A stretch of 64,000 nucleotides of DNA. Source: Deltaproteobacteria bacterium (GTDB lineage: Bacteria > Desulfobacterota > DSM-4660 > Desulfatiglandales > Desulfatiglandaceae). The DNA is taken from the NCBI GenBank assembly GCA_019307815.1, contig JAFDIV010000018.1, forward strand, positions 1-64,000. The letters are read 5' to 3'. A model generated the notes under the pieces. The model saw only the letters and a list, made by a program, of their open reading frames with translations, was not told where the DNA came from and did no database searches. Position numbers and translations under genes: made by a program. Of this stretch, positions 1 to 64,000 are shown one piece after another (the stretch's first letter is position 1; each line of letters begins with the position of its first letter).

Positions 1-54
1 GCCAGCTCTAGCAATTTTATCGAGGTTGAAATCGGTGACAGCTATTTTTTCCAT
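1..54 (-). CDS. N-terminal fragment of a gene cut by the window edge
   Basis: An ATG at 54 reads leftward for 18 codons without a stop before the sequence ends. The start of the peptide (MEKIAVTDFNLDKIARAG) resembles the FDL-xx-xx-SG opening of OGG-type DNA glycosylases, but that is only a resemblance in a very short stretch. It follows the flavodoxin gene by 26 bases, so it may be the next gene of the same transcript. No good ribosome binding site is visible before it. Confidence 0.3.
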   Translation of the reverse strand, partial: MEKIAVTDFNLDKIARAG

Positions 55-80
55 AAAGTATAATTATATCAGTTTGTTAT

Positions 81-425
81 TTATTGTTGCCGACAAAACG
101 TTGGGACACTAGTGGTATCCAATATGATTTTAGGAGCATCGCCACTATGGGTATAGGAGCCGAATGACCCTGCCAGCTTGCCTGCTAGATCTGCCTTTTG
201 GGCTGTGAAGAGAAATGTCTTCATTGTGCCTATCATGTCCCTGTGGTATGTAGGGGACCCAAACAAGTAGGCATCATAGCCCACCAAATCTTTTTCGCTC
301 TTCATGTCCCGAATCCTCTTAACATCAGCTTCATTGCCGCTAAACCGGATGCCTTCGGCAATGTATTGGGCCATTTTTTCTGTGTTTCCGGTTCGACTAT
401 CATAAGCAATCAATGTCTTTTTCAT
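81..425 (-). CDS. Flavodoxin, C-terminally truncated
   Basis: This is a flavodoxin-like FMN electron carrier. The N-terminus carries the phosphate-binding loop (YDSRTGNTEKMA, residues 8-19), followed by GSPTYHRDMIG (about 56-66) and SYTHSGDAPK (about 90-99), all typical of short-chain flavodoxins. The protein stops at 114 residues, whereas family members are usually about 140-150. The last helix and strand are replaced by a short unrelated tail, and there is no room for them before the next start at 54. The gene lies 31 bases after rubrerythrin and is probably cotranscribed with it, which suits a role in supplying electrons for peroxide or oxygen detoxification. It may be a damaged gene. Confidence 0.75.
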   Translation of the reverse strand: MKKTLIAYDSRTGNTEKMAQYIAEGIRFSGNEADVKRIRDMKSEKDLVGYDAYLFGSPTYHRDMIGTMKTFLFTAQKADLAGKLAGSFGSYTHSGDAPKIILDTTSVPTFCRQQ

Positions 426-456
426 TATTTATCCTCCAATTTCTTTGAGTTTCTTC

Positions 457-954
457 CTATTCTACCTTGATGAAGGCTTTCGCCTTAGCGCCACAGACCG
501 GGCATGTCTCCGGAGGTTCATTCTCACATGTATATCCACAAATGGAACAGACGAAATAGCAGTTAATCTCCTGGGGACTGTCCAAGTTATCCAATGCTTT
601 TTGATATAATTCTGCATGGACCTTTTCTACCTCATTAGCATATGTGAAACTTCTTTCTGCCATTTTTTCACCTTGTTCTTTTGCTGCTTCGATCATTGCC
701 GGGTACATCTCTTTGAACTCGTAGGTTTCCCCTGAAATAGCTTCCTCTAGGTTTTCCCTTGTAGTCCTTATCCCTCCCAAGGCCCTCAAATGGGCGTGGG
801 CATGCACGGTCTCGGCCTCGGCAGCGGCCCGAAACAACTTGGCCACCTGGGGATAACCTTCCTTTTCTGCCTGCTTGGCAAAGGCGAGGTACTTGCGATT
901 GGCCTGGGATTCACCTGCGAATGCCTCTTTCAGGTATTGCTCGGTCTTACTCAT
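457..954 (-). CDS. rbr: Rubrerythrin
   Basis: Rubrerythrin is a cytoplasmic non-haem iron peroxidase that reduces hydrogen peroxide in anaerobes. The four-helix diiron domain covers residues 1-125, with the iron-ligand motifs GESQANRKY (14-22) and EAETVHAHAH (46-55) and a second helix pair around EVEKVHAELY (108-117). A rubredoxin-like domain follows with Cys136, Cys139, Cys151 and Cys154 in the pattern CSICG/CPVCG. The length of 165 residues is slightly short of the usual 180-195. A GGAGAAAT ribosome site precedes ATG 954. It lies 66 bases after the small protein at 1021-1245 and may share its sigma-54 promoter. Confidence 0.95.
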   Translation of the reverse strand: MSKTEQYLKEAFAGESQANRKYLAFAKQAEKEGYPQVAKLFRAAAEAETVHAHAHLRALGGIRTTRENLEEAISGETYEFKEMYPAMIEAAKEQGEKMAERSFTYANEVEKVHAELYQKALDNLDSPQEINCYFVCSICGYTCENEPPETCPVCGAKAKAFIKVE

Positions 955-1020
955 GTAATTTCTCCTTTCTTGTGTAGATTTATATCATGGCCCCAAAGAT
1001 TATTAAGGAACTGTCGGTAA

Positions 1021-1245
1021 TCAGTTTAATGTTGCCTCGTCCCCGCCGGCCCACCATCCTTTACGGATATGTGCCTTTTTTTCAGCTTCGGCCAATTTTT
1101 GGATCTTAAAGGCCGAGTCCCTAATAACAGAATATAGGATACCGCAACCATCGTCCTCCCTGACTGCGTCGCCATAATCGGCAAGCTGAAGCATCTCTTG
1201 GACCAACTCAAGGGTCTGTTGAATTGCTCGATCACATTTTTTCAT
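1021..1245 (-). CDS. Small helical protein of unknown function, sigma-54 controlled
   Basis: This is a 74-residue acidic-basic protein predicted to be mostly alpha-helical (CDRAIQQTLELVQEMLQLAD, then a short loop with DDGCG, then a second helix and a WW pair). I do not recognise the family. The start at 1245 (or the adjacent ATG at 1248) is chosen because GGGAGA lies just upstream and because a sigma-54 promoter at 1280-1295 would put the RNA start only about 20 bases before it; the longer reading from 1302 would begin upstream of that promoter. It is followed by rubrerythrin and flavodoxin, suggesting a link to redox stress. Its two cysteines are not in a known metal motif. Confidence 0.7.
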   Translation of the reverse strand: MKKCDRAIQQTLELVQEMLQLADYGDAVREDDGCGILYSVIRDSAFKIQKLAEAEKKAHIRKGWWAGGDEATLN

Positions 1246-1279
1246 CATATTCTCCCGGGAACCTTTCTTCTTATTGTTA

Positions 1280-1295
1280 ATCAAGATACGTGCCA
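1280..1295 (-). promoter_or_regulatory. Sigma-54 (-24/-12) promoter
   Basis: Read on the minus strand the site is TGGCACGTATCTTGAT. It matches the -24 element perfectly (TGGCACG) and the -12 element as TTGA instead of TTGC, with the correct spacing. The predicted RNA start is about 20 bases before the small protein start at 1245. Two palindromic enhancer-like sites lie upstream and a sigma-54 activator gene lies next door. Confidence 0.75.
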
Positions 1296-1388
1296 TTTGC
1301 ACCGAAGATAAAAAAAGCTTAATTACTCTGAAGTATCAAATAGTTATGCTATTGATAAAAATGAATGGATACAACTTTTCAAAGGTAA

Positions 1389-1405
1389 TGAGACATAGTG
1401 TCTCA
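1389..1405. promoter_or_regulatory. Enhancer-like palindrome 1
   Basis: TGAGACATAGTGTCTCA is a perfect 7-bp inverted repeat around a 3-base centre. It sits about 100 bases upstream of the sigma-54 promoter at 1280-1295, the usual distance for an activator site, and is related to the sites at 1542-1575. Confidence 0.7.
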
Positions 1406-1541
1406 AAGTTCCAGTGGGTGTATCCCTATGACATATTCCTCATGGTAGGTTAGTGCCCCTTGATTATTCCTTATCGGTGAGAACGGGCTTATATTTGCGG
1501 TCTTCAAAGGAAGACAAGGCCGTTGTAGAGGGCTGGCAAAG

Positions 1542-1575
1542 TGTCTCAAAATAGCCATGAGACATATGTGTTTCA
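1542..1575. promoter_or_regulatory. Enhancer-like palindrome 2, three half sites
   Basis: The half sites are TGTCTCA (1542-1548), TGAGACA (1558-1564) and TGTTTCA (1569-1575). The last two form an inverted repeat like the one at 1389-1405 with one mismatch and a 4-base centre. They lie about 260 bases upstream of the sigma-54 promoter. The remaining bases of 1303-1688 hold no gene I can support. Confidence 0.6.
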
Positions 1576-1688
1576 TGATACAAGAGGAACTCCTAAAAAA
1601 AACTGTGTTCAATCTCAAATGACCAATGCCAAATTAACCTGTCCATCGTGGCGGGCAAGCACCTACGCCATCATTGTTCGTATGGGAG

Positions 1689-3023
1689 CTAAGTTAGGGA
1701 AGGGTGGTCTTGGAGAAAGCGATAAAGGGTGGCTCTGCCCACACCTAGTAGCCTGGCGGCTTTGGCCTTATTGCCCCCAGTGCGTTCAAGGGCCTCTCGA
1801 ACGGCCAATATGTCCAGTTTCCTGGATCTTCCTTTTTGAGGCATAGTACTTTGCCATTGCCTTAGCTCTAGTGGCAGGTGTTCTGGCTGGATAGTCATCC
1901 CTTTTGATCTGATCAAAGCAAACCTTACTGCACTTTGCAGCTCTCTTACGTTTCCTGGCCAAGGGTAGGATACAAACAGTGCCATAGCCTCATGTGAAAG
2001 GCCTGAGACCTCATAGCCTTGATGTTTGGCCTCTTGTATAAAGTGTTCCACAAGTATGGGGATATCTCCTTTTCTTTCTCTGAGAGGGGGTAGTTGTATG
2101 GGTACAACATTTATGCGATAGAAAAGATCATCCCTAAATCTACCCTCCTTGACCTCTTTTTTGAGGTCCTTATTCGTGGCACTGATGATTCGCACATTTA
2201 CAGAGATGCTTTTTTCACTGCCAACCTGCTCAAATGTACCGTCTTGCAAGACCCTTAGAAGCTTTACCTGAACAGGCTTGGGTAGTTCCGCAACTTCATC
2301 TAGGAACAATGTCCCCTCATGAGCCAATTCAAACCGTCCCTTTTTATCTCGGATAGCGCCTGAAAATGCCCCCTTTACGTGACCGAATAACTCGCTTTCA
2401 AGAACACCCTCAGGTAAGGCACCGCAATTCACCGGCACAAAAGGTCCCCCTCCCCGTCGGCTTTCCTTATGGATCGCTACGGCCACCAATTCTTTTCCGG
2501 TTCCTGTCTCGCCGCTTATATGAACTGGGTAATCATTGGCCGCCACATCCCGGATTTGACGGTAGATCTCAAGCATCTTGGAATCTTGGCCAATGATGCC
2601 GTGGAATTCTTTCAGTTCACCGCTCCTGATTTTTAATGTGATAAGATCGGTCACATCGCGAAAGGAGGCCAGTACACCATAGAATTCGCCTTTATTGTCC
2701 GCCATACCCGTGACCCGCATCTCTAGACGTTTAGGCTCTCCCTGTTTGGTAAGGATGGTCAAAGGATATGCCTTGTCCTCCCAATGTAAAGGGGCCCCCT
2801 CCTTAAATGAACACCTCCCTCCACAAAAAGGGCCACCGAATACATCATGACAATCCCTGCCAAGCACCTCTTCACGCCTGTAACCAGTGATCTTTTCGGC
2901 GGTGCGGTTAAAGTATACGATGCGACGCTGCTTATCATGAGCAATGATGCCCTCTAGGAGATTGTCGATGATCCTATGGAGATTTTCTTGTTCCGCAAGG
3001 AGTCTTGAAAGTTCGTCTTGCAT
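1689..3023 (-). CDS. Sigma-54-dependent PAS/AAA+/Fis transcription activator
   Basis: A 444-residue enhancer-binding protein. A PAS sensor occupies about residues 12-125 and holds Cys58, Cys67 and Cys71 (CHD..PFCGGRC), a pattern that could bind a metal cluster or respond to thiol oxidation. The central AAA+ domain has Walker A GETGTGKE (171-178), GAFSGA at 218-223 (serine in place of the usual threonine of the sigma-54-contact loop) and Walker B GTLFLDEV (237-244). A Fis-type helix-turn-helix closes the protein (GGNKAKAARLLGVGRATLYR, about 415-434). It lies directly upstream of a sigma-54 promoter and palindromes that probably are its targets, with the rubrerythrin group as the regulon. No receiver domain is present, so control is likely through the PAS domain. 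Confidence 0.92.
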   Translation of the reverse strand: MQDELSRLLAEQENLHRIIDNLLEGIIAHDKQRRIVYFNRTAEKITGYRREEVLGRDCHDVFGGPFCGGRCSFKEGAPLHWEDKAYPLTILTKQGEPKRLEMRVTGMADNKGEFYGVLASFRDVTDLITLKIRSGELKEFHGIIGQDSKMLEIYRQIRDVAANDYPVHISGETGTGKELVAVAIHKESRRGGGPFVPVNCGALPEGVLESELFGHVKGAFSGAIRDKKGRFELAHEGTLFLDEVAELPKPVQVKLLRVLQDGTFEQVGSEKSISVNVRIISATNKDLKKEVKEGRFRDDLFYRINVVPIQLPPLRERKGDIPILVEHFIQEAKHQGYEVSGLSHEAMALFVSYPWPGNVRELQSAVRFALIRSKGMTIQPEHLPLELRQWQSTMPQKGRSRKLDILAVREALERTGGNKAKAARLLGVGRATLYRFLQDHPSLT

Positions 3024-3076
3024 AGGCCTATGATCTACAGTGGGTATATTTCATAATGGGAAATACAATGACGGAT

Positions 3077-3105
3077 AAGATAATAGGCAGAGGAGAAAAT
3101 TTCAA
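3077..3105 (-). promoter_or_regulatory. Sigma-70-type promoter of the activator gene
   Basis: On the minus strand TTGAAA (3105-3100) and TATCTT (3082-3077) are separated by 17 bases, about 50 bases before the start of the activator gene at 3023. Confidence 0.45.
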
Positions 3106-3152
3106 AGAAAAAAGACCTCACGAGATGATATGGCTGATTTGCGTATCTCCTT

Positions 3153-3842
3153 CTATAAATCCGGCCTTGATGCCTTTTCAATGTCAATGATGCTTTCGCC
3201 CCTTACGTAGTCACGGGTCTCGTACCGTGTGATGGACGTCAACTTTCTCACGATGTCTGAAATTCTTTGTATGTGGGCCTTCATGTCCTGAAGATGATTG
3301 ATTATGGCTTCGTCACTGGACAGATCTTTTATCAAGGTATCGCAGCTCCAGGTGAGAAATTGAAGAGGCTGGTTCATTTCGTGGCAGACGGCTCCTGCAG
3401 TTTCAAGCACTGCAGAAAGCTTTTCTTTTTCAATTCTATCTTGAATATAGAACTTCTCCCTGAGTGCTGCCTTGATACGTGCAAGGAGTTCTTCTCGGTT
3501 TATGGGTTTTCGCACATAATCTGTTCCCCCAGCAGCGAATGCATCTTTTAGGGTCTGGTCATCAGTATTTGCTGTAATAAAGATTACAGGAATATGCTGC
3601 GTTTTTTTGCCCTTCTTCAAGAGCTTACAGGCCTCAAGCCCATCCATCTCGGGCATGACGATATCCATCAATATGAGGTCGGGAACAAGCCTTTCGGCTG
3701 TTTCCACACATGATATGCCGTCTGAAGCGGAAACAGTCTTGTAACCCTCTTTTTGTAATATCAACCCAGCAAGCCTGACATTTACAGGGTTATCGTCCAC
3801 TACAAGGATTGTAAGATCAGCTTTTTCAATTGGAAATGTCAT
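3153..3842 (-). CDS. Receiver domain fused to a lone histidine-kinase DHp domain
   Basis: The 229-residue protein begins with a CheY-like receiver (residues about 10-128: acidic pair in LVVDDN, phospho-acceptor Asp60 in LILMDIVMP, Lys112 in RKP). It continues into a HisKA-type dimerisation helix with the phosphorylatable His154 in the H-box AVCHEMNQPLQ and ends about 75 residues later. The ATP-binding (HATPase) domain that normally follows is absent and is not encoded downstream. The start at 3842 has GGGGGAAGAT before the ATG. It might relay phosphate between partners or act as a dimeric signalling scaffold; the partner kinase is not in the window. The 281 bases upstream, to 4123, show no gene. 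Confidence 0.85.
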   Translation of the reverse strand: MTFPIEKADLTILVVDDNPVNVRLAGLILQKEGYKTVSASDGISCVETAERLVPDLILMDIVMPEMDGLEACKLLKKGKKTQHIPVIFITANTDDQTLKDAFAAGGTDYVRKPINREELLARIKAALREKFYIQDRIEKEKLSAVLETAGAVCHEMNQPLQFLTWSCDTLIKDLSSDEAIINHLQDMKAHIQRISDIVRKLTSITRYETRDYVRGESIIDIEKASRPDL

Positions 3843-4123
3843 ATCTTCCCCCGTATCAAGGACCAAAAGGCCTTTCCTGGCATAAAGATCTCATTCATCT
3901 ACCCAAACATTGGGAATTTTCTTTGATCCCTTGAGTTAAGTCAAGAAGAATTGCTTTGTTTTGTTTAAACTAAGTATGCCTCAAAAGGTGACTCTAGACG
4001 GTGATGTCATAGGAGCCGTTGTCGTGAGCTAAAAAGGGGCAGGCACACTTTTAGGGGAGTAAGGAAAGTCGGAGCTATGGGACAAGGTGGTATTTTGGAG
4101 GAAGGATATAAGACTGTAAGGTT

Positions 4124-5335
4124 TCAAGGTAGCAGGGCCGCCAATCGCCTGATGCCCTCATCAATGGAATCGAGGCCAGGATATGAAAAATTTAGACGCA
4201 TCTCGTTTTTCTTTTCCATGCCGTGGGGGTAAAACTTGCTCCCGGGAATAAAGGCCACCTGGTGCTCAATGGCCCTTTCAAACAGCTTGTCCGTGTCCAC
4301 GCCTTCCTTCAGACTCACCCATATAAACATGCCCCCTTCCGGGACCGTCCAGGTGACCCCGTCAGGCATATAACGTTCTAGGGCCTTTAGCATTGCATCT
4401 CTTTTGGGTCGGTAATGCTCAATGATCCTTGAAATGTGCTCTTTCATGAGCCCCTTTTCAATGAACCGGGCGGTTACCCGCTGGGTTGCACAATCCGGAC
4501 TAACGGTGGTCTTCTGGGCCCACTTGACCATGGGGCCGATTATCTCAGGGGGGCCGGCCGCAAATCCAAGCCTCAAGCCAGGCCCCAGGATCTTGGAGAA
4601 GGATTTGGCGATGGTAACCCGTTTTGGGTCATTGAACTCGGTGCGGGCAAGTTCCCACAGTGTAATGATCCTTTTACCACTGTAACGGAGTTCTCGATAG
4701 GGTTGATCCTCCAGGATTGGCAGATCAAATTCCATGGCCACTTCGATTATTTGGCGCCGGCGTTCCAGGTCCATGGTCTTGCCGGTGGGGTTTTGAAATT
4801 CCGGGATCACGTAGATAAACTTGACCGGCTCCCGGGTATCTGTAAGCTTTCTTAATACCTGCCGTAACCTCTCCGGGATCATTCCCAGGTCATCCATTTC
4901 CACACCGATCATCCGGGCGCCACAGGCCTCCATGGCCGCCAATGACCCGGGAAAACCAGGTGCCTCGCAAACTACGATGTCCCCGGGGTCTACTAGGGTT
5001 CTGGTAAAATAATAGATGGCGTTTGTTGAGCCTACAGTGATCATGAGTTCCTCATCAGATAGATAAGGAACCTCCTCAAAGTCCTTGATGACTTCCTTGA
5101 ATACCTTGTCGCCGTCGCTGGCCCCATATTGAAGGACTTCATCGCCTTCTTCACGGATAACTTCAGCAAAAAGATCGGCAAGCAGAGCTTTGGGAAATGT
5201 ATCAGGGCTGGGCAGACCACCGGCAAAGGAGATCATGCCCGGCACGCCTTTGGTGACCTTCAAAATCTGGCGGATGAAGGAATGCCTCATGGATGCGGTG
5301 CTTTTGGAGTAAAGCTCTTCTATTTTTCTGGTCAT
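4124..5335 (-). CDS. PLP-dependent class I aminotransferase (LysN/AAT-like)
   Basis: A cytoplasmic fold-type I aminotransferase of about 403 residues, related to the 2-aminoadipate/branched-chain aminotransferases of the MocR-like subgroup but without the DNA-binding N-terminus. Visible marks are ISFAGGLPSPDTFP near the start, the PLP-contact region IPEFQNPTGKTM (about 187-198) and the Schiff-base lysine near residue 244 in TIAKSFSKILGPGLRLGF. GGGGGG precedes the ATG at 5335, which I prefer to the one at 5347. It is the last gene of a set with an AsnC regulator and a PanB-like enzyme, so a branched-chain 2-oxo acid is a plausible substrate. The exact amino acid cannot be read from sequence. 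Confidence 0.88.
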   Translation of the reverse strand: MTRKIEELYSKSTASMRHSFIRQILKVTKGVPGMISFAGGLPSPDTFPKALLADLFAEVIREEGDEVLQYGASDGDKVFKEVIKDFEEVPYLSDEELMITVGSTNAIYYFTRTLVDPGDIVVCEAPGFPGSLAAMEACGARMIGVEMDDLGMIPERLRQVLRKLTDTREPVKFIYVIPEFQNPTGKTMDLERRRQIIEVAMEFDLPILEDQPYRELRYSGKRIITLWELARTEFNDPKRVTIAKSFSKILGPGLRLGFAAGPPEIIGPMVKWAQKTTVSPDCATQRVTARFIEKGLMKEHISRIIEHYRPKRDAMLKALERYMPDGVTWTVPEGGMFIWVSLKEGVDTDKLFERAIEHQVAFIPGSKFYPHGMEKKNEMRLNFSYPGLDSIDEGIRRLAALLP

Positions 5336-5395
5336 GTTGCCCCCCATAAGACCGAGCAGGAAGCGGAGCTAGTCCAGATTATGGCTTTGGAACCT

Positions 5396-6667
5396 TTATG
5401 AGTACCGGTGGAGATTCCAGGCACAGACCACATCGATCCCGGCCTTTGTCAAGGCCTCGGCCGTGGCATTTACGGCATCATGTTTGTCCAGATAGTTCCG
5501 CTGGAGGGCATCCATAAGCCCCTGTTTGATGATCTCTTCCTTGGGCATGAAATACTCAAGAATGTCGGAGGGATGCTCTCTGGTCTTTTCCACTTCTATG
5601 TCCCCACCTTCATGCTTGGCCGAGATATTGGGAACTTCTCTGGCGATTTCCACCAATTCCTCGCGCCTGTTGTAGGGCTGGATAACAATGGACTTCCATG
5701 TCTCCGTGATATGATGCTCAAAACGCACAGCCTCAACAAAACCCATGGCCTTCCGGACCTTGTGGCTTGCCCGGATGGTGTCGTTGTTCACAGAGTTTGA
5801 GAAATTCAGGCCTATAAGGCTGGTGGTGCCGTCGTCTCGTGAAAAGAGCTTGGCCCCTGCCAACGTCCAGAAAACCGCAAAGGGATTATCATTTCCCATA
5901 TACACGGAGATCTTGAACTCATTGTCAATTCCTAGTTTATGGAGCATATAGCCAAGGAAGACGGTTCCGGAATTAATATTGAGCACCTGACGAATACCGT
6001 AGTTGGTGTAATAGTAAAGGTATTCATCCACCCATTTGAGAGGGTAGTCATTAGGCTGACCAATCCCGCCAAAGTAACCAGTAATTGTTTCCGGCCCGCC
6101 AAGGTGTATGTTGGCCCCATCCGTACCCTTGGTGTCCAATGTCTCTACGTAACTGGCCCCAATAATCTGCATGGCCGCGGCAACTGCAAGGGTATCTCCC
6201 CTGTCGCTTATCTGCTCTTTCATGTTCCTCACTCGAATGTACCTTCCCGGCATGAGTTGCTGTTTTTCAATGGCCTGCTTGGCCTGGGCAATTAGCCAGG
6301 GAAAAAACTGGAGTGCGGATATTTCAAGGGTGACGGCCGTGTCCTTGGAGAATTCCATCTCGTCGGCCTTGGGGCCCAGGATATTTCTTCGATAATCGGA
6401 AATACCTATAAAGGCCTTCTTATCCCTTTGCTCCTCCAGCCATTCGATGTCCGCAAGATTTGGTGAGTCTATTTCCTTCAATCGTCTCTTAAGGTTGTTA
6501 AGGTCACGCGCTTCGGCAGCCTTTCGATTTATCTCTTCAGGACCTCCGTATTTTTCCACGATATCCAGAAGCGCATTGATGAGCCCGTTGTTGGGATCAA
6601 GCAGAAAACGGTTTATTTCATCCAGCTTATCTGTAGATATTTTCAATCGGTTTCTCAAATCCGACAT
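5396..6667 (-). CDS. Conserved-looking protein of unknown function, 423 aa
   Basis: I do not recognise this soluble protein. It starts with a helical region of about 110 residues rich in charged pairs, followed by a central alpha/beta part with motifs such as SDRGDTLAVAAAMQ, DTKGTDGANIHLGGPE and LNINSGTVFLGYML, and ends with a helical region (ILEYFMPKEEIIKQGLMDA). No signal peptide, membrane segment or metal cluster motif is seen. It lies 12 bases after panB and 60 bases before the aminotransferase, so it is very likely part of the same transcript and pathway. An enzyme with a barrel-like core is a guess only. Confidence 0.75.
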   Translation of the reverse strand: MSDLRNRLKISTDKLDEINRFLLDPNNGLINALLDIVEKYGGPEEINRKAAEARDLNNLKRRLKEIDSPNLADIEWLEEQRDKKAFIGISDYRRNILGPKADEMEFSKDTAVTLEISALQFFPWLIAQAKQAIEKQQLMPGRYIRVRNMKEQISDRGDTLAVAAAMQIIGASYVETLDTKGTDGANIHLGGPETITGYFGGIGQPNDYPLKWVDEYLYYYTNYGIRQVLNINSGTVFLGYMLHKLGIDNEFKISVYMGNDNPFAVFWTLAGAKLFSRDDGTTSLIGLNFSNSVNNDTIRASHKVRKAMGFVEAVRFEHHITETWKSIVIQPYNRREELVEIAREVPNISAKHEGGDIEVEKTREHPSDILEYFMPKEEIIKQGLMDALQRNYLDKHDAVNATAEALTKAGIDVVCAWNLHRYS

Positions 6668-6679
6668 GAGGTCTCCCTC

Positions 6680-7537
6680 CTATTCATATTCTTTGAGCAT
6701 TTCTTTGAGTTTTTCCTCTTCGCCCTTTATCATATGATAACAATGCTCATCACCTGGGAACAGGCCGCTGCGGACGTCGGTGACGTATTGGCGCAGGGCG
6801 TTTGTTACCACCTCGGCAACATTGGCATAGCGTTTGACAAACTTGGGTGTAAAGGCAGTGAATTGACCGATTAGATCCGAGACAATAAGGAGCTGGCCGT
6901 CGCAATCAGGTCCGGCGCCGATGGAAAGAACCGGTATGCTTAGTTTCTTTGCGATAAAGCTTGAAACCTCTGGTGGGACTGCTTCAATAAGGAGCATCTG
7001 GGCCCCTGACTCTTCAATTGCAAAGGCATCTTCAATGACGAGTTTGGCTGATTCCGCTGTTCTTCCCTGTGCCTTATGGCCCCCAATCTGGCCCGAACTC
7101 TGAGGGGTAAGGCCGATGTGACCGATGACCACGACCCCTGCGTCCAAGATGGCCTTGATTCTTGATATAACCCGCTTTCCCCCTTCCAGTTTTATGGCAT
7201 CGACCCCTGCCTCCTTGACAAACCGGATGGCATTTTGGACAGCATCTTCATCTGAGGCCTGATAACTTCCAAGGGGCATGTCACCTACAACAAAGGTGTT
7301 AGGAGCCCCTCGCCGTACCGCCTCGCAGTGCACAATACATTGGTCCATGGTCACTGGCACAGTGCTTTCGTAGCCGTACACACACATGCCCAACGAGTCA
7401 CCCACAAGTATCATGTCCATTCCAGCAGCCTCTGCAAACTGTGCTGTTGGGAAATCATAGGAGGTAACCCAGGTGATCTTTTTCCCCTCCTGCTTCATCC
7501 TTATGAAGTCATGGACCATGAGTTTTTTGTTCCCCAT
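6680..7537 (-). CDS. panB: 3-methyl-2-oxobutanoate hydroxymethyltransferase family (PanB)
   Basis: PanB transfers a hydroxymethyl group from methylene-tetrahydrofolate to 2-oxoisovalerate, giving ketopantoate for pantothenate and coenzyme A. The magnesium ligands of the family are present as Asp47 (VGDSLG), Asp86 (VGDMPLGSYQ) and Glu118 (KLEGG), and the catalytic glutamate as Glu185 (LIEAVPPE). The length of 285 residues is typical (about 265-285). No panC or panD is nearby; instead it sits with an AsnC regulator, an unknown protein and an aminotransferase, so either it is the housekeeping PanB or a paralogue acting on a related 2-oxo acid. Confidence 0.93.
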   Translation of the reverse strand: MGNKKLMVHDFIRMKQEGKKITWVTSYDFPTAQFAEAAGMDMILVGDSLGMCVYGYESTVPVTMDQCIVHCEAVRRGAPNTFVVGDMPLGSYQASDEDAVQNAIRFVKEAGVDAIKLEGGKRVISRIKAILDAGVVVIGHIGLTPQSSGQIGGHKAQGRTAESAKLVIEDAFAIEESGAQMLLIEAVPPEVSSFIAKKLSIPVLSIGAGPDCDGQLLIVSDLIGQFTAFTPKFVKRYANVAEVVTNALRQYVTDVRSGLFPGDEHCYHMIKGEEEKLKEMLKEYE

Positions 7538-7612
7538 CGTTCCCTCCTTGTTTTCTGGTAGAAGAAGTTTTTCTTAATGGACAGGTCCAAGACCAGTTCC
7601 GTATCTTCCCGG

Positions 7613-8092
7613 TCATGGATTTTCACCTAGCGGGTTTTCTGAGATGGGCAGGCCCTTGTCTGGTTTTATCTCTGAGAAGATGACGAAGGTCTCGGATCTT
7701 CCGTAGCCCTCCAAGGCGGCTATCTCTGCCTTTACCAGCTTGCCCAGCTCTTCCAGGTTCCTGACACACACATGGAGTAGGTAGTCGAACCGGCCCGTAA
7801 CATGGTAACAGGCCCTAACCTGCGGGATGGTCCGAACCCCTTCCTCAAACTTCTTTATGGTCTCTGCCTCGTGCCTTTGCATGGTCACAGAAACAAAGGC
7901 CTGCACATTCAGCCCCAACTTTTGAGGGTTGAGGCTTGCCCGATACCCTTGTATGACTTCCTGTTCCTCCAGGCGACGAATGCGCTCCAGCACAGTAGAC
8001 TGGGCAACGCCATGGTCCCGGGCTATCTCGCTATTTTTCCTTCGGGCGTTTTCCTGTAAGGCCTTGAGAATCGTCAAGTCCAGCTTATCGAT
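7613..8092 (-). CDS. Lrp/AsnC-family regulator, apparent ATC start codon
   Basis: The protein has the N-terminal helix-turn-helix (ILKALQENARRKNSEIARDH then VAQSTVLERIRRLEE) and a C-terminal RAM ligand-binding domain, about 159 residues, standard for the family. A GGAGG ribosome site (8103-8099) is placed six bases before ATC at 8092, and reading from ATC gives IDKLDLTILKAL, the usual family opening. The first orthodox alternative, TTG at 8077, is 21 bases from GGAGG and would remove conserved residues. So either ATC is used or one base was misread. An AsnC-like operator and promoter lie upstream (8151-8208), suggesting autoregulation. The target is likely the following panB operon. Confidence 0.9.
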   Translation of the reverse strand: MDKLDLTILKALQENARRKNSEIARDHGVAQSTVLERIRRLEEQEVIQGYRASLNPQKLGLNVQAFVSVTMQRHEAETIKKFEEGVRTIPQVRACYHVTGRFDYLLHVCVRNLEELGKLVKAEIAALEGYGRSETFVIFSEIKPDKGLPISENPLGENP

Positions 8093-8150
8093 GGAACACC
8101 TCCTTCAGAAAGGCAAGGGGTCACAAGGCAATATTTCGGCAAACAAGTAT

Positions 8151-8177
8151 ATATTCAAAAGAATATTTGAAATATTC
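8151..8177. promoter_or_regulatory. Lrp/AsnC-type operator, two overlapping palindromes
   Basis: GAATATTTGAAATATTC (8161-8177) is a perfect palindrome around one base, and ATATTCAAAAGAATAT (8151-8166) is a second perfect palindrome sharing its left half. Both resemble the A/T-rich dyads bound by Lrp/AsnC dimers. The sites lie at and just after the predicted RNA start of the regulator gene. Confidence 0.7.
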
Positions 8178-8179
8178 CA

Positions 8180-8208
8180 TAAATAATCGAAGAAAATATT
8201 ATTGTCAA
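8180..8208 (-). promoter_or_regulatory. Sigma-70 promoter of the AsnC-panB operon
   Basis: On the minus strand a perfect TTGACA (8208-8203) is followed after 17 bases by TATTTA (8185-8180). The RNA would start near 8173, inside the operator. The bases 8209-8394 show no gene. Confidence 0.75.
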
Positions 8209-8394
8209 GGGTTTTTTGGCAATTTCTATCGTGGATATCCAATGGTGCCTAACTTCATGTTCTAGGGTGCGGTGCTCAATTTCCCCATAGGTAGGAAATG
8301 GTTTGAAGCTGAAAGAGGCACTACGATTGTATTGAAGTGAGCAATGAAGCCCCCGCAGGCCGAGGAAGGACGAGAGTAAGAAAGGTGAAAATCT

Positions 8395-10068
8395 TTATTC
8401 CTTTTCCAATGAGATGGCCCCGCGTGGACACTCTTTAACACATATGCCACAGCCCTTGCAGTGATCGTAGTCAATCTGGGGATGCCCAGTTTCCGGGTCC
8501 ACCTTTATGGCCAAATCCGGGCAATATTCGTAACATTTTAGGCAAGAATTACACCAGCCACACTGAAAACATCGCCTGGCTGACAAAATATTTTGACGTT
8601 CAGTAAGGCCTTCTTCTAGGGATGACGGTTTAATCCGAGGGAACTTCTTGAAATAGCTCAAATTTAGCTCTTGAACTCGAACAACATTACCTAGCGGCCT
8701 ATAATTCATTCTGTAAGCTTCAAAGGACAGTACACCAAGCCTACCCGCTGCAAATCTCATAATTTCTTCAAATGGCCCTTTGCGCAAGCATAGGTCCAGG
8801 CTCATTGCTGCTTGCTTTCCTTTTGCAATGTGGCGCACAATAGTTCTTTCAGGACCTTTGTCCCTATCCGTTTTTGGAGATGTTTTAAGGAATTGTTTTG
8901 CATCTACTACTATCAGTCCCGTCTCTTGCACCACCGGAGGCACCATATCCATATGTGCCCTTTCTGGTGATGCGATGATCACCGCATCGGCCCTATATTC
9001 AAAACTCCTCCCTTGTGCTGACTCAGGTACACCCTTTTGCAAATCGGACAGTTCTGGCGTCTCCCCTCTAAGGCACATCAAACCATTTATCTTCTCTCCT
9101 TCCTGAATCAGGGCAAAGGGGGCATGTCCAAACTCAAGCGTTATCCCACTTTTTTCAGCACCCTCCAGTTCTTGTGCCATTTCCGGGGCTTCTCTGCCCG
9201 AGAAAGGGAGCAAAACAGCCGGCTGCCCTCCAATCTCTTTGACAATCCTGGCTACCCTCAGTGCCCGACGCCCGCTTCCTGCTATGGCCACCTTTCCCTG
9301 AACTGATGGATGCTTGCCCTCCTTGACCATCCTTTCAATTTCTTCAGCCCGATAAACGGAGGGCTGACGGGGCTCTCCGAAAGCCTCAAGGATTTCAGGG
9401 TTCCTCCCACCAGGAGATATATAGACTGCCTCAAATTCCTCTGCCAGACGATGGTAATAGTCTCCTTCCACTGAAATATTCGTTTTAATGTTTATCCCAA
9501 TGCCCAAGACCCTTTTTACTTCATTTTCCAGGTGCTCTTTGCTCAGACGTGGGTCCATTGCTGCCAGATCGAAGATCCTAAGATAGGGCCCTGGCTCGCA
9601 GATCGTAACCCTGTGGCCAAGTAGGGCAAGGAAATAGGCGCATGACAATCCTGCGATATCACTCCCTAGAACCCCCACATGGTGAGCACAAAGACCTAGC
9701 TTTTCTTTTTCCGGCGAGATTTCCTTTCCGACCAGCTTAGATAGGGAAAACTCTATGTCTTGAATGGATACAGGCTCATCAAATTGTCTCCGGTTGCATA
9801 CTCTCTCGCAGGGGTGAAAACAGACCCTCCCACATATTCCAGGGAAAGGATTTTCCTTTCTAATTTTATTATATGCTTGATCAAAAGCCCCTTGGCTATT
9901 AAGGGCCATGATGGCCGGGATATTTTCTCCTAATGGGCATGCCTCGCTGCAAGGGGCACGTCTGTTTACTAGGACCGGTCTTTCAAATCTCCAGGTTCCC
10001 GTTTGATTTGGTGTTGTGGGTATATTTGCAGCGGCCATGGGAGGGGCAGTGGTAACCGATTGGCTCAT
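8395..10068 (-). CDS. FAD-type oxidoreductase / ferredoxin subunit of the 2-ketoacid oxidoreductase operon
   Basis: A 557-residue GltD-like protein. An N-terminal cysteine-rich domain (residues about 38-95, CSEACP, CGRVCFHPCERVC) is of the type that binds 4Fe-4S clusters. A Rossmann FAD domain follows, but its nucleotide motif reads VLGSDIAGLS where active enzymes have GSGPAG, and the second motif reads IAGSGRRALRVARI, so cofactor binding may be altered. The C-terminus carries a CFQCGWCNSCLKCYEYCP stretch and CKGCGICVKECP, i.e. two or more 4Fe-4S clusters. It overlaps the gamma subunit gene by four bases and probably acts as the electron outlet (delta-like subunit) of that enzyme. Confidence 0.85.
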   Translation of the reverse strand: MSQSVTTAPPMAAANIPTTPNQTGTWRFERPVLVNRRAPCSEACPLGENIPAIMALNSQGAFDQAYNKIRKENPFPGICGRVCFHPCERVCNRRQFDEPVSIQDIEFSLSKLVGKEISPEKEKLGLCAHHVGVLGSDIAGLSCAYFLALLGHRVTICEPGPYLRIFDLAAMDPRLSKEHLENEVKRVLGIGINIKTNISVEGDYYHRLAEEFEAVYISPGGRNPEILEAFGEPRQPSVYRAEEIERMVKEGKHPSVQGKVAIAGSGRRALRVARIVKEIGGQPAVLLPFSGREAPEMAQELEGAEKSGITLEFGHAPFALIQEGEKINGLMCLRGETPELSDLQKGVPESAQGRSFEYRADAVIIASPERAHMDMVPPVVQETGLIVVDAKQFLKTSPKTDRDKGPERTIVRHIAKGKQAAMSLDLCLRKGPFEEIMRFAAGRLGVLSFEAYRMNYRPLGNVVRVQELNLSYFKKFPRIKPSSLEEGLTERQNILSARRCFQCGWCNSCLKCYEYCPDLAIKVDPETGHPQIDYDHCKGCGICVKECPRGAISLEKE

Positions 10069-10619
10069 AAAAGGACCTCCTTGACTTTCACATAAGCCTC
10101 TCTGGCAGCGGCCACATTTTCCTTCTTCTTTATGGGCACTAGCTCATCTATGGCCCTGGTTATATTATCCAGATCAATCAGCCCTGAGGCCTTTGCAAAA
10201 GCGCCCACCATTGCAGTATTGACTATGGAAAAAGAGGTTGTCCTAAGATTCAGGCCTTGGGCGATGCTGGTTGCATCCACAACAAAAACTCTTTGCCTGA
10301 GGCTTAACTTCGGGCCTTGGGTTGAGGGAGACCAATTCACAATTACCGAGACCTCAGGCTTTACACCATCCATGACCGTGTTGTTAACCAAATTAGAATC
10401 AAATATAATCAGCCAGTCAGGCTGTGTTATTCCATAACGAAGGGTAATTTCTTTGGCGTCAACCCTGAGGAATGCGGCTACGGGCGCTCCCCTTCTTTCT
10501 GCTCCAAAGGAAGGGAAAGATTGGACCCACTTACCTGTTCTAAAAAAGGCGGCGGCAAGAATTTGCGAGGCCAAAACAACCCCTTGCCCTCCCCTGCCTG
10601 AAAGCTTTATTTCGATCAT
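10065..10619 (-). CDS. porG: 2-ketoacid:ferredoxin oxidoreductase, gamma subunit
   Basis: A 184-residue subunit of the pyruvate/2-oxoacid:ferredoxin oxidoreductase family, which oxidatively decarboxylates 2-oxo acids to acyl-CoA. The family opening SGRGGQGVVLASQILA (residues 7-22) and FPSFGAERRGAPV (36-48) are clear. It overlaps both its neighbours by one to four bases, showing tight translational coupling with the beta subunit. The substrate (pyruvate, 2-oxobutyrate, branched-chain) is not determined by these motifs. Confidence 0.9.
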   Translation of the reverse strand: MIEIKLSGRGGQGVVLASQILAAAFFRTGKWVQSFPSFGAERRGAPVAAFLRVDAKEITLRYGITQPDWLIIFDSNLVNNTVMDGVKPEVSVIVNWSPSTQGPKLSLRQRVFVVDATSIAQGLNLRTTSFSIVNTAMVGAFAKASGLIDLDNITRAIDELVPIKKKENVAAAREAYVKVKEVLL

Positions 10620-11509
10620 CAGTGCCTCCCATCACCTCTGGCTGCCAACATTTCCAGCTCAAACCAGTATTCGTCCACCTTTTCCTGGATATGAGAGATG
10701 TCCTTCTCTGATAACCCTCTAAATCGACCCTGGGAGATTAGGTACTCGTTAACAGGGATTTTTGTACCCATAGGGCTCAACCGATATTCCTTTCCATGGA
10801 TAATTTCAAAAAGAGGAAAAATTCTGGAAAGCACAGCGCTGCGGCCAAGGCGAATGGTGTCGCTGGCCGGATAGAGCCAGCCAGTTGGGCAAGGGACAAG
10901 GATATGTATGAATCGAAATCCCTTAATCCCCTTGGCCTTTCTTATTTTTTTCTTAAGATCTTCAGGGTATGAAACTGATGCTGTGGCAATGTAAGGGATT
11001 TCATGGGCTGCCATAATGGCCGTTATTCTCTTTTTCGGGCGGTTTTCAAGTGATTCCAAAGGGGTAGTGGTTGTCCAGGCCCCCAGGGGAGTACCCGAGC
11101 TCCTTTGAACGCCTGTGTTCATATAGGCTTCGTTGTCATAGCAGACGTAGATAATGTCATCGTTTCGCTCTGCAGCACCTGATAAAGACTGCAAGCCAAT
11201 ATCAAATGTCCCTCCATCTCCTGCCCAAGCAAGCACATTAATAGAGCCCTTACCCATCATATCAAAACCGGCCTTTAGGCCTGCTGCCGTGGCTGCTGCA
11301 GTGCCAAAGGAGCAATGGAAAAAGGGCACCTTGGATATGGTTTGTGGGTAGGAGCCAGCCACTACAGACCCGCAGCCAGCCGTGGTTATGACGGCCGTGT
11401 TTTTACCCAAGGCCTTGAGCACATGGCGAAATGCTATCATTAATCCACAGCCAGGGCATGCAAAGCTACCAGGATAGATCAACTCCTCCTTGGCATGAAA
11501 TTTTGCCAT
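10619..11509 (-). CDS. porB: 2-ketoacid:ferredoxin oxidoreductase, beta (TPP) subunit
   Basis: The catalytic thiamine-diphosphate subunit, about 296 residues. The family's cluster cysteines CPGCG (18-22) and GCGS (45-48), the TPP-binding GDGGTFDIGLQSLSGA (97-112) and YDNEAYMNTG (124-133) are present. GGGGG ATTGAGC precedes ATG 11509, which follows the alpha stop directly, so I use it rather than the upstream ATG at 11527. It is part of the MmgE-TRAP-LarA operon, suggesting that the catabolic route there ends in a 2-oxo acid. Confidence 0.92.
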   Translation of the reverse strand: MAKFHAKEELIYPGSFACPGCGLMIAFRHVLKALGKNTAVITTAGCGSVVAGSYPQTISKVPFFHCSFGTAAATAAGLKAGFDMMGKGSINVLAWAGDGGTFDIGLQSLSGAAERNDDIIYVCYDNEAYMNTGVQRSSGTPLGAWTTTTPLESLENRPKKRITAIMAAHEIPYIATASVSYPEDLKKKIRKAKGIKGFRFIHILVPCPTGWLYPASDTIRLGRSAVLSRIFPLFEIIHGKEYRLSPMGTKIPVNEYLISQGRFRGLSEKDISHIQEKVDEYWFELEMLAARGDGRH

Positions 11510-11511
11510 GC

Positions 11512-12657
11512 TCAATCCCCCATCCATATAGTTTCACCGGTGAGATTTCCTCCCTCCCTGACCCTTTGCACCAAGCGGTCCAAATCCTCAATGGTTACAT
11601 CAACCCCTCCTATGCCCCCTATAGCACTAATAACAGGAATTTTTTGCCCTGTTTCGTAAAGGACAGCCCTTATCTCTTGCGAAAAGATACCCCCGCTACC
11701 TGGTGACAGGTTACGATCAATGACCACGGCCTTCTTGAGGCCCTTAAGGGCCATTGTTAGCTCCCTTCTAGGGAAGGGGCGAAACAGCCGTATCTTGATT
11801 AGACCGACGCCCTTTTCCTTTCCAGCCTGCTCAACAAAGGCCCTGGCTGTGCCTGACAAGGTCCCATTTGTAATGAGGGCAATCTCTTTCCCTTTTGTGT
11901 CAAAAGGTTCTACGGCCCGGTATCTTCTCTTGAAATACCTATAGAATTGGCCGCAAATCTTTTGGAAATGGCTTAAGGCATGATCCATATCATCTTGAAT
12001 GCGCTTTCTTAGCCCGAAAAGCACCGTCGGACTCACTCCCCCTCCAAATGTGAAGGGATTTTTCGGGTCCATTTTGTATTTGGCCTTCCGTGGGGGGAGG
12101 AATCTGTCCACATCAGCTTGATCGGGAATATCCACTGGCTCTGAGTAATGGGAAAGGAGAAAGCCGTCCATACAGATCATGGTTGGCATCAGCGTTTTCT
12201 CTGCAAGCTTAAAGGCAATCAAGATGTTATCTAGTGCCTCTTGGGCTGTTTCACAGTACATTTGTATGCAGCCCGTGTCGCGTTGGGAAAGGCTATCGTT
12301 ATGGTCAATCCCTAATGACCAAGGAGCCGCCATAGATCGATTCACGTTTACAATAACAACAGGGAGCCGGGCCCCCGAGGCCCAGTGTAACAGCTCGTGC
12401 ATAAGGGCTAGTCCTTGAGAAGAAGTGGCAGTGAAGACCCTAGCACCGGCTAGAGATCCGCCTATGCAGGCAGCTAGGGCAGAGGTTTCGGATTCCACTT
12501 TGATATAATGGGCGTTAAGTTCTCCTCTGGCTACATATGATGCCAGTTTTTCCGCAACACTGGTCTGAGGGGTAATTGGATAGGCTGCCACCACTTGTGG
12601 CTTGGCCATTTTGGCAGCCATGGCTGCAGCGTCGTTCCCAGTCATTAGTTGTCTCAT
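11512..12657 (-). CDS. porA: 2-ketoacid:ferredoxin oxidoreductase, alpha subunit
   Basis: About 381 residues, with the PorA/VorA opening MTGNDAAAMAAKMAKPQVVA then AYPITPQT, an active-site threonine-containing loop VESETSALAACIGGSLAG and the region NVNRSMAAPWSLGIDHND. The ATG at 12657 is preceded by GGCGAGG at good spacing; an upstream TTG at 12675 is less likely. It begins the four-gene oxidoreductase block (alpha, beta, gamma, FAD/Fe-S). It probably forms a heteromeric cytoplasmic enzyme with the next three gene products and reduces ferredoxin. Confidence 0.92.
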   Translation of the reverse strand: MRQLMTGNDAAAMAAKMAKPQVVAAYPITPQTSVAEKLASYVARGELNAHYIKVESETSALAACIGGSLAGARVFTATSSQGLALMHELLHWASGARLPVVIVNVNRSMAAPWSLGIDHNDSLSQRDTGCIQMYCETAQEALDNILIAFKLAEKTLMPTMICMDGFLLSHYSEPVDIPDQADVDRFLPPRKAKYKMDPKNPFTFGGGVSPTVLFGLRKRIQDDMDHALSHFQKICGQFYRYFKRRYRAVEPFDTKGKEIALITNGTLSGTARAFVEQAGKEKGVGLIKIRLFRPFPRRELTMALKGLKKAVVIDRNLSPGSGGIFSQEIRAVLYETGQKIPVISAIGGIGGVDVTIEDLDRLVQRVREGGNLTGETIWMGD

Positions 12658-12716
12658 CCTATCCTCGCCTATCAAAAATTATCAGGGTTGGAGACAAGTC
12701 CCTGTTTCTTGTCTTT

Positions 12717-14024
12717 TTATTCCTCCAAGAGGTAAAACGGCTCTGGGATTATGGGAAAAACATAGCCTCCTGCAGGAATTATGTTGACTGAAGCCTCTTT
12801 AATCCTCGCGCTTTCCTTGCTTAAGGCTATATTTAAATCAGGCGAATACTCGCAACCCATGGCCTCTGCAGCATCCCTAAGTACGTCATGCCCCACCAAG
12901 ACCAGATTAAATCGCTTTATGATTGAAATAATCAGGATGATTGCCATGTTGAAATCCATGGCAGCCCTTTCTATAAGGGGCTCATGGCGTCTTAGTTTAT
13001 CGAGGGGATTTGCTTTACCTTGATTGTTCCAGTCGGCCCTAACCTTTTTTACGGCATTGAGGAAAAAATCAGGGAGTGGTTCCATCAGCTCTGTGACCAG
13101 GACAATAGCTCCACCGTCCTTTGTCACCATGGCAGCAGGCATAAGGGCCTTCATTATTTGCACCCCCTCATCATAAGGATAAGAAGATACCAGTGTTACA
13201 TCTGCCTGGCGGGCAACCGGTACGCCCAACTGGCGGGTTTGCCTATCAATACCTTGGTAGAAGACCTCGAGCATATCGCCAGCAAGGACCTCATAAATTT
13301 GCCCCATTGTGTCTACAAGACACTGTACGACAAAGTTCATTTTGGCCAGTTTTGCAATCTCAATGGTCTCCTCTAAAAATGGGTTGTCCTGAACAATCCC
13401 GACCCTTGCCTTGTGGTGCAGGACATTCTTCATATGATGTTGACGAATGGTGTTAAAATCACAGATGCCTGGCATTATGTTCTTTGGTCCACCACCGAAT
13501 CCATTATGAACGTGTGGAATTATTGATCCGATAGCAATTTTAATATCTGCCCTGGCTACCGTTGCATTAAATGATACAGGGCCGTAACCTGGGACCTCAC
13601 CCATCACCACAAGGTCAGGGGACCGGGCATCGTGGTTTTGGACATGATAAGTTTTTGCCACCTCACCTCCGATCCGCTCGTCAATCTCTGCCTGGTTCAT
13701 GGACCGGTGTGTGCCGACTCCTATAACGATATCCACGTTTTTCCTAGGAACACCTTGTTTATTTATTACTTCCAAAAGCCCAGGCAATAAATCCTTAACC
13801 GGGGTATGCCGAGTTAAGTCATCCACCACGACCGCAACCTTTGATTCAGGCCTTAACATGTCTTCCAGTCGAGGTGAACCAATGGGGTTGTCCAGTGCCT
13901 TTTTCATTAATTGTAGGGGTGAGGCATGTGTTGTGGCCGGTTCCTTGAAGATGGTCTGAATTATTTTCCATACCGGAGGAAGATCAACACGAAGATCACC
14001 CTTTTTTTGTAACAGTTTGATCAT
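12717..14024 (-). CDS. LarA-family (lactate racemase-like) protein
   Basis: A 435-residue member of the LarA family, whose founding enzyme is a nickel-pincer lactate racemase. The family marks are DDLTRHTP (68-75), GTHR (104-107), QNHDARSP (129-136) and IPHVHNGFGGGPKNIMPG (179-196), the last holding the lysine (Lys191) expected to bear the pincer cofactor and two histidines. GAGGT lies eight bases before the ATG. No larB, larC or larE cofactor genes are in the window. Given neighbours for transport and a 2-oxo acid oxidoreductase, it may racemise or epimerise a 2-hydroxy acid. Confidence 0.88.
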   Translation of the reverse strand: MIKLLQKKGDLRVDLPPVWKIIQTIFKEPATTHASPLQLMKKALDNPIGSPRLEDMLRPESKVAVVVDDLTRHTPVKDLLPGLLEVINKQGVPRKNVDIVIGVGTHRSMNQAEIDERIGGEVAKTYHVQNHDARSPDLVVMGEVPGYGPVSFNATVARADIKIAIGSIIPHVHNGFGGGPKNIMPGICDFNTIRQHHMKNVLHHKARVGIVQDNPFLEETIEIAKLAKMNFVVQCLVDTMGQIYEVLAGDMLEVFYQGIDRQTRQLGVPVARQADVTLVSSYPYDEGVQIMKALMPAAMVTKDGGAIVLVTELMEPLPDFFLNAVKKVRADWNNQGKANPLDKLRRHEPLIERAAMDFNMAIILIISIIKRFNLVLVGHDVLRDAAEAMGCEYSPDLNIALSKESARIKEASVNIIPAGGYVFPIIPEPFYLLEE

Positions 14025-14072
14025 GGCTAATTACCTCTTTTTTATCAATTTGTGGTTGCGGTCAATTGCCAC

Positions 14073-15350
14073 TTATTGCAAAAGCCGCGTCAATCCCAGG
14101 GAGATCCAGGGAACATAGGTGACCAAGAACAAAACCCCATAGATGAGGACCAGGAAGGGGAGGACAGACCGGCTTACCTCTATTATGTCTTTGTGAGTAA
14201 TACCAGAAGACACAAACAGGTTGACGCCGAAAGGGGGCGTCAGGAAGGCCACCTCTATGTTGAGCACCATAATAATCCCAAAATGAATAGGGTCGACACC
14301 AAACTTTTGAAGCAGGGGGTAAAACACAGGGCCCAGAACAAGCATGGCAGAGACCACATCCATGAAGCATCCCATTATGAGCAGCCCAATATTTACAAAT
14401 AGAAGAAACAGGTACTTGTTGTTTATGAACTCCAGTAGAAACTCAGCTACCCTTAGAGGGATTTGATCAACGCTGAAATAATAGGAAAGGACCGACGTAT
14501 TGGCGATAATGAACAGAAGCATTGAGGAGGTCAGAATAGATTCTTTAAGTACTGGTATCAGGTCTCGAGGTTTAAGGCTTTTATGTATCACTAGCTCTAC
14601 AAAGAGGGCGTAGACAAAGGCAACCGCTGCTGCCTCTGTGGCAGTGAAAAGCCCAGAATAGATTCCGCCCAGTACCAGGATGGGCATAAATAGGCCCCAG
14701 ATTCCCTCCCTAAACGCAGTCTTTATCTCTGACATTGATAGTCGGCTTGGGGTACGCCATCTGTTCTTCCGTGCCTGGAGGTAGGAATAAATGATCAAGG
14801 TACCGCCTAAAATGCCACCGGGCAGGAAGCCGGCCATGAACTGTTTTGTTACCGAGACTCCCATGACTACTGCCCATATGATCATGGGGATGCTGGGAGG
14901 TATTAAAATCCCTAAAGATCCTGCTGAAGTCAGTAGTCCTATGGAAAAGCGGGAGTTGTATCCACTCTGGATAAGGGCTGGTATCATGATGGATCCTATT
15001 GCCACCACTGTAGCGGGTGAGGATCCTGAGACAGCAGCAAAAAACATGCATATGAGAACTGAGGTGATAGCCAGCCCACCTGTGAATCCCCCTACAAGGG
15101 CTTGCCCGATTCTGACTAATCTGGAGGCCAAAGTCCCTCGCGTCATAATAGCGCCAGCTACAATGAAGAAAACAACCGCCTGAAGCAGATCATATTCAGA
15201 GCCCTGATAGAGCTGTTGAAAGACCGTCTGGGGAGGGATAAAGGTGAAAATGGTTACACACGCAGTAGCTGCAAGACCCATTACAATGGCAAGGGGAATA
15301 CCCATGACCATCAGTAGTACTAAGCCCCCGATTACGAAAGGTGTCGTCAC
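14073..15350 (-). CDS. dctM: TRAP transporter large permease (DctM-like)
   Basis: A 425-residue inner-membrane protein with about 12 hydrophobic segments, the sodium-driven transport subunit of a TRAP importer for organic acids. Characteristic regions include VMGIPLAIVMGLAA near the start, FIVAGAIMTRGTLASRLVR (about 61-79) and FMDVVSAMLVLGPVFYPLL in the C-terminal half. It overlaps the small permease by four bases. Its partner binding protein upstream is frameshifted. Confidence 0.95.
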   Translation of the reverse strand: MTTPFVIGGLVLLMVMGIPLAIVMGLAATACVTIFTFIPPQTVFQQLYQGSEYDLLQAVVFFIVAGAIMTRGTLASRLVRIGQALVGGFTGGLAITSVLICMFFAAVSGSSPATVVAIGSIMIPALIQSGYNSRFSIGLLTSAGSLGILIPPSIPMIIWAVVMGVSVTKQFMAGFLPGGILGGTLIIYSYLQARKNRWRTPSRLSMSEIKTAFREGIWGLFMPILVLGGIYSGLFTATEAAAVAFVYALFVELVIHKSLKPRDLIPVLKESILTSSMLLFIIANTSVLSYYFSVDQIPLRVAEFLLEFINNKYLFLLFVNIGLLIMGCFMDVVSAMLVLGPVFYPLLQKFGVDPIHFGIIMVLNIEVAFLTPPFGVNLFVSSGITHKDIIEVSRSVLPFLVLIYGVLFLVTYVPWISLGLTRLLQ

Positions 15351-15850
15351 TCGGATCCCTCCCCAGAGTTTCTTTTCAGAAGTGCTGAAAAGATGTGATA
15401 GCTTTTATAAAGACTCCTTACACCTATGAGGGCCATACCAATGCAAACAACAAAATAGAGATAGTGTTTGGGGATCCTGAGCGTGGGAGTAAAATGAGGA
15501 TGTGCTACCATCAGCCTTATAAGGGTTGACCCGAAAAAAATGATCAAGGCCGCATAAGCGGCGATGATCAGGTGATTTACTGCATCCAGTAGGCCCAAGA
15601 GAGGTTCTCGAAGAGTATTTTTCAAAACATCCACGCATATATGGCTTCCATACTTGATAGCAAGGCTTGCTCCGAAAAATGTCAATAGGACCACTTCTAT
15701 GTGAACAAGTTCAGCAAGCCAGGTAATGGCCGAATGGAAGAGATACCGCATTACAACCTGCACAAATATTGAAATCCCCATTTGTAGCACCATAAGGCAG
15801 AGCACATGTTCTTCCACTCTCCCTATATGGCGCAAAAGCTTTTTGCCCAT
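15347..15850 (-). CDS. dctQ: TRAP transporter small permease (DctQ-like)
   Basis: A 167-residue protein with four hydrophobic helices, typical of the DctQ subunit that pairs with DctM. The segment after the second helix (LAIKYGSHICVDVL, about 61-74) matches the conserved amphipathic region with G-x-H and D. The ATG is followed by a positively charged start (MGKKLLRHIG). It lies between the binding protein (106 bases away) and DctM (four-base overlap). Confidence 0.92.
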   Translation of the reverse strand: MGKKLLRHIGRVEEHVLCLMVLQMGISIFVQVVMRYLFHSAITWLAELVHIEVVLLTFFGASLAIKYGSHICVDVLKNTLREPLLGLLDAVNHLIIAAYAALIIFFGSTLIRLMVAHPHFTPTLRIPKHYLYFVVCIGMALIGVRSLYKSYHIFSALLKRNSGEGSE

Positions 15851-15956
15851 TTTCAGGATCCCTTTACTCTAGCATTCTGCTGTGTCCCTTTTCCTCCACA
15901 GAATAGCCTTAAAAGGCATAGCCAAATACCGCGGCAAAGCCCTACTGCTCTTCATA

Positions 15957-16963
15957 TCACCTTGTCCTATATTCTTTCAGAAACGCAATGGCCTGATCAT
16001 AAAGGTCAGTCCCTACTTTCTGGCGCCATTTTTTATGAACCGAGGCAACTGCTTTTCTGAAGCGGGCCAGTTCTTCATCGGTTACGTAATTGATAATTAC
16101 GCCCTTTTTCTTAAGATCGGGCATGACCACGGTTGCATCTTCCTGCCGAATCTTGGCTGTATGCCACTTGGCTGCCTCTTTCATTCCTTTAATAACAATA
16201 GCCCTTAAGTCGGGGCTTAACCTATCAAGAAATTTTTGGCTTGCCACATATACTATTGGATTCATGCCAAGCTTGCACAGGGACATGTACTTTATAACTT
16301 CATACACCTTTGCGCCCCAGCATTCGTTTGGGGTAATATCTATTCCATCAATAACCCCTCGCTGAAGCGCGCTAAAGACCTCTGGCCAGGGCAATGTTAT
16401 AGGGCTAGCGCCCATTGCCTTGTAAGTATCGAGAAAGAGTTCATTAGGGATAACCCTCCATTTGTATTTTCCCATGTCTTCTATTTTGGTTACTGGTCCT
16501 TTGCGGTTGAGAAAGGCCTTAAACCCGTGATCTGCAATACCTCCCATAAACAAACCCTTGGGCTTGAATTGCGAGGCGATTTTTTCCCTATAGGGCTGTT
16601 TATCAAGGCGTACATTTCTTCTTCTTTATTAAACATGAAAGGAAGAGAAACAACTGCCACCTGAGGTACAAACTCTGTCAAAGCCGGCCCTGCCACGGAG
16701 GTCATTTCTAGGGTTCCTACTTGAAGGGCTTCTAGCATCTGCAAATGGCTTCCCAGTTGTCCTTTTGGATGAACTGAACATTTAATTCTTCCGCCTGATT
16801 CCCTTTCCACATACTGAGCAAAGTATACAGCAGCCTTGTGTTGGGCATGCATAGGTGGAGCAACATGGCCGAATCTCATGCGGATCACTTTGCCAGCAAA
16901 TGCCTGGGAGCTTAGCAAAAACAAAAACAAGAGCCCTGTGAATACGATGGTTCCTTTCCTCAT
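15957..16963 (-). pseudogene. dctP: TRAP transporter binding protein (DctP) split by a frameshift
   Basis: Two frames together encode one complete DctP. The first, starting at 16963 after GGAGG, has a signal peptide (KGTIVFTGLLFLFLLSSQAFA) and the family opening RFGHVAPPMHAQHKAAVYFA, and loses the frame at about 16586-16597. The second frame resumes there as YREKIASQFKPKGLFMGGI and runs to the normal end at 15957. Adding one base (for example a C in the CCC run) joins them seamlessly as INSPYREKIASQF. No other lesion is visible, so the break is either a recent mutation or a sequencing error; the transporter is otherwise intact. Confidence 0.85.
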
Positions 16964-17038
16964 GATTAACCTCCTCTCTAAGATAGTTGGTTGACAATTA
17001 TGAGGCATAAGATATAGCTCTTGCCCCTGAGTCCCGAG

Positions 17039-17650
17039 TTATCCATCACTCAGGAAAAGCCCTATGTAGTGTATTTTTTGCTTTATTTCGATTGAATGCG
17101 GGAAGTGAGCGTCGTAAAAAATGGAGTCTCCGGCTCGGAGTTCATATTTTTTGTTTCCAACTGTAACTACAGCTCTACCTTTTGTTAGATAGGCCCATTC
17201 AAAGCCTTTGTTGGTATGTGGGTGGATAACCAGGCCAGTGTCTAGTTCTGCTGAAGTGATTGTGATTCGATCAGAGATAAGACCCCTAGGTGCTAAAATT
17301 TTGATTCCGCTTTCAGGATCCATGATACCGTTTAATTCCTTCTCCCTGATGACCACAACCTTAGGCTCGCCCTCTTTGATCAGCGACTCAATGGGTTTTT
17401 TGAGATGGAAGGAAATTTCTGCGAGGTTGACAATTGAGGGGGCAGTCGCTCCTGTCTCTATCCTATGAAGGGTCATTTTGCTAATACCTACTTTTTTGGC
17501 AAGGGCCTCCAGGGAGAGCCCAAGGCGCTTCCTTTCCGCCCGGATCTTGGCCCCGATTCTTTTCAAGAGTTCTTGTTGGTTCGGAACAGAGGATTTTTTT
17601 CCTTTCTTACTTTGCTTTGATCGGGAAGCCATGTGTTCGTCCTTTTTCAT
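17039..17650 (-). CDS. XRE-family regulator with C-terminal cupin domain
   Basis: A 203-residue regulator. Basic tail at residues 1-25, helix-turn-helix at about 32-85 (ERKRLGLSLEALAKKVGISK then MTLHRIETG), and a cupin sensor domain at about 125-200 with metal-type residues in IHPHTNKGFEWAYLTKG and DAHFPHSIE. Such proteins usually repress catabolic or transport operons and sense a small ligand in the cupin. The ATG at 17650 overlaps the MmgE stop; ATG 17632 with AAGGA upstream is a possible alternative. The inverted repeat at 19058-19073 in the operon promoter is a likely target. Confidence 0.9.
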   Translation of the reverse strand: MKKDEHMASRSKQSKKGKKSSVPNQQELLKRIGAKIRAERKRLGLSLEALAKKVGISKMTLHRIETGATAPSIVNLAEISFHLKKPIESLIKEGEPKVVVIREKELNGIMDPESGIKILAPRGLISDRITITSAELDTGLVIHPHTNKGFEWAYLTKGRAVVTVGNKKYELRAGDSIFYDAHFPHSIEIKQKIHYIGLFLSDG

Positions 17651-19005
17651 CCTTGTTTAGGCTGCAAAAAGGCAACCAAGGGTTGTACATGGTTTTCTGA
17701 TTCCAGGTTATTAAGCTTATCCAAGAATTGGTTGGCTCTCGTACCCCCGATGACTGGACCTGCTAAACAAAGGAATTTTTCTGAAACAGCTTCTTTTGAC
17801 ATGGGATTTAAGGGGTCACCCCAGCAGTTTAAAACTTCATGGGTAAACTCTCGGCCATCTTTCATTTGGATGGCAATCTTGGCAGGGTTTTGCCCGGGCC
17901 GGAAGCTTTCATATTCAGGGGAATAAATCATCTCCACCTTGCTGGCAAGATCGGTTATCCTTTTATCTTCAAGGACTTCATTTCTCAGTGTTTCCAGGTC
18001 AATTTTCCCTTGGAGCAACATCGCTGCCACCAGATAAGGGGTTGAAAAGCGCATGGCCTCAATATTGACTGGAGTACTGGAAGAAGTGTGAACCGCTGCC
18101 TTGAAGCTCCATACCTTAATATGATGTATATCATCCAGGTTAATCTGTTCTTTTTCCAGAATGGCCTTCAAGGCGTCGAGGGTTGGGTGGGTAAAGCGGC
18201 ATGTGGGGTAGGGCTTAAAATAGTTTTCTCTAATGGCGTATTCTTTTCCAAGATTTTCACAAAGGAGAGCCGGATCAAAATTCTCGGACACAAATTGTGA
18301 AAAGGTTATTTTGAAACTGCTGGGCTCAGCGCGGATACCGCTAGCAAAAAATATGTTTGATAGCAATCCTAGATAGTTTGTAATTCCTGCAAAGGTGCTT
18401 GATACGTTTTTCCCTGCAAACGAATTTTTGACATAAGGGGAAAGGGCGTAGGAGGAGGCGATATTGGCAATTTCGGCTAGTGATTCAGGGCTCCTCTTAT
18501 ATATACACCCAATCCCCAGTGCACACCCGACCACACCCCACGTTCCTGTGGGATGAAGCCCTTTCCTGATTGACGAGGCACGGCTTATCCTACTTGCAGC
18601 TTCATAGCCTGCAATAAGACCGATAAGTAGCCTTTCGCCTGTTAGGTTGTTTGCCTCGCTTGATGCCAGTATGGCAGGAACGATCTGTATCGCAGGGTGA
18701 CCCATTGCCCTGGAGTTCCCTTCTTCATATTCCAGGCTTGAGCCTGAAATGCCACTAATCAATGCTGCGTTTAATGGGTGGAACCGCTCTTGTCTCCCCG
18801 GGCAGGTAGCGGTTTGCTCCTGCCCGTTATTTAAGGAGAGGCCCTTAGCAATCCTATTTACTTCATGGCTGTGAGATCCGGCAATGATAACGCCTAATGT
18901 GTCTAGCAAGACTAGTTTGGCATGCTCTATGAGGTATATGGGGATGGAGGCCAGGTTCATTCCTGAAAGAAACTCGCATAGGCTCAAAAGTTCTCTTTGT
19001 GCCAT
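17647..19005 (-). CDS. MmgE/PrpD family protein (2-methylcitrate dehydratase-like)
   Basis: A 452-residue cytoplasmic protein of the MmgE/PrpD fold, whose known members are iron-sulfur-independent dehydratases (2-methylcitrate), cis-aconitate decarboxylases and iminodisuccinate epimerases. Recognisable regions are LVLLDTLGVIIAGS near residue 30-45, the GNSRAMGHPAIQIVPAILA helix and GLHPTGTWGVVGCALG around 145-160. It opens the minus-strand catabolic operon and is followed with overlap by the regulator. The substrate is unknown; with TRAP, LarA-like and 2-oxo acid oxidoreductase genes downstream, a hydroxylated or unsaturated di- or tricarboxylate is a reasonable guess. Confidence 0.88.
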   Translation of the reverse strand: MAQRELLSLCEFLSGMNLASIPIYLIEHAKLVLLDTLGVIIAGSHSHEVNRIAKGLSLNNGQEQTATCPGRQERFHPLNAALISGISGSSLEYEEGNSRAMGHPAIQIVPAILASSEANNLTGERLLIGLIAGYEAASRISRASSIRKGLHPTGTWGVVGCALGIGCIYKRSPESLAEIANIASSYALSPYVKNSFAGKNVSSTFAGITNYLGLLSNIFFASGIRAEPSSFKITFSQFVSENFDPALLCENLGKEYAIRENYFKPYPTCRFTHPTLDALKAILEKEQINLDDIHHIKVWSFKAAVHTSSSTPVNIEAMRFSTPYLVAAMLLQGKIDLETLRNEVLEDKRITDLASKVEMIYSPEYESFRPGQNPAKIAIQMKDGREFTHEVLNCWGDPLNPMSKEAVSEKFLCLAGPVIGGTRANQFLDKLNNLESENHVQPLVAFLQPKQG

Positions 19006-19057
19006 TTAACCCCTCGGCCCATGGAAGGGCAGGAAAAACAGGATGTGGTCTATTTTT

Positions 19058-19093
19058 TGGTACGCATGTACCATTTTTTATACCAAAAGTCAA
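19058..19093 (-). promoter_or_regulatory. Promoter with overlapping operator of the MmgE-TRAP-KOR operon
   Basis: On the minus strand TTGACT (19093-19088) is followed after 17 bases by the weak -10 TACATG (19070-19065). The inverted repeat TGGTAC-GCAT-GTACCA (19058-19073) covers the -10, the classic place for a repressor; the XRE-cupin protein is the obvious candidate. The wider arms TTTTGGTA/TACCAAAA extend the symmetry. The rest of 19094-19471, before the divergent MFS gene, shows no gene. Confidence 0.65.
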
Positions 19094-19471
19094 TCTTTTT
19101 TTGCGCCTAAAATTTTGGAGGTGTACCTGAGGAAAAATGATTTGGAAGAGAGGGATCTAGTATTTTTGAGATGCATTGATATGCATACCCAACCCATTTC
19201 GTTCTTTTAGGTAGACCCCAATAGAGCACACCGAGGGATAAAGACGGCATGCAGTGTCTTTTTCTTCCATTTGGAACTGGCTCCTTCGTTGCTCAGGCCT
19301 TCTCCTTGGTTATGCCCTAATGGGCCCATGGTTTACTTTTGGCACCATAACATGTAAGGTTTGTATCCTGTTAATTTGGGTTCTAAAAGAACTTGAAATG
19401 GTAAAAATGTCACTACCCTCAAGTATTTCATAGATTTACCGTGCTGCCCTTTATACCCATCGGAGTAAAAG

Positions 19472-20719
19472 ATGCTGGAGCAGGATGCTAATCAAGGGGA
19501 AATCAGCCGTGAGGTCGAGACACGCTGGAGTATGCTTTTTCTTATCTTTGGGATTGGCATGGCCGCAGCGTTTCAGGTGGGCAAGGTCCCGCCCGTCCTC
19601 CCACTGCTCCGCAACGACCTGGGCCTGAGTCTATTCCTGGCAGGCTGGGTCCTTTCTGCCTTTAATGTTTTAGGGGCAATGATATCGCCGATGGCAGGAG
19701 CGGTTTCTGATTGGTTGGGGCATCGGCGGTTGATCATGTTTGGCCTTGGGTGCATGACAGCAGGCAGTTTTGCGGGGGCATACGCCCAGAGTGCGACCCT
19801 TCTTTTGGGAAGTCGTTTTTTAGAGGGCCTTGGTTATATCTTTATTATAATTTCGGCCCCAGGGCTTATTATAAGGGTTGTGGGGCATAAGGATCTAAGG
19901 ATAGCATTCGGCATATGGGGTGCTTTTATGCCAGCAGGTGGTGCTACCATGATGGTCATGGCCCCTTTTTTGGTTAGTGGCTTTGGATGGCGTGGCATGT
20001 GGCACATTAATGCGGGCCTGCTTTTTGGCTTTATTGTACTGGTTGCATGGACGACGAGGGACCTGGCAGGCCACAAGATTGTAACAAAAAGCCCCCTCAA
20101 CAAATTATGGGCAGACATATGGCAGACTCTCAGGTCGCCGGGACCAGCCCTTCTGGCCCTTTGTTTTGCTACTTATGCATTTCAGTTCTTAGTGGTCATA
20201 GGTTTTTTGCCCACACTGCTTATTGAAGAAGAGGGCCTACAACATGGCCTTGCTGCAATTCTGAGTGCAATTGCATTGGCTACCAATGTACCGGGCAATC
20301 TGTTGGGTGGATGGTTGCTCCAAAAGGGGGTAAAAAGATGGCTTTTGATTATGGTAGCAAGCCTGATCATGGGATTCTGTTGCTTTGTAATCTATGTTCC
20401 TATAGGAGGCGTGGTGGTTCGGTATGTGGGCTGTATCATCTTTATGGGTGCGGGAGGGATGATCCCTGCATCCCTCCTTCATGGGGCTGCGGAACATGCC
20501 CCAAGGCCTGAGTTGGTCTCCACCAGCAACGGTCTATTGATGCAAGGTGCTCAAATAGGTCTTCTAAGTGGGCCTCCCTTGGTGGCGTTTGTAGTTTCCC
20601 GCACGGGCACCTGGCGGAGCGCTACATGGGTATTGGCCATTGTCGCCTTGATCGGAATAGGTCTGTCTCTTGGATTGAGGTCTGTTGAGAAACGCAAAAG
20701 AGAAAGGATGCTCCTATAA
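19472..20719 (+). CDS. MFS transporter
   Basis: A 415-residue inner-membrane protein with 12 hydrophobic segments, of the CynX/NimT-like or organic-anion part of the major facilitator superfamily. The conserved loop between helices 2 and 3 is AVSDWLGHRRLIMFG, with the G-x-x-x-D-x-x-G-x-R/K-x pattern only partly kept. It is transcribed away from the catabolic operon and shares its 466-bp intergenic region, so it may carry a related substrate, but this is not proven. No partner genes follow; it converges on cobT. Confidence 0.88.
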   Translation: MLEQDANQGEISREVETRWSMLFLIFGIGMAAAFQVGKVPPVLPLLRNDLGLSLFLAGWVLSAFNVLGAMISPMAGAVSDWLGHRRLIMFGLGCMTAGSFAGAYAQSATLLLGSRFLEGLGYIFIIISAPGLIIRVVGHKDLRIAFGIWGAFMPAGGATMMVMAPFLVSGFGWRGMWHINAGLLFGFIVLVAWTTRDLAGHKIVTKSPLNKLWADIWQTLRSPGPALLALCFATYAFQFLVVIGFLPTLLIEEEGLQHGLAAILSAIALATNVPGNLLGGWLLQKGVKRWLLIMVASLIMGFCCFVIYVPIGGVVVRYVGCIIFMGAGGMIPASLLHGAAEHAPRPELVSTSNGLLMQGAQIGLLSGPPLVAFVVSRTGTWRSATWVLAIVALIGIGLSLGLRSVEKRKRERMLL

Positions 20720-20782
20720 TGGCTTGTCGGTTTCAAAAGGGCTTCGTACCAATATCCTTAAGCACCCATATTGATATCACCT

Positions 20783-21895
20783 CTAGGTCTCATTCTTTTT
20801 TGAAACTCCGGCCTCGTCAAAGGAGGCCATCTCACACATGATCTTGGCTACTGCCTCAACGATGTTAATGGCTATAGCCGCCCCAGTGCCTTCTCCTAGC
20901 CTCATATTAAGGTCAATGACCGGCTCAAGGTCCATATAAGAAAGTGCAGCCTGATGAGCCGGCTCAACGGATCGATGGCCGGATATGAGGTATCCCCGGA
21001 TATCAGGATTGATGAGATATGCGATCAATCCACCCGCCGTTGAAATGACGCCGTCAAGCACCACGGCAACCCTGCGGGAAGCCGCAGCAAGGACGGCTCC
21101 AGCAATGCCCGCAATCTCGTAGCCTCCCGCCTTTTGTAACACATCGAAGCCCTTAAGAGGGTCAGGGTTATGAAACTGGAGAGCCTTTTCAATTACTTGA
21201 ACCTTGCGTTCTAGGGTCTTGTCATCGATTCCCGTACCCCGGCCAGTGGCATGGATGGGGCTGATACCGGTGACTGCGCAGATGATAGCAGCTGCGGCAG
21301 TGGTGTTTCCGATCCCCATGTCGCCTAGTCCCACAATGTCTATGGGGCGATTGGCGTGTTCTGTCAGAAAGACATCCATTCCATTCTGGACGGCCTCCAC
21401 CGTTTCCTGAGGAGTCATGGCCGACTCTAGGGCAAAGTTACGTGTTCCTTTACGTACCTTTTTTTTCACCAATAACGGGTGATCTTCAAAATCGGCGTTT
21501 ACCCCCATGTCCACTACGCGCATGTCGATTCCATGGTGACGGCAGAGTACGTTAATGGCAGCACCACCGTTGAGGAAGTTTTTGATCATTTGGGCTGTTA
21601 CCTCAGCCGGATAGGCCGATACTCCCTCTTCCACCACGCCATGGTCACCGGCAAAAACCAACACCTGTTTTCTATTGATTTTCGGGTTCAAGTTATTCTG
21701 TATTAAACAGAGTTGGATGGCCAGATCCTCAAGCCTCCCGAGAGATCCCAGCGGTTTGGTTTTGTTATCCATCTTGCCCCTGGCCTGTGGAAGGAGCTGT
21801 GTGTCCATCGGTTTAATCGATTCAATTATGGGCTGCCAGACCGGATCAATTAATTTTTCCCAGCTAATTTGCCCAATAGAGTTCTTACCATTCAT
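20783..21895 (-). CDS. cobT: Nicotinate-nucleotide:dimethylbenzimidazole phosphoribosyltransferase
   Basis: CobT makes the alpha-ribazole phosphate of the lower ligand of cobalamin from nicotinate mononucleotide and a benzimidazole-type base. The 370-residue protein has the family marks KTKPLGSLGRLEDLA (about 45-59), FAGDHGVVEEGVSAYP (82-97), GLGDMGIGNTT and the catalytic-glutamate loop RLGEGTGAAIA near residue 330-345. It is governed by the cobalamin riboswitch at 22117-22460, with about 220 bases in between. No cobU, cobS or cobC is adjacent. It converges on the MFS gene with a 63-base gap that shows no clear terminator. Confidence 0.96.
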   Translation of the reverse strand: MNGKNSIGQISWEKLIDPVWQPIIESIKPMDTQLLPQARGKMDNKTKPLGSLGRLEDLAIQLCLIQNNLNPKINRKQVLVFAGDHGVVEEGVSAYPAEVTAQMIKNFLNGGAAINVLCRHHGIDMRVVDMGVNADFEDHPLLVKKKVRKGTRNFALESAMTPQETVEAVQNGMDVFLTEHANRPIDIVGLGDMGIGNTTAAAAIICAVTGISPIHATGRGTGIDDKTLERKVQVIEKALQFHNPDPLKGFDVLQKAGGYEIAGIAGAVLAAASRRVAVVLDGVISTAGGLIAYLINPDIRGYLISGHRSVEPAHQAALSYMDLEPVIDLNMRLGEGTGAAIAINIVEAVAKIMCEMASFDEAGVSKKNET

Positions 21896-22116
21896 GAATA
21901 TAGTCCTCCTTTGCTCTGAACCTATTGTTGAGTAGGGAAAAAGGTGCGGAATTGAGGGACAAATCTCTTACAAATGGCCGGCTAATTTGAGGTGCGATCA
22001 AGAAAGTAATAACAAAAAAGCTGAGCACCATATTCCGCATCTTTCCCTCGTGTGTCTAACCAAGAGAGACAAGATACGGATAGCACCCAGCATGTTATCC
22101 GTGAATCATTCACAAA

Positions 22117-22460
22117 CAGGCAGGCTTTCTGGCTTACGGATCATCCTACTAACCGCGCCTTCCCATCCCGCACTCAACTCATAAACGAAGCCTCCACATC
22201 AGGCATGTTCCACTATCATATGCGAGATCTTCGTTCTGCGTCAATTTCCTCTCTAAGTTGAGTGCGGGGCAGTGGCTTTACATGGACACCCGCCAATAAA
22301 CTATTTAACGATTTAACTATTCAACTATTCAACCACTTAACGAATATCCATGTTGCGGCCTTCGTCCCCGATCACAGCAATGGCTGGCTTGCGGTGGATT
22401 TTCACCACTCTTTCCTTTTACCAACACACAGGTATATCAACCCTCTGCGTTGCACCTGTT
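22117..22460 (-). promoter_or_regulatory. Cobalamin riboswitch 1 (controls cobT)
   Basis: Read on the minus strand it has the canonical order: CAGGTGC, then GGTAAAAGGAA, GGTGAAAATCC, GGGGACGAAGGCCGCAA, the B12 box AAAGCCACTG, GGGAAGGCGCGG and the closing GCCAGAAAGCCTGCCTG. The P6-side hairpin is enlarged by the shared block at 22270-22359, and the following variable arm (22165-22268) is a 13-bp stem with a long loop. There is no terminator with a T run between the aptamer and cobT (21896-22116), so control may be translational or through a less obvious structure. Confidence 0.92.
22270..22359 (-). repeat. Shared 90-nt riboswitch block, copy 1
   Basis: Same 90 bases as at 24421-24510 (plus strand). 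It contains the end of the GCCGC strand, a stem of about 17 pairs (ACATGGATATTCG.. with ..CGGGTGTCCATGT, including G-T pairs) and a loop made of an 8-base tandem motif (GTTGAATA, GTTGAATA, GTTAAATC, GTTAAATA), then the B12 box. Confidence 0.9.
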
Positions 22461-22472
22461 TGTTTTTCGAGC

Positions 22473-22501
22473 CATATAAATCAGGTTAACCTTTTTGTCA
22501 A
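22473..22501 (-). promoter_or_regulatory. Sigma-70 promoter of the riboswitch-cobT transcript
   Basis: On the minus strand TTGACA (22501-22496), a 17-base spacer containing GGTTAACC, and TATATG (22478-22473). The RNA would start about six bases before the aptamer. Confidence 0.8.
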
Positions 22502-22589
22502 CTCGAAATTCTAAGGATCTTTTCTACTTCTTTTTCCTTCCATCATGGTTTTTTGAAGTCAAATTGATTATATGTGTAGGAATTATTAT

Positions 22590-23828
22590 CTAATGGTGAG
22601 CGTCCTTTTCCTCTAAGGGTGAATTGTCTTGATGATTACTATTGTCATTATCAATAAGGTCAGGGTAAAGTTTCTTCATACAATCAGGGCATATTGAGTG
22701 GCTGAAATCGGCTTCAGAATGGTCGCGAATATAGGCCTCAACCTGATTCCAGTATCCCTTGTCATCTCTGATCCTCTTACATGATGCACATATGGGGATA
22801 ATCCCTTTTAATATCTTAATCTCGGAAAGTGTTTCTTGAAGTTCCAGAATCAACTTGTTTCGCTCTTCTTCAGCCTTTTTCCTTTCAGTAATATCTGTGA
22901 TGTTTAGCCTTGCCCCTATGACTTCCCCTGCATCCACTATGGGAGAAGTATAAACTAGAGCAACCATTTCTTCTTTATCCCTTTTTCTGAAACAGAATTC
23001 GTCCCCCTCAATTTTTTCCCCTTTGAGGATATCATTCAACAGGATGGAAACACGTTCTTCATCATCAGCATCACCTCTAAAAAGCTTTCTGATATTTAGG
23101 CCTGATTTCAAGTGCGCGGGAGTAATGCCAAAGACCTCCATTCCGAGTCGGTTCATGTAAGTGATAAGTAAGTTTTTGTCTAACTCGCATAGGATAGTGG
23201 GCAACATATCGGCTATTTCCCGGAACCGTTTCTCACTCTCGATGAGCGCCTCATGAGCGCGTTTGCGGTCAATGGCCAAGGCGACCTGTTCGGAAACAGA
23301 GGCAAGGACTTTGACATCCTTTTCCGTGAATATATGGGGATTGGTATAGCTCTGAACTGCCATGACGCCGATAACCTTATTGTCAGCTATAAGGGGAACG
23401 CCTAGCCATGTAAGGGGAACAGACCCTTGTAACCTGTTCTGGGCCTTTCTTTCAAGAAGTTCTTTTCTATCCAGCAGTACGGGTTCTTTGTCAATGATAA
23501 CCTGACCTGTAAGGGAATCCGACACATCATAATCTACTATCAGTTCCCAAAAATTTTTGTCTTTCTCATCTTTATAATAGGGAAAATGGAGTGTCCGTTT
23601 TTCGCTGTCATAGAGGGCAATGTAAAAATTCGTTACATCGATGATTTTGGCCAATGCCTGGTGGATAGTAGCATAAAGCTGGCTTAGATCCTTGGTAGTG
23701 TTAACGGCATTAGAAATTCGAAACAAAACCTCGTTGATTTCTTCTGCGTGTTTAAGTTCTTCGGTCTTTGTATGATAATTTTCATTCATAGACAAAACCT
23801 CAACCCCCATTTTTGTCAGTTTTTGCAA
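22590..23828 (-). CDS. GAF-PAS sensory protein with C-terminal cysteine motif, no kinase domain
   Basis: A 412-residue soluble sensor. A GAF domain spans about residues 35-195 (ITNFYIALYDSE-like core in VTNFYIALYDSEKRTLHFPY; LGVPLIADNKVIGVMAVQSY). A PAS domain with PAC motif spans about 200-325. A short coiled coil is followed by CASCKRIRDDKGYWNQVE and CPDCMKKLYP (about 350-395), a four-cysteine, probably zinc-binding module often seen at the end of such proteins. No histidine kinase, GGDEF or DNA-binding domain follows, so its output is unknown. It is probably a single gene; the 491 bases upstream to 24319 hold an intergenic repeat and the promoter of riboswitch 2. Confidence 0.82.
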   Translation of the reverse strand: MQKLTKMGVEVLSMNENYHTKTEELKHAEEINEVLFRISNAVNTTKDLSQLYATIHQALAKIIDVTNFYIALYDSEKRTLHFPYYKDEKDKNFWELIVDYDVSDSLTGQVIIDKEPVLLDRKELLERKAQNRLQGSVPLTWLGVPLIADNKVIGVMAVQSYTNPHIFTEKDVKVLASVSEQVALAIDRKRAHEALIESEKRFREIADMLPTILCELDKNLLITYMNRLGMEVFGITPAHLKSGLNIRKLFRGDADDEERVSILLNDILKGEKIEGDEFCFRKRDKEEMVALVYTSPIVDAGEVIGARLNITDITERKKAEEERNKLILELQETLSEIKILKGIIPICASCKRIRDDKGYWNQVEAYIRDHSEADFSHSICPDCMKKLYPDLIDNDNSNHQDNSPLEEKDAHH

Positions 23829-24082
23829 GTGGGCCTCTTAGACGGGATCGTCACTAGGTAAGAGAAGCTTAAGGGATCTTGTGGGCTACCACATTCATTC
23901 TGCCCATGTTTTCTAAGATTCTAAATAGTGATATTGGAGACAATCCTGCAGATTTGTCAAGAAAAAAGAGAGGCGTAGGAGCATTAAGTTATAATATAGG
24001 ATATTAAGGATACATTTGCACAATCATTCTGACTTAATGTAAAGATATTTCCAGATGGAACGCTGTGAAGGGGTTGGCAATC

Positions 24083-24161
24083 CGTCATTTCGAAAGGCAT
24101 CAGCTCCGATGAATTTTTTTCCGCAATTATGCCAAGATTTCTCGCTTTGCTCGAAATGACG
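24083..24161. repeat. Intergenic inverted-repeat element (REP-like)
   Basis: CGTCATTTCGA (24083-24093) and TCGAAATGACG (24151-24161) form perfect 11-bp ends of a 79-bp element. A half copy (TCGAAATGACA) recurs at 46763-46773. It encodes nothing visible. Confidence 0.65.
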
Positions 24162-24276
24162 TGCGGTGAGTACCCAAGTCCACTGGTTCCGCAAACACCC
24201 GTTACCCTGGATCGAGTCGGTAGCCATTCGCGCATAATCTGGGTTTACATGTGGACAAGATCAAGAGAATTTTTCC

Positions 24277-24305
24277 TTGACTTGCCCATCGTATTTTTTT
24301 AATAC
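24277..24305 (+). promoter_or_regulatory. Sigma-70 promoter of riboswitch 2
   Basis: TTGACT (24277-24282), 17-base spacer, TAATAC (24300-24305); the aptamer starts about eight bases after the expected RNA start. Confidence 0.75.
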
Positions 24306-24319
24306 ACGTAAAAAATGTT

Positions 24320-24665
24320 CAGGTGCCCTTTTGGGCTTAACCCGCCACCGAGCTCTGGCGGGTTAAAAGGGAACCCCGTGAGAATCGGGGACCGGCCCGC
24401 GGCTGTGAGTGGGGACGAAAGCCGCAACATGGATATTCGTTAAGTGGTTGAATAGTTGAATAGTTAAATCGTTAAATAGTTTATTGGCGGGTGTCCATGT
24501 AAAGCCACTGTCAAGAGAAAGCAATCAGCTACGAGCGGTCAGCCATCAGCTTTACTGAGGAGGTGGATTGACTCTTTGCTGATAGCTGACGGCTGAAAGC
24601 TGAATGCTCAACTGGCGGGAAGGCGCGGTTAGTAGGATGATCCACGAGTCAGAAGACCTGCCTGA
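24320..24665 (+). promoter_or_regulatory. Cobalamin riboswitch 2 (controls the TonB-receptor operon)
   Basis: Canonical pieces in order: CAGGTGCCC, TTAAAAGGGAACCC, GTGAGAATCGGGGACCGGCC, GGGGACGAAAGCCGCAAC, B12 box AAAGCCACTG (ending 24510), GGGAAGGCGCGG and the closing AGTCAGAAGACCTGCCTG. The P6 side holds the shared 90-nt block (24421-24510). Its variable arm (24520-24608) is a long hairpin of about 30 pairs built from AGCTGA-like units, unrelated to the arms of the other two riboswitches. A terminator follows at 24729-24769, giving a transcriptional off switch. Confidence 0.95.
24421..24510 (+). repeat. Shared 90-nt riboswitch block, copy 2
   Basis: Identical to copy 1 over the 90 bases as read by eye, and one substitution from copy 3 at 36604-36693 (GTGGTTG versus GTGGTTA). 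It includes the P6 extension with an 8-base repeat loop and the B12 box. Confidence 0.9.
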
Positions 24666-24728
24666 ACGCAGAGGCCTCCCTCGTGGTTAAGGGTGAAGCC
24701 TTTTAGGATCTCGAGGATAAAAACGGGA

Positions 24729-24769
24729 TATCCCCGGATCGGTTGATAATCGGTCCGGGGATTTTTTTT
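24729..24769 (+). terminator. Riboswitch-controlled intrinsic terminator
   Basis: ATCCCCGGA pairs with TCCGGGGAT around a short loop and is followed by eight T. It lies between the aptamer and the first gene (24786). The same stem, with the same preceding CTCGAGGATAAAAACGGGA, occurs after riboswitch 3. Confidence 0.9.
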
Positions 24770-24785
24770 GGGGAAGGAGGCGGAG

Positions 24786-25148
24786 ATGCAACGGGAAAGG
24801 GTACTCATTGTAAGCGATAGTCCAGATAGAAAAGCGTTTCTGGAGTTCCATGTAAAGGGACTTAAATTGCGGCCTATTTGGTATCCCAACATACTTGCTG
24901 CACGGATGGCGGCAAGATCTGACCCATTTGTGTTGATTATAGTGGACCTGAATATTCCGGTGGAGCCCAAGCTGGCGCTTATAAACGATTGTATTAAGTG
25001 GCAGGCAGAAACCATGGTAGTGAGCATAGGAAAGACCGAATACCTTATGAAAGAGAAGCCATTGCCAGAGGTATCTTCCGTTGTGAGCCTGTCATCGATT
25101 GAATCAGTACCCGTTCTTATCAAGGAGTGGGTTAACAGGGGTAGATGA
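24786..25148 (+). CDS. Small receiver-like protein under B12 control
   Basis: A 120-residue protein that looks like a degenerate CheY-type alpha/beta fold: RVLIVSDSPDRKAFLEFHV at the start, LIIVDLNIPVEPKLALI around residue 55-70 where the phospho-acceptor aspartate would be, and VVSIGKTEYL near 85. The acidic pair and the conserved lysine are not convincing, so it is probably not a normal response regulator. GGAGG lies five bases before ATG 24786. It is the first gene after the riboswitch terminator and is followed with a short overlap or gap by a second small gene and the TonB receptor. Function unknown. Confidence 0.75.
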   Translation: MQRERVLIVSDSPDRKAFLEFHVKGLKLRPIWYPNILAARMAARSDPFVLIIVDLNIPVEPKLALINDCIKWQAETMVVSIGKTEYLMKEKPLPEVSSVVSLSSIESVPVLIKEWVNRGR

Positions 25149-25177
25149 AGTATTTCTCAAGGAGAAAAGGAGGTGTC

Positions 25178-25438
25178 ATGAAGACAGGAGTGATCGTCTA
25201 TGTGGTGGGGAGCCAAGGTAAGCTCACTAACTCAGAGTATGAGGACCTTGCAAGAACTCTGGACATAAGAGCGGACAGGGTGGAGGTGGTGACTTCAAGT
25301 GAAGGTGATTTGGGTGTAATGGATGTGTGGTGGAGGCTGACAGCTAAAGGGATGAACAGGATAGTCTGTGTGATAGCAGAAATGACGCAAAGGTCTCAAC
25401 TCAGACTGACAGGGCGCGAGCTGAGGCTTTGCGGATAG
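25178..25438 (+). CDS. Small unknown protein under B12 control
   Basis: An 86-residue protein with a likely alpha/beta pattern (TGVIVYVVGSQGKLTNSEYE at the start, then RADRVEVVTSSEGD and MNRIVCVIAEMTQR). A GGAGGTGTC site precedes ATG 25178, which I prefer to an upstream ATG at 25145. I do not recognise the family. It lies between the receiver-like protein and the TonB receptor in a riboswitch-controlled operon and so probably takes part in corrinoid uptake or its regulation. Confidence 0.7.
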   Translation: MKTGVIVYVVGSQGKLTNSEYEDLARTLDIRADRVEVVTSSEGDLGVMDVWWRLTAKGMNRIVCVIAEMTQRSQLRLTGRELRLCG

Positions 25439-25507
25439 GGACGCAAAGAAACTCGTCTAATAATGGTTATTGGCGTTGGACATTATGAAAGTAAAGGAGG
25501 TTCGAGA

Positions 25508-27463
25508 ATGAAGAAGTGTCTTTTATTGGGATGGATTGTTCCTGTGATATTTGCGTGGTTTTTTAGTGCTAGTACAGTAAATGCAAAGGAGGTTCCTGCG
25601 CTGGAGGAAGTGGTAGTTACAGCTACCAGGGTGGAAGAAAAGAGAAAGGAGGTAGCTAGAAATATCCAGGTTATAACCGAGGATGAGATAAAGAGTTCTT
25701 CTGCCAAAGATGTGGGCGAGTTGCTTGCAGAAAAGGGCATTGGACATATTCAGAAATACCCCGGTCTTTTGACCTCTATAGGCATCAGAGGCTTCAAGAC
25801 AGATACACACGGCAATGACCTGCAAAGCCATGTGTTGATTCTTGTGGATGGGCGGCGGGCTGGCACAGGGAACTTGGCCAAGATCCTTACCAAGAACGTG
25901 GAAAGAATCGAGATCGTGAGAGGGCCCGGTTCGGTGCAATATGGTTCGTCTGGTATTGGTGGGATAATCAATGTGATAACGAAGCGAGGCAAAGGACGCC
26001 CTTCGATTTTTGTAGAAGGAACCCTCGGAAGTTTCGGCTATCAAGGCTCTACAGTAGGGTTTTCGGGAAGCATAGATAAATTTGATTTTTCAGGATCATA
26101 CACCTCAGAGGGCATGGACGACTATGAAACCGCTAAGGGGGTCAAGTATCAAAACACTGGCTTTGACTCAAAGGCCAACTCAAGCTTAAATATTGGCTTT
26201 GAGATCTTTCCCAAGAACAGAATTGGACTAATTTATCACTACTTTGATGTTGATCATGCCGGGTCTCCTGGCTATCTGAGCAACAATGATCCAGACGATT
26301 ATACGGATCAGAGAAACGAATCAATAGACCTTGTTTACGACGGTGCAGCTCCGGAGATTTCTCTGCATTGGAAGGTCAGGTATTTCAGTGGAAAGGATAT
26401 ATATAAATGGGTAGACCCTAAATTTCAGTCGACCTATGAAGATAATGTCGACCAGGAAGGAGCACAGACTCAGATTTCTTGGGATAATAAATCTGTTAAT
26501 CTAACCGGAGGGCTTGACTGGGTGCATTATGAGGTGGACAGTACATCAGCACCACGTAGATCCGAGTACAAAAACCCTGGATATTTTCTTTTAGCAAAAA
26601 TAAGGTTGTTTGATCAAAGGGTGACCCTTTCTGGTGGGCTAAGATATGACCATTACAAGGTTAAAATTAAAAAAGGGGAGGGAGGCAGTGAAAGTGAAAA
26701 TCATTTGGGCCCTGAGGTGGGGCTAGCATTTATGGCTACTGACTTCCTAAAGCTGAGAGCTCATTACGGAGAGGGCTTCATGATGCCTTCGGCCAAGCAA
26801 CTGGCAGGAGACTATCGAGGTTGGTATGGTCGCTATATTGGGAATCCAGACCTTGATCCTGAAAAGAGCAAGACCTATGAAGGTGGCGCTGATTTCTCCT
26901 ATGGGCCTGTTAACAGCTCCATAACGTATTTTTATACAAAATTTAAAGATAAGATTCAGGCCACTACAACATCAACTGGCGACAACACATGGGAAAATAT
27001 TGGAAAGGCCACCATCTCTGGGATTGAGGGTGATTTTTCCGTTGATATAGGGGAATTCTTTGACTGGAGCTTCGAGGTAAGGCCCTACGCGAGTCTTGTT
27101 TACCTCACAAAATATGAAGATGAGGAGACGGGGAAGGATCTGTTATACACGTCAAATGTTAGTCTATCCTATGGCATCACAGTTTCTGACATGGAAGGTT
27201 TCTCAGCCAACTTGAACTTCGCATATTTGGGCGACCAGAAGGTAGAGGATTACGAGAGCGGATGGCCTGCACCTGTGGTCAAAAAGAGCGACTTCACAGT
27301 GGTGAACCTTACTATCACAAAACGCATACTGGACTTCAATAAATATGGGAAGTTTACCTTGAAGGGCGAAGTGCGTAATCTTTTCAACAAGGACTACGAA
27401 TATGTCAAAGGCTACCCCATGCCAGGGAGGAGCGTTTTCCTGGGGCTTAGATATGACTTTTAG
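25508..27463 (+). CDS. btuB: TonB-dependent outer-membrane receptor, BtuB-like
   Basis: A 651-residue receptor with a signal peptide (KKCLLLGWIVPVIFAWFFSA, cut after about VNA), a TonB box-like EEVVVTATR, a plug domain (IQVITEDEIKSSSAKDVGEL; GIRGF; RIEIVRGPGSVQYGSSGIGG then IINVITKRG) and a 22-strand-type barrel ending in the aromatic SVFLGLRYDF. GGAGG stands seven bases before ATG 25508. Placement directly behind a cobalamin riboswitch makes cobalamin or another corrinoid the likely substrate. A good terminator follows at 27497. Confidence 0.9.
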   Translation: MKKCLLLGWIVPVIFAWFFSASTVNAKEVPALEEVVVTATRVEEKRKEVARNIQVITEDEIKSSSAKDVGELLAEKGIGHIQKYPGLLTSIGIRGFKTDTHGNDLQSHVLILVDGRRAGTGNLAKILTKNVERIEIVRGPGSVQYGSSGIGGIINVITKRGKGRPSIFVEGTLGSFGYQGSTVGFSGSIDKFDFSGSYTSEGMDDYETAKGVKYQNTGFDSKANSSLNIGFEIFPKNRIGLIYHYFDVDHAGSPGYLSNNDPDDYTDQRNESIDLVYDGAAPEISLHWKVRYFSGKDIYKWVDPKFQSTYEDNVDQEGAQTQISWDNKSVNLTGGLDWVHYEVDSTSAPRRSEYKNPGYFLLAKIRLFDQRVTLSGGLRYDHYKVKIKKGEGGSESENHLGPEVGLAFMATDFLKLRAHYGEGFMMPSAKQLAGDYRGWYGRYIGNPDLDPEKSKTYEGGADFSYGPVNSSITYFYTKFKDKIQATTTSTGDNTWENIGKATISGIEGDFSVDIGEFFDWSFEVRPYASLVYLTKYEDEETGKDLLYTSNVSLSYGITVSDMEGFSANLNFAYLGDQKVEDYESGWPAPVVKKSDFTVVNLTITKRILDFNKYGKFTLKGEVRNLFNKDYEYVKGYPMPGRSVFLGLRYDF

Positions 27464-27496
27464 GTCTACCGGTATTACTTATAATAGTATGGGCTG

Positions 27497-27526
27497 AAAG
27501 GGGCTATGCCCCTTTTGATTTTTTTT
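27497..27526 (+). terminator. Intrinsic terminator after the TonB receptor
   Basis: AAAGGGGC-TAT-GCCCCTTT followed by TGA and eight T. The remaining bases to 27826 contain no gene I can support and no convincing promoter for the following cbi operon. Confidence 0.88.
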
Positions 27527-27826
27527 GACTTCAAAGAAAAAGAGAGCGATTCTATCAATGGGGTTAAACACAGTAATGAGCCAAGGTTGATTATTCTTTT
27601 CAGAATGAAATGATAAGGACCGCAGGGACCTCCTCCCAGGCAAGTGGCATAGGAAATTGCACGCGGAGAAAAAAAAGATGTAGGGCCTTGTTTCTCTCTT
27701 TTGTGGTAGAAAAACATATTATTTTCTGGTTATTGAGAGTGATTTCTTTTTGCTCAGCAAGGCCGTGAAAGGGCTTGGTTCACAAGGAGACCTCAATTTC
27801 AGATTTTTTACTTATTCTGGGAAGCC

Positions 27827-29335
27827 ATGTCGCGAGCAATAATGTTTTTGGGCACTGGTAGTGATGTGGGAAAATCCATTGCTGCCACGGCATTTTGCCG
27901 CATTGTGAAGCGGCGGGGATTCAAGGTTGCTCCCTTCAAGGCCCAGAACATGTCCAATAATTCATACGTCACCATTGAAGGAGGAGAGATCGGTAGGGCC
28001 CAGGTGGCGCAGGCCGAGGCAGCAGGGCTGCTTCCTTCCGTGGAAATGAATCCCATTCTTTTAAAGCCCTCCAGTGGTCAGGCCTCACAGGTGGTTGTCC
28101 GGGGTAAAGTAGCAACGCAGTTAAGCGCCATGGAATACCACGAATACAAAGGCCAGCTGAAACAGATAGTCATGGAATCGTTCAACAGGCTGGCCGCACA
28201 TTATGATGTAATTGTCATGGAGGGGGCAGGTAGCTGCTGCGAGATGAACTTGAAGGACAGAGACCTCGTTAATTTTGAAATGGCAAAGGCTGCCAATGCC
28301 AAATGCATTCTTGTGGCTGACATAGATCGTGGGGGAGTATTTGCCCAGATAATCGGGACATATGGGCTCATGAGCAAGACAGAAAGGCAGCTCACAATAG
28401 GGTTTTTAATCAATAAATTCAGGGGGGATCCCAGGTTGTTTGAAACTGGGATTGCATATATTGAGAACAAGACTGGTAAGCCCGTGTTGGGACTTGTCCC
28501 TTATTTCGAAGATATCCACATTGACGCGGAGGATTCTGTTTCGGTGCAGACGGATAAGAGGCCTCTTAAGAAAATATCAGCCCAAAGCGTAAATATTGCC
28601 GTGCCGAGGCTTCCTGCCATATCCAATTTTACAGATCTTGAGATCTTGGACAAAGAACCCGGCGTGGTGGTGAACTATCTATCGAGGCCAAACGAGTTGA
28701 CCCCCGAATACGACTGGCTCATATTGCCTGGTACAAAGAACGTGATGTCTGATGCCCGATGGTTGGCCCGAAGAGGCTGGAAAAAGAGGATCTGGGAATT
28801 CGCCCGCAGCGGAAAATACGTGTTGGGTATTTGTGGAGGATATCAGTTGCTGGGAGAGTGGATCGAGGATCCCTTTGGCGTTGAGTCTGGTCAGGGTAAA
28901 GTAAGAGGCATGGGCCTATTGCCCGTAAAAACAGTTCTTGAGCAAGAAAAGATTGTAAGGAAGGTTGTTGGAAGGAGCATGGTTTATGATTCCAGTCTGA
29001 GGGGCTATGAAATCCACATGGGCAGGACTTACGTGCAGGGCAAAAGAGGGCATGCATTTGCTTTGATCCACGAACCAAGTAAGAGCAAGGTATGGGAAGA
29101 TGGCTGGGTGACAAATGATATGCAGATAATGGGGACATATATTCATGGCGTGCTGGATTCCCCGAGATTTAGAGGGGAGATCCTTAACAGGATAAGGGCA
29201 TTGAAAGGGTTGAAGACGCGGAGACCAAGGAAAGGACGGCTCGCTCGATTTGCTCAGTATAACAAACTGGCCGACCATTTTGAAAAACATTGTGACATCA
29301 AACGCATCTTTACTCTAGTGGGACTTAAGTCATAA
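27827..29335 (+). CDS. cbiP: Cobyric acid synthase (CbiP/CobQ), copy 1
   Basis: A glutamine-dependent amidase that converts adenosyl-cobyrinate a,c-diamide to cobyric acid. The 502-residue protein has a dethiobiotin-synthetase-like ATP domain (GTGSDVGKS, 9-17; FKAQNMSNNS, 37-46) and a class I glutamine amidotransferase domain with Cys336 in GICGGYQLLG and the histidine of GTYIHG near 437. All key residues are kept. It begins the tightly packed operon cbiP-A-C-D-ET-F-G-H. A second, diverged full-length copy lies at 45082. Confidence 0.96.
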   Translation: MSRAIMFLGTGSDVGKSIAATAFCRIVKRRGFKVAPFKAQNMSNNSYVTIEGGEIGRAQVAQAEAAGLLPSVEMNPILLKPSSGQASQVVVRGKVATQLSAMEYHEYKGQLKQIVMESFNRLAAHYDVIVMEGAGSCCEMNLKDRDLVNFEMAKAANAKCILVADIDRGGVFAQIIGTYGLMSKTERQLTIGFLINKFRGDPRLFETGIAYIENKTGKPVLGLVPYFEDIHIDAEDSVSVQTDKRPLKKISAQSVNIAVPRLPAISNFTDLEILDKEPGVVVNYLSRPNELTPEYDWLILPGTKNVMSDARWLARRGWKKRIWEFARSGKYVLGICGGYQLLGEWIEDPFGVESGQGKVRGMGLLPVKTVLEQEKIVRKVVGRSMVYDSSLRGYEIHMGRTYVQGKRGHAFALIHEPSKSKVWEDGWVTNDMQIMGTYIHGVLDSPRFRGEILNRIRALKGLKTRRPRKGRLARFAQYNKLADHFEKHCDIKRIFTLVGLKS

Positions 29336-29353
29336 GGCCTGGAGCGTAAGCAA

Positions 29354-30727
29354 ATGAAATCCGCTTTTTGCATAGCAGGGACACATAGCGGGTGTGGAAA
29401 GACTACCGTGACATTGGGTATCATGGCGGCTCTGGTGAGAAGGGGGATGAGGGTGCAGCCTTTTAAAGTGGGGCCAGATTTCATTGACCCGGGGCATCAC
29501 CGGCGCATAACCGGCAAGGACTCTCATAACCTAGACGGTTGGATGCTATCAAAGGAGACAAACATAGGGCTCTTTCAACGTTATGCAAGTGATGCTGACG
29601 TGGCAATACTGGAAGGGGTGATGGGCCTGTTTGATGGATTATCAGGCAAGGACGAGGTAGCCTCAACTGCCCAAATGGCAAAGTGGTTGGGCATCCCTGT
29701 GGTTCTTGTTATCGATGCCCGTGCCATGGCGCGCTCTGCTGCAGCCATGGCAAGTGGGTATTTTCATTTTGACCCGGGTCTGAGTGTAATTGGAGTCATT
29801 TTTAACCGCGTAGGTAGCGAGAGTCATGCATCCATGTTGCAAGATGCCATGGAAGATACTGGGCTCAAGGTGTATGGATGTTTACCTCGAAATAAGGACG
29901 TGATGATTCCGTCTCGTCACTTGGGCCTTGTCACAGAACAAGATATGGAGCAGGATGGGAAGGCAATTGACAGGTTTTCTTCATGGATTGAGGATTATCT
30001 GGAGCTTGACGAATTGCTTCAAGACACCAAGATTGTCGAGAGTTACTCTTGGCCTGTTGGGTGCGGGCAAAGTGGGCCTGAAAGTGAAGAGGTGAAGATC
30101 GGTATAGCACAGGATCAGGCATTTTGTTTTTATTATCCTGAAAATTTGAGGCTTTTGACAGAGGCTGGCGCGCAGCTATTACCATTTTCTCCGCTTCATG
30201 ACCCCAGCTTGCCGGAGGGGACCAAGGGCCTTTATTTGGGGGGAGGGTATCCAGAGCTATACTCCAGTCAACTTTCACAAAATACCTCTTTATTGCGCGA
30301 GATAAAGGAATTTGCACATGAAGGGGGCCCTATTTATGCGGAATGCGGTGGATTCATGTACCTAATGGAGGAGATCCAAACTATTGAGGGGGACTTTTTC
30401 CCGATGTGTGGGATTTTTAATATGAGAGCAAAGATGGAGCTGTCCCTGAAGGTGCTGGGTTATAGAGAGGTGGTAATCCGCAAGGATGTCATTATAGGGC
30501 CAAAGGGCGCAAGGCTGCGGGGCCATGAATATCATTATTCCTTTGTCCAAGGATGGAATGGGAATGTAGAGCAGGTTTACGATATAAGTGACCAGACCCC
30601 AGGGCGGGCAAAAGGTGAGGGGTTTTTGTTTAAAAATACGCTTGCTTCCTATGTTCATTTATATTGGGCGTCCAATAGGGATGTGGCAAGGCATTTTGTG
30701 AATTTTTGCAAACAATACGGGCCATGA
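29354..30727 (+). CDS. cbiA: Cobyrinate a,c-diamide synthase
   Basis: CbiA amidates the a and c acetate side chains of cobyrinate with glutamine and ATP. The 457-residue protein has the P-loop GTHSGCGKTT (9-18), the FKVGPDFIDPGHH motif (about 38-50), EGVMGLFDG and the amidotransferase cysteine in YAECGGFMYL (about residue 334). The opening MKSAFCIAGT reappears as a stub at 46974, after the second cbiP. It follows cbiP by 18 bases. Confidence 0.96.
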   Translation: MKSAFCIAGTHSGCGKTTVTLGIMAALVRRGMRVQPFKVGPDFIDPGHHRRITGKDSHNLDGWMLSKETNIGLFQRYASDADVAILEGVMGLFDGLSGKDEVASTAQMAKWLGIPVVLVIDARAMARSAAAMASGYFHFDPGLSVIGVIFNRVGSESHASMLQDAMEDTGLKVYGCLPRNKDVMIPSRHLGLVTEQDMEQDGKAIDRFSSWIEDYLELDELLQDTKIVESYSWPVGCGQSGPESEEVKIGIAQDQAFCFYYPENLRLLTEAGAQLLPFSPLHDPSLPEGTKGLYLGGGYPELYSSQLSQNTSLLREIKEFAHEGGPIYAECGGFMYLMEEIQTIEGDFFPMCGIFNMRAKMELSLKVLGYREVVIRKDVIIGPKGARLRGHEYHYSFVQGWNGNVEQVYDISDQTPGRAKGEGFLFKNTLASYVHLYWASNRDVARHFVNFCKQYGP

Positions 30728-30738
30728 GGGGAAATCCC

Positions 30739-31383
30739 ATGGAGATTAATGACACCCGCAATAACCTTACCTCACCAAAGGACATAGAACAGCGCTCCTT
30801 TGAAATAATAGACTCAGAAGTTCCGGAGCCAAGGCCGTTTGATGGGGACGAGTGGATTGTTGTAAGACGCATGATACATACCACCGCGGATTTCGAGTTG
30901 TTAAAACTGACGGAGTTTCACCCTGAGGCAATAGAGAGCGGGATAAAGGCCATCAGGCGGGGCTGCCTGGTGGTCACGGACACACTGATGGCGATGGTTA
31001 GCATAGGCCCTAGGCGTCTGGCTAAATGGGGTTGCAGGGTTGAGTGTCATATCAGGGATGAACTGGTGGCGAAGATGGCCCAATCAAAGGGTATTACGAG
31101 AGCAAGCGCATCTGTAGACCTTGTGTGTGATCGCATAATGGATGGAATATATGTTATCGGGAACGCCCCCACCGCCCTCATTAGGCTATTGGAGCTTGTT
31201 GAGGCAGGTCGTTGTCTTCCAGCGCTTGTTGTTGGTATGCCGGTTGGGTTTGTAAATGCAGCGGAGTCCAAGGAAATGCTAAGAGCACAGGAAAAGGTCC
31301 CGTATATTACCATTAGGGGCCGCAAAGGGGGATCAGCAGTTGCGGCCTCAGTGATAAATGCCTTGGCCGACTTGGCTGAGTAA
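30739..31383 (+). CDS. cbiC: Precorrin-8X methylmutase
   Basis: CbiC moves the C-11 methyl group to C-12, making cobyrinate. The protein of about 214 residues has IESRSFEII-like opening (IEQRSFEIIDSEVPEP), VRRMIHTTADFE, and the catalytic-histidine region around it, then GNAPTALIRLLEL and VGMPVGFVNAAESKE. GAGGGG lies seven bases before ATG 30739; ATG 30724 overlapping the cbiA stop is an alternative. Part of the cbi operon. Confidence 0.95.
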   Translation: MEINDTRNNLTSPKDIEQRSFEIIDSEVPEPRPFDGDEWIVVRRMIHTTADFELLKLTEFHPEAIESGIKAIRRGCLVVTDTLMAMVSIGPRRLAKWGCRVECHIRDELVAKMAQSKGITRASASVDLVCDRIMDGIYVIGNAPTALIRLLELVEAGRCLPALVVGMPVGFVNAAESKEMLRAQEKVPYITIRGRKGGSAVAASVINALADLAE

Positions 31384-31417
31384 TGATCATGATGTTCTGT
31401 CCAGGGCAAGGGCAATA

Positions 31418-32554
31418 ATGAAGTCTCGGAAGAGAAGACTCCGGGTTGGTTTTACCACTGGAACAGCAGCCGCTGCCGCAGCAAAGGCGGCTGTGCTTTT
31501 TATTGGGGGCAGGCAAGGCATTCGTGAGGTTGATACCCCGTTGCCTGATAACGGTCGGATGCGGATACCCATTAGCATATTGGAAGCACAGAAAGATGGA
31601 GCCAGTGCACTGGTTATAAAGGATGGGGGGGATGACCCTGATGCAACGCACCGGGCCCATATCTGGTGCAGAGTCAGGATTGATCCATCTGGCCCGAAAG
31701 GCAATGTAGCCATAACAGGAGGAGAGGGGGTAGGTAGAGTCACAAAGCCGGGTTTACCCGTGGAGGTTGGGGAGTACGCAATAAATCCCGTTCCCAGGGA
31801 ACAGATAACGAGAGCGGTTAGGGAGGGGCTCGTGGAAGCAGGTATTGAGGGATCAGTTACAGTCACTGTTGAAGTGCCCGATGGTGAGAGGATCGCCCAG
31901 AAGACGTTAAACCCAAGGTTGGGCATAGTGGGAGGCATATCCATCCTGGGCACTCGGGGCACTGTAGTGGCGTTTTCCACAGAGGCCTATAAGGACACCA
32001 TCACCTTATCTATGAATGTTGCCAGGGCCCAGGGGTTGGATGCCATTGTACTTACGACCGGTGGAAGGAGTGAGCGGTTTTTGAGGGAACTGCGTCCTGA
32101 TATCCCGTCTGTGGCCTTTGTGCAGGTGGCTGATTTCTTTTCGTTCTCTGTGCAAGAGGCTGTGCGCAAGGGGTTTTCTCATATTATTTATTCCTGCTTT
32201 TTTGGAAAGCTGGTAAAGATGGCACTAGGCCATGGCTATACCCATGCAAGAAGCTCAGTCCTTGACCTCAAAAGACTCTCTCAATGGGCCAGACAAGAGG
32301 GGATGCAAGATGAGGCAGCAGGGAGGGTGGCCTCGTCAAACACGGCAAGAGAGGCACTTGGCGTGATATTGGGCCAAGAGTGCGCTGATCGGGTCTTAGG
32401 CCGGGTCTTGAATGAGGCCCTGGCAAGGGCGAGGGAGTTTGCAGGACAGGGGCCGCGGCTCACATACTTTTTGTTTTCCACAGATGGTGATCTGCTTGCT
32501 CACAAGACTGATCCTCCATCCACAATAGGCTATGGAGCTAATGGGCGGCAATGA
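31418..32554 (+). CDS. cbiD: Cobalt-precorrin-5B C1-methyltransferase
   Basis: CbiD methylates C-1 after ring contraction and deacylation in the anaerobic pathway. The protein of about 378 residues has the diagnostic opening LRVGFTTGTAAAAAAKAA, the segment DGGDDPDATHRAHIW, and the glycine-rich GGEGVGRVTKPGL and TTGGRSE motifs. Reading from ATG 31418 gives the family start. It overlaps cbiET by four bases. Confidence 0.95.
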   Translation: MKSRKRRLRVGFTTGTAAAAAAKAAVLFIGGRQGIREVDTPLPDNGRMRIPISILEAQKDGASALVIKDGGDDPDATHRAHIWCRVRIDPSGPKGNVAITGGEGVGRVTKPGLPVEVGEYAINPVPREQITRAVREGLVEAGIEGSVTVTVEVPDGERIAQKTLNPRLGIVGGISILGTRGTVVAFSTEAYKDTITLSMNVARAQGLDAIVLTTGGRSERFLRELRPDIPSVAFVQVADFFSFSVQEAVRKGFSHIIYSCFFGKLVKMALGHGYTHARSSVLDLKRLSQWARQEGMQDEAAGRVASSNTAREALGVILGQECADRVLGRVLNEALARAREFAGQGPRLTYFLFSTDGDLLAHKTDPPSTIGYGANGRQ

Positions 32555-33765
32555 ACAAGATTTATGTTATAGGGCTTGGAATTGAATTGGACAGTCCCAG
32601 GCAGGATATCATAAGGCTGATTCGTGCAAGCGACTTAATGGTTGGTGGCGCTCGGCTCCTCAAACGTTTTGAAGGGTATAAGGGTAAGGTGCTTGAGATA
32701 AAGGGGCCGTTGGGGGAGATTGTAAAAAACATAAAGGAAGAATGGTCCCAGGGCAAAAAGGTTGTGGTACTTGCCGATGGTGATCCCCTTTTCTTTGGCA
32801 TTGGCAAAAGGCTTTTGGCAGAAATGGATGGGGATCAACTGGAGTTCATACCGAGTATCACCACAGTTCAAGTGGCAGCGGCAAGGGCAAAAATTCCTTG
32901 GGATAAGTGGAGGGTCGTATCGATTCATGGAAGGGAAGACATCTGGCCCCTTGTCAGGGCCCTTACCTTTAGTGATATGGTGGGTGTTTATACTGGAAAT
33001 GATCAAGGACCCTCTCTTATAGCCAGGGTCATGAGAGAGAGGAATATTGATACATTCCGCATGACGGTATTTGAAAATTTGGGCCACGCTGATGAGAGAA
33101 TTCGTGAAGTATCCCTAGATGAGGTTGAAGGCATAAAATTCTCGCCCCTTAACTTTGTTTTACTGAGGCGCGTAAAGAGGCTGGCAGTAGCCTTGTCTGT
33201 GGGTTTGAGTGATGAGCTCTACGTGCACGAAAGGGGTATGATCACAAAAAAAGAGATAAGGGCCATTGGTCTGGCAAGCCTTGCAATAGAGCCAACCGAC
33301 ACGATATGGGACCTGGGGGCAGGATCTGGGGCGATAGCCATTGAGGCTTCGTGTCTTGCAAGGGAGGGCAAGGTTTTCGCTATTGAAAGAAATAGGGAGC
33401 GGGTAGGCTGGATAAGGGAAAATATCAAGAGGACCGGTGCCTATCTTGTTGAGGTGGTGGAGGGAGAGATGCCCCATTGCCTTGATTCCCTCCCTCCCCC
33501 TGATAAGGTCTTTTTGGGTGGAGGTATGTTGAAGGGAGATGAATTGATGGACACTGTCTGCGAGAGATTAAAAAAAGGTGGGAGGCTTGTGGCCCATACA
33601 GTCGTCATGGGATCAGCCTGGCGTATAAAGCAACACCTGGAAAGATTGGGGTGGCCTTTTGAGGTAATCCAGGTAAATGTGGCGCGATCAGCCAGGATAT
33701 CAGGAGATATACGGCTAGAGGCCCTAAACCCTGTGTCTATAATAGTTGCGGAAAAAAGGATATAG
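32551..33765 (+). CDS. cbiET: Fused cobalt-precorrin-7 C5/C15-methyltransferase and decarboxylase
   Basis: A natural fusion of CbiE (residues about 1-200: tetrapyrrole methylase fold with VIGLGIE at the start and LADGDPLFFGIGKRLL) and CbiT (about 205-404: Rossmann methyltransferase with WDLGAGSGAIAIEAS). It methylates C-5 and C-15 and decarboxylates the C-12 acetate. Length and order match the CobL type. Overlaps at both ends show translational coupling. Confidence 0.95.
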   Translation: MNKIYVIGLGIELDSPRQDIIRLIRASDLMVGGARLLKRFEGYKGKVLEIKGPLGEIVKNIKEEWSQGKKVVVLADGDPLFFGIGKRLLAEMDGDQLEFIPSITTVQVAAARAKIPWDKWRVVSIHGREDIWPLVRALTFSDMVGVYTGNDQGPSLIARVMRERNIDTFRMTVFENLGHADERIREVSLDEVEGIKFSPLNFVLLRRVKRLAVALSVGLSDELYVHERGMITKKEIRAIGLASLAIEPTDTIWDLGAGSGAIAIEASCLAREGKVFAIERNRERVGWIRENIKRTGAYLVEVVEGEMPHCLDSLPPPDKVFLGGGMLKGDELMDTVCERLKKGGRLVAHTVVMGSAWRIKQHLERLGWPFEVIQVNVARSARISGDIRLEALNPVSIIVAEKRI

Positions 33766-33775
33766 ATTTTGGGAA

Positions 33776-34564
33776 ATGGACATGGAAAAGAAACATATAC
33801 AAAAAGGCAGGAGTAGTTCTGTCGCATTTGTGGGGGCTGGTCCTGGCGATCCGGAACTAATCACTGTGAAAGGAAAAAGGTGGATTGAGCGGGCGGACCT
33901 GGTTTTATATGCTGGGTCCTTGGTTCCGGAACAAGTGGTTGGTTATGCACGTAAGGACGCTAGGGTGGTGGATTCATCATCATTGACTCTTGAACAAACA
34001 CACGCCCTCATTGTTGATACAGTGAACTTTGATGGGCTTGTGGCTAGGGTCCATACGGGAGACCCTTCTCTTTATGGAGCCATCAGGGAACAGATGATTT
34101 TACTGGACAGGGAAGGTATTAGCTATGAGGTTATTCCGGGTGTTACAGCCGCTTTTGCTGCAGCCGCAAGGGCTGGGGTATCATTTACTATTCCTGAGAG
34201 GTGTCAGTCTTTAATATTTACAAGGATGGAAGGCCGCACCAAGGTGCCGGACAAAGAGAGCCTAGAGCTTCTTGCCTCTCACCAGACTTCAATGGCCATT
34301 TATCTGTCCGCGGCCGAAGCAAGGGGTCTGCAGGATAAACTAATTTCTGGGGGGTATTCACCTGATACGCCCATTGTAGTTGGCTATAGAGTTGGCTGGC
34401 CCGATGAGATGGTGTTTAGCACACGGCTTGGTTATCTTGCAGGGCGCGTGAAGGAGGAGGGTATAACACGGCAAGCCGTCTTTCTTGTGCTCCCAGGCCA
34501 GGATGAGGAGGGTTGGGTATCGAGGCTTTACAGCAAGGAATTTAGCCACGGGTTCCGCAAATGA
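33776..34564 (+). CDS. cbiF: Cobalt-precorrin-4 C11-methyltransferase
   Basis: A tetrapyrrole methylase of about 262 residues that adds the C-11 methyl. Visible marks: VAFVGAGPGDPELITVKG at the start, LVLYAGSLVP, ARVHTGDPSLYGAIREQ and YEVIPGVTAAFAAAA. ATG 33776 (or 33782) follows the cbiET stop closely; the longer reading from 33746 would overlap cbiET. It overlaps cbiG by four bases. Confidence 0.95.
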   Translation: MDMEKKHIQKGRSSSVAFVGAGPGDPELITVKGKRWIERADLVLYAGSLVPEQVVGYARKDARVVDSSSLTLEQTHALIVDTVNFDGLVARVHTGDPSLYGAIREQMILLDREGISYEVIPGVTAAFAAAARAGVSFTIPERCQSLIFTRMEGRTKVPDKESLELLASHQTSMAIYLSAAEARGLQDKLISGGYSPDTPIVVGYRVGWPDEMVFSTRLGYLAGRVKEEGITRQAVFLVLPGQDEEGWVSRLYSKEFSHGFRK

Positions 34565-35598
34565 GTCCCATTGCCGTATATGCACTGACCAAAGCAGGCG
34601 TGGAGCTTGGCTGCAGGCTTACAAAGGAGCTGGGAGCTGATCTTTTTGTGCACAAGAGGTGCCCTGGGCCAGAGGGGGCCATGCAGTTTAAAAGCCTTCG
34701 CCACATTGTGGAGAATAACTTTTTTGGCTACGATGCCCATGTGTTCATTGCTGCAACTGGTATTGTGGTAAGGGTGATTGCCCCTCTCATTTCGTCAAAG
34801 GACCGGGATCCTGCAATTGTAGTGCTTGACCAAATGGGGAAGTTTTGCATCAGCCTGTTGAGTGGTCATTTGGGCGGAGCAAATGCCCTGGCCCGCCAGA
34901 TCGCATCAATCACAGGCGGGCATCCCGTAATAACCACGGCTACAGATACCGCAGGAATAATTTCCGTAGATCTGCTTGCTAAAGAAAGGAATATGGCCAT
35001 TGGAGACATTGAGGCGGTCAAGGCAGTCAATGGGGCAATGTTGGCAGGGGAAGTAGCGCAGGTATTCGACCCTGAAGATAGATTAGGCCTGGTGGGCCAA
35101 GAGTGCCATGGGGAAATCATGGCGGTAATGGTTAAGAGTCTTGAGCAATGGCAGCCCTCTGTGCCGGGGATACGGGTGAGCTGGGAAAAGGCCAAATATG
35201 AGCCGAGCATATTGGTGCTTCATCCTAGATGCCTTGTTGCAGGTATCGGGTGCAATAGGAATACCCCGGCCGAGGAGATCCTTGACGCGATTAAAGAGGT
35301 GTTTCATCAAAATAATCTGGCCCTAGCGAGTCTGAAGGCTTTAGCAAGCATTGATGCCAAGAGGGACGAAGCCGGGCTGATCCAGGCAGCTCAAGTCTTG
35401 AAGACTGAATTGCTGTTTTTCAATAAGGAGGCCCTTGGGGCCATATTGGCACCCAATCCTTCAGAGAGGGTGAAATTCCATGTGGGAGTAGATAGCGTAT
35501 GCGAGGCAGCAGCGATCCTGGCAGCAGGAAAGGGAAGCCTGATAGTGCCCAAAACAAAGACAAAGAACGTAACAGTGGCGGTGGCCCTGGCCCCTTGA
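34561..35598 (+). CDS. cbiG: Cobalt-precorrin-5A hydrolase
   Basis: CbiG opens the delta-lactone and releases acetaldehyde after ring contraction. The 345-residue protein has an N-terminal part with VFIAATGIVVRVIAPL and VLDQMGKFCISLLSGHLGGA, and a C-terminal CbiG/CobE-like domain with VAGIGCNRNTPAEEI and SIDAKRDEAGLIQAA. Together with cbiD and cbiK this marks the oxygen-independent pathway. Confidence 0.95.
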   Translation: MSPIAVYALTKAGVELGCRLTKELGADLFVHKRCPGPEGAMQFKSLRHIVENNFFGYDAHVFIAATGIVVRVIAPLISSKDRDPAIVVLDQMGKFCISLLSGHLGGANALARQIASITGGHPVITTATDTAGIISVDLLAKERNMAIGDIEAVKAVNGAMLAGEVAQVFDPEDRLGLVGQECHGEIMAVMVKSLEQWQPSVPGIRVSWEKAKYEPSILVLHPRCLVAGIGCNRNTPAEEILDAIKEVFHQNNLALASLKALASIDAKRDEAGLIQAAQVLKTELLFFNKEALGAILAPNPSERVKFHVGVDSVCEAAAILAAGKGSLIVPKTKTKNVTVAVALAP

Positions 35599-36350
35599 GG
35601 GTGGTGGGACTTGGCCCTGGCAGCCCTGAGTACCTTGCCCCTAAAGCAAGGGAGGTGCTTGAGCGGGCTGAGGTCATTATCGGTTACAAGGGCTATATAG
35701 GGCTAATAGAGCGTGACCTTTTACTGGGCAAGGAAGTAATTGCGACCGGTATGACCCAGGAACTGGATCGTTGCCATGCCGCAATAGATAGCAGCCTAAA
35801 GGGTAAGAGCACTGCGGTTGTTTGCAGCGGGGACCCAGGTGTATATGGCATGGCAGGTTTGATCCTTGAGCTCCTGGAAAGAAGAGACTACTACGCTGAA
35901 ATAGATGTGGAGATTATTCCAGGGATTCCTGCCCTTGCTGCTGCGGCGGCATTACTTGGTGCACCTCTTATGCATGACTTTGCAGTAATCAGCCTCAGCG
36001 ACCTTCTCACCCCTTGGGAGATAATTGAAAAGAGGATAGGGGCTGCCCTTGAGGCTGACTTTGTTCTAGTTCTTTACAACCCCAGATCAAAAAAGAGGGA
36101 TTGGCAGCTCAAGAGGGCTATGGACATGGTTATCGAGCACAGAGGAGCAAAGGTGCCGGTTGGGGTTGTGAGAAATGCCATGCGCGAGGGCCAGGAAGTG
36201 GGCGCGTGTCCTGCCTCAGAGCTTAGAGTTGAGGCAATTGATATGCTTTCCATTGTCCTTGTGGGTAACTCCACGACATGTCTATCAATGGGAAAAATGG
36301 TTACGCCAAGGGGCTATCTGGAAAAGTATGATTTTTCTTTATCGGGCTAG
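35595..36350 (+). CDS. cbiH: Precorrin-3B C17-methyltransferase (ring contraction)
   Basis: CbiH methylates C-17 and drives ring contraction. The protein (about 251 residues from TTG 35595) has VVGLGPGSPEYLAPKARE, IGYKGYIGLI, VVCSGDPGVYGMAGLI and VEIIPGIPALAAAAALLG. I choose TTG at 35595, overlapping the cbiG stop, because it starts exactly at the family's first strand; an ATG at 35499 would add 32 non-conserved residues inside cbiG. It ends the operon; no clear terminator is seen, and 36351-36480 shows no gene. Confidence 0.9.
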   Translation: MRVVGLGPGSPEYLAPKAREVLERAEVIIGYKGYIGLIERDLLLGKEVIATGMTQELDRCHAAIDSSLKGKSTAVVCSGDPGVYGMAGLILELLERRDYYAEIDVEIIPGIPALAAAAALLGAPLMHDFAVISLSDLLTPWEIIEKRIGAALEADFVLVLYNPRSKKRDWQLKRAMDMVIEHRGAKVPVGVVRNAMREGQEVGACPASELRVEAIDMLSIVLVGNSTTCLSMGKMVTPRGYLEKYDFSLSG

Positions 36351-36480
36351 CTCCTCAGCATCAAGGATCTCTTCTACGGGTGTCATTTGGCGGGAATCAA
36401 ACGCAAGCAAAGGCGGGGGCCAATAGAGTCCCTGTACTTGCATTTGGATTGAGAGCGGACTAGTGGCTGCCTATTTTCCA

Positions 36481-36510
36481 TTGACAATGTTGGCGGCCTT
36501 TTGTTACAGA
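36481..36510 (+). promoter_or_regulatory. Promoter of riboswitch 3
   Basis: A perfect TTGACA (36481-36486) is followed after 17-18 bases by TTACAG or TACAGA (36504-36510), a weak -10. The aptamer begins about 20 bases later. Confidence 0.6.
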
Positions 36511-36529
36511 AACAAAAGATAAGTAACCT

Positions 36530-36892
36530 AGGTGCTGTAAAAGGCTTAATAGGGAACCCGGTGAGAGTCCGGGACCGGCCCGCGGCTGTGAGTGGGGACG
36601 AAAGCCGCAACATGGATATTCGTTAAGTGGTTAAATAGTTGAATAGTTAAATCGTTAAATAGTTTATTGGCGGGTGTCCATGTAAAGCCACTGTCCGGCA
36701 CTCAACTTAGAGAGGAAATTAACGCAGAACGAAGATTTCGCATATGATAGAGGAACACACCTAACGGAGAGGCTTCGTTTATGAGTTGAGTGCCGGATGG
36801 GAAGGCGCGGTGAGCCCTGTTGAATTTCCCGAGAGGGGAGCCTATTCAACAGGGCAAGTAGGGTGATCCACGAGTCAGAAGACCTGCCTGGG
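36530..36892 (+). promoter_or_regulatory. Cobalamin riboswitch 3 (controls porin-cbiK-ABC-cbiL operon)
   Basis: Canonical pieces in order: AGGTGC, TTAATAGGGAACCC, GGTGAGAGTCCGGGACCGGCC, GGGGACGAAAGCCGCAAC, B12 box AAAGCCACTG (ending 36693), GGGAAGGCGCGG and AGTCAGAAGACCTGCCTG. The variable arm at 36694-36797 has a perfect 14-bp stem (TCCGGCACTCAACT/AGTTGAGTGCCGGA) and a loop closely similar to that in riboswitch 1. A further hairpin (CCCTGTTGAAT/ATTCAACAGGG, about 36812-36855) is inserted before the closing helix. Confidence 0.95.
36604..36693 (+). repeat. Shared 90-nt riboswitch block, copy 3
   Basis: Differs from copies 1 and 2 by one base (GTGGTTA for GTGGTTG) in the 8-base repeat loop. 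The stem bases and B12 box are unchanged. Confidence 0.9.
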
Positions 36893-36960
36893 TGTGTGGA
36901 AGGCATGAATCCTCGCGGAGCGGGATAGTGCCTTAGAGATCTCGAGGATAAAAACGGGAC

Positions 36961-36999
36961 ATCCCCGGATCGATTTATGTGTCGGTCCGGGGATTTTTT
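36961..36999 (+). terminator. Riboswitch-controlled intrinsic terminator
   Basis: ATCCCCGGA and TCCGGGGAT form the stem, followed by seven T. It is nearly the same as the terminator after riboswitch 2, pointing to a common origin of the two control regions. Confidence 0.9.
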
Positions 37000-37087
37000 T
37001 GGAAGAAAGGGGGTGATAGTGGGTTCTGATATCAAGGTGGTAAGCTCGGCACGAACAAATTCAAAGGGCTATGATCAAGGTTAAGGT

Positions 37088-37133
37088 GAACAGGAGGGAT
37101 AGAGCCTGCAAGCGAAATGCTGCCCTCCTGTTC
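37088..37133 (+). other. Leader hairpin before the porin gene
   Basis: GAACAGGAGGG (37088-37098) and CCCTCCTGTTC (37123-37133) pair perfectly over 11 bases. No T run follows, so it is not an intrinsic terminator. It lies in the unusually long leader (37000-37232) between the riboswitch terminator and the porin. Confidence 0.5.
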
Positions 37134-37232
37134 CCAACCTGCCAAAACGAGTAACCCTAATGAGGAGACCCGATTGGCATAAATAAAAGAATAACACCGG
37201 GCCTCCTCGATGTAAAGGAGGTGAGTAAGATA

Positions 37233-38474
37233 ATGAAAAAATGGACTGGACTTATGGCGGTTTTTGCAAGCTTCTTTTTGTTTAACTGTATGTCCTACGC
37301 ACAAGAGATTTCAACCTCTGAGATCAGAAAAGAGTTGAACGAGTTGAAGATTAGGATCAACAAGTTAGAGCAAGAACTGTCACGTAAAGACAGGGAGATT
37401 GAAAAGTTAAAGGCGAAAGTGGAAAGCTCTACAAGGTCATCTGCCAGTGAAGAGGCCAAGGAGGAATGGTTTAACAGGGTAAAATTGTCAGGCGTTATAG
37501 AGGTTGAGGCCAGCAGTGAAAGAAACAAGGTGAAAGACCCTGCTTCTGGTAAGTCCTCAACAACGAGGGATGACGATCTGACTTTGGCCACTGTAGAGCT
37601 TCACGCTGATGCCCAAATCAATAAATATACAAAGGGACACATTGTTTTTATATATGAGGAGGATGAAGATGAGGACCGGGTGAGAATTGATGAAGGCACC
37701 ATCCGGCTGGGAGGGATTGAACAAACCTATAATCTCTATCTGCAGGCTGGCAAGTATTACCCTCACTTTGGTGAACTGAACACATGGTTTATTTCAGATC
37801 CACTCACTCTTGAGGTCTTTGAAATCCAGGAATCGGCCGTAGAGGCCGGGTACGAGGGCGAGTGGTTTTCTGCGGGAGCCGGAATTTTCCACGGAGACGT
37901 GCAGAAAGTAGGAGACGATGAAAGCAGGCTCAAGGGCTTTTTTGCTGACCTGAACTTCCACAATCCTGAAGGCACCATGGGCGGAGTGTCATTGCTGGCA
38001 GGTGCGTCATATATGGACAATGTTGCCGACACTGACACTCTCCAGGATGAAGTCAACCAGATAAAAGATTATGTTGACGGCCTGGCTCTGTACCTGGTGG
38101 CCGACTATGGCAAATTCAGCTTTGGGGCGGAGTACATCACCGCACTGGATGATTTCAGGGCAGGAGAAATGGCCTATGCAGTGGACCGCAATGGCAATGC
38201 CAGAAAAAGTTCACCTGCTGCCTGGAATTTTGAGTTTGCTTACAGGCCGGTGGATCCACTGCAGTTGGCAGTAAAGTATGAAGGAACAAAGGACCTTTTT
38301 GGCCTGTATCCGGAAAAACAATACGGGGTGGCGATAAGTTATGATCTGTTTGAATCCACCACCCTGTCCGCAGAGTATCTCCATGGTGATTACGATGATA
38401 ACAATCAGAATTCAGATGGAGATATCGCGGATTCAAGAGACGCTGTTACCCTCCAGCTTGCGATTGAATTCTAG
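37233..38474 (+). CDS. Outer-membrane porin with coiled-coil N-terminus (LbtU-like)
   Basis: About 413 residues. A signal peptide (KKWTGLMAVFASFFLFNCMS, cut near YAQ) is followed by a coiled coil at about 25-65 (IRKELNELKIRINKLEQELS) and a beta-barrel with many alternating strands, ending in the aromatic AVTLQLAIEF typical of outer-membrane proteins. The architecture fits the LbtU family, whose studied member takes up a siderophore without TonB. Here it is the first gene behind a cobalamin riboswitch, ahead of cbiK and an importer, so a corrinoid, tetrapyrrole or cobalt chelate is a likelier cargo. GTG 37221 lies inside the ribosome site; ATG 37233 is preferred. Confidence 0.8.
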   Translation: MKKWTGLMAVFASFFLFNCMSYAQEISTSEIRKELNELKIRINKLEQELSRKDREIEKLKAKVESSTRSSASEEAKEEWFNRVKLSGVIEVEASSERNKVKDPASGKSSTTRDDDLTLATVELHADAQINKYTKGHIVFIYEEDEDEDRVRIDEGTIRLGGIEQTYNLYLQAGKYYPHFGELNTWFISDPLTLEVFEIQESAVEAGYEGEWFSAGAGIFHGDVQKVGDDESRLKGFFADLNFHNPEGTMGGVSLLAGASYMDNVADTDTLQDEVNQIKDYVDGLALYLVADYGKFSFGAEYITALDDFRAGEMAYAVDRNGNARKSSPAAWNFEFAYRPVDPLQLAVKYEGTKDLFGLYPEKQYGVAISYDLFESTTLSAEYLHGDYDDNNQNSDGDIADSRDAVTLQLAIEF

Positions 38475-38535
38475 ACGGGGGCCATCGTAAAAACATGAAA
38501 CGAAAGGGAGCAATAGAGTAAAGGAGGTTGAGATA

Positions 38536-39510
38536 ATGAAAAGGCTAGGTATTGCACTTGTAATTTTTACGCTTGTGTTTGCTATTGCGTCAGCGGGCCT
38601 TGCAATGGGGCCCAGGCAAGACAAAAAGGCAATTGTGATCGCGTGTTTTGGTACAACATATCCTTCGGCGCTGGTTGCTATAACAAATATCCAAAACCAA
38701 GTAAAAAAGGCATTTCCCGGGGTAAAGGTGAAGTTGGCCTTTACTTCCAATATCATTAGGAATATCTGGCATAATCGTCAGGGCGATGACAAATTCTTTT
38801 CCCAACACAAAGACATCCCCAGAGATATCGTCTATGTAAAGGGCCCCCTTGCCACTATAGCCGATCTTCAGGATGAGGGATACAGGACTATTATTGTTCA
38901 GCCTACCCATATCTATGCGGGTGAGGAGTATGCTGACCTTACTTCTTATGTGGAGGGACTCAATTCCATTAAGACCATCAAGGCAAAGTACATGCCGTTT
39001 AAAAAGCTGGTGCTGGGAAGGCCACTGCTCGGCAAACCCGGAGCGCAATATGATTACCACGAAGACTTTATCCCCGCGGCAAAGGCCCTGGCCGGTGACG
39101 TGGCAATGGCCAGGAAAAACTATGCAGCCCTCGTGTACATGGGGCATGGTAATGAATTCTACAGCACAGGAGTTTACATAGAATTTCAGCAGGCCATGAG
39201 AAAGATGTATCCAGACATTCCTATATTTATTGGGACAGTTGAGGGATTCCCCTCCTTGGCAGATGTAGTGAGGGGCCTTACACATGTGGGAGTAAAGAAA
39301 ATGGTATTGAAGCCATTTATGATAGTTGCTGGTGATCATGCCAACAACGACATGGCTGGCAATGATTCAGATTCATGGAAGATGGTAATTAAATCTAAAG
39401 GCATCAAGGTGATAACCGTGATTCATGGTTTAGGAGAGAACAATGATATTGCCAATATTTTCGTACAGCATATAAGGGATGTAGCCAAAGATAATAATAT
39501 AGAGCTTTAG
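38536..39510 (+). CDS. cbiK: Sirohydrochlorin cobaltochelatase with signal peptide (CbiK)
   Basis: CbiK inserts cobalt into sirohydrochlorin, the first committed step of anaerobic B12 synthesis. The 324-residue protein begins with a clear signal peptide (IALVIFTLVFAIASAGLA, cut after about residue 23), so it is probably periplasmic, as reported for one CbiK of Desulfovibrio vulgaris. The chelatase core follows: ACFGTTYPSA, His125 in VQPTHIYAGEEY, His204 in MGHGNEFYS and His268 in VAGDHANNDM, the likely metal-binding histidines. GGAGG precedes ATG 38536. It lies in a riboswitch-controlled operon with porin and importer genes and four bases before the permease. Confidence 0.95.
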   Translation: MKRLGIALVIFTLVFAIASAGLAMGPRQDKKAIVIACFGTTYPSALVAITNIQNQVKKAFPGVKVKLAFTSNIIRNIWHNRQGDDKFFSQHKDIPRDIVYVKGPLATIADLQDEGYRTIIVQPTHIYAGEEYADLTSYVEGLNSIKTIKAKYMPFKKLVLGRPLLGKPGAQYDYHEDFIPAAKALAGDVAMARKNYAALVYMGHGNEFYSTGVYIEFQQAMRKMYPDIPIFIGTVEGFPSLADVVRGLTHVGVKKMVLKPFMIVAGDHANNDMAGNDSDSWKMVIKSKGIKVITVIHGLGENNDIANIFVQHIRDVAKDNNIEL

Positions 39511-39513
39511 ACA

Positions 39514-40557
39514 ATGATGAAGACCTCACGGGCTGGAGCTATGAATTGGCTCCAGCCAATGCTCCTGTTTTTACTCTTTGGGCTTATTATCCTGTCAGCT
39601 GGGATGGGGTATATACGGATTTCGTTTCTTGAGGTACTAAAGATTGTAATCTGGAAATTAACAGGCGACAGGAGCTTTTTACGCGGTATTGACAGTACAT
39701 TACCTTATGTTGTGTTGGAAGTAAGGCTTCCGCGAATATTGACCTCGGCTATTGTAGGTTCAGGCCTTTCCCTGGCCGGTATAGTCTTCCAAGGCATATT
39801 GCTAAACCCGTTGGCCGATCCTTACACACTGGGCATATCTGCAGGGGCCGCGTTTGGAGCATCCATAGCCCTTTTGTTTGGTATAGCATGGCTCGGTGTT
39901 TACACCGTGCCAATGTTTGCCTTTGTCGGCGCAACGGCTACCCTGGCGGCCGTACTGTTGATTTCATCATTTGATAGGCAGACATCTTCCAACAATCTTA
40001 TCCTGGCCGGGATTATAGTGTCTGCAATACTTTCAGCAGGAGTGAGTTTTATCAAGTATGTGGCAGATGAACAGGTGTCCATAATCATATTCTGGTTAAT
40101 GGGCAGTTTTGCCTCAAAGTCATGGACTGATGTATTACTGACCTTGTTGTTTGTAATGTTAGGCGCTGGGGTCTGCTTTTTCTTTGCCCGGGACCTTAAT
40201 GTAATGAGCCTGGGCGATCGCTCAGCTAGCTCATTGGGGATTGAGACAAACAGGGTGAGAATACTCCTGTTGGTTACAGCATCTTTGATTACTGCGGCCT
40301 GTGTGTCAGTCTCGGGGATAATTGGGTTCGTGGGGCTGGTTGTTCCGCATTTGATGCGTTTCCTCGTTGGGCCTGATAACAGAAAATTGGTGCCAGCATC
40401 TATATTGGCAGGGGCCATATTGCTGTTGTGTGCGGATACCATTACAAGGGCAGTACTGCCTTCGGAGATTCCAATAGGTGTTTTGACTGCCCTCATAGGT
40501 GGGCCTTTTTTCTGCTTTATTTTCAGAAGGCAGCGGGCAATGAGGGTCTACGGGTAA
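39514..40557 (+). CDS. ABC importer permease, BtuC/FecCD family
   Basis: A 347-residue inner-membrane protein with about ten helices, of the type II importer family that carries cobalamin, haem and siderophores. Family marks: LEVRLPRILTSAIVGSGLSL then AGIVFQGILLNPLADPYTLG, GISAGAAFGAS, and GFVGLVVPHLMRFLVGPDNR. It pairs with the ATPase that starts two bases after it. Riboswitch control and cbiK/cbiL in the same operon point to a corrinoid or a precursor as substrate. Confidence 0.92.
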   Translation: MMKTSRAGAMNWLQPMLLFLLFGLIILSAGMGYIRISFLEVLKIVIWKLTGDRSFLRGIDSTLPYVVLEVRLPRILTSAIVGSGLSLAGIVFQGILLNPLADPYTLGISAGAAFGASIALLFGIAWLGVYTVPMFAFVGATATLAAVLLISSFDRQTSSNNLILAGIIVSAILSAGVSFIKYVADEQVSIIIFWLMGSFASKSWTDVLLTLLFVMLGAGVCFFFARDLNVMSLGDRSASSLGIETNRVRILLLVTASLITAACVSVSGIIGFVGLVVPHLMRFLVGPDNRKLVPASILAGAILLLCADTITRAVLPSEIPIGVLTALIGGPFFCFIFRRQRAMRVYG

Positions 40558-40558
40558 T

Positions 40559-41377
40559 ATGGACAAAGTGCCGGTATTCAGAATAGCTGATATAAGCTTT
40601 TCATACGGCAATGTGTCGGTGTTAAGACACGTGTCTTTAGAAATGAGAGAGGGGAATTTTTATGGAATCCTGGGACCAAATGGATCTGGCAAGACTACCT
40701 TATTGGATGTGATGGCTGGGATCAAGGCTCCGGATTCGGGCAGGGTGTTGTTTAAGGGAAAGGACATAAGAAACTATAACAAGAAGGAGCTGGCAAAAGG
40801 TATAGCCTTGGTGCCCCAAGAGTTTTATATAAACTTCCCTTTCACGGTAAAAGAAATTGTGCTTATGGGCAGACACCCATATATGCCAAGGTTCGGGGCA
40901 GCCTCAGCAGATGACATAGAAATGGTTCACTATACCATGAGGCTCATAGAAATAGAGGATTTTCAAGACAGATATGTTACAGAGCTCAGCGGAGGGGAAA
41001 AGCAAAGGGTGGTCTTTGCAAGAGCGCTTGCACAGGATACCCCTGTCCTCATGTTAGATGAAGGCACATCTAACATGGACATCCGGCATACCTTGAAGAT
41101 TCTGGGGATAGCGAGGCACAAAGTCAGAAAAGACAACAGGACAGTTATTGCAGCAATGCATGACTTGAATCTGGCTGCGCAGTTCTGTGACCACCTGGTC
41201 TTTTTAAAGGATGGGAAAATAGTTGCCCAGGGTCCCATTGATACTGTACTTAATGAACAAAATGTTAAACAGACGTTTGAAGTAGAGGCAAAAATTTATT
41301 TTGATGAGTACTCATCTTCAAGGCGGGTGGCTTATAGAATAGGGCCAACGCCTGCGCCTATCCGCCGTAAGGCCTAA
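40559..41377 (+). CDS. ABC importer ATPase, BtuD/FepC family
   Basis: A 272-residue cytoplasmic ATPase. Walker A GPNGSGKTT (about 39-47), Q-loop VPQEF, signature LSGGEKQR, Walker B VLMLDEG (the usual proline after DE is replaced by glycine) and the switch histidine in AAMHDLNLA are all present. It energises the permease encoded immediately upstream. Confidence 0.93.
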   Translation: MDKVPVFRIADISFSYGNVSVLRHVSLEMREGNFYGILGPNGSGKTTLLDVMAGIKAPDSGRVLFKGKDIRNYNKKELAKGIALVPQEFYINFPFTVKEIVLMGRHPYMPRFGAASADDIEMVHYTMRLIEIEDFQDRYVTELSGGEKQRVVFARALAQDTPVLMLDEGTSNMDIRHTLKILGIARHKVRKDNRTVIAAMHDLNLAAQFCDHLVFLKDGKIVAQGPIDTVLNEQNVKQTFEVEAKIYFDEYSSSRRVAYRIGPTPAPIRRKA

Positions 41378-41416
41378 AATCAGTGGGGTATATGCACAAA
41401 ATATAAGAGGTTAGTC

Positions 41417-42826
41417 ATGAGATTTGGGAGATATCTTGTTTGCGCACTTTTCTTTTTTTTGGGAATCACAGCGGCTGATGCCTCGACCCTAAGCTTTATT
41501 GATAGATCAGGCAACAAGATAACAGTGACAAAACCATTTCACAGAATCATCTCTCTTTATGGCGCCCATTCTGAGAATCTTTTTTCATTAGGGCTTGATA
41601 AGGAAGTAATCGGGGTTTCAAAGAATGAGGCATACCCGCCGTTGGCCCTCAAAAAGCCGGTGTTTAGTTACCATGATGATGCTGAAAAATTCTTGGCAGC
41701 CCGGCCAGACCTGGTTCTGATCAGGCCCATGATCGCCAGGGGCTACCCCAACTTGGTGTTGAAGCTCCAGCAGGCTGGCATTTGTGTGGTCTCATTGCAA
41801 CCAAACACAGTTCAGGAGATGTTTTCATACTGGAAAACACTGGGCTTGCTTACAGGGAGAGAGAAAGAGGCCGAGGAGATGATAACAAGGTTTAAACAGG
41901 GGCTCAAAAGGATCGAGTCACTTGTTGACAAGATACCTCCTTCAAGGAGAAAAAGGGTATATTTTGAATCGATCCATAGCAAGATGAAGACCTTTGCTCC
42001 ATCTTCCATTGCTATCTTCGCCTTAAAAAGCGCTGGAGGGATAAATGTGGCAGCCGATGCCCATGCCAGGCATGGGACGAATATAGCCGCGTATGGTAAA
42101 GAGAGAATTCTGTCCCACGCCCATGAGATTGACGTTTATCTGGCCCAACGTGGGGCCATGAACCATGTAACTGTCCGGAAGATCAAGGAGGAGCCTGGAT
42201 TTGGCGCCATAAAAGCCGTAAGGGACGGCAAGATATTTATCATTGATGAAAAAATAGTATCCCGCCCCACCATGAGGCTATTAGACGGAATCTACGAAAT
42301 TGGCAGGTTCCTTTATCCTTCAGTATTCAATGATGTATCGAGTTTTTTGCACAAGCAGAGGCTAACAAGGGCCGAATTTGCAGAGATGTTTGTAAAGATG
42401 ATGAACATTGCATTAAAGACACCCGACTATAGGCGTGACATTGCAAAGAGATCAAGGGCAGTTCACAGGTATGGTGATTTTAAGGACGTGGATTACTGGG
42501 GCAATAATTACAAATTTATTGAAACAGCAGTTTACAGGGGCCTTTTTCCAAATGTCAAAAAGGATATGTTTTTTCCTAATAGATTCGTAAAACGATCCAC
42601 AGTGGCATATGCCCTGTTCATGTATTTTGATTTTCCTGAGCCCACAGCCAATATCACTATTTCAGATGTCAAGGACTCTGATCCACTATTTGAGCAGATA
42701 CGAGCCGTGGTTGATTTGGGCATCATGCCTGTCAATTCCCAAGGTGCCTTTATACCAGGAGGAAACTTGTCGGGAAAGGAACTGTACAGAATATTGACCA
42801 ATGCAAAGCAAGTGACAGGACAGTAA
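41417..42826 (+). CDS. Periplasmic binding protein with C-terminal SLH-like domains
   Basis: Residues 1-22 form a signal peptide. Residues about 25-300 are a BtuF/TroA-type class III binding protein (KITVTKPFHRIISLYGAHSE, LAARPDLVLIRPM, VSLQPNTVQEMFSYWKTLGL). From about residue 316 a 154-residue extension has the signature of S-layer homology repeats: LTRAEFAEMF, then FKDVDYWGNNYKFIETAVYR with RGLFPN and VKRSTVAYALFMYFD, and a third diverged unit ending LSGKELYRIL. Family members normally end at 270-300 residues, so this is a fusion. It may tether the binding protein to the cell wall or outer membrane close to the porin. Confidence 0.85.
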   Translation: MRFGRYLVCALFFFLGITAADASTLSFIDRSGNKITVTKPFHRIISLYGAHSENLFSLGLDKEVIGVSKNEAYPPLALKKPVFSYHDDAEKFLAARPDLVLIRPMIARGYPNLVLKLQQAGICVVSLQPNTVQEMFSYWKTLGLLTGREKEAEEMITRFKQGLKRIESLVDKIPPSRRKRVYFESIHSKMKTFAPSSIAIFALKSAGGINVAADAHARHGTNIAAYGKERILSHAHEIDVYLAQRGAMNHVTVRKIKEEPGFGAIKAVRDGKIFIIDEKIVSRPTMRLLDGIYEIGRFLYPSVFNDVSSFLHKQRLTRAEFAEMFVKMMNIALKTPDYRRDIAKRSRAVHRYGDFKDVDYWGNNYKFIETAVYRGLFPNVKKDMFFPNRFVKRSTVAYALFMYFDFPEPTANITISDVKDSDPLFEQIRAVVDLGIMPVNSQGAFIPGGNLSGKELYRILTNAKQVTGQ

Positions 42827-42835
42827 GGAAGCAAA

Positions 42836-43570
42836 ATGCCTTCTACTGGCACTTTATATGGAGTTGGCGTAGGGCCAGGAGACCCTGGGCTTATAACATT
42901 AAAGGCTGTTGATATCCTGAAAAGGGTGGATGTGGTGTTTGCGGCTTCATCCACCAAAAACCACTATTCCCTTGCCATGAATATTGCCTCTAGGGTTGTT
43001 TCAAAACATATCCCTGTATTGTTTCTGAAATTCCCAATGACCCGAGACAGAGAGAGGCTTAAAAAGGCCTGGGACAGTAATGCAAAGGAGATATTAGAGC
43101 ATATTAGAAAAGGCAAAGATGTAGCCTACATCACCCTTGGAGATCCCATGACATATAGCACATTTGGTTATATTATGCAGGCAATTCAAAGGCTGGACCC
43201 TTCGGTTCCCGTAAGTATTGTGCCAGGAATCACTTCCTACCATGCCGCCGCAGCAGCATCCCGACACATAATTGCAGAGGCAGAGGAGTCTTTTACTGTG
43301 GTCTCAGGGGCCCTTGGGGCCGAGCAATTAAGACGCATAATCCACCATACGGACAACGTAGTTATGTTAAAGGTCTACCGGAACTACAAAGAAATTTTGG
43401 ATGAAATAAATCGCCTAGGTCTTACAAGATGCACTAAGCTGATTTCCCGTTGCGGCCTCGAGGATGAACATATTGTATATAACCTGGATAACTGCCGGGA
43501 TAAGATGCCCCCTTACCTGTCTTTGCTCCTTATCAAGAAGAAGGGGCTAAAGGAGGAAGATGAAACATAA
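42836..43570 (+). CDS. cbiL: Cobalt-precorrin-2 C20-methyltransferase
   Basis: A 244-residue tetrapyrrole methylase that adds the C-20 methyl right after cobalt insertion. Marks: LYGVGVGPGDPGLITLKAVD at the start, VVFAASSTKN, AYITLGDPMTYSTFGYIMQA and VSIVPGITSYHAAAAAS. It supplies the methyltransferase missing from the cbi operon at 27.8-36.3 kb and directly follows cbiK in the pathway, in an operon that also holds cbiK and an importer. Confidence 0.95.
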   Translation: MPSTGTLYGVGVGPGDPGLITLKAVDILKRVDVVFAASSTKNHYSLAMNIASRVVSKHIPVLFLKFPMTRDRERLKKAWDSNAKEILEHIRKGKDVAYITLGDPMTYSTFGYIMQAIQRLDPSVPVSIVPGITSYHAAAAASRHIIAEAEESFTVVSGALGAEQLRRIIHHTDNVVMLKVYRNYKEILDEINRLGLTRCTKLISRCGLEDEHIVYNLDNCRDKMPPYLSLLLIKKKGLKEEDET

Positions 43571-43670
43571 GGGGAAGCAGAGTTCTTGTTCGTGGGGTTA
43601 AGAAGAATGCTGCTTAGTCTGGGATTTTTGGCATAATGGGCCGTTAAAAATCTCGGAGGACAAATATAAC

Positions 43671-43901
43671 GTGCAAGGGAAAAAGGCTTTTGCCTTTGTG
43701 GATTACAGTATTTGCAATCCCCGGCAGTGTAATGCTGAAGAGGGCATTTGCTGGTCAGTAAAGGCGTGTACGCACAAGGTGATTAAACAGATAGATGGGG
43801 CGTTTGAACCCCCTGTTGTATTCCAGGACCTGTGTATGGGTTGCTGGGACTGCATTGAAGCATGCCCCTTGTCGGCTGTTCAAATGCGTGAAATTTTATG
43901 A
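43671..43901 (+). CDS. Small ferredoxin-like 4Fe-4S protein
   Basis: A 76-residue protein starting at GTG 43671 with GGAGG ten bases upstream. Eight cysteines: Cys15, Cys20, Cys27 and Cys33 (an irregular C-x4-C-x6-C-x5-C) and Cys55, Cys58, Cys61 and Cys65 (CMGCWDCIEACP). The N-terminal part (FVDYSICNPRQCNAEEGICW) resembles the iron-sulfur module of RLI/ABCE-type proteins. It follows cbiL and may give electrons for a reductive corrin step or cobalt reduction; that is inference. Confidence 0.85.
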   Translation: MQGKKAFAFVDYSICNPRQCNAEEGICWSVKACTHKVIKQIDGAFEPPVVFQDLCMGCWDCIEACPLSAVQMREIL

Positions 43902-43987
43902 AGGCAAAAAACCTGTAACACAAAAGGCAGAAACCAGCATGATAACGAAGATCCTGCTGAGCTGACCCGCCCCATTTAGCCGCATCA

Positions 43988-45061
43988 ATGAAAAGGAAGT
44001 CTTCTTCACGGCTCTATCTTTTTCTGGCCTTCCTTATCGGTTGTGCCGGCCTGGCCTATTGTTTTGGGGCCCTTGACTTTTCCTGGATTGTGAAAGATCC
44101 CTCAGTCTTGTGGAAAAGTCTCTGTAAGCCTTTGCTACGGCTTGTGCTTTTCATATCACTTGGCCTTTTTATCGGGCAGCTTATCGAGGCCATAGGGTGG
44201 ACTAATAGGCTTGCTATAATGGTGCGCCCTCTTATGCGCTGGGGGCATTTGACAGAAAAGATTGGCGCAGCGTTCACCACGGCCTTTTTCTCCGGTATCG
44301 CCGCTCTTGCCATGATTATTTCCTTTTACAAAGATGGAGCAATGGAGGAGAGAGAGGTGACCTTGGCTGTTTTGCTTAATACCTTCCCATCCTATTTTCT
44401 GCACCTGCCAACCACGTTTTTCATAATATTGCCATTGGCCGGCTCTGCTGGGGCCATATACTTGTTAATAACCTTTTTTGCTGCTATTTTGCGGCTCATA
44501 GTAATCCTGTTGTGGTCAAGGAGACATTTTCCAGAACCCGAAGATTTTCCCACAGAGGTAAAGGCCAAGGACAGGTGGAACTGGAAAAAGATACTGCAAG
44601 ACATGAGGAGCAGATTTATGAGCAGGCTGGGCAGAATAATGGTGCTTGTTTTGCCCATTTATGTTCTGATTTTGCTTTTATCCCATGCGGGTTTTTTCCT
44701 ATGGATAAGAAAACTACTTGCTGAACATGTAGGAACAGCGTTTATGCCCCTGGACGCCATGTCAATAATTGTTGTAAGCCTTATGACAGAGTTTACCTCA
44801 GGATATGCCGCTGCAGGGGCCCTATTGAAGGCCGGCACCCTAAACGTTGCGCAAACCGTGCTGGCTCTGCTAGCGGGGAATATAATTTCGACCCCTGTTC
44901 GATCATTCAGGCATCAAATGCCTGTCTATATGGGCATTTTCAGCCCTGCTAAAGGGGTCAAGCTGATGATAATGACACAGGGATTCAGGGTGCTTAGCCT
45001 AATGGTGGCCGGCGGCATCTTTCTGATGGCTATGCTTTTGCTTCAAGACATTCACTTTTGA
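43988..45061 (+). CDS. Nucleoside-recognition (Gate) domain membrane protein
   Basis: A 357-residue integral membrane protein with about eight hydrophobic segments and two Gate-type modules (SGIAALAMIISFYKDGAMEE, about 105-124, and MTEFTSGYAAAGALLKAGTL in the second half). The family includes transport-like proteins of uncertain substrate. It lies between the ferredoxin and the second cbiP (four-base overlap), so it probably acts in the cobalamin system, perhaps in metal or corrinoid movement. A second Gate protein is found next to the chelatase genes at 63 kb. Confidence 0.8.
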   Translation: MKRKSSSRLYLFLAFLIGCAGLAYCFGALDFSWIVKDPSVLWKSLCKPLLRLVLFISLGLFIGQLIEAIGWTNRLAIMVRPLMRWGHLTEKIGAAFTTAFFSGIAALAMIISFYKDGAMEEREVTLAVLLNTFPSYFLHLPTTFFIILPLAGSAGAIYLLITFFAAILRLIVILLWSRRHFPEPEDFPTEVKAKDRWNWKKILQDMRSRFMSRLGRIMVLVLPIYVLILLLSHAGFFLWIRKLLAEHVGTAFMPLDAMSIIVVSLMTEFTSGYAAAGALLKAGTLNVAQTVLALLAGNIISTPVRSFRHQMPVYMGIFSPAKGVKLMIMTQGFRVLSLMVAGGIFLMAMLLLQDIHF

Positions 45062-45081
45062 CCTATAGATGGAAGTTGGAA

Positions 45082-46641
45082 ATGACTGTTAGTTTAATGC
45101 TTCTAGGGACGGGAAGTGATGTGGGCAAATCCATTGCTGTAACAGCGTTTTGCCGGATCCTGAAACGGAGGGGGTTGAAGGTAGCTCCCTTCAAGGCCCA
45201 GAATATGTCAAACAACTCATTTGTGACAGTTGAAGGAGGGGAAATAGGAAGAGCCCAGGTGGTGCAGGCAGAGGCGGCAGGCCTGCTGCCCTCGATTCAC
45301 ATGAATCCCATATTACTTAAGCCATCGAGTGGTCAAGCTGCCCAGATCATTCTACAAGGCAAGGTTGCCACTCAGATGAGCGCCATGGACTATCACAAGA
45401 TAAAACCAAGGCTCGTTGAAATTGTTATGGATTCATACACAAGGCTGTCAAAGAACTATGATGTTATCGTGATGGAAGGGGCGGGCAGTTGTTGCGAGAT
45501 GAATCTTAAGCATAATGACCTTGTGAATTTCCAAATGGCCAAGGCTGCGGAGGCATCATGTATCCTGGTTGCAGACATTGATCGGGGAGGGGTGTTTGCA
45601 CAGATCATAGGCACTATGGAGCTCATGACAAAAGAAGAAAGGGATATGACAATAGGATTTCTTATTAATAAGTTCAGAGGAGATCCGCGACTGTTCGAAT
45701 CAGGCATTAAATATATAGAAGAGAAAACAGGCAAGCCTGTACTGGGCCTTGTGCCATTTTACCATGATATTCTCATTGATCCTGAAGATTCAGTTGCCGT
45801 GCAGGAGGACAGAAGGGGCATTAAACCAGTAACAAGTAACACCGTAAATATAGGAGTAGTGAGGCTGCCCGCCATTTCCAATTTTACTGATTTGGAAATA
45901 CTGGAAAGGGAGCCGGATGTGGTGGTGAATTATTTGTCAAGGCCATCACAGCTTGATGATGGATACGACTGTCTGGTAATTCCCGGAACAAAGAATGTGA
46001 TGGAGGATGCCGACTGGCTTAGGAAGAGGGGCTGGAGAAAGACAATTTATCAGTTTTTGAGCCAAGGACGTATAGTAATGGGGATCTGTGGAGGATATCA
46101 GCTCCTTGGGCAGACAATAAAAGATCCTTATGAGATTGAGTCAAAAAGGGCTGAGGTGAAAGGCCTTGGTGTGTTGCCCCTCCAAACAGTATTGGAGCGA
46201 GAAAAGATTGTTCGTGAGGTGAGAGGAATATGCTTAGCCAATGGTAAACATATTGTTGGTTATGAAATACACATGGGCAGGACTCGACCCATGACAAATA
46301 GTGGTGAACCTTATTTGAGAATTCATGGGGTTAACCGTCGCAACTGGTGGAATGATGGATGGATAAGAGAAGACAGGCAAGTTATGGGTACTTATGTTCA
46401 TGGGATCTTTGATGCACCGGGATTCAGAGCTGATTTTCTGAACAGGATCAGGGTAAGCAAAGGATTGAAGCAAAGACCTGCCAGGAGAGGAAGACTGGTG
46501 AGGTTCAGAGAATATGACAAGCTGGCGGATCATTTTGAGGGCTATTGTGATGTGCAACGTATCCTTAGGCTGGCGGGATTGGATCAAGGAGTTAGGAGAC
46601 TGGGGAGAGGACAAGGAAAAAGCCTAAAGGTCAAAGGTTAA
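45082..46641 (+). CDS. cbiP: Cobyric acid synthase (CbiP/CobQ), copy 2
   Basis: A second complete CbiP of about 519 residues, very similar along its whole length to the one at 27827 (for example FKAQNMSNNSFVTVEGGEIG and DIDRGGVFAQIIGT). The ATP motif GTGSDVGKS, the amidotransferase cysteine in GICGGYQLLG and the histidine in GTYVHGIFD are kept, so it should be active. The start at 45082 gives the family opening; an upstream TTG at 45058 is unlikely. The C-terminal 17 residues are an added basic tail. It ends the porin-cbiK-cbiL operon. Confidence 0.94.
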   Translation: MTVSLMLLGTGSDVGKSIAVTAFCRILKRRGLKVAPFKAQNMSNNSFVTVEGGEIGRAQVVQAEAAGLLPSIHMNPILLKPSSGQAAQIILQGKVATQMSAMDYHKIKPRLVEIVMDSYTRLSKNYDVIVMEGAGSCCEMNLKHNDLVNFQMAKAAEASCILVADIDRGGVFAQIIGTMELMTKEERDMTIGFLINKFRGDPRLFESGIKYIEEKTGKPVLGLVPFYHDILIDPEDSVAVQEDRRGIKPVTSNTVNIGVVRLPAISNFTDLEILEREPDVVVNYLSRPSQLDDGYDCLVIPGTKNVMEDADWLRKRGWRKTIYQFLSQGRIVMGICGGYQLLGQTIKDPYEIESKRAEVKGLGVLPLQTVLEREKIVREVRGICLANGKHIVGYEIHMGRTRPMTNSGEPYLRIHGVNRRNWWNDGWIREDRQVMGTYVHGIFDAPGFRADFLNRIRVSKGLKQRPARRGRLVRFREYDKLADHFEGYCDVQRILRLAGLDQGVRRLGRGQGKSLKVKG

Positions 46642-46825
46642 CCAGTAATAACAATGTTAAATGTCAAAGTTCAAATGCCAAATGAACGACAAATGTCATT
46701 TCAAGGGGTGATAGCCCGGGAAACCCTTTCCCAGTAATAGAGACCACGAGTTTCTCCCTTCGGTCGAAATGACATCCCACGGCAGCCGGGTTATCGATGA
46801 ATTACACAAGGCAGCGTCCTGGTTT

Positions 46826-46868
46826 CCAAGGCCTGCGGACTTATAAGCTTGAGGCTGGCAGGCCTTGG
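46826..46868. repeat. Intergenic hairpin
   Basis: CCAAGGCCTGC (46826-46836) and GCAGGCCTTGG (46858-46868) are perfect inverted arms, extended imperfectly by GTTTCC/GGAAAC. No T run follows. The surrounding 46642-46973 is gene-free and also has a half copy of the REP-like element (46763-46773) and AAATGTCAAA-type short repeats. Confidence 0.5.
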
Positions 46869-46973
46869 CAAGGAAACTGTCATTCTGTGCGGTGACTGGA
46901 AAGAGGCGAAATTGATACAATCGGAAGCAATAAAGCCCTCAGATCAAGCGCCTCGTGCCTCGAGCTTAAACTT

Positions 46974-47087
46974 ATGAAATCTGCCTTTTGCATAGCAGGG
47001 ACTCAGAGAGATCTAGAAAATTACAGTTATGCCTTTAGCTCCAAGCGATATTTTTTGGGCGGGCAGATTTTCATAGGGCCCAAATAA
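46974..47087 (+). pseudogene. cbiA: Stub of a second cbiA
   Basis: The ATG at 46974 begins MKSAFCIAGT, the same ten residues as the intact cbiA at 29354, and the DNA is nearly the same over about 30 bases. Similarity stops where the P-loop should begin (the stub reads QRDLENYS), and the frame ends at 47087 after 37 codons. It follows the second cbiP just as the intact cbiA follows the first, so it is best read as the remains of a duplicated cbiP-cbiA pair. Confidence 0.75.
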
Positions 47088-47124
47088 TTGTGGGCTTCTT
47101 GGTGGTGGGGAAGGCCATAGTTCT

Positions 47125-48467
47125 TTATTGTTGCGGGAAAACAATCCTCAGGCGTTTTATTTTTCTACGCAAGGTATTTTTGTTAATCCCGAGTTCGCGG
47201 GCCGTAGCCAGTTTTTTCCAATTATTTCTTTGAAGAGCCATTTCAATGGCCCGTTTTTCGATTTCTTTAAGGGTTAGTCCTGTGGGCACAAGCATTGATC
47301 GATCACTTGGGATAACTCGCTGAGGTAAATGTTCCAAGCGAATCAATTCTTCTTGGCAAAGAACAAAGGCATGCTCTATGGCATTTTCAAGCTCACGTAC
47401 ATTGCCCGGCCAATCATAAAGCATCAAAGCTGCCATCGCCTCTTGGGTCAGGCCCACAATGTGTTTGCCCTTTAGATGATTAAAACGATCGACAAAATGA
47501 TCCACCAAAAGTGGGATATCCTCTTTCCTTTCGCAAAGCTTTGGCAGAGATAGCTTTATTACATCAATCCGGAAATATAGATCTTCTCTGAATTTTCCCT
47601 CTCGGACCAATTGTTCCAAATTTCGGTGTGTCGCTGCAACAACTCGAGCATTAGTCTTGACCTTTTTTGTAGAGCCTAAAGGCTCATAGACCTTTTCCTC
47701 CAAGACACGCAAAAGGCGAATTTGAACAGCCTGAGAGATGTCACCGATCTCACCCAAGAAAATTGTCCCATTTTGAGCAAGGGCAAATCGACCTGGTTTA
47801 TCCTTTTTGGCGTCAGTAAATGCTCCGGCCTTGTATCCGAAAAGTTCGGATTCACATAATGTATCCGGTAAGGCGCCACAGTTGACGGCTATGAAGGGCC
47901 CATTCCTCCTTGGGCTATGGTTATGAATAGCTCTAGCAATTAGTTCTTTTCCTGTGCCACTTGCCCCTTCTATCAATACCGTGGTGTTACTTTCAGCAAT
48001 CTGGGGAGAATTGAAAATAGCTTTAGCATCTTGTCATTTTTGCTCACAATGTCATCAAAGGAGTTCTGTTTGAGCAGGGCCTTTCTAAGTTTGGTTACTG
48101 GTGTCAAGTCTCGAAATGTCTCAACTCCACCTATGACCTTGCCCTGTTCATCCTTAAGCAACGTGGTGTTCACGCTGATGGGAATACTTTTTCTGTCCGC
48201 GCGAATAATATGGACTGGCATATTTACAATAGGTCTTCCATTTTGAATGGTCTGCCTCAGTATGCATCCTGTTTCGCAGACATTGGCCTTTAAGACCTCG
48301 GAGCATGGTTTGCCGATTGCTTTGGCTCTCGGAATTCCTGTTATGTTCTCAGCCCCTCGATTGAATGAGGTTATGTGAAATTTCAGATTAACCGTAAAGA
48401 CTCCATCAGCAATGCTATCCAATATGATTTGGTGGTGGCGTTGAATGGAGTCTTTGTGATGTTTCAT
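47125..48467 (-). pseudogene. Broken sigma-54 activator (PAS/AAA+/Fis)
   Basis: The PAS half (48467 to about 47973) and the AAA+/Fis half (47976 to 47125) are in different frames; one extra base in the CCCC run near 47999-48003 would join them as SILPQIAESNTTVLIEGASG. The AAA+ domain keeps Walker A GASGTGKE and GAFTDA but its Walker B reads IFLGEIGD, with glycine instead of the essential aspartate, and the C-terminal helix-turn-helix (ATARELGINKNTLRRKI) is intact. Two separate lesions argue for real decay. The PAS domain has the CSEV..CETGC cysteine pattern also seen in the activator at 1689. It points away from the cytochrome gene, its likely former target. Confidence 0.85.
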
Positions 48468-48588
48468 TTTAGGAACTGAATTTAGATAGTTATTAAAATA
48501 TGGATGGGACGCGAGGTATCTGAAAAAGTTTTTATCAACATGACGCCCCTAATGTCAATCATTGAAAGCAGATCCAAATAATATGAAG

Positions 48589-48613
48589 TTCCTGGAACCC
48601 TTAGTCCCAGGAA
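48589..48613. promoter_or_regulatory. Inverted repeat, possible activator site
   Basis: TTCCTGG (48589-48595) and CCAGGAA (48607-48613) are 7-bp arms around 11 bases, about 155 bases upstream of the sigma-54 promoter at 48768. The rest of 48468-48896 contains no gene. Confidence 0.45.
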
Positions 48614-48767
48614 GAAAATATGAGAGGGAGTATTTTGCCCCCATGATTTCATATAAAAGGATGCATATTGTTCCAAATTTCATTAGAGCTAACAAGATTG
48701 CGCCTTTCATTTTGATATAACCAATTAAGATCACATGTTTTTTTGTTTGTTTGTGTTTTGTAACTCT

Positions 48768-48782
48768 TGGCACAAATATTGC
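48768..48782 (+). promoter_or_regulatory. Sigma-54 (-24/-12) promoter of the cytochrome gene
   Basis: TGGCACAAATATTGC matches both elements (TGGCAC, TTGC) at the right spacing. The RNA would start near 48794, about 100 bases before the cytochrome start. The divergent neighbour is a broken sigma-54 activator. Confidence 0.82.
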
Positions 48783-48896
48783 CCTATATCAAAAGGGTTC
48801 TTACTGAAAAAAGGGGTGATACAGAGAATATCATAATCTGGCAAAATGGCCGAGAAAATTAGACCGTACATCTAAGACTGATGGAGCAACAAAAAT

Positions 48897-50237
48897 ATGA
48901 AGACAATGAGATCTTCACTTATTATTTGCTTTGCCTTAGCAATTTTTCTGCTTCTGGTTTATTTCCCTAAGGATACTTTTTGTGCAAGACAAGAGAATTA
49001 CTGTTTTACCTGCCACACATCGGCCCGCAAACTCATACAGATAACGAGACAAATTTCCAAAACGCACAAGGCCAGGCCAGGGGCCTCGCCCGAGACCAAG
49101 GGGGAGGGGTGAGGAGGAGAAGTGGAGCCGTTGGCTCCACACGAGAAGGTGTTTGTGGACAGCTCCTTTGCCGAAGATGAAAATCACGGGCAACTTGGAT
49201 GTGAGGAGTGTCACGGTGGCAACCCAAATGACCCTGACTGGCGAACTGCCCATAGAGGAGTTGTAAGGGACCCCTCTTTCCCTGACCCTTCCAAGTCCTG
49301 TGGGTTATGTCATGACGATATTGCTGAGCATTACAAGAGTAGTCTGCACGTCAGCCTTTCTCCCTTCAAAAAAACGATAGAGACCCGAGCAAATCCCAAT
49401 AAGGCAGTGTACATGAAAGTGGATACAGCCAGGCAGGTACACTGTACGGCCTGTCATGCTAGTTGCGGTCAGTGCCATGTTAGTCGGCCGGATTCTGTAG
49501 GAGGGGGCTTCTTGGACAGCCACCTTTTCCAAAAGAGACCACCTGTACATACTGTCTGTACAGCATGTCATGGAAGCCGCATTGAGAAGGAGTATTTTGG
49601 CAAGAACAAGGGTATTCCCCCTGACATTCACAGACAGAAGTACTTCAAGTGCAGCAGGTGTCATAAGGCAGTGGAAATGCATGGTGACGGGGGCGATTAT
49701 GCAAATCGTTATGAGGTGAAAAACGTGCCGAAATGCTTGGATTGCCATAAGGCGATTTTTGATACAGCATCGGCCAATGCCGATGAACACCAAACACATA
49801 GGGGCAAAGTAAGCTGTCAGGTTTGCCATTCCATGCCTTACAAGAATTGTTCCGGCTGTCATTTTGGAAAAGACAACAAGGGGCTGAAGTTTTACAAGAC
49901 GGAGCGCTCCTGGATAGACTTCAAGGTTGGTCTTAATCCTTTGCGATCAGAAAATAGACCTGAGAGATTTGTCGTCGTCCGCCATGTCCCTGTGGATCCA
50001 GCCTCTTTTCAATACTATGTAAAAGATGGACTAAGCAATTTTGATAAACTCCCTACATGGAAAATGGCCACCCCTCACAATATCAGGCGGAAGACGCCTC
50101 AAAACAGCAGTTGTAATGCCTGTCATGGGAATCCAAAGCTCTTTCTGCGCCAAGAGGATGTTAAGCCTCAATATTTGAGAGCAAACCGAAACGTTGTTGT
50201 TCCTTTGGAGCTTATGCCAAAGAGAATAGAAAAATAA
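48897..50237 (+). CDS. Multihaem (11 CxxCH) cytochrome c with in-frame TGA
   Basis: Read as one frame, the gene has a signal peptide (SSLIICFALAIFLLLVYF), a first haem site CFTCH, then TGA at codon 72 (49110-49112), and ten further CxxCH motifs: CEECH, CGLCH, CTACH, CGQCH, CTACH, CSRCH, CLDCH, CQVCH, CSGCH and CNACH. The only restart (GTG 49122) would lack a signal peptide, so the haems could not be attached outside the membrane. The TGA is either a nonsense mutation or is read through; a hairpin follows it at 49122-49140. It would be a periplasmic electron carrier or oxidoreductase. A rhodanese lipoprotein follows, hinting at sulfur chemistry. Confidence 0.75.
49122..49140 (+). other. Perfect hairpin just after the in-frame TGA
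   Basis: GTGGAGCC-GTT-GGCTCCAC forms eight pairs and a three-base loop starting with G-T, nine bases after TGA (49110-49112). Distance and loop are broadly like bacterial selenocysteine insertion elements, though the loop is small. It could equally be chance. Confidence 0.4.
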
Positions 50238-50323
50238 ATGATAAAGGATGGATAAAAAGGAGTGGTTGCTGCCCAGGGTCATAGGGGTTTGTGGGAAAAA
50301 TGAAAAATTGTTAGAGGAGGGTA

Positions 50324-50764
50324 ATGATGAAACGATTTGGTGCTATTTTGACTGTGGTCATGTTCTCTTTGGGTTTGGCCTTATATGGCTGTGCGACACA
50401 GAGTTCGAAACCCATGACCGCCAAGGAGCTGGTTGCACAGGCCAGAAAGACTGTAAGCGAAGTCTCTGTCTCAACTGCAAAAGAAGCATTTGATAGAGGA
50501 GGTTATCTTTTTCTCGACTGCAGGGAGCCTAGAGAGTATAAGATGGGGCATATCCCAGGCGCCATAAATATTCCTAGAGGGCTGATAGAGTTCAAGGTTA
50601 CAAAGAAGATCCCAGATAAAAACACCAAGATCTTGGTATATTGTAAGTTTGGGGGAAGAGGTTGCCTCACTGCTTGTACCCTGTGCCGCATGGGATATAG
50701 ACACGTTGCAAACATTGCAGGCGGTTGGATGGCCTGGGAAAAGGCGGGATATCCTGTTGAATAA
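50324..50764 (+). CDS. Rhodanese-like lipoprotein
   Basis: A 146-residue protein with a lipoprotein signal (hydrophobic stretch then LALYGC, lipid cysteine near residue 23) and one rhodanese domain (about 48-145). The domain has LDCREPREYKMGHIPGAINI and the active-site loop YCKFGGRGC, with the catalytic cysteine in VYCKFGG and an extra downstream GCLTACTLC cluster. It probably works in the periplasm, attached to a membrane, on persulfide sulfur, together with the cytochrome upstream. GGAGGG precedes the double ATG at 50324/50327. Confidence 0.9.
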   Translation: MMKRFGAILTVVMFSLGLALYGCATQSSKPMTAKELVAQARKTVSEVSVSTAKEAFDRGGYLFLDCREPREYKMGHIPGAINIPRGLIEFKVTKKIPDKNTKILVYCKFGGRGCLTACTLCRMGYRHVANIAGGWMAWEKAGYPVE

Positions 50765-51010
50765 GAACCTATTATGAAGTCATTAGGCCGTAAGAACCAG
50801 GCGAAGAGGACATATCTTGTTCTTTTCGCCTTGCATACTGCGACCATGCTTAGGAAATGGCGTAGTACCAAATGAGAAGGGTACCATTCGAATTTCGATC
50901 CGAGGGTGCTTTTTGTTAGATTGGAATAGCGCTTACCTTAAATTCCACTGGTTTGCTTGCCTTTTAAGCTTCGGTTTTTTCTTCAAAAGTGTCTTGCTCA
51001 AGCTTGGGGC

Positions 51011-51041
51011 TTGACATTTATCCTTCAAGGATACATAAGTT
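51011..51041 (+). promoter_or_regulatory. Promoter-like site with internal dyad
   Basis: TTGACA (51011-51016) is followed by TATCCTTCAAGGATA (51019-51033), a perfect palindrome lying in the spacer, and TAAGTT at 51036-51041 with a 19-base spacing. A dyad within a long spacer is the layout of MerR-type promoters. What it controls today is only the peptidase remnant at 51083. The rest of 50765-51082 shows no gene. Confidence 0.45.
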
Positions 51042-51082
51042 ACATTATTTCTCCCCTTGGGGAATAGTAGAATAACTTTGTC

Positions 51083-51388
51083 GTGGAGAGCATGCGGTTG
51101 TTAAACGACAGGCAAACGGGCGGCATTGGACCTGATCATCCCTTTGTCCAGAAGGTTTGCGAGATTACCCGGGAAATAACGGGTAAGAAGGTAATCCCTA
51201 CCGGAAACATGGATGGTTATTCTTCCCTAGGGAACGCCTACTGGACCTCTCAGGCAGGGGTGGCGGCAATCATGTACGGTGGTGGGGCCTTTTCTAGGGC
51301 CCATAGCGTGGATGAATATATTACTGTAGATGAACTGGTGGAGACCGCGAAGGTCTTTGCAGGACTTGTAATCGAGTTTTGCGTATAG
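51083..51388 (+). pseudogene. C-terminal remnant of an M20 (ArgE/DapE-type) peptidase
   Basis: The 101 codons match the last quarter of M20 metallopeptidases: PTGNMDGYSSLGNAYWTSQA, MYGGGAFSRAHSVDEYITVD with the metal-type histidine, then ELVETAKVFAGLVIEF. The N-terminal catalytic domain, which should be about 300 residues, is not present upstream in any frame. The GTG start is only the first possible codon of the open frame. It is therefore a gene fragment. Confidence 0.7.
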
Positions 51389-51417
51389 GCTGAGAAGAAC
51401 TAGAAGAGTGAAGTATT

Positions 51418-51597
51418 TTAGCCCCTGTGAATTCGGAGTACCAGCCCGACCATCATGGCCGCACCGACTGGAAGGGCGGCATCTGTAAAATCGAATTGAT
51501 CGTTATGGAGTCCTATATTTTTGGTTATGCCTGTGTAATCCAGGTATGACTTCCTCCAGGCTATTTCGGTGACTACGGAGCCCTGCAGAAAAGCCAT
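51418..51597 (-). pseudogene. C-terminal remnant of an M20D amidohydrolase
   Basis: On the minus strand, 59 codons end in GLHNDQFDFTDAALPVGAAM, MVGLVLR and a stop at 51420-51418. This is the standard end of M20D amidohydrolases (hippurate/indole-acyl hydrolase type). The upstream frame is closed within a few codons, so the rest of the gene is missing. It lies tail-to-tail with the other M20 remnant and just behind the MATE gene. Confidence 0.65.
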
Positions 51598-51601
51598 CCT
51601 A

Positions 51602-53152
51602 TCATACTAAGGGAGACCTGGATGGGGTTTGATCAAAATTCTGGGCCTTGGCTGTGATTCCTGGCTGATAGGAAAGTCCTCCGGCCACTCCCCCCATGTC
51701 CTTAGGCTCCTCTATCACACGCATTTTTTTCCACTTCCCTTGCTTGTAACGTACCATGAATGCCACCCCGAGGGCACATACATAAAGAGTGGCGATTGTC
51801 CAGACCGTAAAGAGCCCTCCGCCGAACACCTCCACGGCAAGGTAGGTGGGCAGGATCATCATGCCAAGTGACATGGCTCCCACCGTCCACATTATGAACC
51901 GAGTATCCCCTGCTCCCTTTATTGCGCCTGAGAAGACCAGGTTCAGGGAATCAAAGAGGCAGAATACTGCCACGAAGCGGAGCAAGATGACCCCCAGCTC
52001 ACGGATTTGGGCGTACTCAAGGGCGCTGGAAGCACCGCTTTTGAACAGATCCAAGAGGGGTCTTGGGGTTAGAAGAAAAACGGCTGAGACCAGCATCATA
52101 TAGAGCAGGGTAATGTGAAGGGCGCTGGTGGTGGAGTAGGCCCCATCTTCGGGACTGCCACGGCCCACTGCCTGGCCCACTAGGGTGGAGTTTCCGATAT
52201 GAAAACCCACCATGGGCAGGAAAGACAGTGATTCAATGGAAAGTACAATATTGGAGGCGGCGAGCTCCAGGTCACCCAGACGGCCGATCATCTGGATAAA
52301 GAAGGTGAATCCGGAGATCTCCAGGAAAAATTGGATGCCGCTTGGAAGGCCATAACGCATGAGGCGGCCGAAGAGTTCCCTGTCAAATCTTCGAGCCTTC
52401 CAAGTTCCGTAGGTTCGTCGGTTGCTTTGTCTGAAGATGAGCAGGGCTAGGATGGCGACAATGACCGCGTAGGCCGTAACAGTGGCGATCCCCGCTCCGA
52501 CGATACCCAGCTCTGGAAAGGGCCCTACACCGTTGATGAGGCAGTAGTCCAAGGGGATATTGACCGCAGCTCCTGTCATGTGAACGGCCATGGTAGTCCA
52601 GGTCAGCCCACGGCCGGTGTAAAAGGCGGCGAGGGCAGAGCCCAGAACCGGAAGTCCTGCACCTAGTGTAAGTATGTTGAAATAAACGACCTCTAGGTTT
52701 CTCACTTGAGGTGAATGCCCGATAAGGTCAAAGATAGGGCCTGACACGAAGAAAAGGGCAGCCAGAATCAGGGCAGAGATCAGGGAGAAGTAGATCCCCT
52801 GCCAAAGGGCAGCACCGACCCGGGAATAGGCCCTAGCTCCGCTGTATTGTGCCACAAAAGCATTGGTGTATGAGGCCACTCCCATAAAAAAGGATATGGC
52901 CGTAAATGAAAGGATACCCGCCGGGAGGGCTGCCGATATGGTTTCCACAGAGTAATTGGCTAGAAACATCCTATCAGTGAACTGCATCAAGGTAAGCGAC
53001 CCCATAGAGGCTACAAGGGGCAAGCTGATGGCCAGGACATTGCGGTATCCGTTTGGATTTTTCCATCGCCTTAACATGATCCGTAATATCTCCCAAAACC
53101 CAAAGGAAAACGATCCTTGGGGTTGAAAATCATTTTTTCCCTTGGCATACAA
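51602..53152 (-). CDS. MATE-family efflux transporter
   Basis: A 516-residue inner-membrane protein with 12 hydrophobic segments. The two homologous halves begin VLAISLPLVASMGSLTLMQF then TDRMFLANYSVE and RYGLPSGIQFFLEISGFTFF. MATE pumps export drugs or metabolites in exchange for sodium or protons. The start may be the later ATG in MLRRWKNPNGYRN (about residue 26), since the first residues are polar and unconserved. Upstream bases 53153-53443 hold no gene I can support. Confidence 0.92.
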   Translation of the reverse strand: MYAKGKNDFQPQGSFSFGFWEILRIMLRRWKNPNGYRNVLAISLPLVASMGSLTLMQFTDRMFLANYSVETISAALPAGILSFTAISFFMGVASYTNAFVAQYSGARAYSRVGAALWQGIYFSLISALILAALFFVSGPIFDLIGHSPQVRNLEVVYFNILTLGAGLPVLGSALAAFYTGRGLTWTTMAVHMTGAAVNIPLDYCLINGVGPFPELGIVGAGIATVTAYAVIVAILALLIFRQSNRRTYGTWKARRFDRELFGRLMRYGLPSGIQFFLEISGFTFFIQMIGRLGDLELAASNIVLSIESLSFLPMVGFHIGNSTLVGQAVGRGSPEDGAYSTTSALHITLLYMMLVSAVFLLTPRPLLDLFKSGASSALEYAQIRELGVILLRFVAVFCLFDSLNLVFSGAIKGAGDTRFIMWTVGAMSLGMMILPTYLAVEVFGGGLFTVWTIATLYVCALGVAFMVRYKQGKWKKMRVIEEPKDMGGVAGGLSYQPGITAKAQNFDQTPSRSPLV

Positions 53153-53443
53153 CCGCAGCCAAGGCTTGCGTGGTAGTCGAGCCGATCCTTGCTGGAAGGT
53201 CTTTGCAGGGGCAAAGCCGCGGAAGATACGCTACCGAGTGCTTAGGAAAAGCTCAGCTTAAAAATAGTCGCTGAATCTCATAATGTCAATTGTAGTAATT
53301 GATGCCAATGGCTGGCTTTGTTGACATGGAGCGGAAAACAAGGCGGTGTTAGGAAAAAGTTCTCTTTCTGAGGTGCACTGACATATCTTGCCAAAATAAA
53401 GGCCTTAAGTCCTTTTTGTGTGACAAGAGCATCCTTAGGGAAT

Positions 53444-53980
53444 CTATAGTTTTTGCTTCCTTGCATACTCCCTCTGGATTTTTTTCATCCAGCCGGATAA
53501 CTTTACATTTCTGACCAAATAATAGTGGGGATTGTATGGCTTGATATCGATGACAGGACTTCCGTCTATAGCTTCAAATCCTTGCACCTTCAATACATTA
53601 CCATTTCGTTCCACTAACTTCACGGCAGTAACCAGAACAGGATTTGGTCTAACCGGACTACATGTGGCAAACACTCCCACTAGTGGCAAGTCTTTGCGGC
53701 CCATTGGGTGTACCTTGATCAAATTTCTATTCTCTCCCTTTGTTTCATGGGCCCAGTAAAGCACAAGAATATGGGAAAAATCTTCAATGCCATCCAATAT
53801 CCCATCGAATTTATCATCAATTATTATTTCAGATATGAGGTTCCGTATTTTTCTTTCCCTCTTCCGGAGGGCCTCATCAATCCTGGCCTTTGAAAGATCG
53901 CCTGAATCCTCTGTCAGGCTAGGTTCCTTCAATTCACTTTTTACAATGCCTACAGGCCTCAAAATTATTTCCTCTACCAT
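53444..53980 (-). CDS. trmO: tRNA (t6A37) methyltransferase TrmO family
   Basis: A protein of about 178 residues of the UPF0066/TrmO fold, which uses S-adenosylmethionine to methylate threonylcarbamoyl-adenosine 37 of tRNA. Marks: LRPVGIVKSELKEP at the start, FDGILDGIEDFSHILVLYWA, HPMGRKDLPLVGVFATCSPV, RPNPVLVTAVKL and DGSPVIDIKPYNP. The ATG at 53980 overlaps the stop of the FmdE-like gene. Homologues are often found beside metal-related genes in anaerobes, as here at the end of an uptake operon, so a role outside tRNA modification is possible. Confidence 0.9.
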   Translation of the reverse strand: MVEEIILRPVGIVKSELKEPSLTEDSGDLSKARIDEALRKRERKIRNLISEIIIDDKFDGILDGIEDFSHILVLYWAHETKGENRNLIKVHPMGRKDLPLVGVFATCSPVRPNPVLVTAVKLVERNGNVLKVQGFEAIDGSPVIDIKPYNPHYYLVRNVKLSGWMKKIQREYARKQKL

Positions 53981-54591
53981 CACCACCCCCTGGTGTAGTT
54001 TTCGGCGCAAGGAATACAGGCGGGTTTTCCCTCTCTTAAACGTGCTCTGGGTTCCATAACGCTTTCGCCGCAGAAATGGCATATAACCGAGTCAAATATT
54101 TTGGCCTTTTCCGGGATTTCGACATGCACTTCTTTGGTATGAAAAAGTTTATTTTTGTCTGTGGATAATATCTTATTAATCCATTTTTGCTGAAGGTCCC
54201 AGAATTTCCTTTGATCATCTTCTGTAGCATCATCTGAAAATGCCTTTTTCATGATCATATTTTCCTCTTTGCTTCTTTTAAAAACATCTGCGCTGAGTGC
54301 AATTCGCACCGCCTTGTTATTATCGCGCCTGATAACGGTAAAGACCATTTTCCCGTAATCCCGGAATATGAGATTCCCTTTTCCAATGGAACAGCCCAGC
54401 ATACTTTGAATGGCGTCAATGGCACAGCCATCTGACTCTACAATGGCCACCAACTCTTCATCTTGTGAACGCTTCAGCTCCAGCCAGTCAATGGCGACTT
54501 TGCTGGCCATGTAACCTATGGCAAGCCCAGCACAAAGGTGTCCGTGAAATTTAATGGCATCCTGCAAGCCCTTTTCATATTCACTGGTCAT
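53980..54591 (-). CDS. FmdE-family protein with C-terminal zinc-ribbon motif
   Basis: A 203-residue protein of the FmdE type, named after a protein found with molybdenum/tungsten formylmethanofuran dehydrogenases. The FmdE domain covers about 1-130 (FHGHLCAGLAIGYMASKVA; ESDGCAIDAIQSMLGCSIGK then GNLIFRDYGK, with conserved His and Cys). A zinc-ribbon-like pair CHFCG/CIPC lies near the end. It is encoded in an operon with a TonB receptor and FecCD-type importer, as is common for this family, which suggests a role in handling the imported metal. The metal is not shown. Confidence 0.88.
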   Translation of the reverse strand: MTSEYEKGLQDAIKFHGHLCAGLAIGYMASKVAIDWLELKRSQDEELVAIVESDGCAIDAIQSMLGCSIGKGNLIFRDYGKMVFTVIRRDNNKAVRIALSADVFKRSKEENMIMKKAFSDDATEDDQRKFWDLQQKWINKILSTDKNKLFHTKEVHVEIPEKAKIFDSVICHFCGESVMEPRARLREGKPACIPCAENYTRGW

Positions 54592-54605
54592 ATCTGACTC
54601 CTTTT

Positions 54606-56756
54606 TTAAAATGTTATTTCAAGGGACGCGTTGTATATCCTGCCAGGGGCAGGGACTTCAAATTCTTCTTCATATTCTTTGTCAAATAGATTTCTTATGC
54701 CAAGATAGAGATTCCACTGGCCTGTCTTCCTCCATACTGGATACCTGACCAATAGATCTGCAGTAATAAAACTGTCAAGTTTTTCTAAGGTTACCCCATT
54801 TGAAAAGATAGAAGTACCCCCAGGCGCGTCTGCCCCCCAGAGGACCGGGACCTTACGGGAGGCCACATATCGGAATGTGATCTTGGCCATGATGCTATCC
54901 GGCCTTTTATACTGAATGTCCAGGTTTGCCTTATACTTTGGCAGCTCTGACAGCTTATCTGAAAGGGTATTGCTCCCGTCAAATACGTCTCCTTCTTTCT
55001 TTGTATCCTGAAAAGTAAAGTTTCCAAATGTGGAAAATGATCCGCGTAACTGGGCCTTGAAACTAAATTCTACGCCTTGAAATTTAACCTTGTCTATATT
55101 GTAAACAACCCTGCTGGGGGAATAGCCAAATATTGTACGTATATAATCATCCACCTTGTAGTAATAATAACTCATACCAAACCAGATACCCGGAATCTTA
55201 TTAATATCCAGGCCCACTTCGTACTGGTATGCATCCTCATAAGTAAGATTTTTTCGCGAAATATTGGTCCTGTTATCCACCTCGGGTCTATAACCCGCAT
55301 AATACCAGTATATTTCGGGGTTGGTGGGAAAGCGGGCCGCCTTGGCTCCTTTAAAGGAAATTTCAATCCCCTTTGACAGCATGTAGGTAAGCCTCGCCTT
55401 AGGGGCCAAGACCTCATCATCCAACAAGGCCTTGGTGGATTGAAACCCTGTTGGATATCCGTTGAAATAACCCTGTACTTGGTCCACTGATTGATCAGCA
55501 TGGAAATCATCATAGCGCAGACCTAGATACAGCCTCAGGTTCTGATTTAATGTCCAGGTATCATCTACATATATGCCGTGCAGCCGGCTTGCATCCCATT
55601 CTGGTGATGATTCAGAAGGCTGCCTCGAGAAGAAGCCCTGTTTTATAAAGGTATTTTTTATACTACCAAATCCCTGATAATTCCCTTCACCTCCAAGGCC
55701 AAAATTATGATCACCTTTTTCCATTGATGTCTTGATTAACCATCCCCATGTGCGATCAGGTGTCATCTCGCGTTTTAACACAGTTTCCCCAGTGTTATAT
55801 GAAGTAATTTTTTCATTCCTATCTTCATTGTTGAAATAGACCTTTATATCTGTATTAAATCCCAGAATATTCTTTTTGAGGCCTAGGTCCAATTCATAGC
55901 GTTCTTTAGTATAGTAGGTGCCATCTCCATGCTTGTCTCCCCACGGAAAAGTTACCCAAGGTCCTGTAAGAAAGATCCCCTTGCTTTCTGGATAATCGCT
56001 TTTATACCCAGGATTGCCTTTCTTATTTTCCACGGGCATATTGTAATCTCCCTGGCTATACCGGATGCCAAAGGAGAGCTGGCCGTCATTTCCAAAAGAA
56101 TAGATCAGGTGGCCATTGAAACTCTGGCGGTCAACATGGCTATTCCTTAGGTAGCCATCTGTCTTGTTCTGGTCAACCATGAGCATAACTCCTAAAGGAC
56201 CTTCTTTGCCCGTACAGCTTGCTCCAAGACTATAGGTTCCATATCTCTCAATACCGGCGTGTAATCTAATTTTTGTTTCAGGAGGAGGACTTTCAGGAAT
56301 AAAATTAATAATACCGCCTAATGTATTTCCGTATTTTGCATCAAAGCTACCCTTTTTAATGCCAATCTCTCTAAAATCAGAAAAAGAAAATTGGGACCAG
56401 TCAACATAATAGCCTCCCATTACTCCGGCTCCATTGAGAGGCCTTCCGTCTAAAAGCACCTCATATCTTTGCTCATCCAGGCCTCGCAACCTTACCTGGG
56501 TCTGCTTTGGGGTAAGGATGGATCTTCTTTGGACATCAATGCCAGGGCTGTTGGAAAGAATATCGGGTATGCGAGAAACTGTTATTTTATTATCAGTTTC
56601 TATTTTTAACGAATTTGCAGGGCTTGTGACTGGTTTTTTCCTAGGAGCCGTTACAATAATGGGCTCTAAGTTTACCTTTTCTTCTGCAGCAGTGCTGTGT
56701 GCTAGGCCGCTAAGCACAAGAAGTATTGGAAATAGAATAATCGTTCTTCTCAGCAT
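54606..56756 (-). CDS. TonB-dependent outer-membrane receptor
   Basis: A 716-residue receptor with a signal peptide (RRTIILFPILLVLSGLAHST, cut near AAA/AEE), a TonB-box-like EPIIVTAPR, a plug domain (ISRIPDILSNSPGIDVQ-like region; QVRLRGLDEQRYEVLLDGRP; KYGNTLGGIINF) and a barrel ending in NASLEITF. It sits between the binding protein and the FmdE gene of the importer operon. No riboswitch is found upstream. Substrate probably a metal chelate. Confidence 0.92.
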   Translation of the reverse strand: MLRRTIILFPILLVLSGLAHSTAAEEKVNLEPIIVTAPRKKPVTSPANSLKIETDNKITVSRIPDILSNSPGIDVQRRSILTPKQTQVRLRGLDEQRYEVLLDGRPLNGAGVMGGYYVDWSQFSFSDFREIGIKKGSFDAKYGNTLGGIINFIPESPPPETKIRLHAGIERYGTYSLGASCTGKEGPLGVMLMVDQNKTDGYLRNSHVDRQSFNGHLIYSFGNDGQLSFGIRYSQGDYNMPVENKKGNPGYKSDYPESKGIFLTGPWVTFPWGDKHGDGTYYTKERYELDLGLKKNILGFNTDIKVYFNNEDRNEKITSYNTGETVLKREMTPDRTWGWLIKTSMEKGDHNFGLGGEGNYQGFGSIKNTFIKQGFFSRQPSESSPEWDASRLHGIYVDDTWTLNQNLRLYLGLRYDDFHADQSVDQVQGYFNGYPTGFQSTKALLDDEVLAPKARLTYMLSKGIEISFKGAKAARFPTNPEIYWYYAGYRPEVDNRTNISRKNLTYEDAYQYEVGLDINKIPGIWFGMSYYYYKVDDYIRTIFGYSPSRVVYNIDKVKFQGVEFSFKAQLRGSFSTFGNFTFQDTKKEGDVFDGSNTLSDKLSELPKYKANLDIQYKRPDSIMAKITFRYVASRKVPVLWGADAPGGTSIFSNGVTLEKLDSFITADLLVRYPVWRKTGQWNLYLGIRNLFDKEYEEEFEVPAPGRIYNASLEITF

Positions 56757-56802
56757 AAAAACAATCCTCCTTTAACATCCGACCTCGTGGTTATTTCAAC
56801 AG

Positions 56803-57888
56803 CTATTTGAGAAAATCAGGTTTATCAAGCAACAGTCCGTATGCATTAATCATCTTGGAATACAGGGCATGGCCAACCAGAAAGGTATATATCTCATCTA
56901 CTTTTGTGCGGAGCTCCATGTTTTTGAATATCTCAGGATATAAGACCTTGGCGACTGCGTATGCGTCACTGATGGCTGTACCCACATTAGTGGCATACCA
57001 GTTATAAGGGTAAAGGATGTACACCCTCTTTTCCTTGAACGCCCTCAAGGAGTTATAGAATTTCCGTTTTTTGAAATAGTCTTGTTTGAGGAGAGGCAGA
57101 CCCGCGCTGTCAACAAAAATTACCTGGGGATCCCAGGAGAGGGTCTGTTCTCTATCTACGAATACGTGGCCTCGGGCCTTTATTTCCTTGGCCACATTCC
57201 TGGCCCTTACCCATTCAAAGGGCAAATAGTTGGCCTCTGTACTTCCGATCCCGTGCAGCCCTCTATATCCTATACAGCCTGCATAGACTGTGGGTTTTTG
57301 GCCCTCCGGGTAACCCCTAATGGCAGAGATTAAATAGTTTTTTGACCTTTCTATAAAAGAAATCACCTGTTCTGCCCTGTGCTCAAGGCAAAGAACTTTT
57401 CCCGCCACTCGAAGGGAATCATAGATCTTTTTATTTATGGTCCCTTCATCGCCATAACTCAGGGCCACAACAGGTATTCCTAGGCGGCTTTGGAGTAGGT
57501 CCGCTTTTGCCCTTTCCATATAACTGACAAATATAAGGTCAGGTCTTGCTGCCAGAACGGCCTCCATGTCGGGCATCTTGTTTATGGCCCCTGGCCCGCC
57601 CGGTCCAATAGTAGGAAGTTTTTCTAACCACTGGTTTGCCACCCAGTAAGGTCTGGAAAGGGGGAACCGTTTCTCAATATCTTCCACTCCCACCACCCTG
57701 TCAGCGGCATGTAAGTAAACTATAAGCCGCAATGCCCCAGGTCCCAGGCATATGATTCTGTTTGCCCTGCCTTGCAGGCTGACGGTCCGGCCAGCCATGT
57801 CCCTTATGGTAAGAGTTGTGCCCATTGCCCGGTGGGGTAATGAAAGGCATGCAAAAAAGATGATAAACAATACAGGGAATCTCTTCAT
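56803..57888 (-). CDS. Periplasmic metal-chelate binding protein (FecB/BtuF type)
   Basis: A 361-residue class III binding protein with signal peptide (FPVLFIIFFACLSLPHRAMG). Core marks: LTIRDMAGRTVSLQGRANRI, LAARPDLIFVSYMER and the interdomain helix, then EWVRARNVAKEI. Its C-terminus ends normally, without the SLH-like extension of the protein at 41417. It overlaps the ATPase gene by four bases. Confidence 0.92.
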   Translation of the reverse strand: MKRFPVLFIIFFACLSLPHRAMGTTLTIRDMAGRTVSLQGRANRIICLGPGALRLIVYLHAADRVVGVEDIEKRFPLSRPYWVANQWLEKLPTIGPGGPGAINKMPDMEAVLAARPDLIFVSYMERAKADLLQSRLGIPVVALSYGDEGTINKKIYDSLRVAGKVLCLEHRAEQVISFIERSKNYLISAIRGYPEGQKPTVYAGCIGYRGLHGIGSTEANYLPFEWVRARNVAKEIKARGHVFVDREQTLSWDPQVIFVDSAGLPLLKQDYFKKRKFYNSLRAFKEKRVYILYPYNWYATNVGTAISDAYAVAKVLYPEIFKNMELRTKVDEIYTFLVGHALYSKMINAYGLLLDKPDFLK

Positions 57889-58664
57889 GGCTGATCCTCT
57901 GTGTCAATGGGTTTAACAGGTACCACCACAGTATGGTCTTCCACACATCCCATCATCACTGATACTCCATAGACATCCTGGATAGTTTCAGCAGTTATTT
58001 GATCTTTTGGCGCCAAGGTATGGATCTTATGATCCTTGAGCATGAGAAAATAGTCTGCATAACGAAAGGCAAGGTTGATGTCATGAACAGAGACCACTGC
58101 TGTTAGTCCCTGCGTGGTAACCGCCCTTTTCATCAGGTCCATTACCTGCAACTGGTTTTTGAGATCAAGGTTGCTGGTGGGCTCATCCAGCAGCAGTATT
58201 CTGGGCTCCTGGGCCAGGGCCCTTGCAAGGATTATTTTTTGTACTTCTCCACCACTTAACTGGTTTGCTTGCCTGTGGGCTAAATGACGTAATCCCATCA
58301 CACTAATTATATCTTCTACGATCCGGAGATCTTTCTCTGTTGCAGTCCACTTGATATAAGGTTTGCGGCCAAGCAGAATTAGATCAAACACTGTCATGGA
58401 TTCTTCAGAATGTCTTTGGGGTACATAGCCAAATTTCTTGGCGATTTCGTTTTTAGTGAGAGATGATATGTCTTGGTCACCGATACGGATTACTCCTGCC
58501 TGGGGTTTGAGTATCCGGTTCAAACATTTGAGCAGAGTGGACTTGCCTGCACCGTTTACCCCAAGTAACCCCAAAATTTTTCCCTCAGGCAGGGTAAAAC
58601 TAATATCCTTCAATACTGGATGGTTGTTGTAACTAAATCGGATCCCAGATATTGTTAGAATCAT
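57885..58664 (-). CDS. ABC importer ATPase (FecE/BtuD type)
   Basis: A 259-residue ATPase with Walker A GVNGAGKST (about 36-44), Q-loop VPQRHSEE, signature LSGGEVQK, Walker B ILLLDEPT and switch histidine in VSVHDINLA. Overlaps of four bases with both neighbours show that it works with the permease and the binding protein of this operon. Confidence 0.95.
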   Translation of the reverse strand: MILTISGIRFSYNNHPVLKDISFTLPEGKILGLLGVNGAGKSTLLKCLNRILKPQAGVIRIGDQDISSLTKNEIAKKFGYVPQRHSEESMTVFDLILLGRKPYIKWTATEKDLRIVEDIISVMGLRHLAHRQANQLSGGEVQKIILARALAQEPRILLLDEPTSNLDLKNQLQVMDLMKRAVTTQGLTAVVSVHDINLAFRYADYFLMLKDHKIHTLAPKDQITAETIQDVYGVSVMMGCVEDHTVVVPVKPIDTEDQP

Positions 58665-59791
58665 CTCCTGAGCCCTTTAATTAAAAGATATAGAAAGAGG
58701 GGAGCCCCCATGAAAGACGTGAGGACTCCCACGGGAAGCGTCCCAGAACCTACCATTATGCGTCCTGCAATGTCTGCTGCTAACAGCAACAGGGAGCCTA
58801 TCAGGCATGAAAAGGGGATTAAAAAGCGATAATCAGTGCCCACAATGCGCTGGGCAATGTGAGGGGCCAGCAGTCCCAGGAATGCGATTACCCCATGAAA
58901 GGCCGTGGCAAGGGCAGCAACCAGAGCAGCGGCAAACATACCAACCAGGCGAAGGCTTTGGATTTCGACCCCTAAAGACCGGGCAGTGTCTTCCCCGGCA
59001 GCTATGGCATTTAGGTTCCAGCGGTTAAAGGAAAAGTAGATAATGGCCCCTATTGTGGTCATGCTCAGTATGATAATTTCAGACCAGCCAGAGCGGGAGA
59101 CATCTCCAAATGTCCAGAACACAACCTGGGCGATTTCTTTTTCAGTGGCAAAATACTGGATTAGTATGGTGCCGGATGTGAAAAGGGAAGAAAGGGCAAT
59201 TCCAGCAAGTACAATGGCCTCTGGCGACATTTTTCTGAGCCGGGCCAGGACTAATATAATTATTGTTGCAGTGATGGAACCCACAAAGGCAAAGAGTGTT
59301 GTGGTGTAAATATTATAAACAAAGGCGGTATTGGCTTCGAGAGTTCCCAGAATACCCTGCTGTGTGGCCCCGGTTCCAATTAATACAATGGAAAAGGCAG
59401 CTCCGAAGGCAGCTCCCTGGCTTATACCCAGGGTGAAGGGAGAGGCTAGGGGATTTCTCAATAGACATTGAATTGCCATGCCAGATAACCCCAGGCCGCA
59501 GCCAGTGGCAATTGCTGCAGCGATCCTGGGCATCCTCAAATTCCAGATCACAATCCCTTGAGGGCCATGCTCCAGTCCAAATAAGACCCTCAAAATGTCC
59601 CTTATAGGGATGTGAAATGACCCTACAGCAATTGCTGTTACTATGAGCACACCAAGCAATCCAAGCAGGCCAAGAAAAAGGCCTATTTTCAGATTAAGCC
59701 TTTGCCTGTATTCTTTGACCAGATCCTGGCCAGGTGCCCGGATTCTTTGCCTGTGTAATAATAAGTGGCTCCCGGTGGTTACTTTCCCCAT
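58661..59791 (-). CDS. ABC importer permease (FecCD/BtuC type)
   Basis: A 376-residue membrane protein with about ten helices after a 35-residue basic N-terminus. Marks: IVIWNLRMPRIAAAIATGCG, GMAIQCLLRNPLASPFTLGI, SQGAAFGAAFS and GFHGVIAF/LGLLAPHIAQRIVG. It opens the six-gene operon permease-ATPase-binding protein-TonB receptor-FmdE-TrmO. The ATG at 59791 is followed by an unusually polar stretch, so a later start is possible. Confidence 0.93.
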   Translation of the reverse strand: MGKVTTGSHLLLHRQRIRAPGQDLVKEYRQRLNLKIGLFLGLLGLLGVLIVTAIAVGSFHIPIRDILRVLFGLEHGPQGIVIWNLRMPRIAAAIATGCGLGLSGMAIQCLLRNPLASPFTLGISQGAAFGAAFSIVLIGTGATQQGILGTLEANTAFVYNIYTTTLFAFVGSITATIIILVLARLRKMSPEAIVLAGIALSSLFTSGTILIQYFATEKEIAQVVFWTFGDVSRSGWSEIIILSMTTIGAIIYFSFNRWNLNAIAAGEDTARSLGVEIQSLRLVGMFAAALVAALATAFHGVIAFLGLLAPHIAQRIVGTDYRFLIPFSCLIGSLLLLAADIAGRIMVGSGTLPVGVLTSFMGAPLFLYLLIKGLRR

Positions 59792-59930
59792 TGCCCAACC
59801 TTAGACCTATCCTTTGTGCGAGGTGTCTGGTAGCCTGTGATAAGCCCACAAAAAAAGCCAAAAAGTCCCATTGGAATTCTCTCCAAGCGAGCCTTCTTGG
59901 CTTATATCCTAAAAAAATTTTAAATTTTCT

Positions 59931-59953
59931 AAGCGCAATTTCTTATTGCGCTT
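59931..59953. promoter_or_regulatory. Operator-like palindrome before the importer operon
   Basis: AAGCGCAAT-TTCTT-ATTGCGCTT has perfect 9-bp arms. It lies just after the predicted RNA start and about 140 bases before the permease start, so it may be a repressor site; a leader hairpin is the alternative. Confidence 0.6.
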
Positions 59954-59968
59954 TCTAATCCAGAGAGG

Positions 59969-59997
59969 CGTTTAGATAATTATCGCCTGTTTGTCAA
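59969..59997 (-). promoter_or_regulatory. Promoter-like site of the importer operon
   Basis: On the minus strand TTGACA (59997-59992), a 17-base spacer holding the palindrome GATAATTATC (59975-59984), and a weak -10 TAAACG. GATAAT-type dyads resemble half of a Fur box, so iron-type control is possible. Confidence 0.45.
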
Positions 59998-60018
59998 GGG
60001 AAAAGGTGAGGACTTTTA

Positions 60019-62040
60019 TTATACCAGTAAATCCTCCCGTAGAACGTCTACCAATGTATGTGCCTTGAGATCCTCGATCTTGAAATATCTTGCCCCCATT
60101 TGGATGGATAATTGATGAGCCAGTCCGAATGATATCAGCCCCGGTTTTTCAACATCCACTACAGCTGCATTGACCCTGGGATCATCTTTTATCTGCTCTG
60201 CTACCTCCATGGCCTCGGAAAGAGGTTTCCCGCCGTATTGACTAACATTGGCCTTTCCATCAGAGATCAGTATCAGCAATGGATATATATTGGGATCTTT
60301 CCGGAAATAGCTCCGGATGATCTGGTAGCCGAGAGATATGCCGTTGCAAAGGGGGGTCTTACCCCCAGTGGGAAGCTCTTCTAAAAGTTTATGTGCAAGC
60401 TCAATGCTGCTGGTAGGGGGGAGAAGTACCTCGGCACGGTCTCCCTTAAAAGCCACAAAGGCTACTTTATCCCTTTTCTGATATGCATCCAGAAGAAGAG
60501 AAAGGACAGCCCCTTTTGTTTCGATCATGCGTTTTCCAGCCCCCATGGAGCCGCTGGCATCCACCACAAAGACGATAAAATTCCCAACCCTTTTTTCTCT
60601 TATCTTTTCTCGGACATCGCTCTCTTCAATGGCAATAGCTACGCCCTGTTTTTTTCTCCATTTCTGATAAGGGGCAGCCGCCCTTAAGGTTGCATCCAAA
60701 GCCAGGTCATTGCTCTTTCTCTGCATGGTACTCATGACATACCTGCCAGCCTTTGAGGTTGTCCTTGTCCGGCTTCTCCTCCCCGATCCTTTCCGTAATA
60801 TCCGGTCCCTTTGCATCGGGATTCTTTTTACCTTGAAGGTTTCTCCCACAGGGAAGACGGTCTCGAACATCGAAGTGCTGGGCACACCCTTCTCCGATTT
60901 ATCCTTATCTTTTTCTTCGCTCTCTTGTCCCTCCTCCTTCATTTCCATCTGTTTATGTTCTTGGCTTTCTGGTTTTTTCTTTTCCTCTTTCCTGTCATTC
61001 TTATCATCAGGGGGCTCTTTCTGGGATCTTTCTTTGTCCTCTTTTTGTTGCTGGGGGGGCGGGGGAGGGGTCCTTACCCGGTGAAACAATACGAGATCAG
61101 CCGCTTCATGGACATCCTCTTTAGTTACCTCTTCTCTTCCATCGTAGCATGCAATGGTAAGAGCAGCCTTTCGCATAATTATGTCAGCACGATGCCCGGC
61201 AACGAATGCATCTAAGGCTAGTTTCGAGCAGAGGCGGAGCATTTCATCCGGGATTTTTACACAGGAAAGTTTCTCTTTGGCCTGAGCAATTTTTCGTGAA
61301 AGTTCATCCTGCTTTGTCTGATAAGAGACCATAAACCTTTCGGGCTCTTTATCAAAGTCCTCTCTTAGCTTGGTAATCTCCACTCTCTTTTGTGCATCTC
61401 TTATCCCTTCAATTTCTACGCACATCCCGAACCGATCAAGCAGCTGTGGACGTAATTCCCCTTCCTCAGGATTCATGGTTCCAATCAGGATAAATTCAGC
61501 CCTATGTATAAAGGATATCCCTTCTCGCTCAACAATATTAACTCCCATGGCAGCAGCATCAAGAATGACATCCACAATATGATCATTTAGCAAGTTGACT
61601 TCATCTATATACAGAATTCCCCTGTGGGCTGAGGCAAGAAGCCCCGGTGTAAAACGCCTTTTTCCTTTCTTTACAGCATACTCCAAGTCCAGGCTCCCTA
61701 CTACCATATCCTCAGTGGCCCCTAGTGGGAGATCGATTACCTTTATCTTTCTCTTTGTTACAGGGAGAGAGATACCCTGTTTCAGCTTTGCCTTACATTC
61801 AGGACATAGATGTTCATATTCATTAGGATCACAATTGAACGGACAGCCGGAGACAACTTCGATCTGCGGTAAAACTGCGGCCAGAGCCCGGACAGCTGTT
61901 GATTTTGCTGTTCCCTTTTCCCCCCTGATCAACAATCCACCGATAGAAGGGCAGATCGCATTTAAGATAAGTGCCCGGGTCATCTTTTCTTGACCCACAA
62001 TGGCCGTAAAGGGGTAGATATGTCTTTTTGTCCAGTCCAA
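60019..62040 (-). CDS. Chelatase I-D fusion subunit (ChlID/BchID-like)
   Basis: A 673-residue protein joining an AAA+ motor and a von Willebrand A domain, as in magnesium chelatase and CobN-type cobaltochelatase helpers. AAA+: Walker [10 protein letters not shown] (about 40-48), Walker B ILYIDEVN. Between them a cysteine knuckle CPFNCDP..CPEC (about 67-85) may bind a metal. A proline-rich and highly charged linker (about 330-400, starting RTPPPPPQQQ) leads to the VWA domain with the MIDAS motif VDASGSMGA (about 495-503). No CobN or ChlH large subunit is in the window. In this B12-rich region cobalt is the likely metal. Confidence 0.9.
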   Translation of the reverse strand: MDWTKRHIYPFTAIVGQEKMTRALILNAICPSIGGLLIRGEKGTAKSTAVRALAAVLPQIEVVSGCPFNCDPNEYEHLCPECKAKLKQGISLPVTKRKIKVIDLPLGATEDMVVGSLDLEYAVKKGKRRFTPGLLASAHRGILYIDEVNLLNDHIVDVILDAAAMGVNIVEREGISFIHRAEFILIGTMNPEEGELRPQLLDRFGMCVEIEGIRDAQKRVEITKLREDFDKEPERFMVSYQTKQDELSRKIAQAKEKLSCVKIPDEMLRLCSKLALDAFVAGHRADIIMRKAALTIACYDGREEVTKEDVHEAADLVLFHRVRTPPPPPQQQKEDKERSQKEPPDDKNDRKEEKKKPESQEHKQMEMKEEGQESEEKDKDKSEKGVPSTSMFETVFPVGETFKVKRIPMQRDRILRKGSGRRSRTRTTSKAGRYVMSTMQRKSNDLALDATLRAAAPYQKWRKKQGVAIAIEESDVREKIREKRVGNFIVFVVDASGSMGAGKRMIETKGAVLSLLLDAYQKRDKVAFVAFKGDRAEVLLPPTSSIELAHKLLEELPTGGKTPLCNGISLGYQIIRSYFRKDPNIYPLLILISDGKANVSQYGGKPLSEAMEVAEQIKDDPRVNAAVVDVEKPGLISFGLAHQLSIQMGARYFKIEDLKAHTLVDVLREDLLV

Positions 62041-62067
62041 GGTCGATTACTCCCACAGGTGAGAGAT

Positions 62068-63150
62068 CTATTTTCTATGAATATGGGTGTGAGTATGCAC
62101 ATATTCATGCTTGTGCGGATGGGTATGCGAAATGATCCCTGCTATCTTTTCTTCCTCCACACCAGGCTTCTGGAATGGTCTTTTTCGCATCCTGTGCTGA
62201 AGAGCCATATCCGCGGCGGTTTGCACATCCTCTTTCAAAACTTCTCTTCGCTCATTGAATGCGGCCAGGGTCTTTGAGGCCTTCATGATCATAATATCTG
62301 CCCGATGTCCATCCACATTCATTTCAATTGCGATATTTGCTATCAAATATAGCATTTCATCGGATATGGTAACTTGATTCAGGATCTCTTTTGCCTTTGC
62401 AATACTGTCCCTTAAATTTTCCTCTTCGGTTCTCCATTGTTGAAGGAATCTTACAGGATCGTGTTCGTAAGCAGCCCACCTTTTCACTACCTCCACCCTT
62501 TCATCAAGATCTGCTATCCCTTCGATGTTTACGCAGAGCCCAAATCTGTCAAGGAGCTGAGGACGGAGTTCACCCTCTTCGGGATTCATTGTTCCAATCA
62601 GGATAAATTCAGCAGGGTGTGAATAGGAAACGCCTTCTCTTTCTATGATATTTACGCCCATTGCTGCAGAATCAAGGAGCACATCTACGATATGGTCATC
62701 AAGGAGATTGATCTCATCCACATAGAGAATGCCCCGGTTCGCTTCTGCAAGAATCCCGGGTTCAAAGCGTTTTTCGCCCTTTTTTATGGCATGTTCTAAA
62801 TCGAGGGTCCCTACAACCCTGTCTTCTGTAGAACCCACAGGAAGTTCAATTACCCGAGTTTTTCTCTTTTTGACGATGAGTTCTTCTCCACGATCCAGGC
62901 GATCTAAGCATTCCTGGCACATGACTGCTCTTTTGTGCGGATCGCACCCGAACCTGCAATCAGCAACTACCTCTATTTCCGGTAAAAGGGCGGCCAAGGA
63001 CCGAACTGCAGTCGATTTGGCTGTGCCTTTTTCACCCCGGATTAAAACACCACCAAGTTTTGGGTTGATGGCGTTCAGAATCAATACAGTTTTCATCTTC
63101 TCCTGGCCAACGATGGCCGTAAAAGGGTAAATGAGCTTTCGATTTTCCAT
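62068..63150 (-). CDS. Chelatase I subunit with histidine-rich tail
   Basis: A 360-residue AAA+ protein similar to the first half of the next gene's product: Walker [10 protein letters not shown], cysteine knuckle CRFGCDP..CQEC, Walker [29 protein letters not shown]. It ends with a histidine-rich tail of about 20 residues ([15 protein letters not shown]), typical of proteins that store or deliver nickel or cobalt. It precedes the I-D fusion by 27 bases, probably as a paralogue in the same complex. Confidence 0.92.
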
Positions 63151-63178
63151 AGTTCCTCCATGATGGCAACTTTTTACT

Positions 63179-64000
63179 CTAGCTCCAGCTGAGAAAGAGG
63201 AGCAAAAAGGCCCCTCGGCTTAGCATCCCTAGGCCTGTTGAAACGGATAGGATAATTGATCCCAAGGAAAAACCAAAAATCGAGGTATATTTTGCAAAAG
63301 AATACCTTAAAGAGAATATAGGGAGCATCAATAAACTCCCTAAGATGCAGGCTTTAATTCCCTGTAAATCAGTCAAAATGCCATCCTTAAGCATAGCCCC
63401 GATAGAGGCTGCTCCCACCAAAGGACTGAACATATATGTGCCTACTGGGAGCACACAGGAAGGCGGGAGTCTAAAAAAATCTGTCAAAGGCCCCACATAA
63501 TTTGATAGCACCGTGATTACACCATTATTGATAAGCAAAAATATCATGAAAGTTGTGGTTACAAAGACTCCACTTACCTTCAAGAAAATTTTTCCCTGAT
63601 CTGCAAAGGATGAAATAAGTATGTGGCCAAACTTCCTGTTGGCCGTCATGGACGCATCCGCGGAATTTGAATCGAGTGAATGTGTCTCTGATTTAGGGTC
63701 TTTCAATTTTATCCTGCCACATATAATAACAAAGAGAACCTTTATCATCCCTGAAGCGATAAAGGTCAGAAAGTAAAGGAATCCCACTTTAAGCCCTAAC
63801 AAGGGCATGATCACTGGAATTTGATAGGTGAATGTCTCCTTGACATAAACCGGCGCCGTGTTAAGGAGGGCCGCCAACAACGTTTGGGTTCTGTCCATCT
63901 TGTTTTCGTTATAAAGCTTTCCAAGCATGGTATTCCCGGCAAGGACAGAACCGAAAGAAGCTACAAAGGTTATCCCGGCTTCGTAGGGCAGATTGGCAAG
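63179..64000 (-). CDS. Nucleoside-recognition (Gate) domain membrane protein, cut by window edge
   Basis: The frame is open to the right edge (64000), so the N-terminus is missing; an internal ATG at 63928 is not the start, because the Gate motif [20 protein letters not shown] runs across it. The visible 273 residues have about six hydrophobic segments and a second Gate-like part ([20 protein letters not shown]). It lies 28 bases before the chelatase I gene. Together with the related protein at 43988 it links this poorly understood family to cobalt or B12 genes in this genome. Confidence 0.82.

Follow-up and report, generated by a model that had tools for sequence, protein, structure and literature searches.

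In our opinion, the function of the cobalamin-controlled operon described here is, among the readings that we considered, best explained by cobalt insertion outside the cytoplasm by an exported CbiK, followed by import of the product. We put this forward tentatively, with a little less than even confidence. In this bacterium of the sulfate-reducer type, the only enzyme of the CbiK/CbiX type in the genome is secreted and is encoded in the same operon as an importer and CbiL, so this step of B12 synthesis possibly takes place outside the cytoplasm. Within the window (the whole stretch of 64,000 nucleotides that was analysed), the features concerned are these:

36513..36905 (+), cobalamin riboswitch aptamer (RF00174, 68.1 bits, cut-off 31.5, model 1-189 complete)
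36961..36994 (+), intrinsic terminator-like hairpin (14 pairs, 8 GC, then TTTTTT)
37221..38474 (+), LbtU-family outer-membrane porin (NF033652, 258 bits, cut-off 90)
38536..39510 (+), CbiK, sirohydrochlorin cobaltochelatase family (PF06180, 260 bits, cut-off 26.2)
39514..40557 (+), FecCD/BtuC-type ABC permease (PF01032, 320 bits)
40559..41377 (+), ABC ATPase, BtuD/FecE type (PF00005, 111 bits)
41417..42826 (+), class III substrate-binding protein with C-terminal SLH domain (PF01497, 61.7 bits; PF00395, 34.1 bits)
42836..43570 (+), CbiL, cobalt-factor II C20-methyltransferase (TIGR01467, 233.9 bits, cut-off 163.25)
43671..43901 (+), small 4Fe-4S ferredoxin-like protein (Fer4, 23.9 bits, cut-off 21.1)
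43988..45061 (+), polytopic membrane protein with Gate domain (PF07670, 33.5 bits)
45058..46641 (+), cobyric acid synthase CobQ/CbiP, the window's second copy (NF001989, 624 bits, cut-off 273)

The original prediction placed a B12 riboswitch ahead of this operon, and indeed the RF00174 match lies far over its cut-off; one loop of the aptamer is enlarged by some 240 nt. The hairpin downstream (-25.6 kcal/mol) is likely the expression platform of the riboswitch. Since all genes behind it are on one strand, with gaps of 1-101 bases, they likely form a single operon. Profile matches confirm the order that had been read earlier (porin, CbiK, FecCD permease, ATPase, binding protein, CbiL, ferredoxin). 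The proposed extent, 36481-43901, did not stand, as the Gate protein and the second CobQ continue past its end. The porin carries a signal peptide and an N-terminal coiled coil; AGGAGG just 5' of ATG 37233 (Shine-Dalgarno site at about 37214-37222) makes that codon, rather than GTG 37221, its likely translation start.

CbiK had been said to carry a clear signal peptide, and this is borne out by a Sec-type signal at residues 1 to about 23 (MKRLGIALVIFTLVFAIASAGLA-MGPRQDKK), with a hydrophobic N-terminus and an AXA-type site. The first ATG is preceded by a Shine-Dalgarno site that is strong, with a duplex energy of -12.3. The closest PDB entry to CbiK is 2xvx, CbiKP of D. vulgaris (113 bits), and FetB (PDB 9b86) scores 100 bits; the match to the curated CbiK equivalog NF047852 reaches 167 bits, under the cut-off of 400. 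Both members of the catalytic histidine pair (His154/His216, D. vulgaris CbiKP numbering) are present. We predict that the protein, with these residues intact, is the organism's sirohydrochlorin cobaltochelatase.

Homology to CbiKP and FetB raises another idea, namely that the exported CbiK holds haem or another tetrapyrrole and feeds it to the importer; a carrier role has been proposed for CbiKP, and FetB is a CbiK-like haem-binding protein. Haem-binding proteins are also among the nearest folds of the binding protein. However, the alignment places Ala and Glu in the window CbiK where the haem ligands His96/His103 would be, which weakens a haem-carrier role. In the family at large this pair is rare (His96 in 34/110 exported copies), whereas the metal-chelating histidines are essentially invariant (His154 in 110/110, His216 in 109/110). 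We give the carrier role very little credence.

In this genome, 98% complete, the window CbiK is the only chelatase of the CbiK/CbiX type. It is not the sole chelatase of any class: a cytoplasmic CysG/Met8-like protein retains the chelatase residue Asp104, and a CobN-ChlI-ChlD set lies at the end of the window. Enzymes of the CysG/Met8 type prefer iron, and cobalt insertion by them is possible (PMC7018833). It could thus be argued that the operon reflects co-regulation without any loop across the membrane. B12 salvage by the porin and a corrinoid importer would then be bundled with cbiK, cbiL and cobQ, cobalt insertion would be a cytoplasmic step, carried out by the CysG/Met8-type enzyme or by CbiK that has yet to be exported, and the exported CbiK would act on scavenged tetrapyrroles. 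The Asp104 of the cytoplasmic dehydrogenase/chelatase speaks for this, as does the annotation of such a set as btuCDF plus cbiK-cbiL by Rodionov et al. in 2004 (PMC545781). On the other hand, the chelatase aspartate is lost in 18 of the 49 genomes read that have exported CbiK only. Moreover, if CysG/Met8 were sufficient, CbiL should be frequent in genomes with neither CbiK nor CbiX, and there it is rare. We regard this explanation as unlikely, though it deserves serious consideration.

That rarity comes from a survey of 395 genomes of the phylum. CbiL is present in 52/54 genomes with exported CbiK only, in 14/16 with cytoplasmic CbiK only, in 41/52 with CbiX only, and in 8/186 with neither CbiK nor CbiX. 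The difference between the first and the last group (Fisher p 1.8e-41; 25 families) means that exported CbiK behaves as the working B12 chelatase would; the frequency of CbiL with it equals that with CbiX or cytoplasmic CbiK. On this genome-wide co-occurrence with CbiL we say that the role of the exported enzymes is in making B12 de novo. Among the genomes with exported CbiK only and CbiL, 27 also lack CobN. Exported and non-exported proteins are well separated, as 110 of the 147 CbiKs read are exported and the hydrophobicity scores (at least 1.9 versus at most 1.43) do not overlap. A search for related loci in named genomes returned 8 loci, all from MAGs.

Linkage to an importer is less strict. 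A permease gene lies directly 3' of exported CbiK in 29/103 loci, from 17 families, and is absent from that position in 74/103; the corresponding count in genomes without any exported CbiK is 0/13 (p 0.018). Phylogenetically independent pairs fall in the predicted direction by 3.9 to 0.5, which is not significant. Relatives in families f17 and f90 have the importer beside a CbiK without a signal peptide (genomes L151, L159 and L171; also L155 and L160). We therefore rejected importer linkage as strict proof of export: the linkage does not need export of that copy, a point that favours co-regulation. Those genomes do retain a second, exported copy.

One cbiK gene might also give rise to both an exported and a cytoplasmic form, through a second start after the signal or through inefficient export, the cytoplasmic form then feeding CbiL. 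In 36/110 exported copies a Met lies close to the predicted cleavage site. The Shine-Dalgarno site of the internal start is strong (-5.8 to -10.7) in families f39 and f71, which have dsrA and a precorrin-2 dehydrogenase that has lost Asp104. Comparing genomes with Asp104 lost against those with it kept gives p 0.0009, in a post hoc test with families not independent and GC content uncontrolled. In the window cbiK, however, the ATG that follows the signal has only a poor Shine-Dalgarno match (-3.4, versus -12.3 for the first ATG), and we rejected a dual start there. For the operon, dual localisation seems to us highly improbable. For families f39 and f71 a dual start stays a lead.

The best NCBIfam match of the permease is BtuC (284 bits, below the cut-off of 461), and the ATPase scores 272 bits against the corrinoid ATPase PRK09536, under its cut-off of 537. 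The binding protein had been called BtuF-like, which is right as to the class III fold, but the match to BtuF itself is weak (NF002894, 29.4 bits, cut-off 234). Its C-terminal SLH domain (PF00395) had not been mentioned earlier. Equivalents of the BtuC-docking residues Glu72/Glu202 are retained in the window protein and in 31/31 CbiK-linked relatives. At the positions of BtuF Tyr50, Trp66, Trp85, Phe162 and Trp196, read from an alignment in which the sequences are distant (the window protein and the C8 BtuF-like protein are 29% identical), it has N, H, M, S and H; its CbiK-linked relatives mostly have H/G/N/S, H/R, M, A/S and R/H, and the subfamily conserves His51, Arg103, Met105, His187 and Lys191. 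Judged by these residues, the CbiK-linked protein differs from typical binders of corrinoids, and a polyanionic tetrapyrrole fits such an atypical pocket better than B12. A separate, more BtuF-like set of BtuF-BtuC-BtuD type stands under a second riboswitch in the same genome. Both the missing corrinoid cage and this separate B12-controlled importer count against salvage as the role of the operon.

The same basic pocket could be taken to mean that the cargo of the porin and the binding protein is a polycarboxylate metallophore or a cobalt complex, supplying cobalt for B12, part of it used by periplasmic CbiK. The LbtU family is named after siderophore uptake, the pocket region has conserved His, Arg and Lys, and the nearest folds of the binding protein include siderophore and iron binders. 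Yet the fold search does not discriminate the cargo, as its matches equally cover haem and B12 binders, and both the cobalamin riboswitch and the B12 enzymes next door count against this reading. We consider metallophore uptake improbable.

The Gate protein is probably CbtX (COG3366), to which we liken it by description and by position beside cbiK; CbtX was earlier predicted to be a cobalt transporter (PMC545781). Near cbi clusters it is found in 14/23 cases with exported CbiK and in 0/11 with cytoplasmic CbiK. Its fold search gave no significant match, and the best weak ones, CNT nucleoside transporters, do not discriminate the cargo. We regard it as a weak candidate for a sirohydrochlorin exporter.

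Periplasmic insertion followed by import would then proceed as follows. Sirohydrochlorin would reach the periplasm either by export after its cytoplasmic synthesis or, as a scavenged compound, by way of the porin; the first route would call for an exporter of sirohydrochlorin, and none is known. CbiK would add cobalt in the periplasm. The product, the octacarboxylate Co-sirohydrochlorin, would be picked up by the binding protein with the SLH domain and returned by the FecCD-type importer to the cytoplasm, where CbiL, translated from the same mRNA, would methylate it. Plentiful cobalamin would stop transcription through the riboswitch. This central claim of the original prediction is partly supported. 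It gains from the export of CbiK, its status as the only CbiK/CbiX-type enzyme, the co-occurrence with CbiL and the atypical pocket of the binding protein; the CysG/Met8-type protein with Asp104, the CobN-ChlI-ChlD set, the lack of a known exporter, the many exported CbiKs without an adjoining importer and the signal-less relatives weigh against it. Extended to many families of the phylum, with obligatory extracytoplasmic insertion by secreted CbiK, export of sirohydrochlorin possibly by CbtX/Gate, and re-import of Co-sirohydrochlorin through a dedicated importer, the binding protein of which has basic residues in place of the corrinoid cage, the scheme is conceivable, but we hold it doubtful.

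Tetrapyrrole cofactor synthesis is taught as a cytoplasmic process. If our proposal is true, the metal is chosen where the metal supply differs from that of the cytoplasm, the B12 pathway passes twice across the inner membrane, and cells could share or scavenge an intermediate that is free outside the cytoplasm. The puzzle of periplasmic CbiK in Desulfovibrio would also become testable in organisms without another chelatase of the CbiK/CbiX type.

Unlike the window CbiK, that of Salmonella is cytoplasmic and is not known to be linked to an importer. The two have family and active site in common (PDB 1qgo). The original prediction was right that periplasmic CbiK is known in Desulfovibrio. CbiKP of D. 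vulgaris (PDB 2xvx; Lobo 2008, 2017; Romao 2011) is likewise exported, has the catalytic histidine pair and reportedly has a cobalamin riboswitch near its gene. The window CbiK, however, belongs to a separate clade, lacks His96/His103 and has no accompanying cytoplasmic CbiK. This kind of operon is itself not new: cbiK-btuCDF-cbiL behind one B12 element was described for Desulfovibrio in 2004 (Rodionov et al., PMC545781). Family f42, with two CbiKs and probably kin to Desulfovibrio, contributes 5 genomes to our sample with the order K-FecCD-ATP-PBP-CbiL or similar. The core of riboswitch, cbiK, importer, binding protein and cbiL is common to both, but the window set is led by an LbtU-type porin, has an SLH domain on its binding protein, adds the ferredoxin, the CbtX-like protein and CobQ, and is without a second, cytoplasmic CbiK. 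With the LbtU siderophore porin of Legionella the window porin shares the NF033652 match, but it stands under a cobalamin riboswitch and adjoins cbiK, and its cargo assignment is putative. With E. coli BtuF-BtuC-BtuD the importer shares the class III binding protein, the type II architecture and the docking glutamates, whereas the aromatic corrinoid cage of BtuF (whose model gives the window protein 29 bits) is replaced by His/Arg/Met/Ser and an SLH domain is added at the C-terminus. What is new here is a CbiK that is the only chelatase of the CbiK/CbiX type, its co-occurrence with CbiL, the absent haem ligands and a pocket unlike that of BtuF.

The operon itself is real. The original prediction named, behind a cobalamin riboswitch, genes for a porin, a CbiK with signal peptide, an importer and its binding protein, CbiL and a ferredoxin, and RNA and protein family profiles bear this list out. 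The genes lie on one strand with a spacing of 1-101 bases, in a source genome of 4.1 Mb (75 contigs, 98% complete). The proposed extent holds as far as it went, but the operon goes on to a membrane protein with a Gate domain and then to the second CobQ of the window. Its control region consists of:

36513-36905, cobalamin riboswitch
36961-36994, good terminator, 3' of the cobalamin riboswitch

Since the terminator comes after the aptamer, the riboswitch is probably a transcriptional off-switch. One common aptamer loop carries inserts of up to about 200 nt (window 36611-36814, 22149-22352 on the minus strand, and 24428-24512; also loci L005 and L003); in the source genome these are 79-99% identical, fold as a long hairpin and have diverged less than the aptamers around them. 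The two CobQ/CbiP paralogs of the window (27827-29335 and 45058-46641) are both full-length, with a separate riboswitch ahead of each.

Beyond the operon's existence, our inference is that CbiK may work in the periplasm and that the importer may close the loop to CbiL. Export of CbiK is common: among 147 N-termini, read from the strongest CbiK loci of 395 genomes of the phylum, 110 are exported and 37 are not, with no overlap in hydrophobicity scores, three assignments having been corrected by hand where the scan yielded no start codon. The CbiK tree requires at least 13 switches between the two states, and it places the window's clade apart from that of CbiKP, the periplasmic CbiK of D. vulgaris. 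The closest CbiKs in named genomes belong to MAGs of Desulfobacteraceae, Thermodesulfobacteriota and "Deltaproteobacteria", and to one Kiritimatiellota MAG, whose copy (58% identical to the window's) reflects either horizontal transfer or a binning error.

In 54 genomes, drawn from 25 families, no CbiK/CbiX-type enzyme other than an exported CbiK occurs. CbiL is present in 52 of these 54, in 14/16 genomes with cytoplasmic CbiK only, in 41/52 with CbiX only and in 8/186 with neither chelatase; the genomes are not independent, and the contrast covers 25 families. Given these counts, exported CbiK appears to stand in for CbiX and cytoplasmic CbiK. CobN is present in 23 of the 51 exported-only genomes searched, and 27 have CbiL without CobN. 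All exported CbiKs retain both metal-chelating His residues, apart from one copy that is short of one residue, while the haem-ligand pair of CbiKP is absent from the window's CbiK and rare in the family, which favours chelatase function over haem carriage.

In the source genome the operon CbiK is the only match of either family, and CbiL has one match above cut-off. Upstream of the operon the window holds cbiA, cbiC, cbiD, cbiET, cbiF and cbiH, together with cbiG, assigned by position and sequence. Siroheme is required as well, given dsrA (578 bits); a CysG/Met8-like protein with its chelatase aspartate can supply it, leaving CbiK free for cobalt. The other metal-insertion candidate is a CobN-ChlI-ChlD set adjoining TonB/FecCD genes. 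Two TonB/FecCD/binding-protein clusters (window 53444-63928; contig C26, 64545-73005) are interspersed with genes for ChlI/ChlD-type ATPases and for a CobN-like protein, possibly a system for haem or tetrapyrrole dechelation and uptake.

The aspartate marks bifunctional CysG/Met8-type enzymes (PMC7018833), and it is missing in 18 of the 49 exported-only genomes in which this protein was read. Four of the aspartate-less genomes (G162, G187, G211, G353) have dsrA and CbiL, and a genome search found no CobN in them; as far as sequence can tell, exported CbiK is their only recognisable sirohydrochlorin chelatase. For G353 a missed, divergent second CbiK is possible, because most members of its family carry a second match. 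In three of the four, a strong Shine-Dalgarno site precedes an internal in-frame start located past the signal peptide, and both CbiK forms may therefore be made in those lineages; the comparison of aspartate with internal starts was post hoc, and the families are not independent. Strong starts of this kind, directly 3' of the signal peptide, occur in cbiK of families f39 and f71 (L070, L081, L084, L094, L064, L082, L095, L076), whose host genomes' precorrin-2 dehydrogenase has lost the chelatase aspartate.

As to the importer, a FecCD gene immediately follows CbiK at 29/103 exported loci (17 families) against 3/34 cytoplasmic ones. Each of the three latter genomes also has a second, exported CbiK, and the arrangement occurs in 0/13 genomes lacking any exported CbiK; on the tree the linkage points in the same direction and is not significant. 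At four f17 loci (L151, L155, L159, L160) the signal peptide is gone from the CbiK that is linked to the importer, and exported paralogs lie elsewhere in the same genomes.

Among CbiK-linked binding proteins, seven share 54-67% identity with the window's, against 29% for a BtuF-like protein on contig C8. The latter scores 158 bits to BtuF, short of the 234-bit cut-off, and belongs to a separate B12-riboswitch locus, whose permease (BtuC-type), ATPase and ExbB/ExbD/TonB-type proteins were identified by eye from sequence and position; riboswitch 2 of the window precedes a TonB-dependent receptor similar to both B12 and haem receptors. In an alignment to the distantly related E. coli BtuF, the CbiK-linked proteins keep the BtuC-docking residues Glu72 and Glu202 and lose the cobalamin-contacting aromatics (docking and cage positions as in published BtuF structures), with conserved His51, Arg103, Met105, His187 and Lys191 in their place. 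Sirohydrochlorin and its cobalt complex have eight carboxylates and cobalamin has no free ones, so this predicted basic pocket would suit the former two. It would also be compatible with polycarboxylate metallophores, and the fold model (mean pLDDT 81) is matched equally by proteins that bind siderophores, haem or B12. The window's binding protein (41417-42826) ends in an SLH domain, an uncommon feature in substrate-binding proteins of Gram-negative ABC importers and perhaps a cell-wall tether; eight relatives (L058, L062, L047, L057, L044, L052, L056, L046) have a similar, long C-terminal extension.

The Gate-domain protein lies near the cbi cluster in 14/23 cases with exported CbiK and 0/11 with cytoplasmic CbiK, with a phylogenetic control of too small a size. 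It is probably CbtX, a cobalt transporter predicted from its position adjoining cbiK (Rodionov et al., PMC545781). A cobalt importer would be needed equally or more with a cytoplasmic chelatase, yet the association is with exported CbiK; in our opinion this makes the protein a candidate exporter.

The operon core was already described for Desulfovibrio in 2004 (PMC545781). What is new here is the phylum-wide evidence for exported CbiK as the working B12 chelatase, and the apparently non-BtuF-like pocket of the binding protein linked to it.
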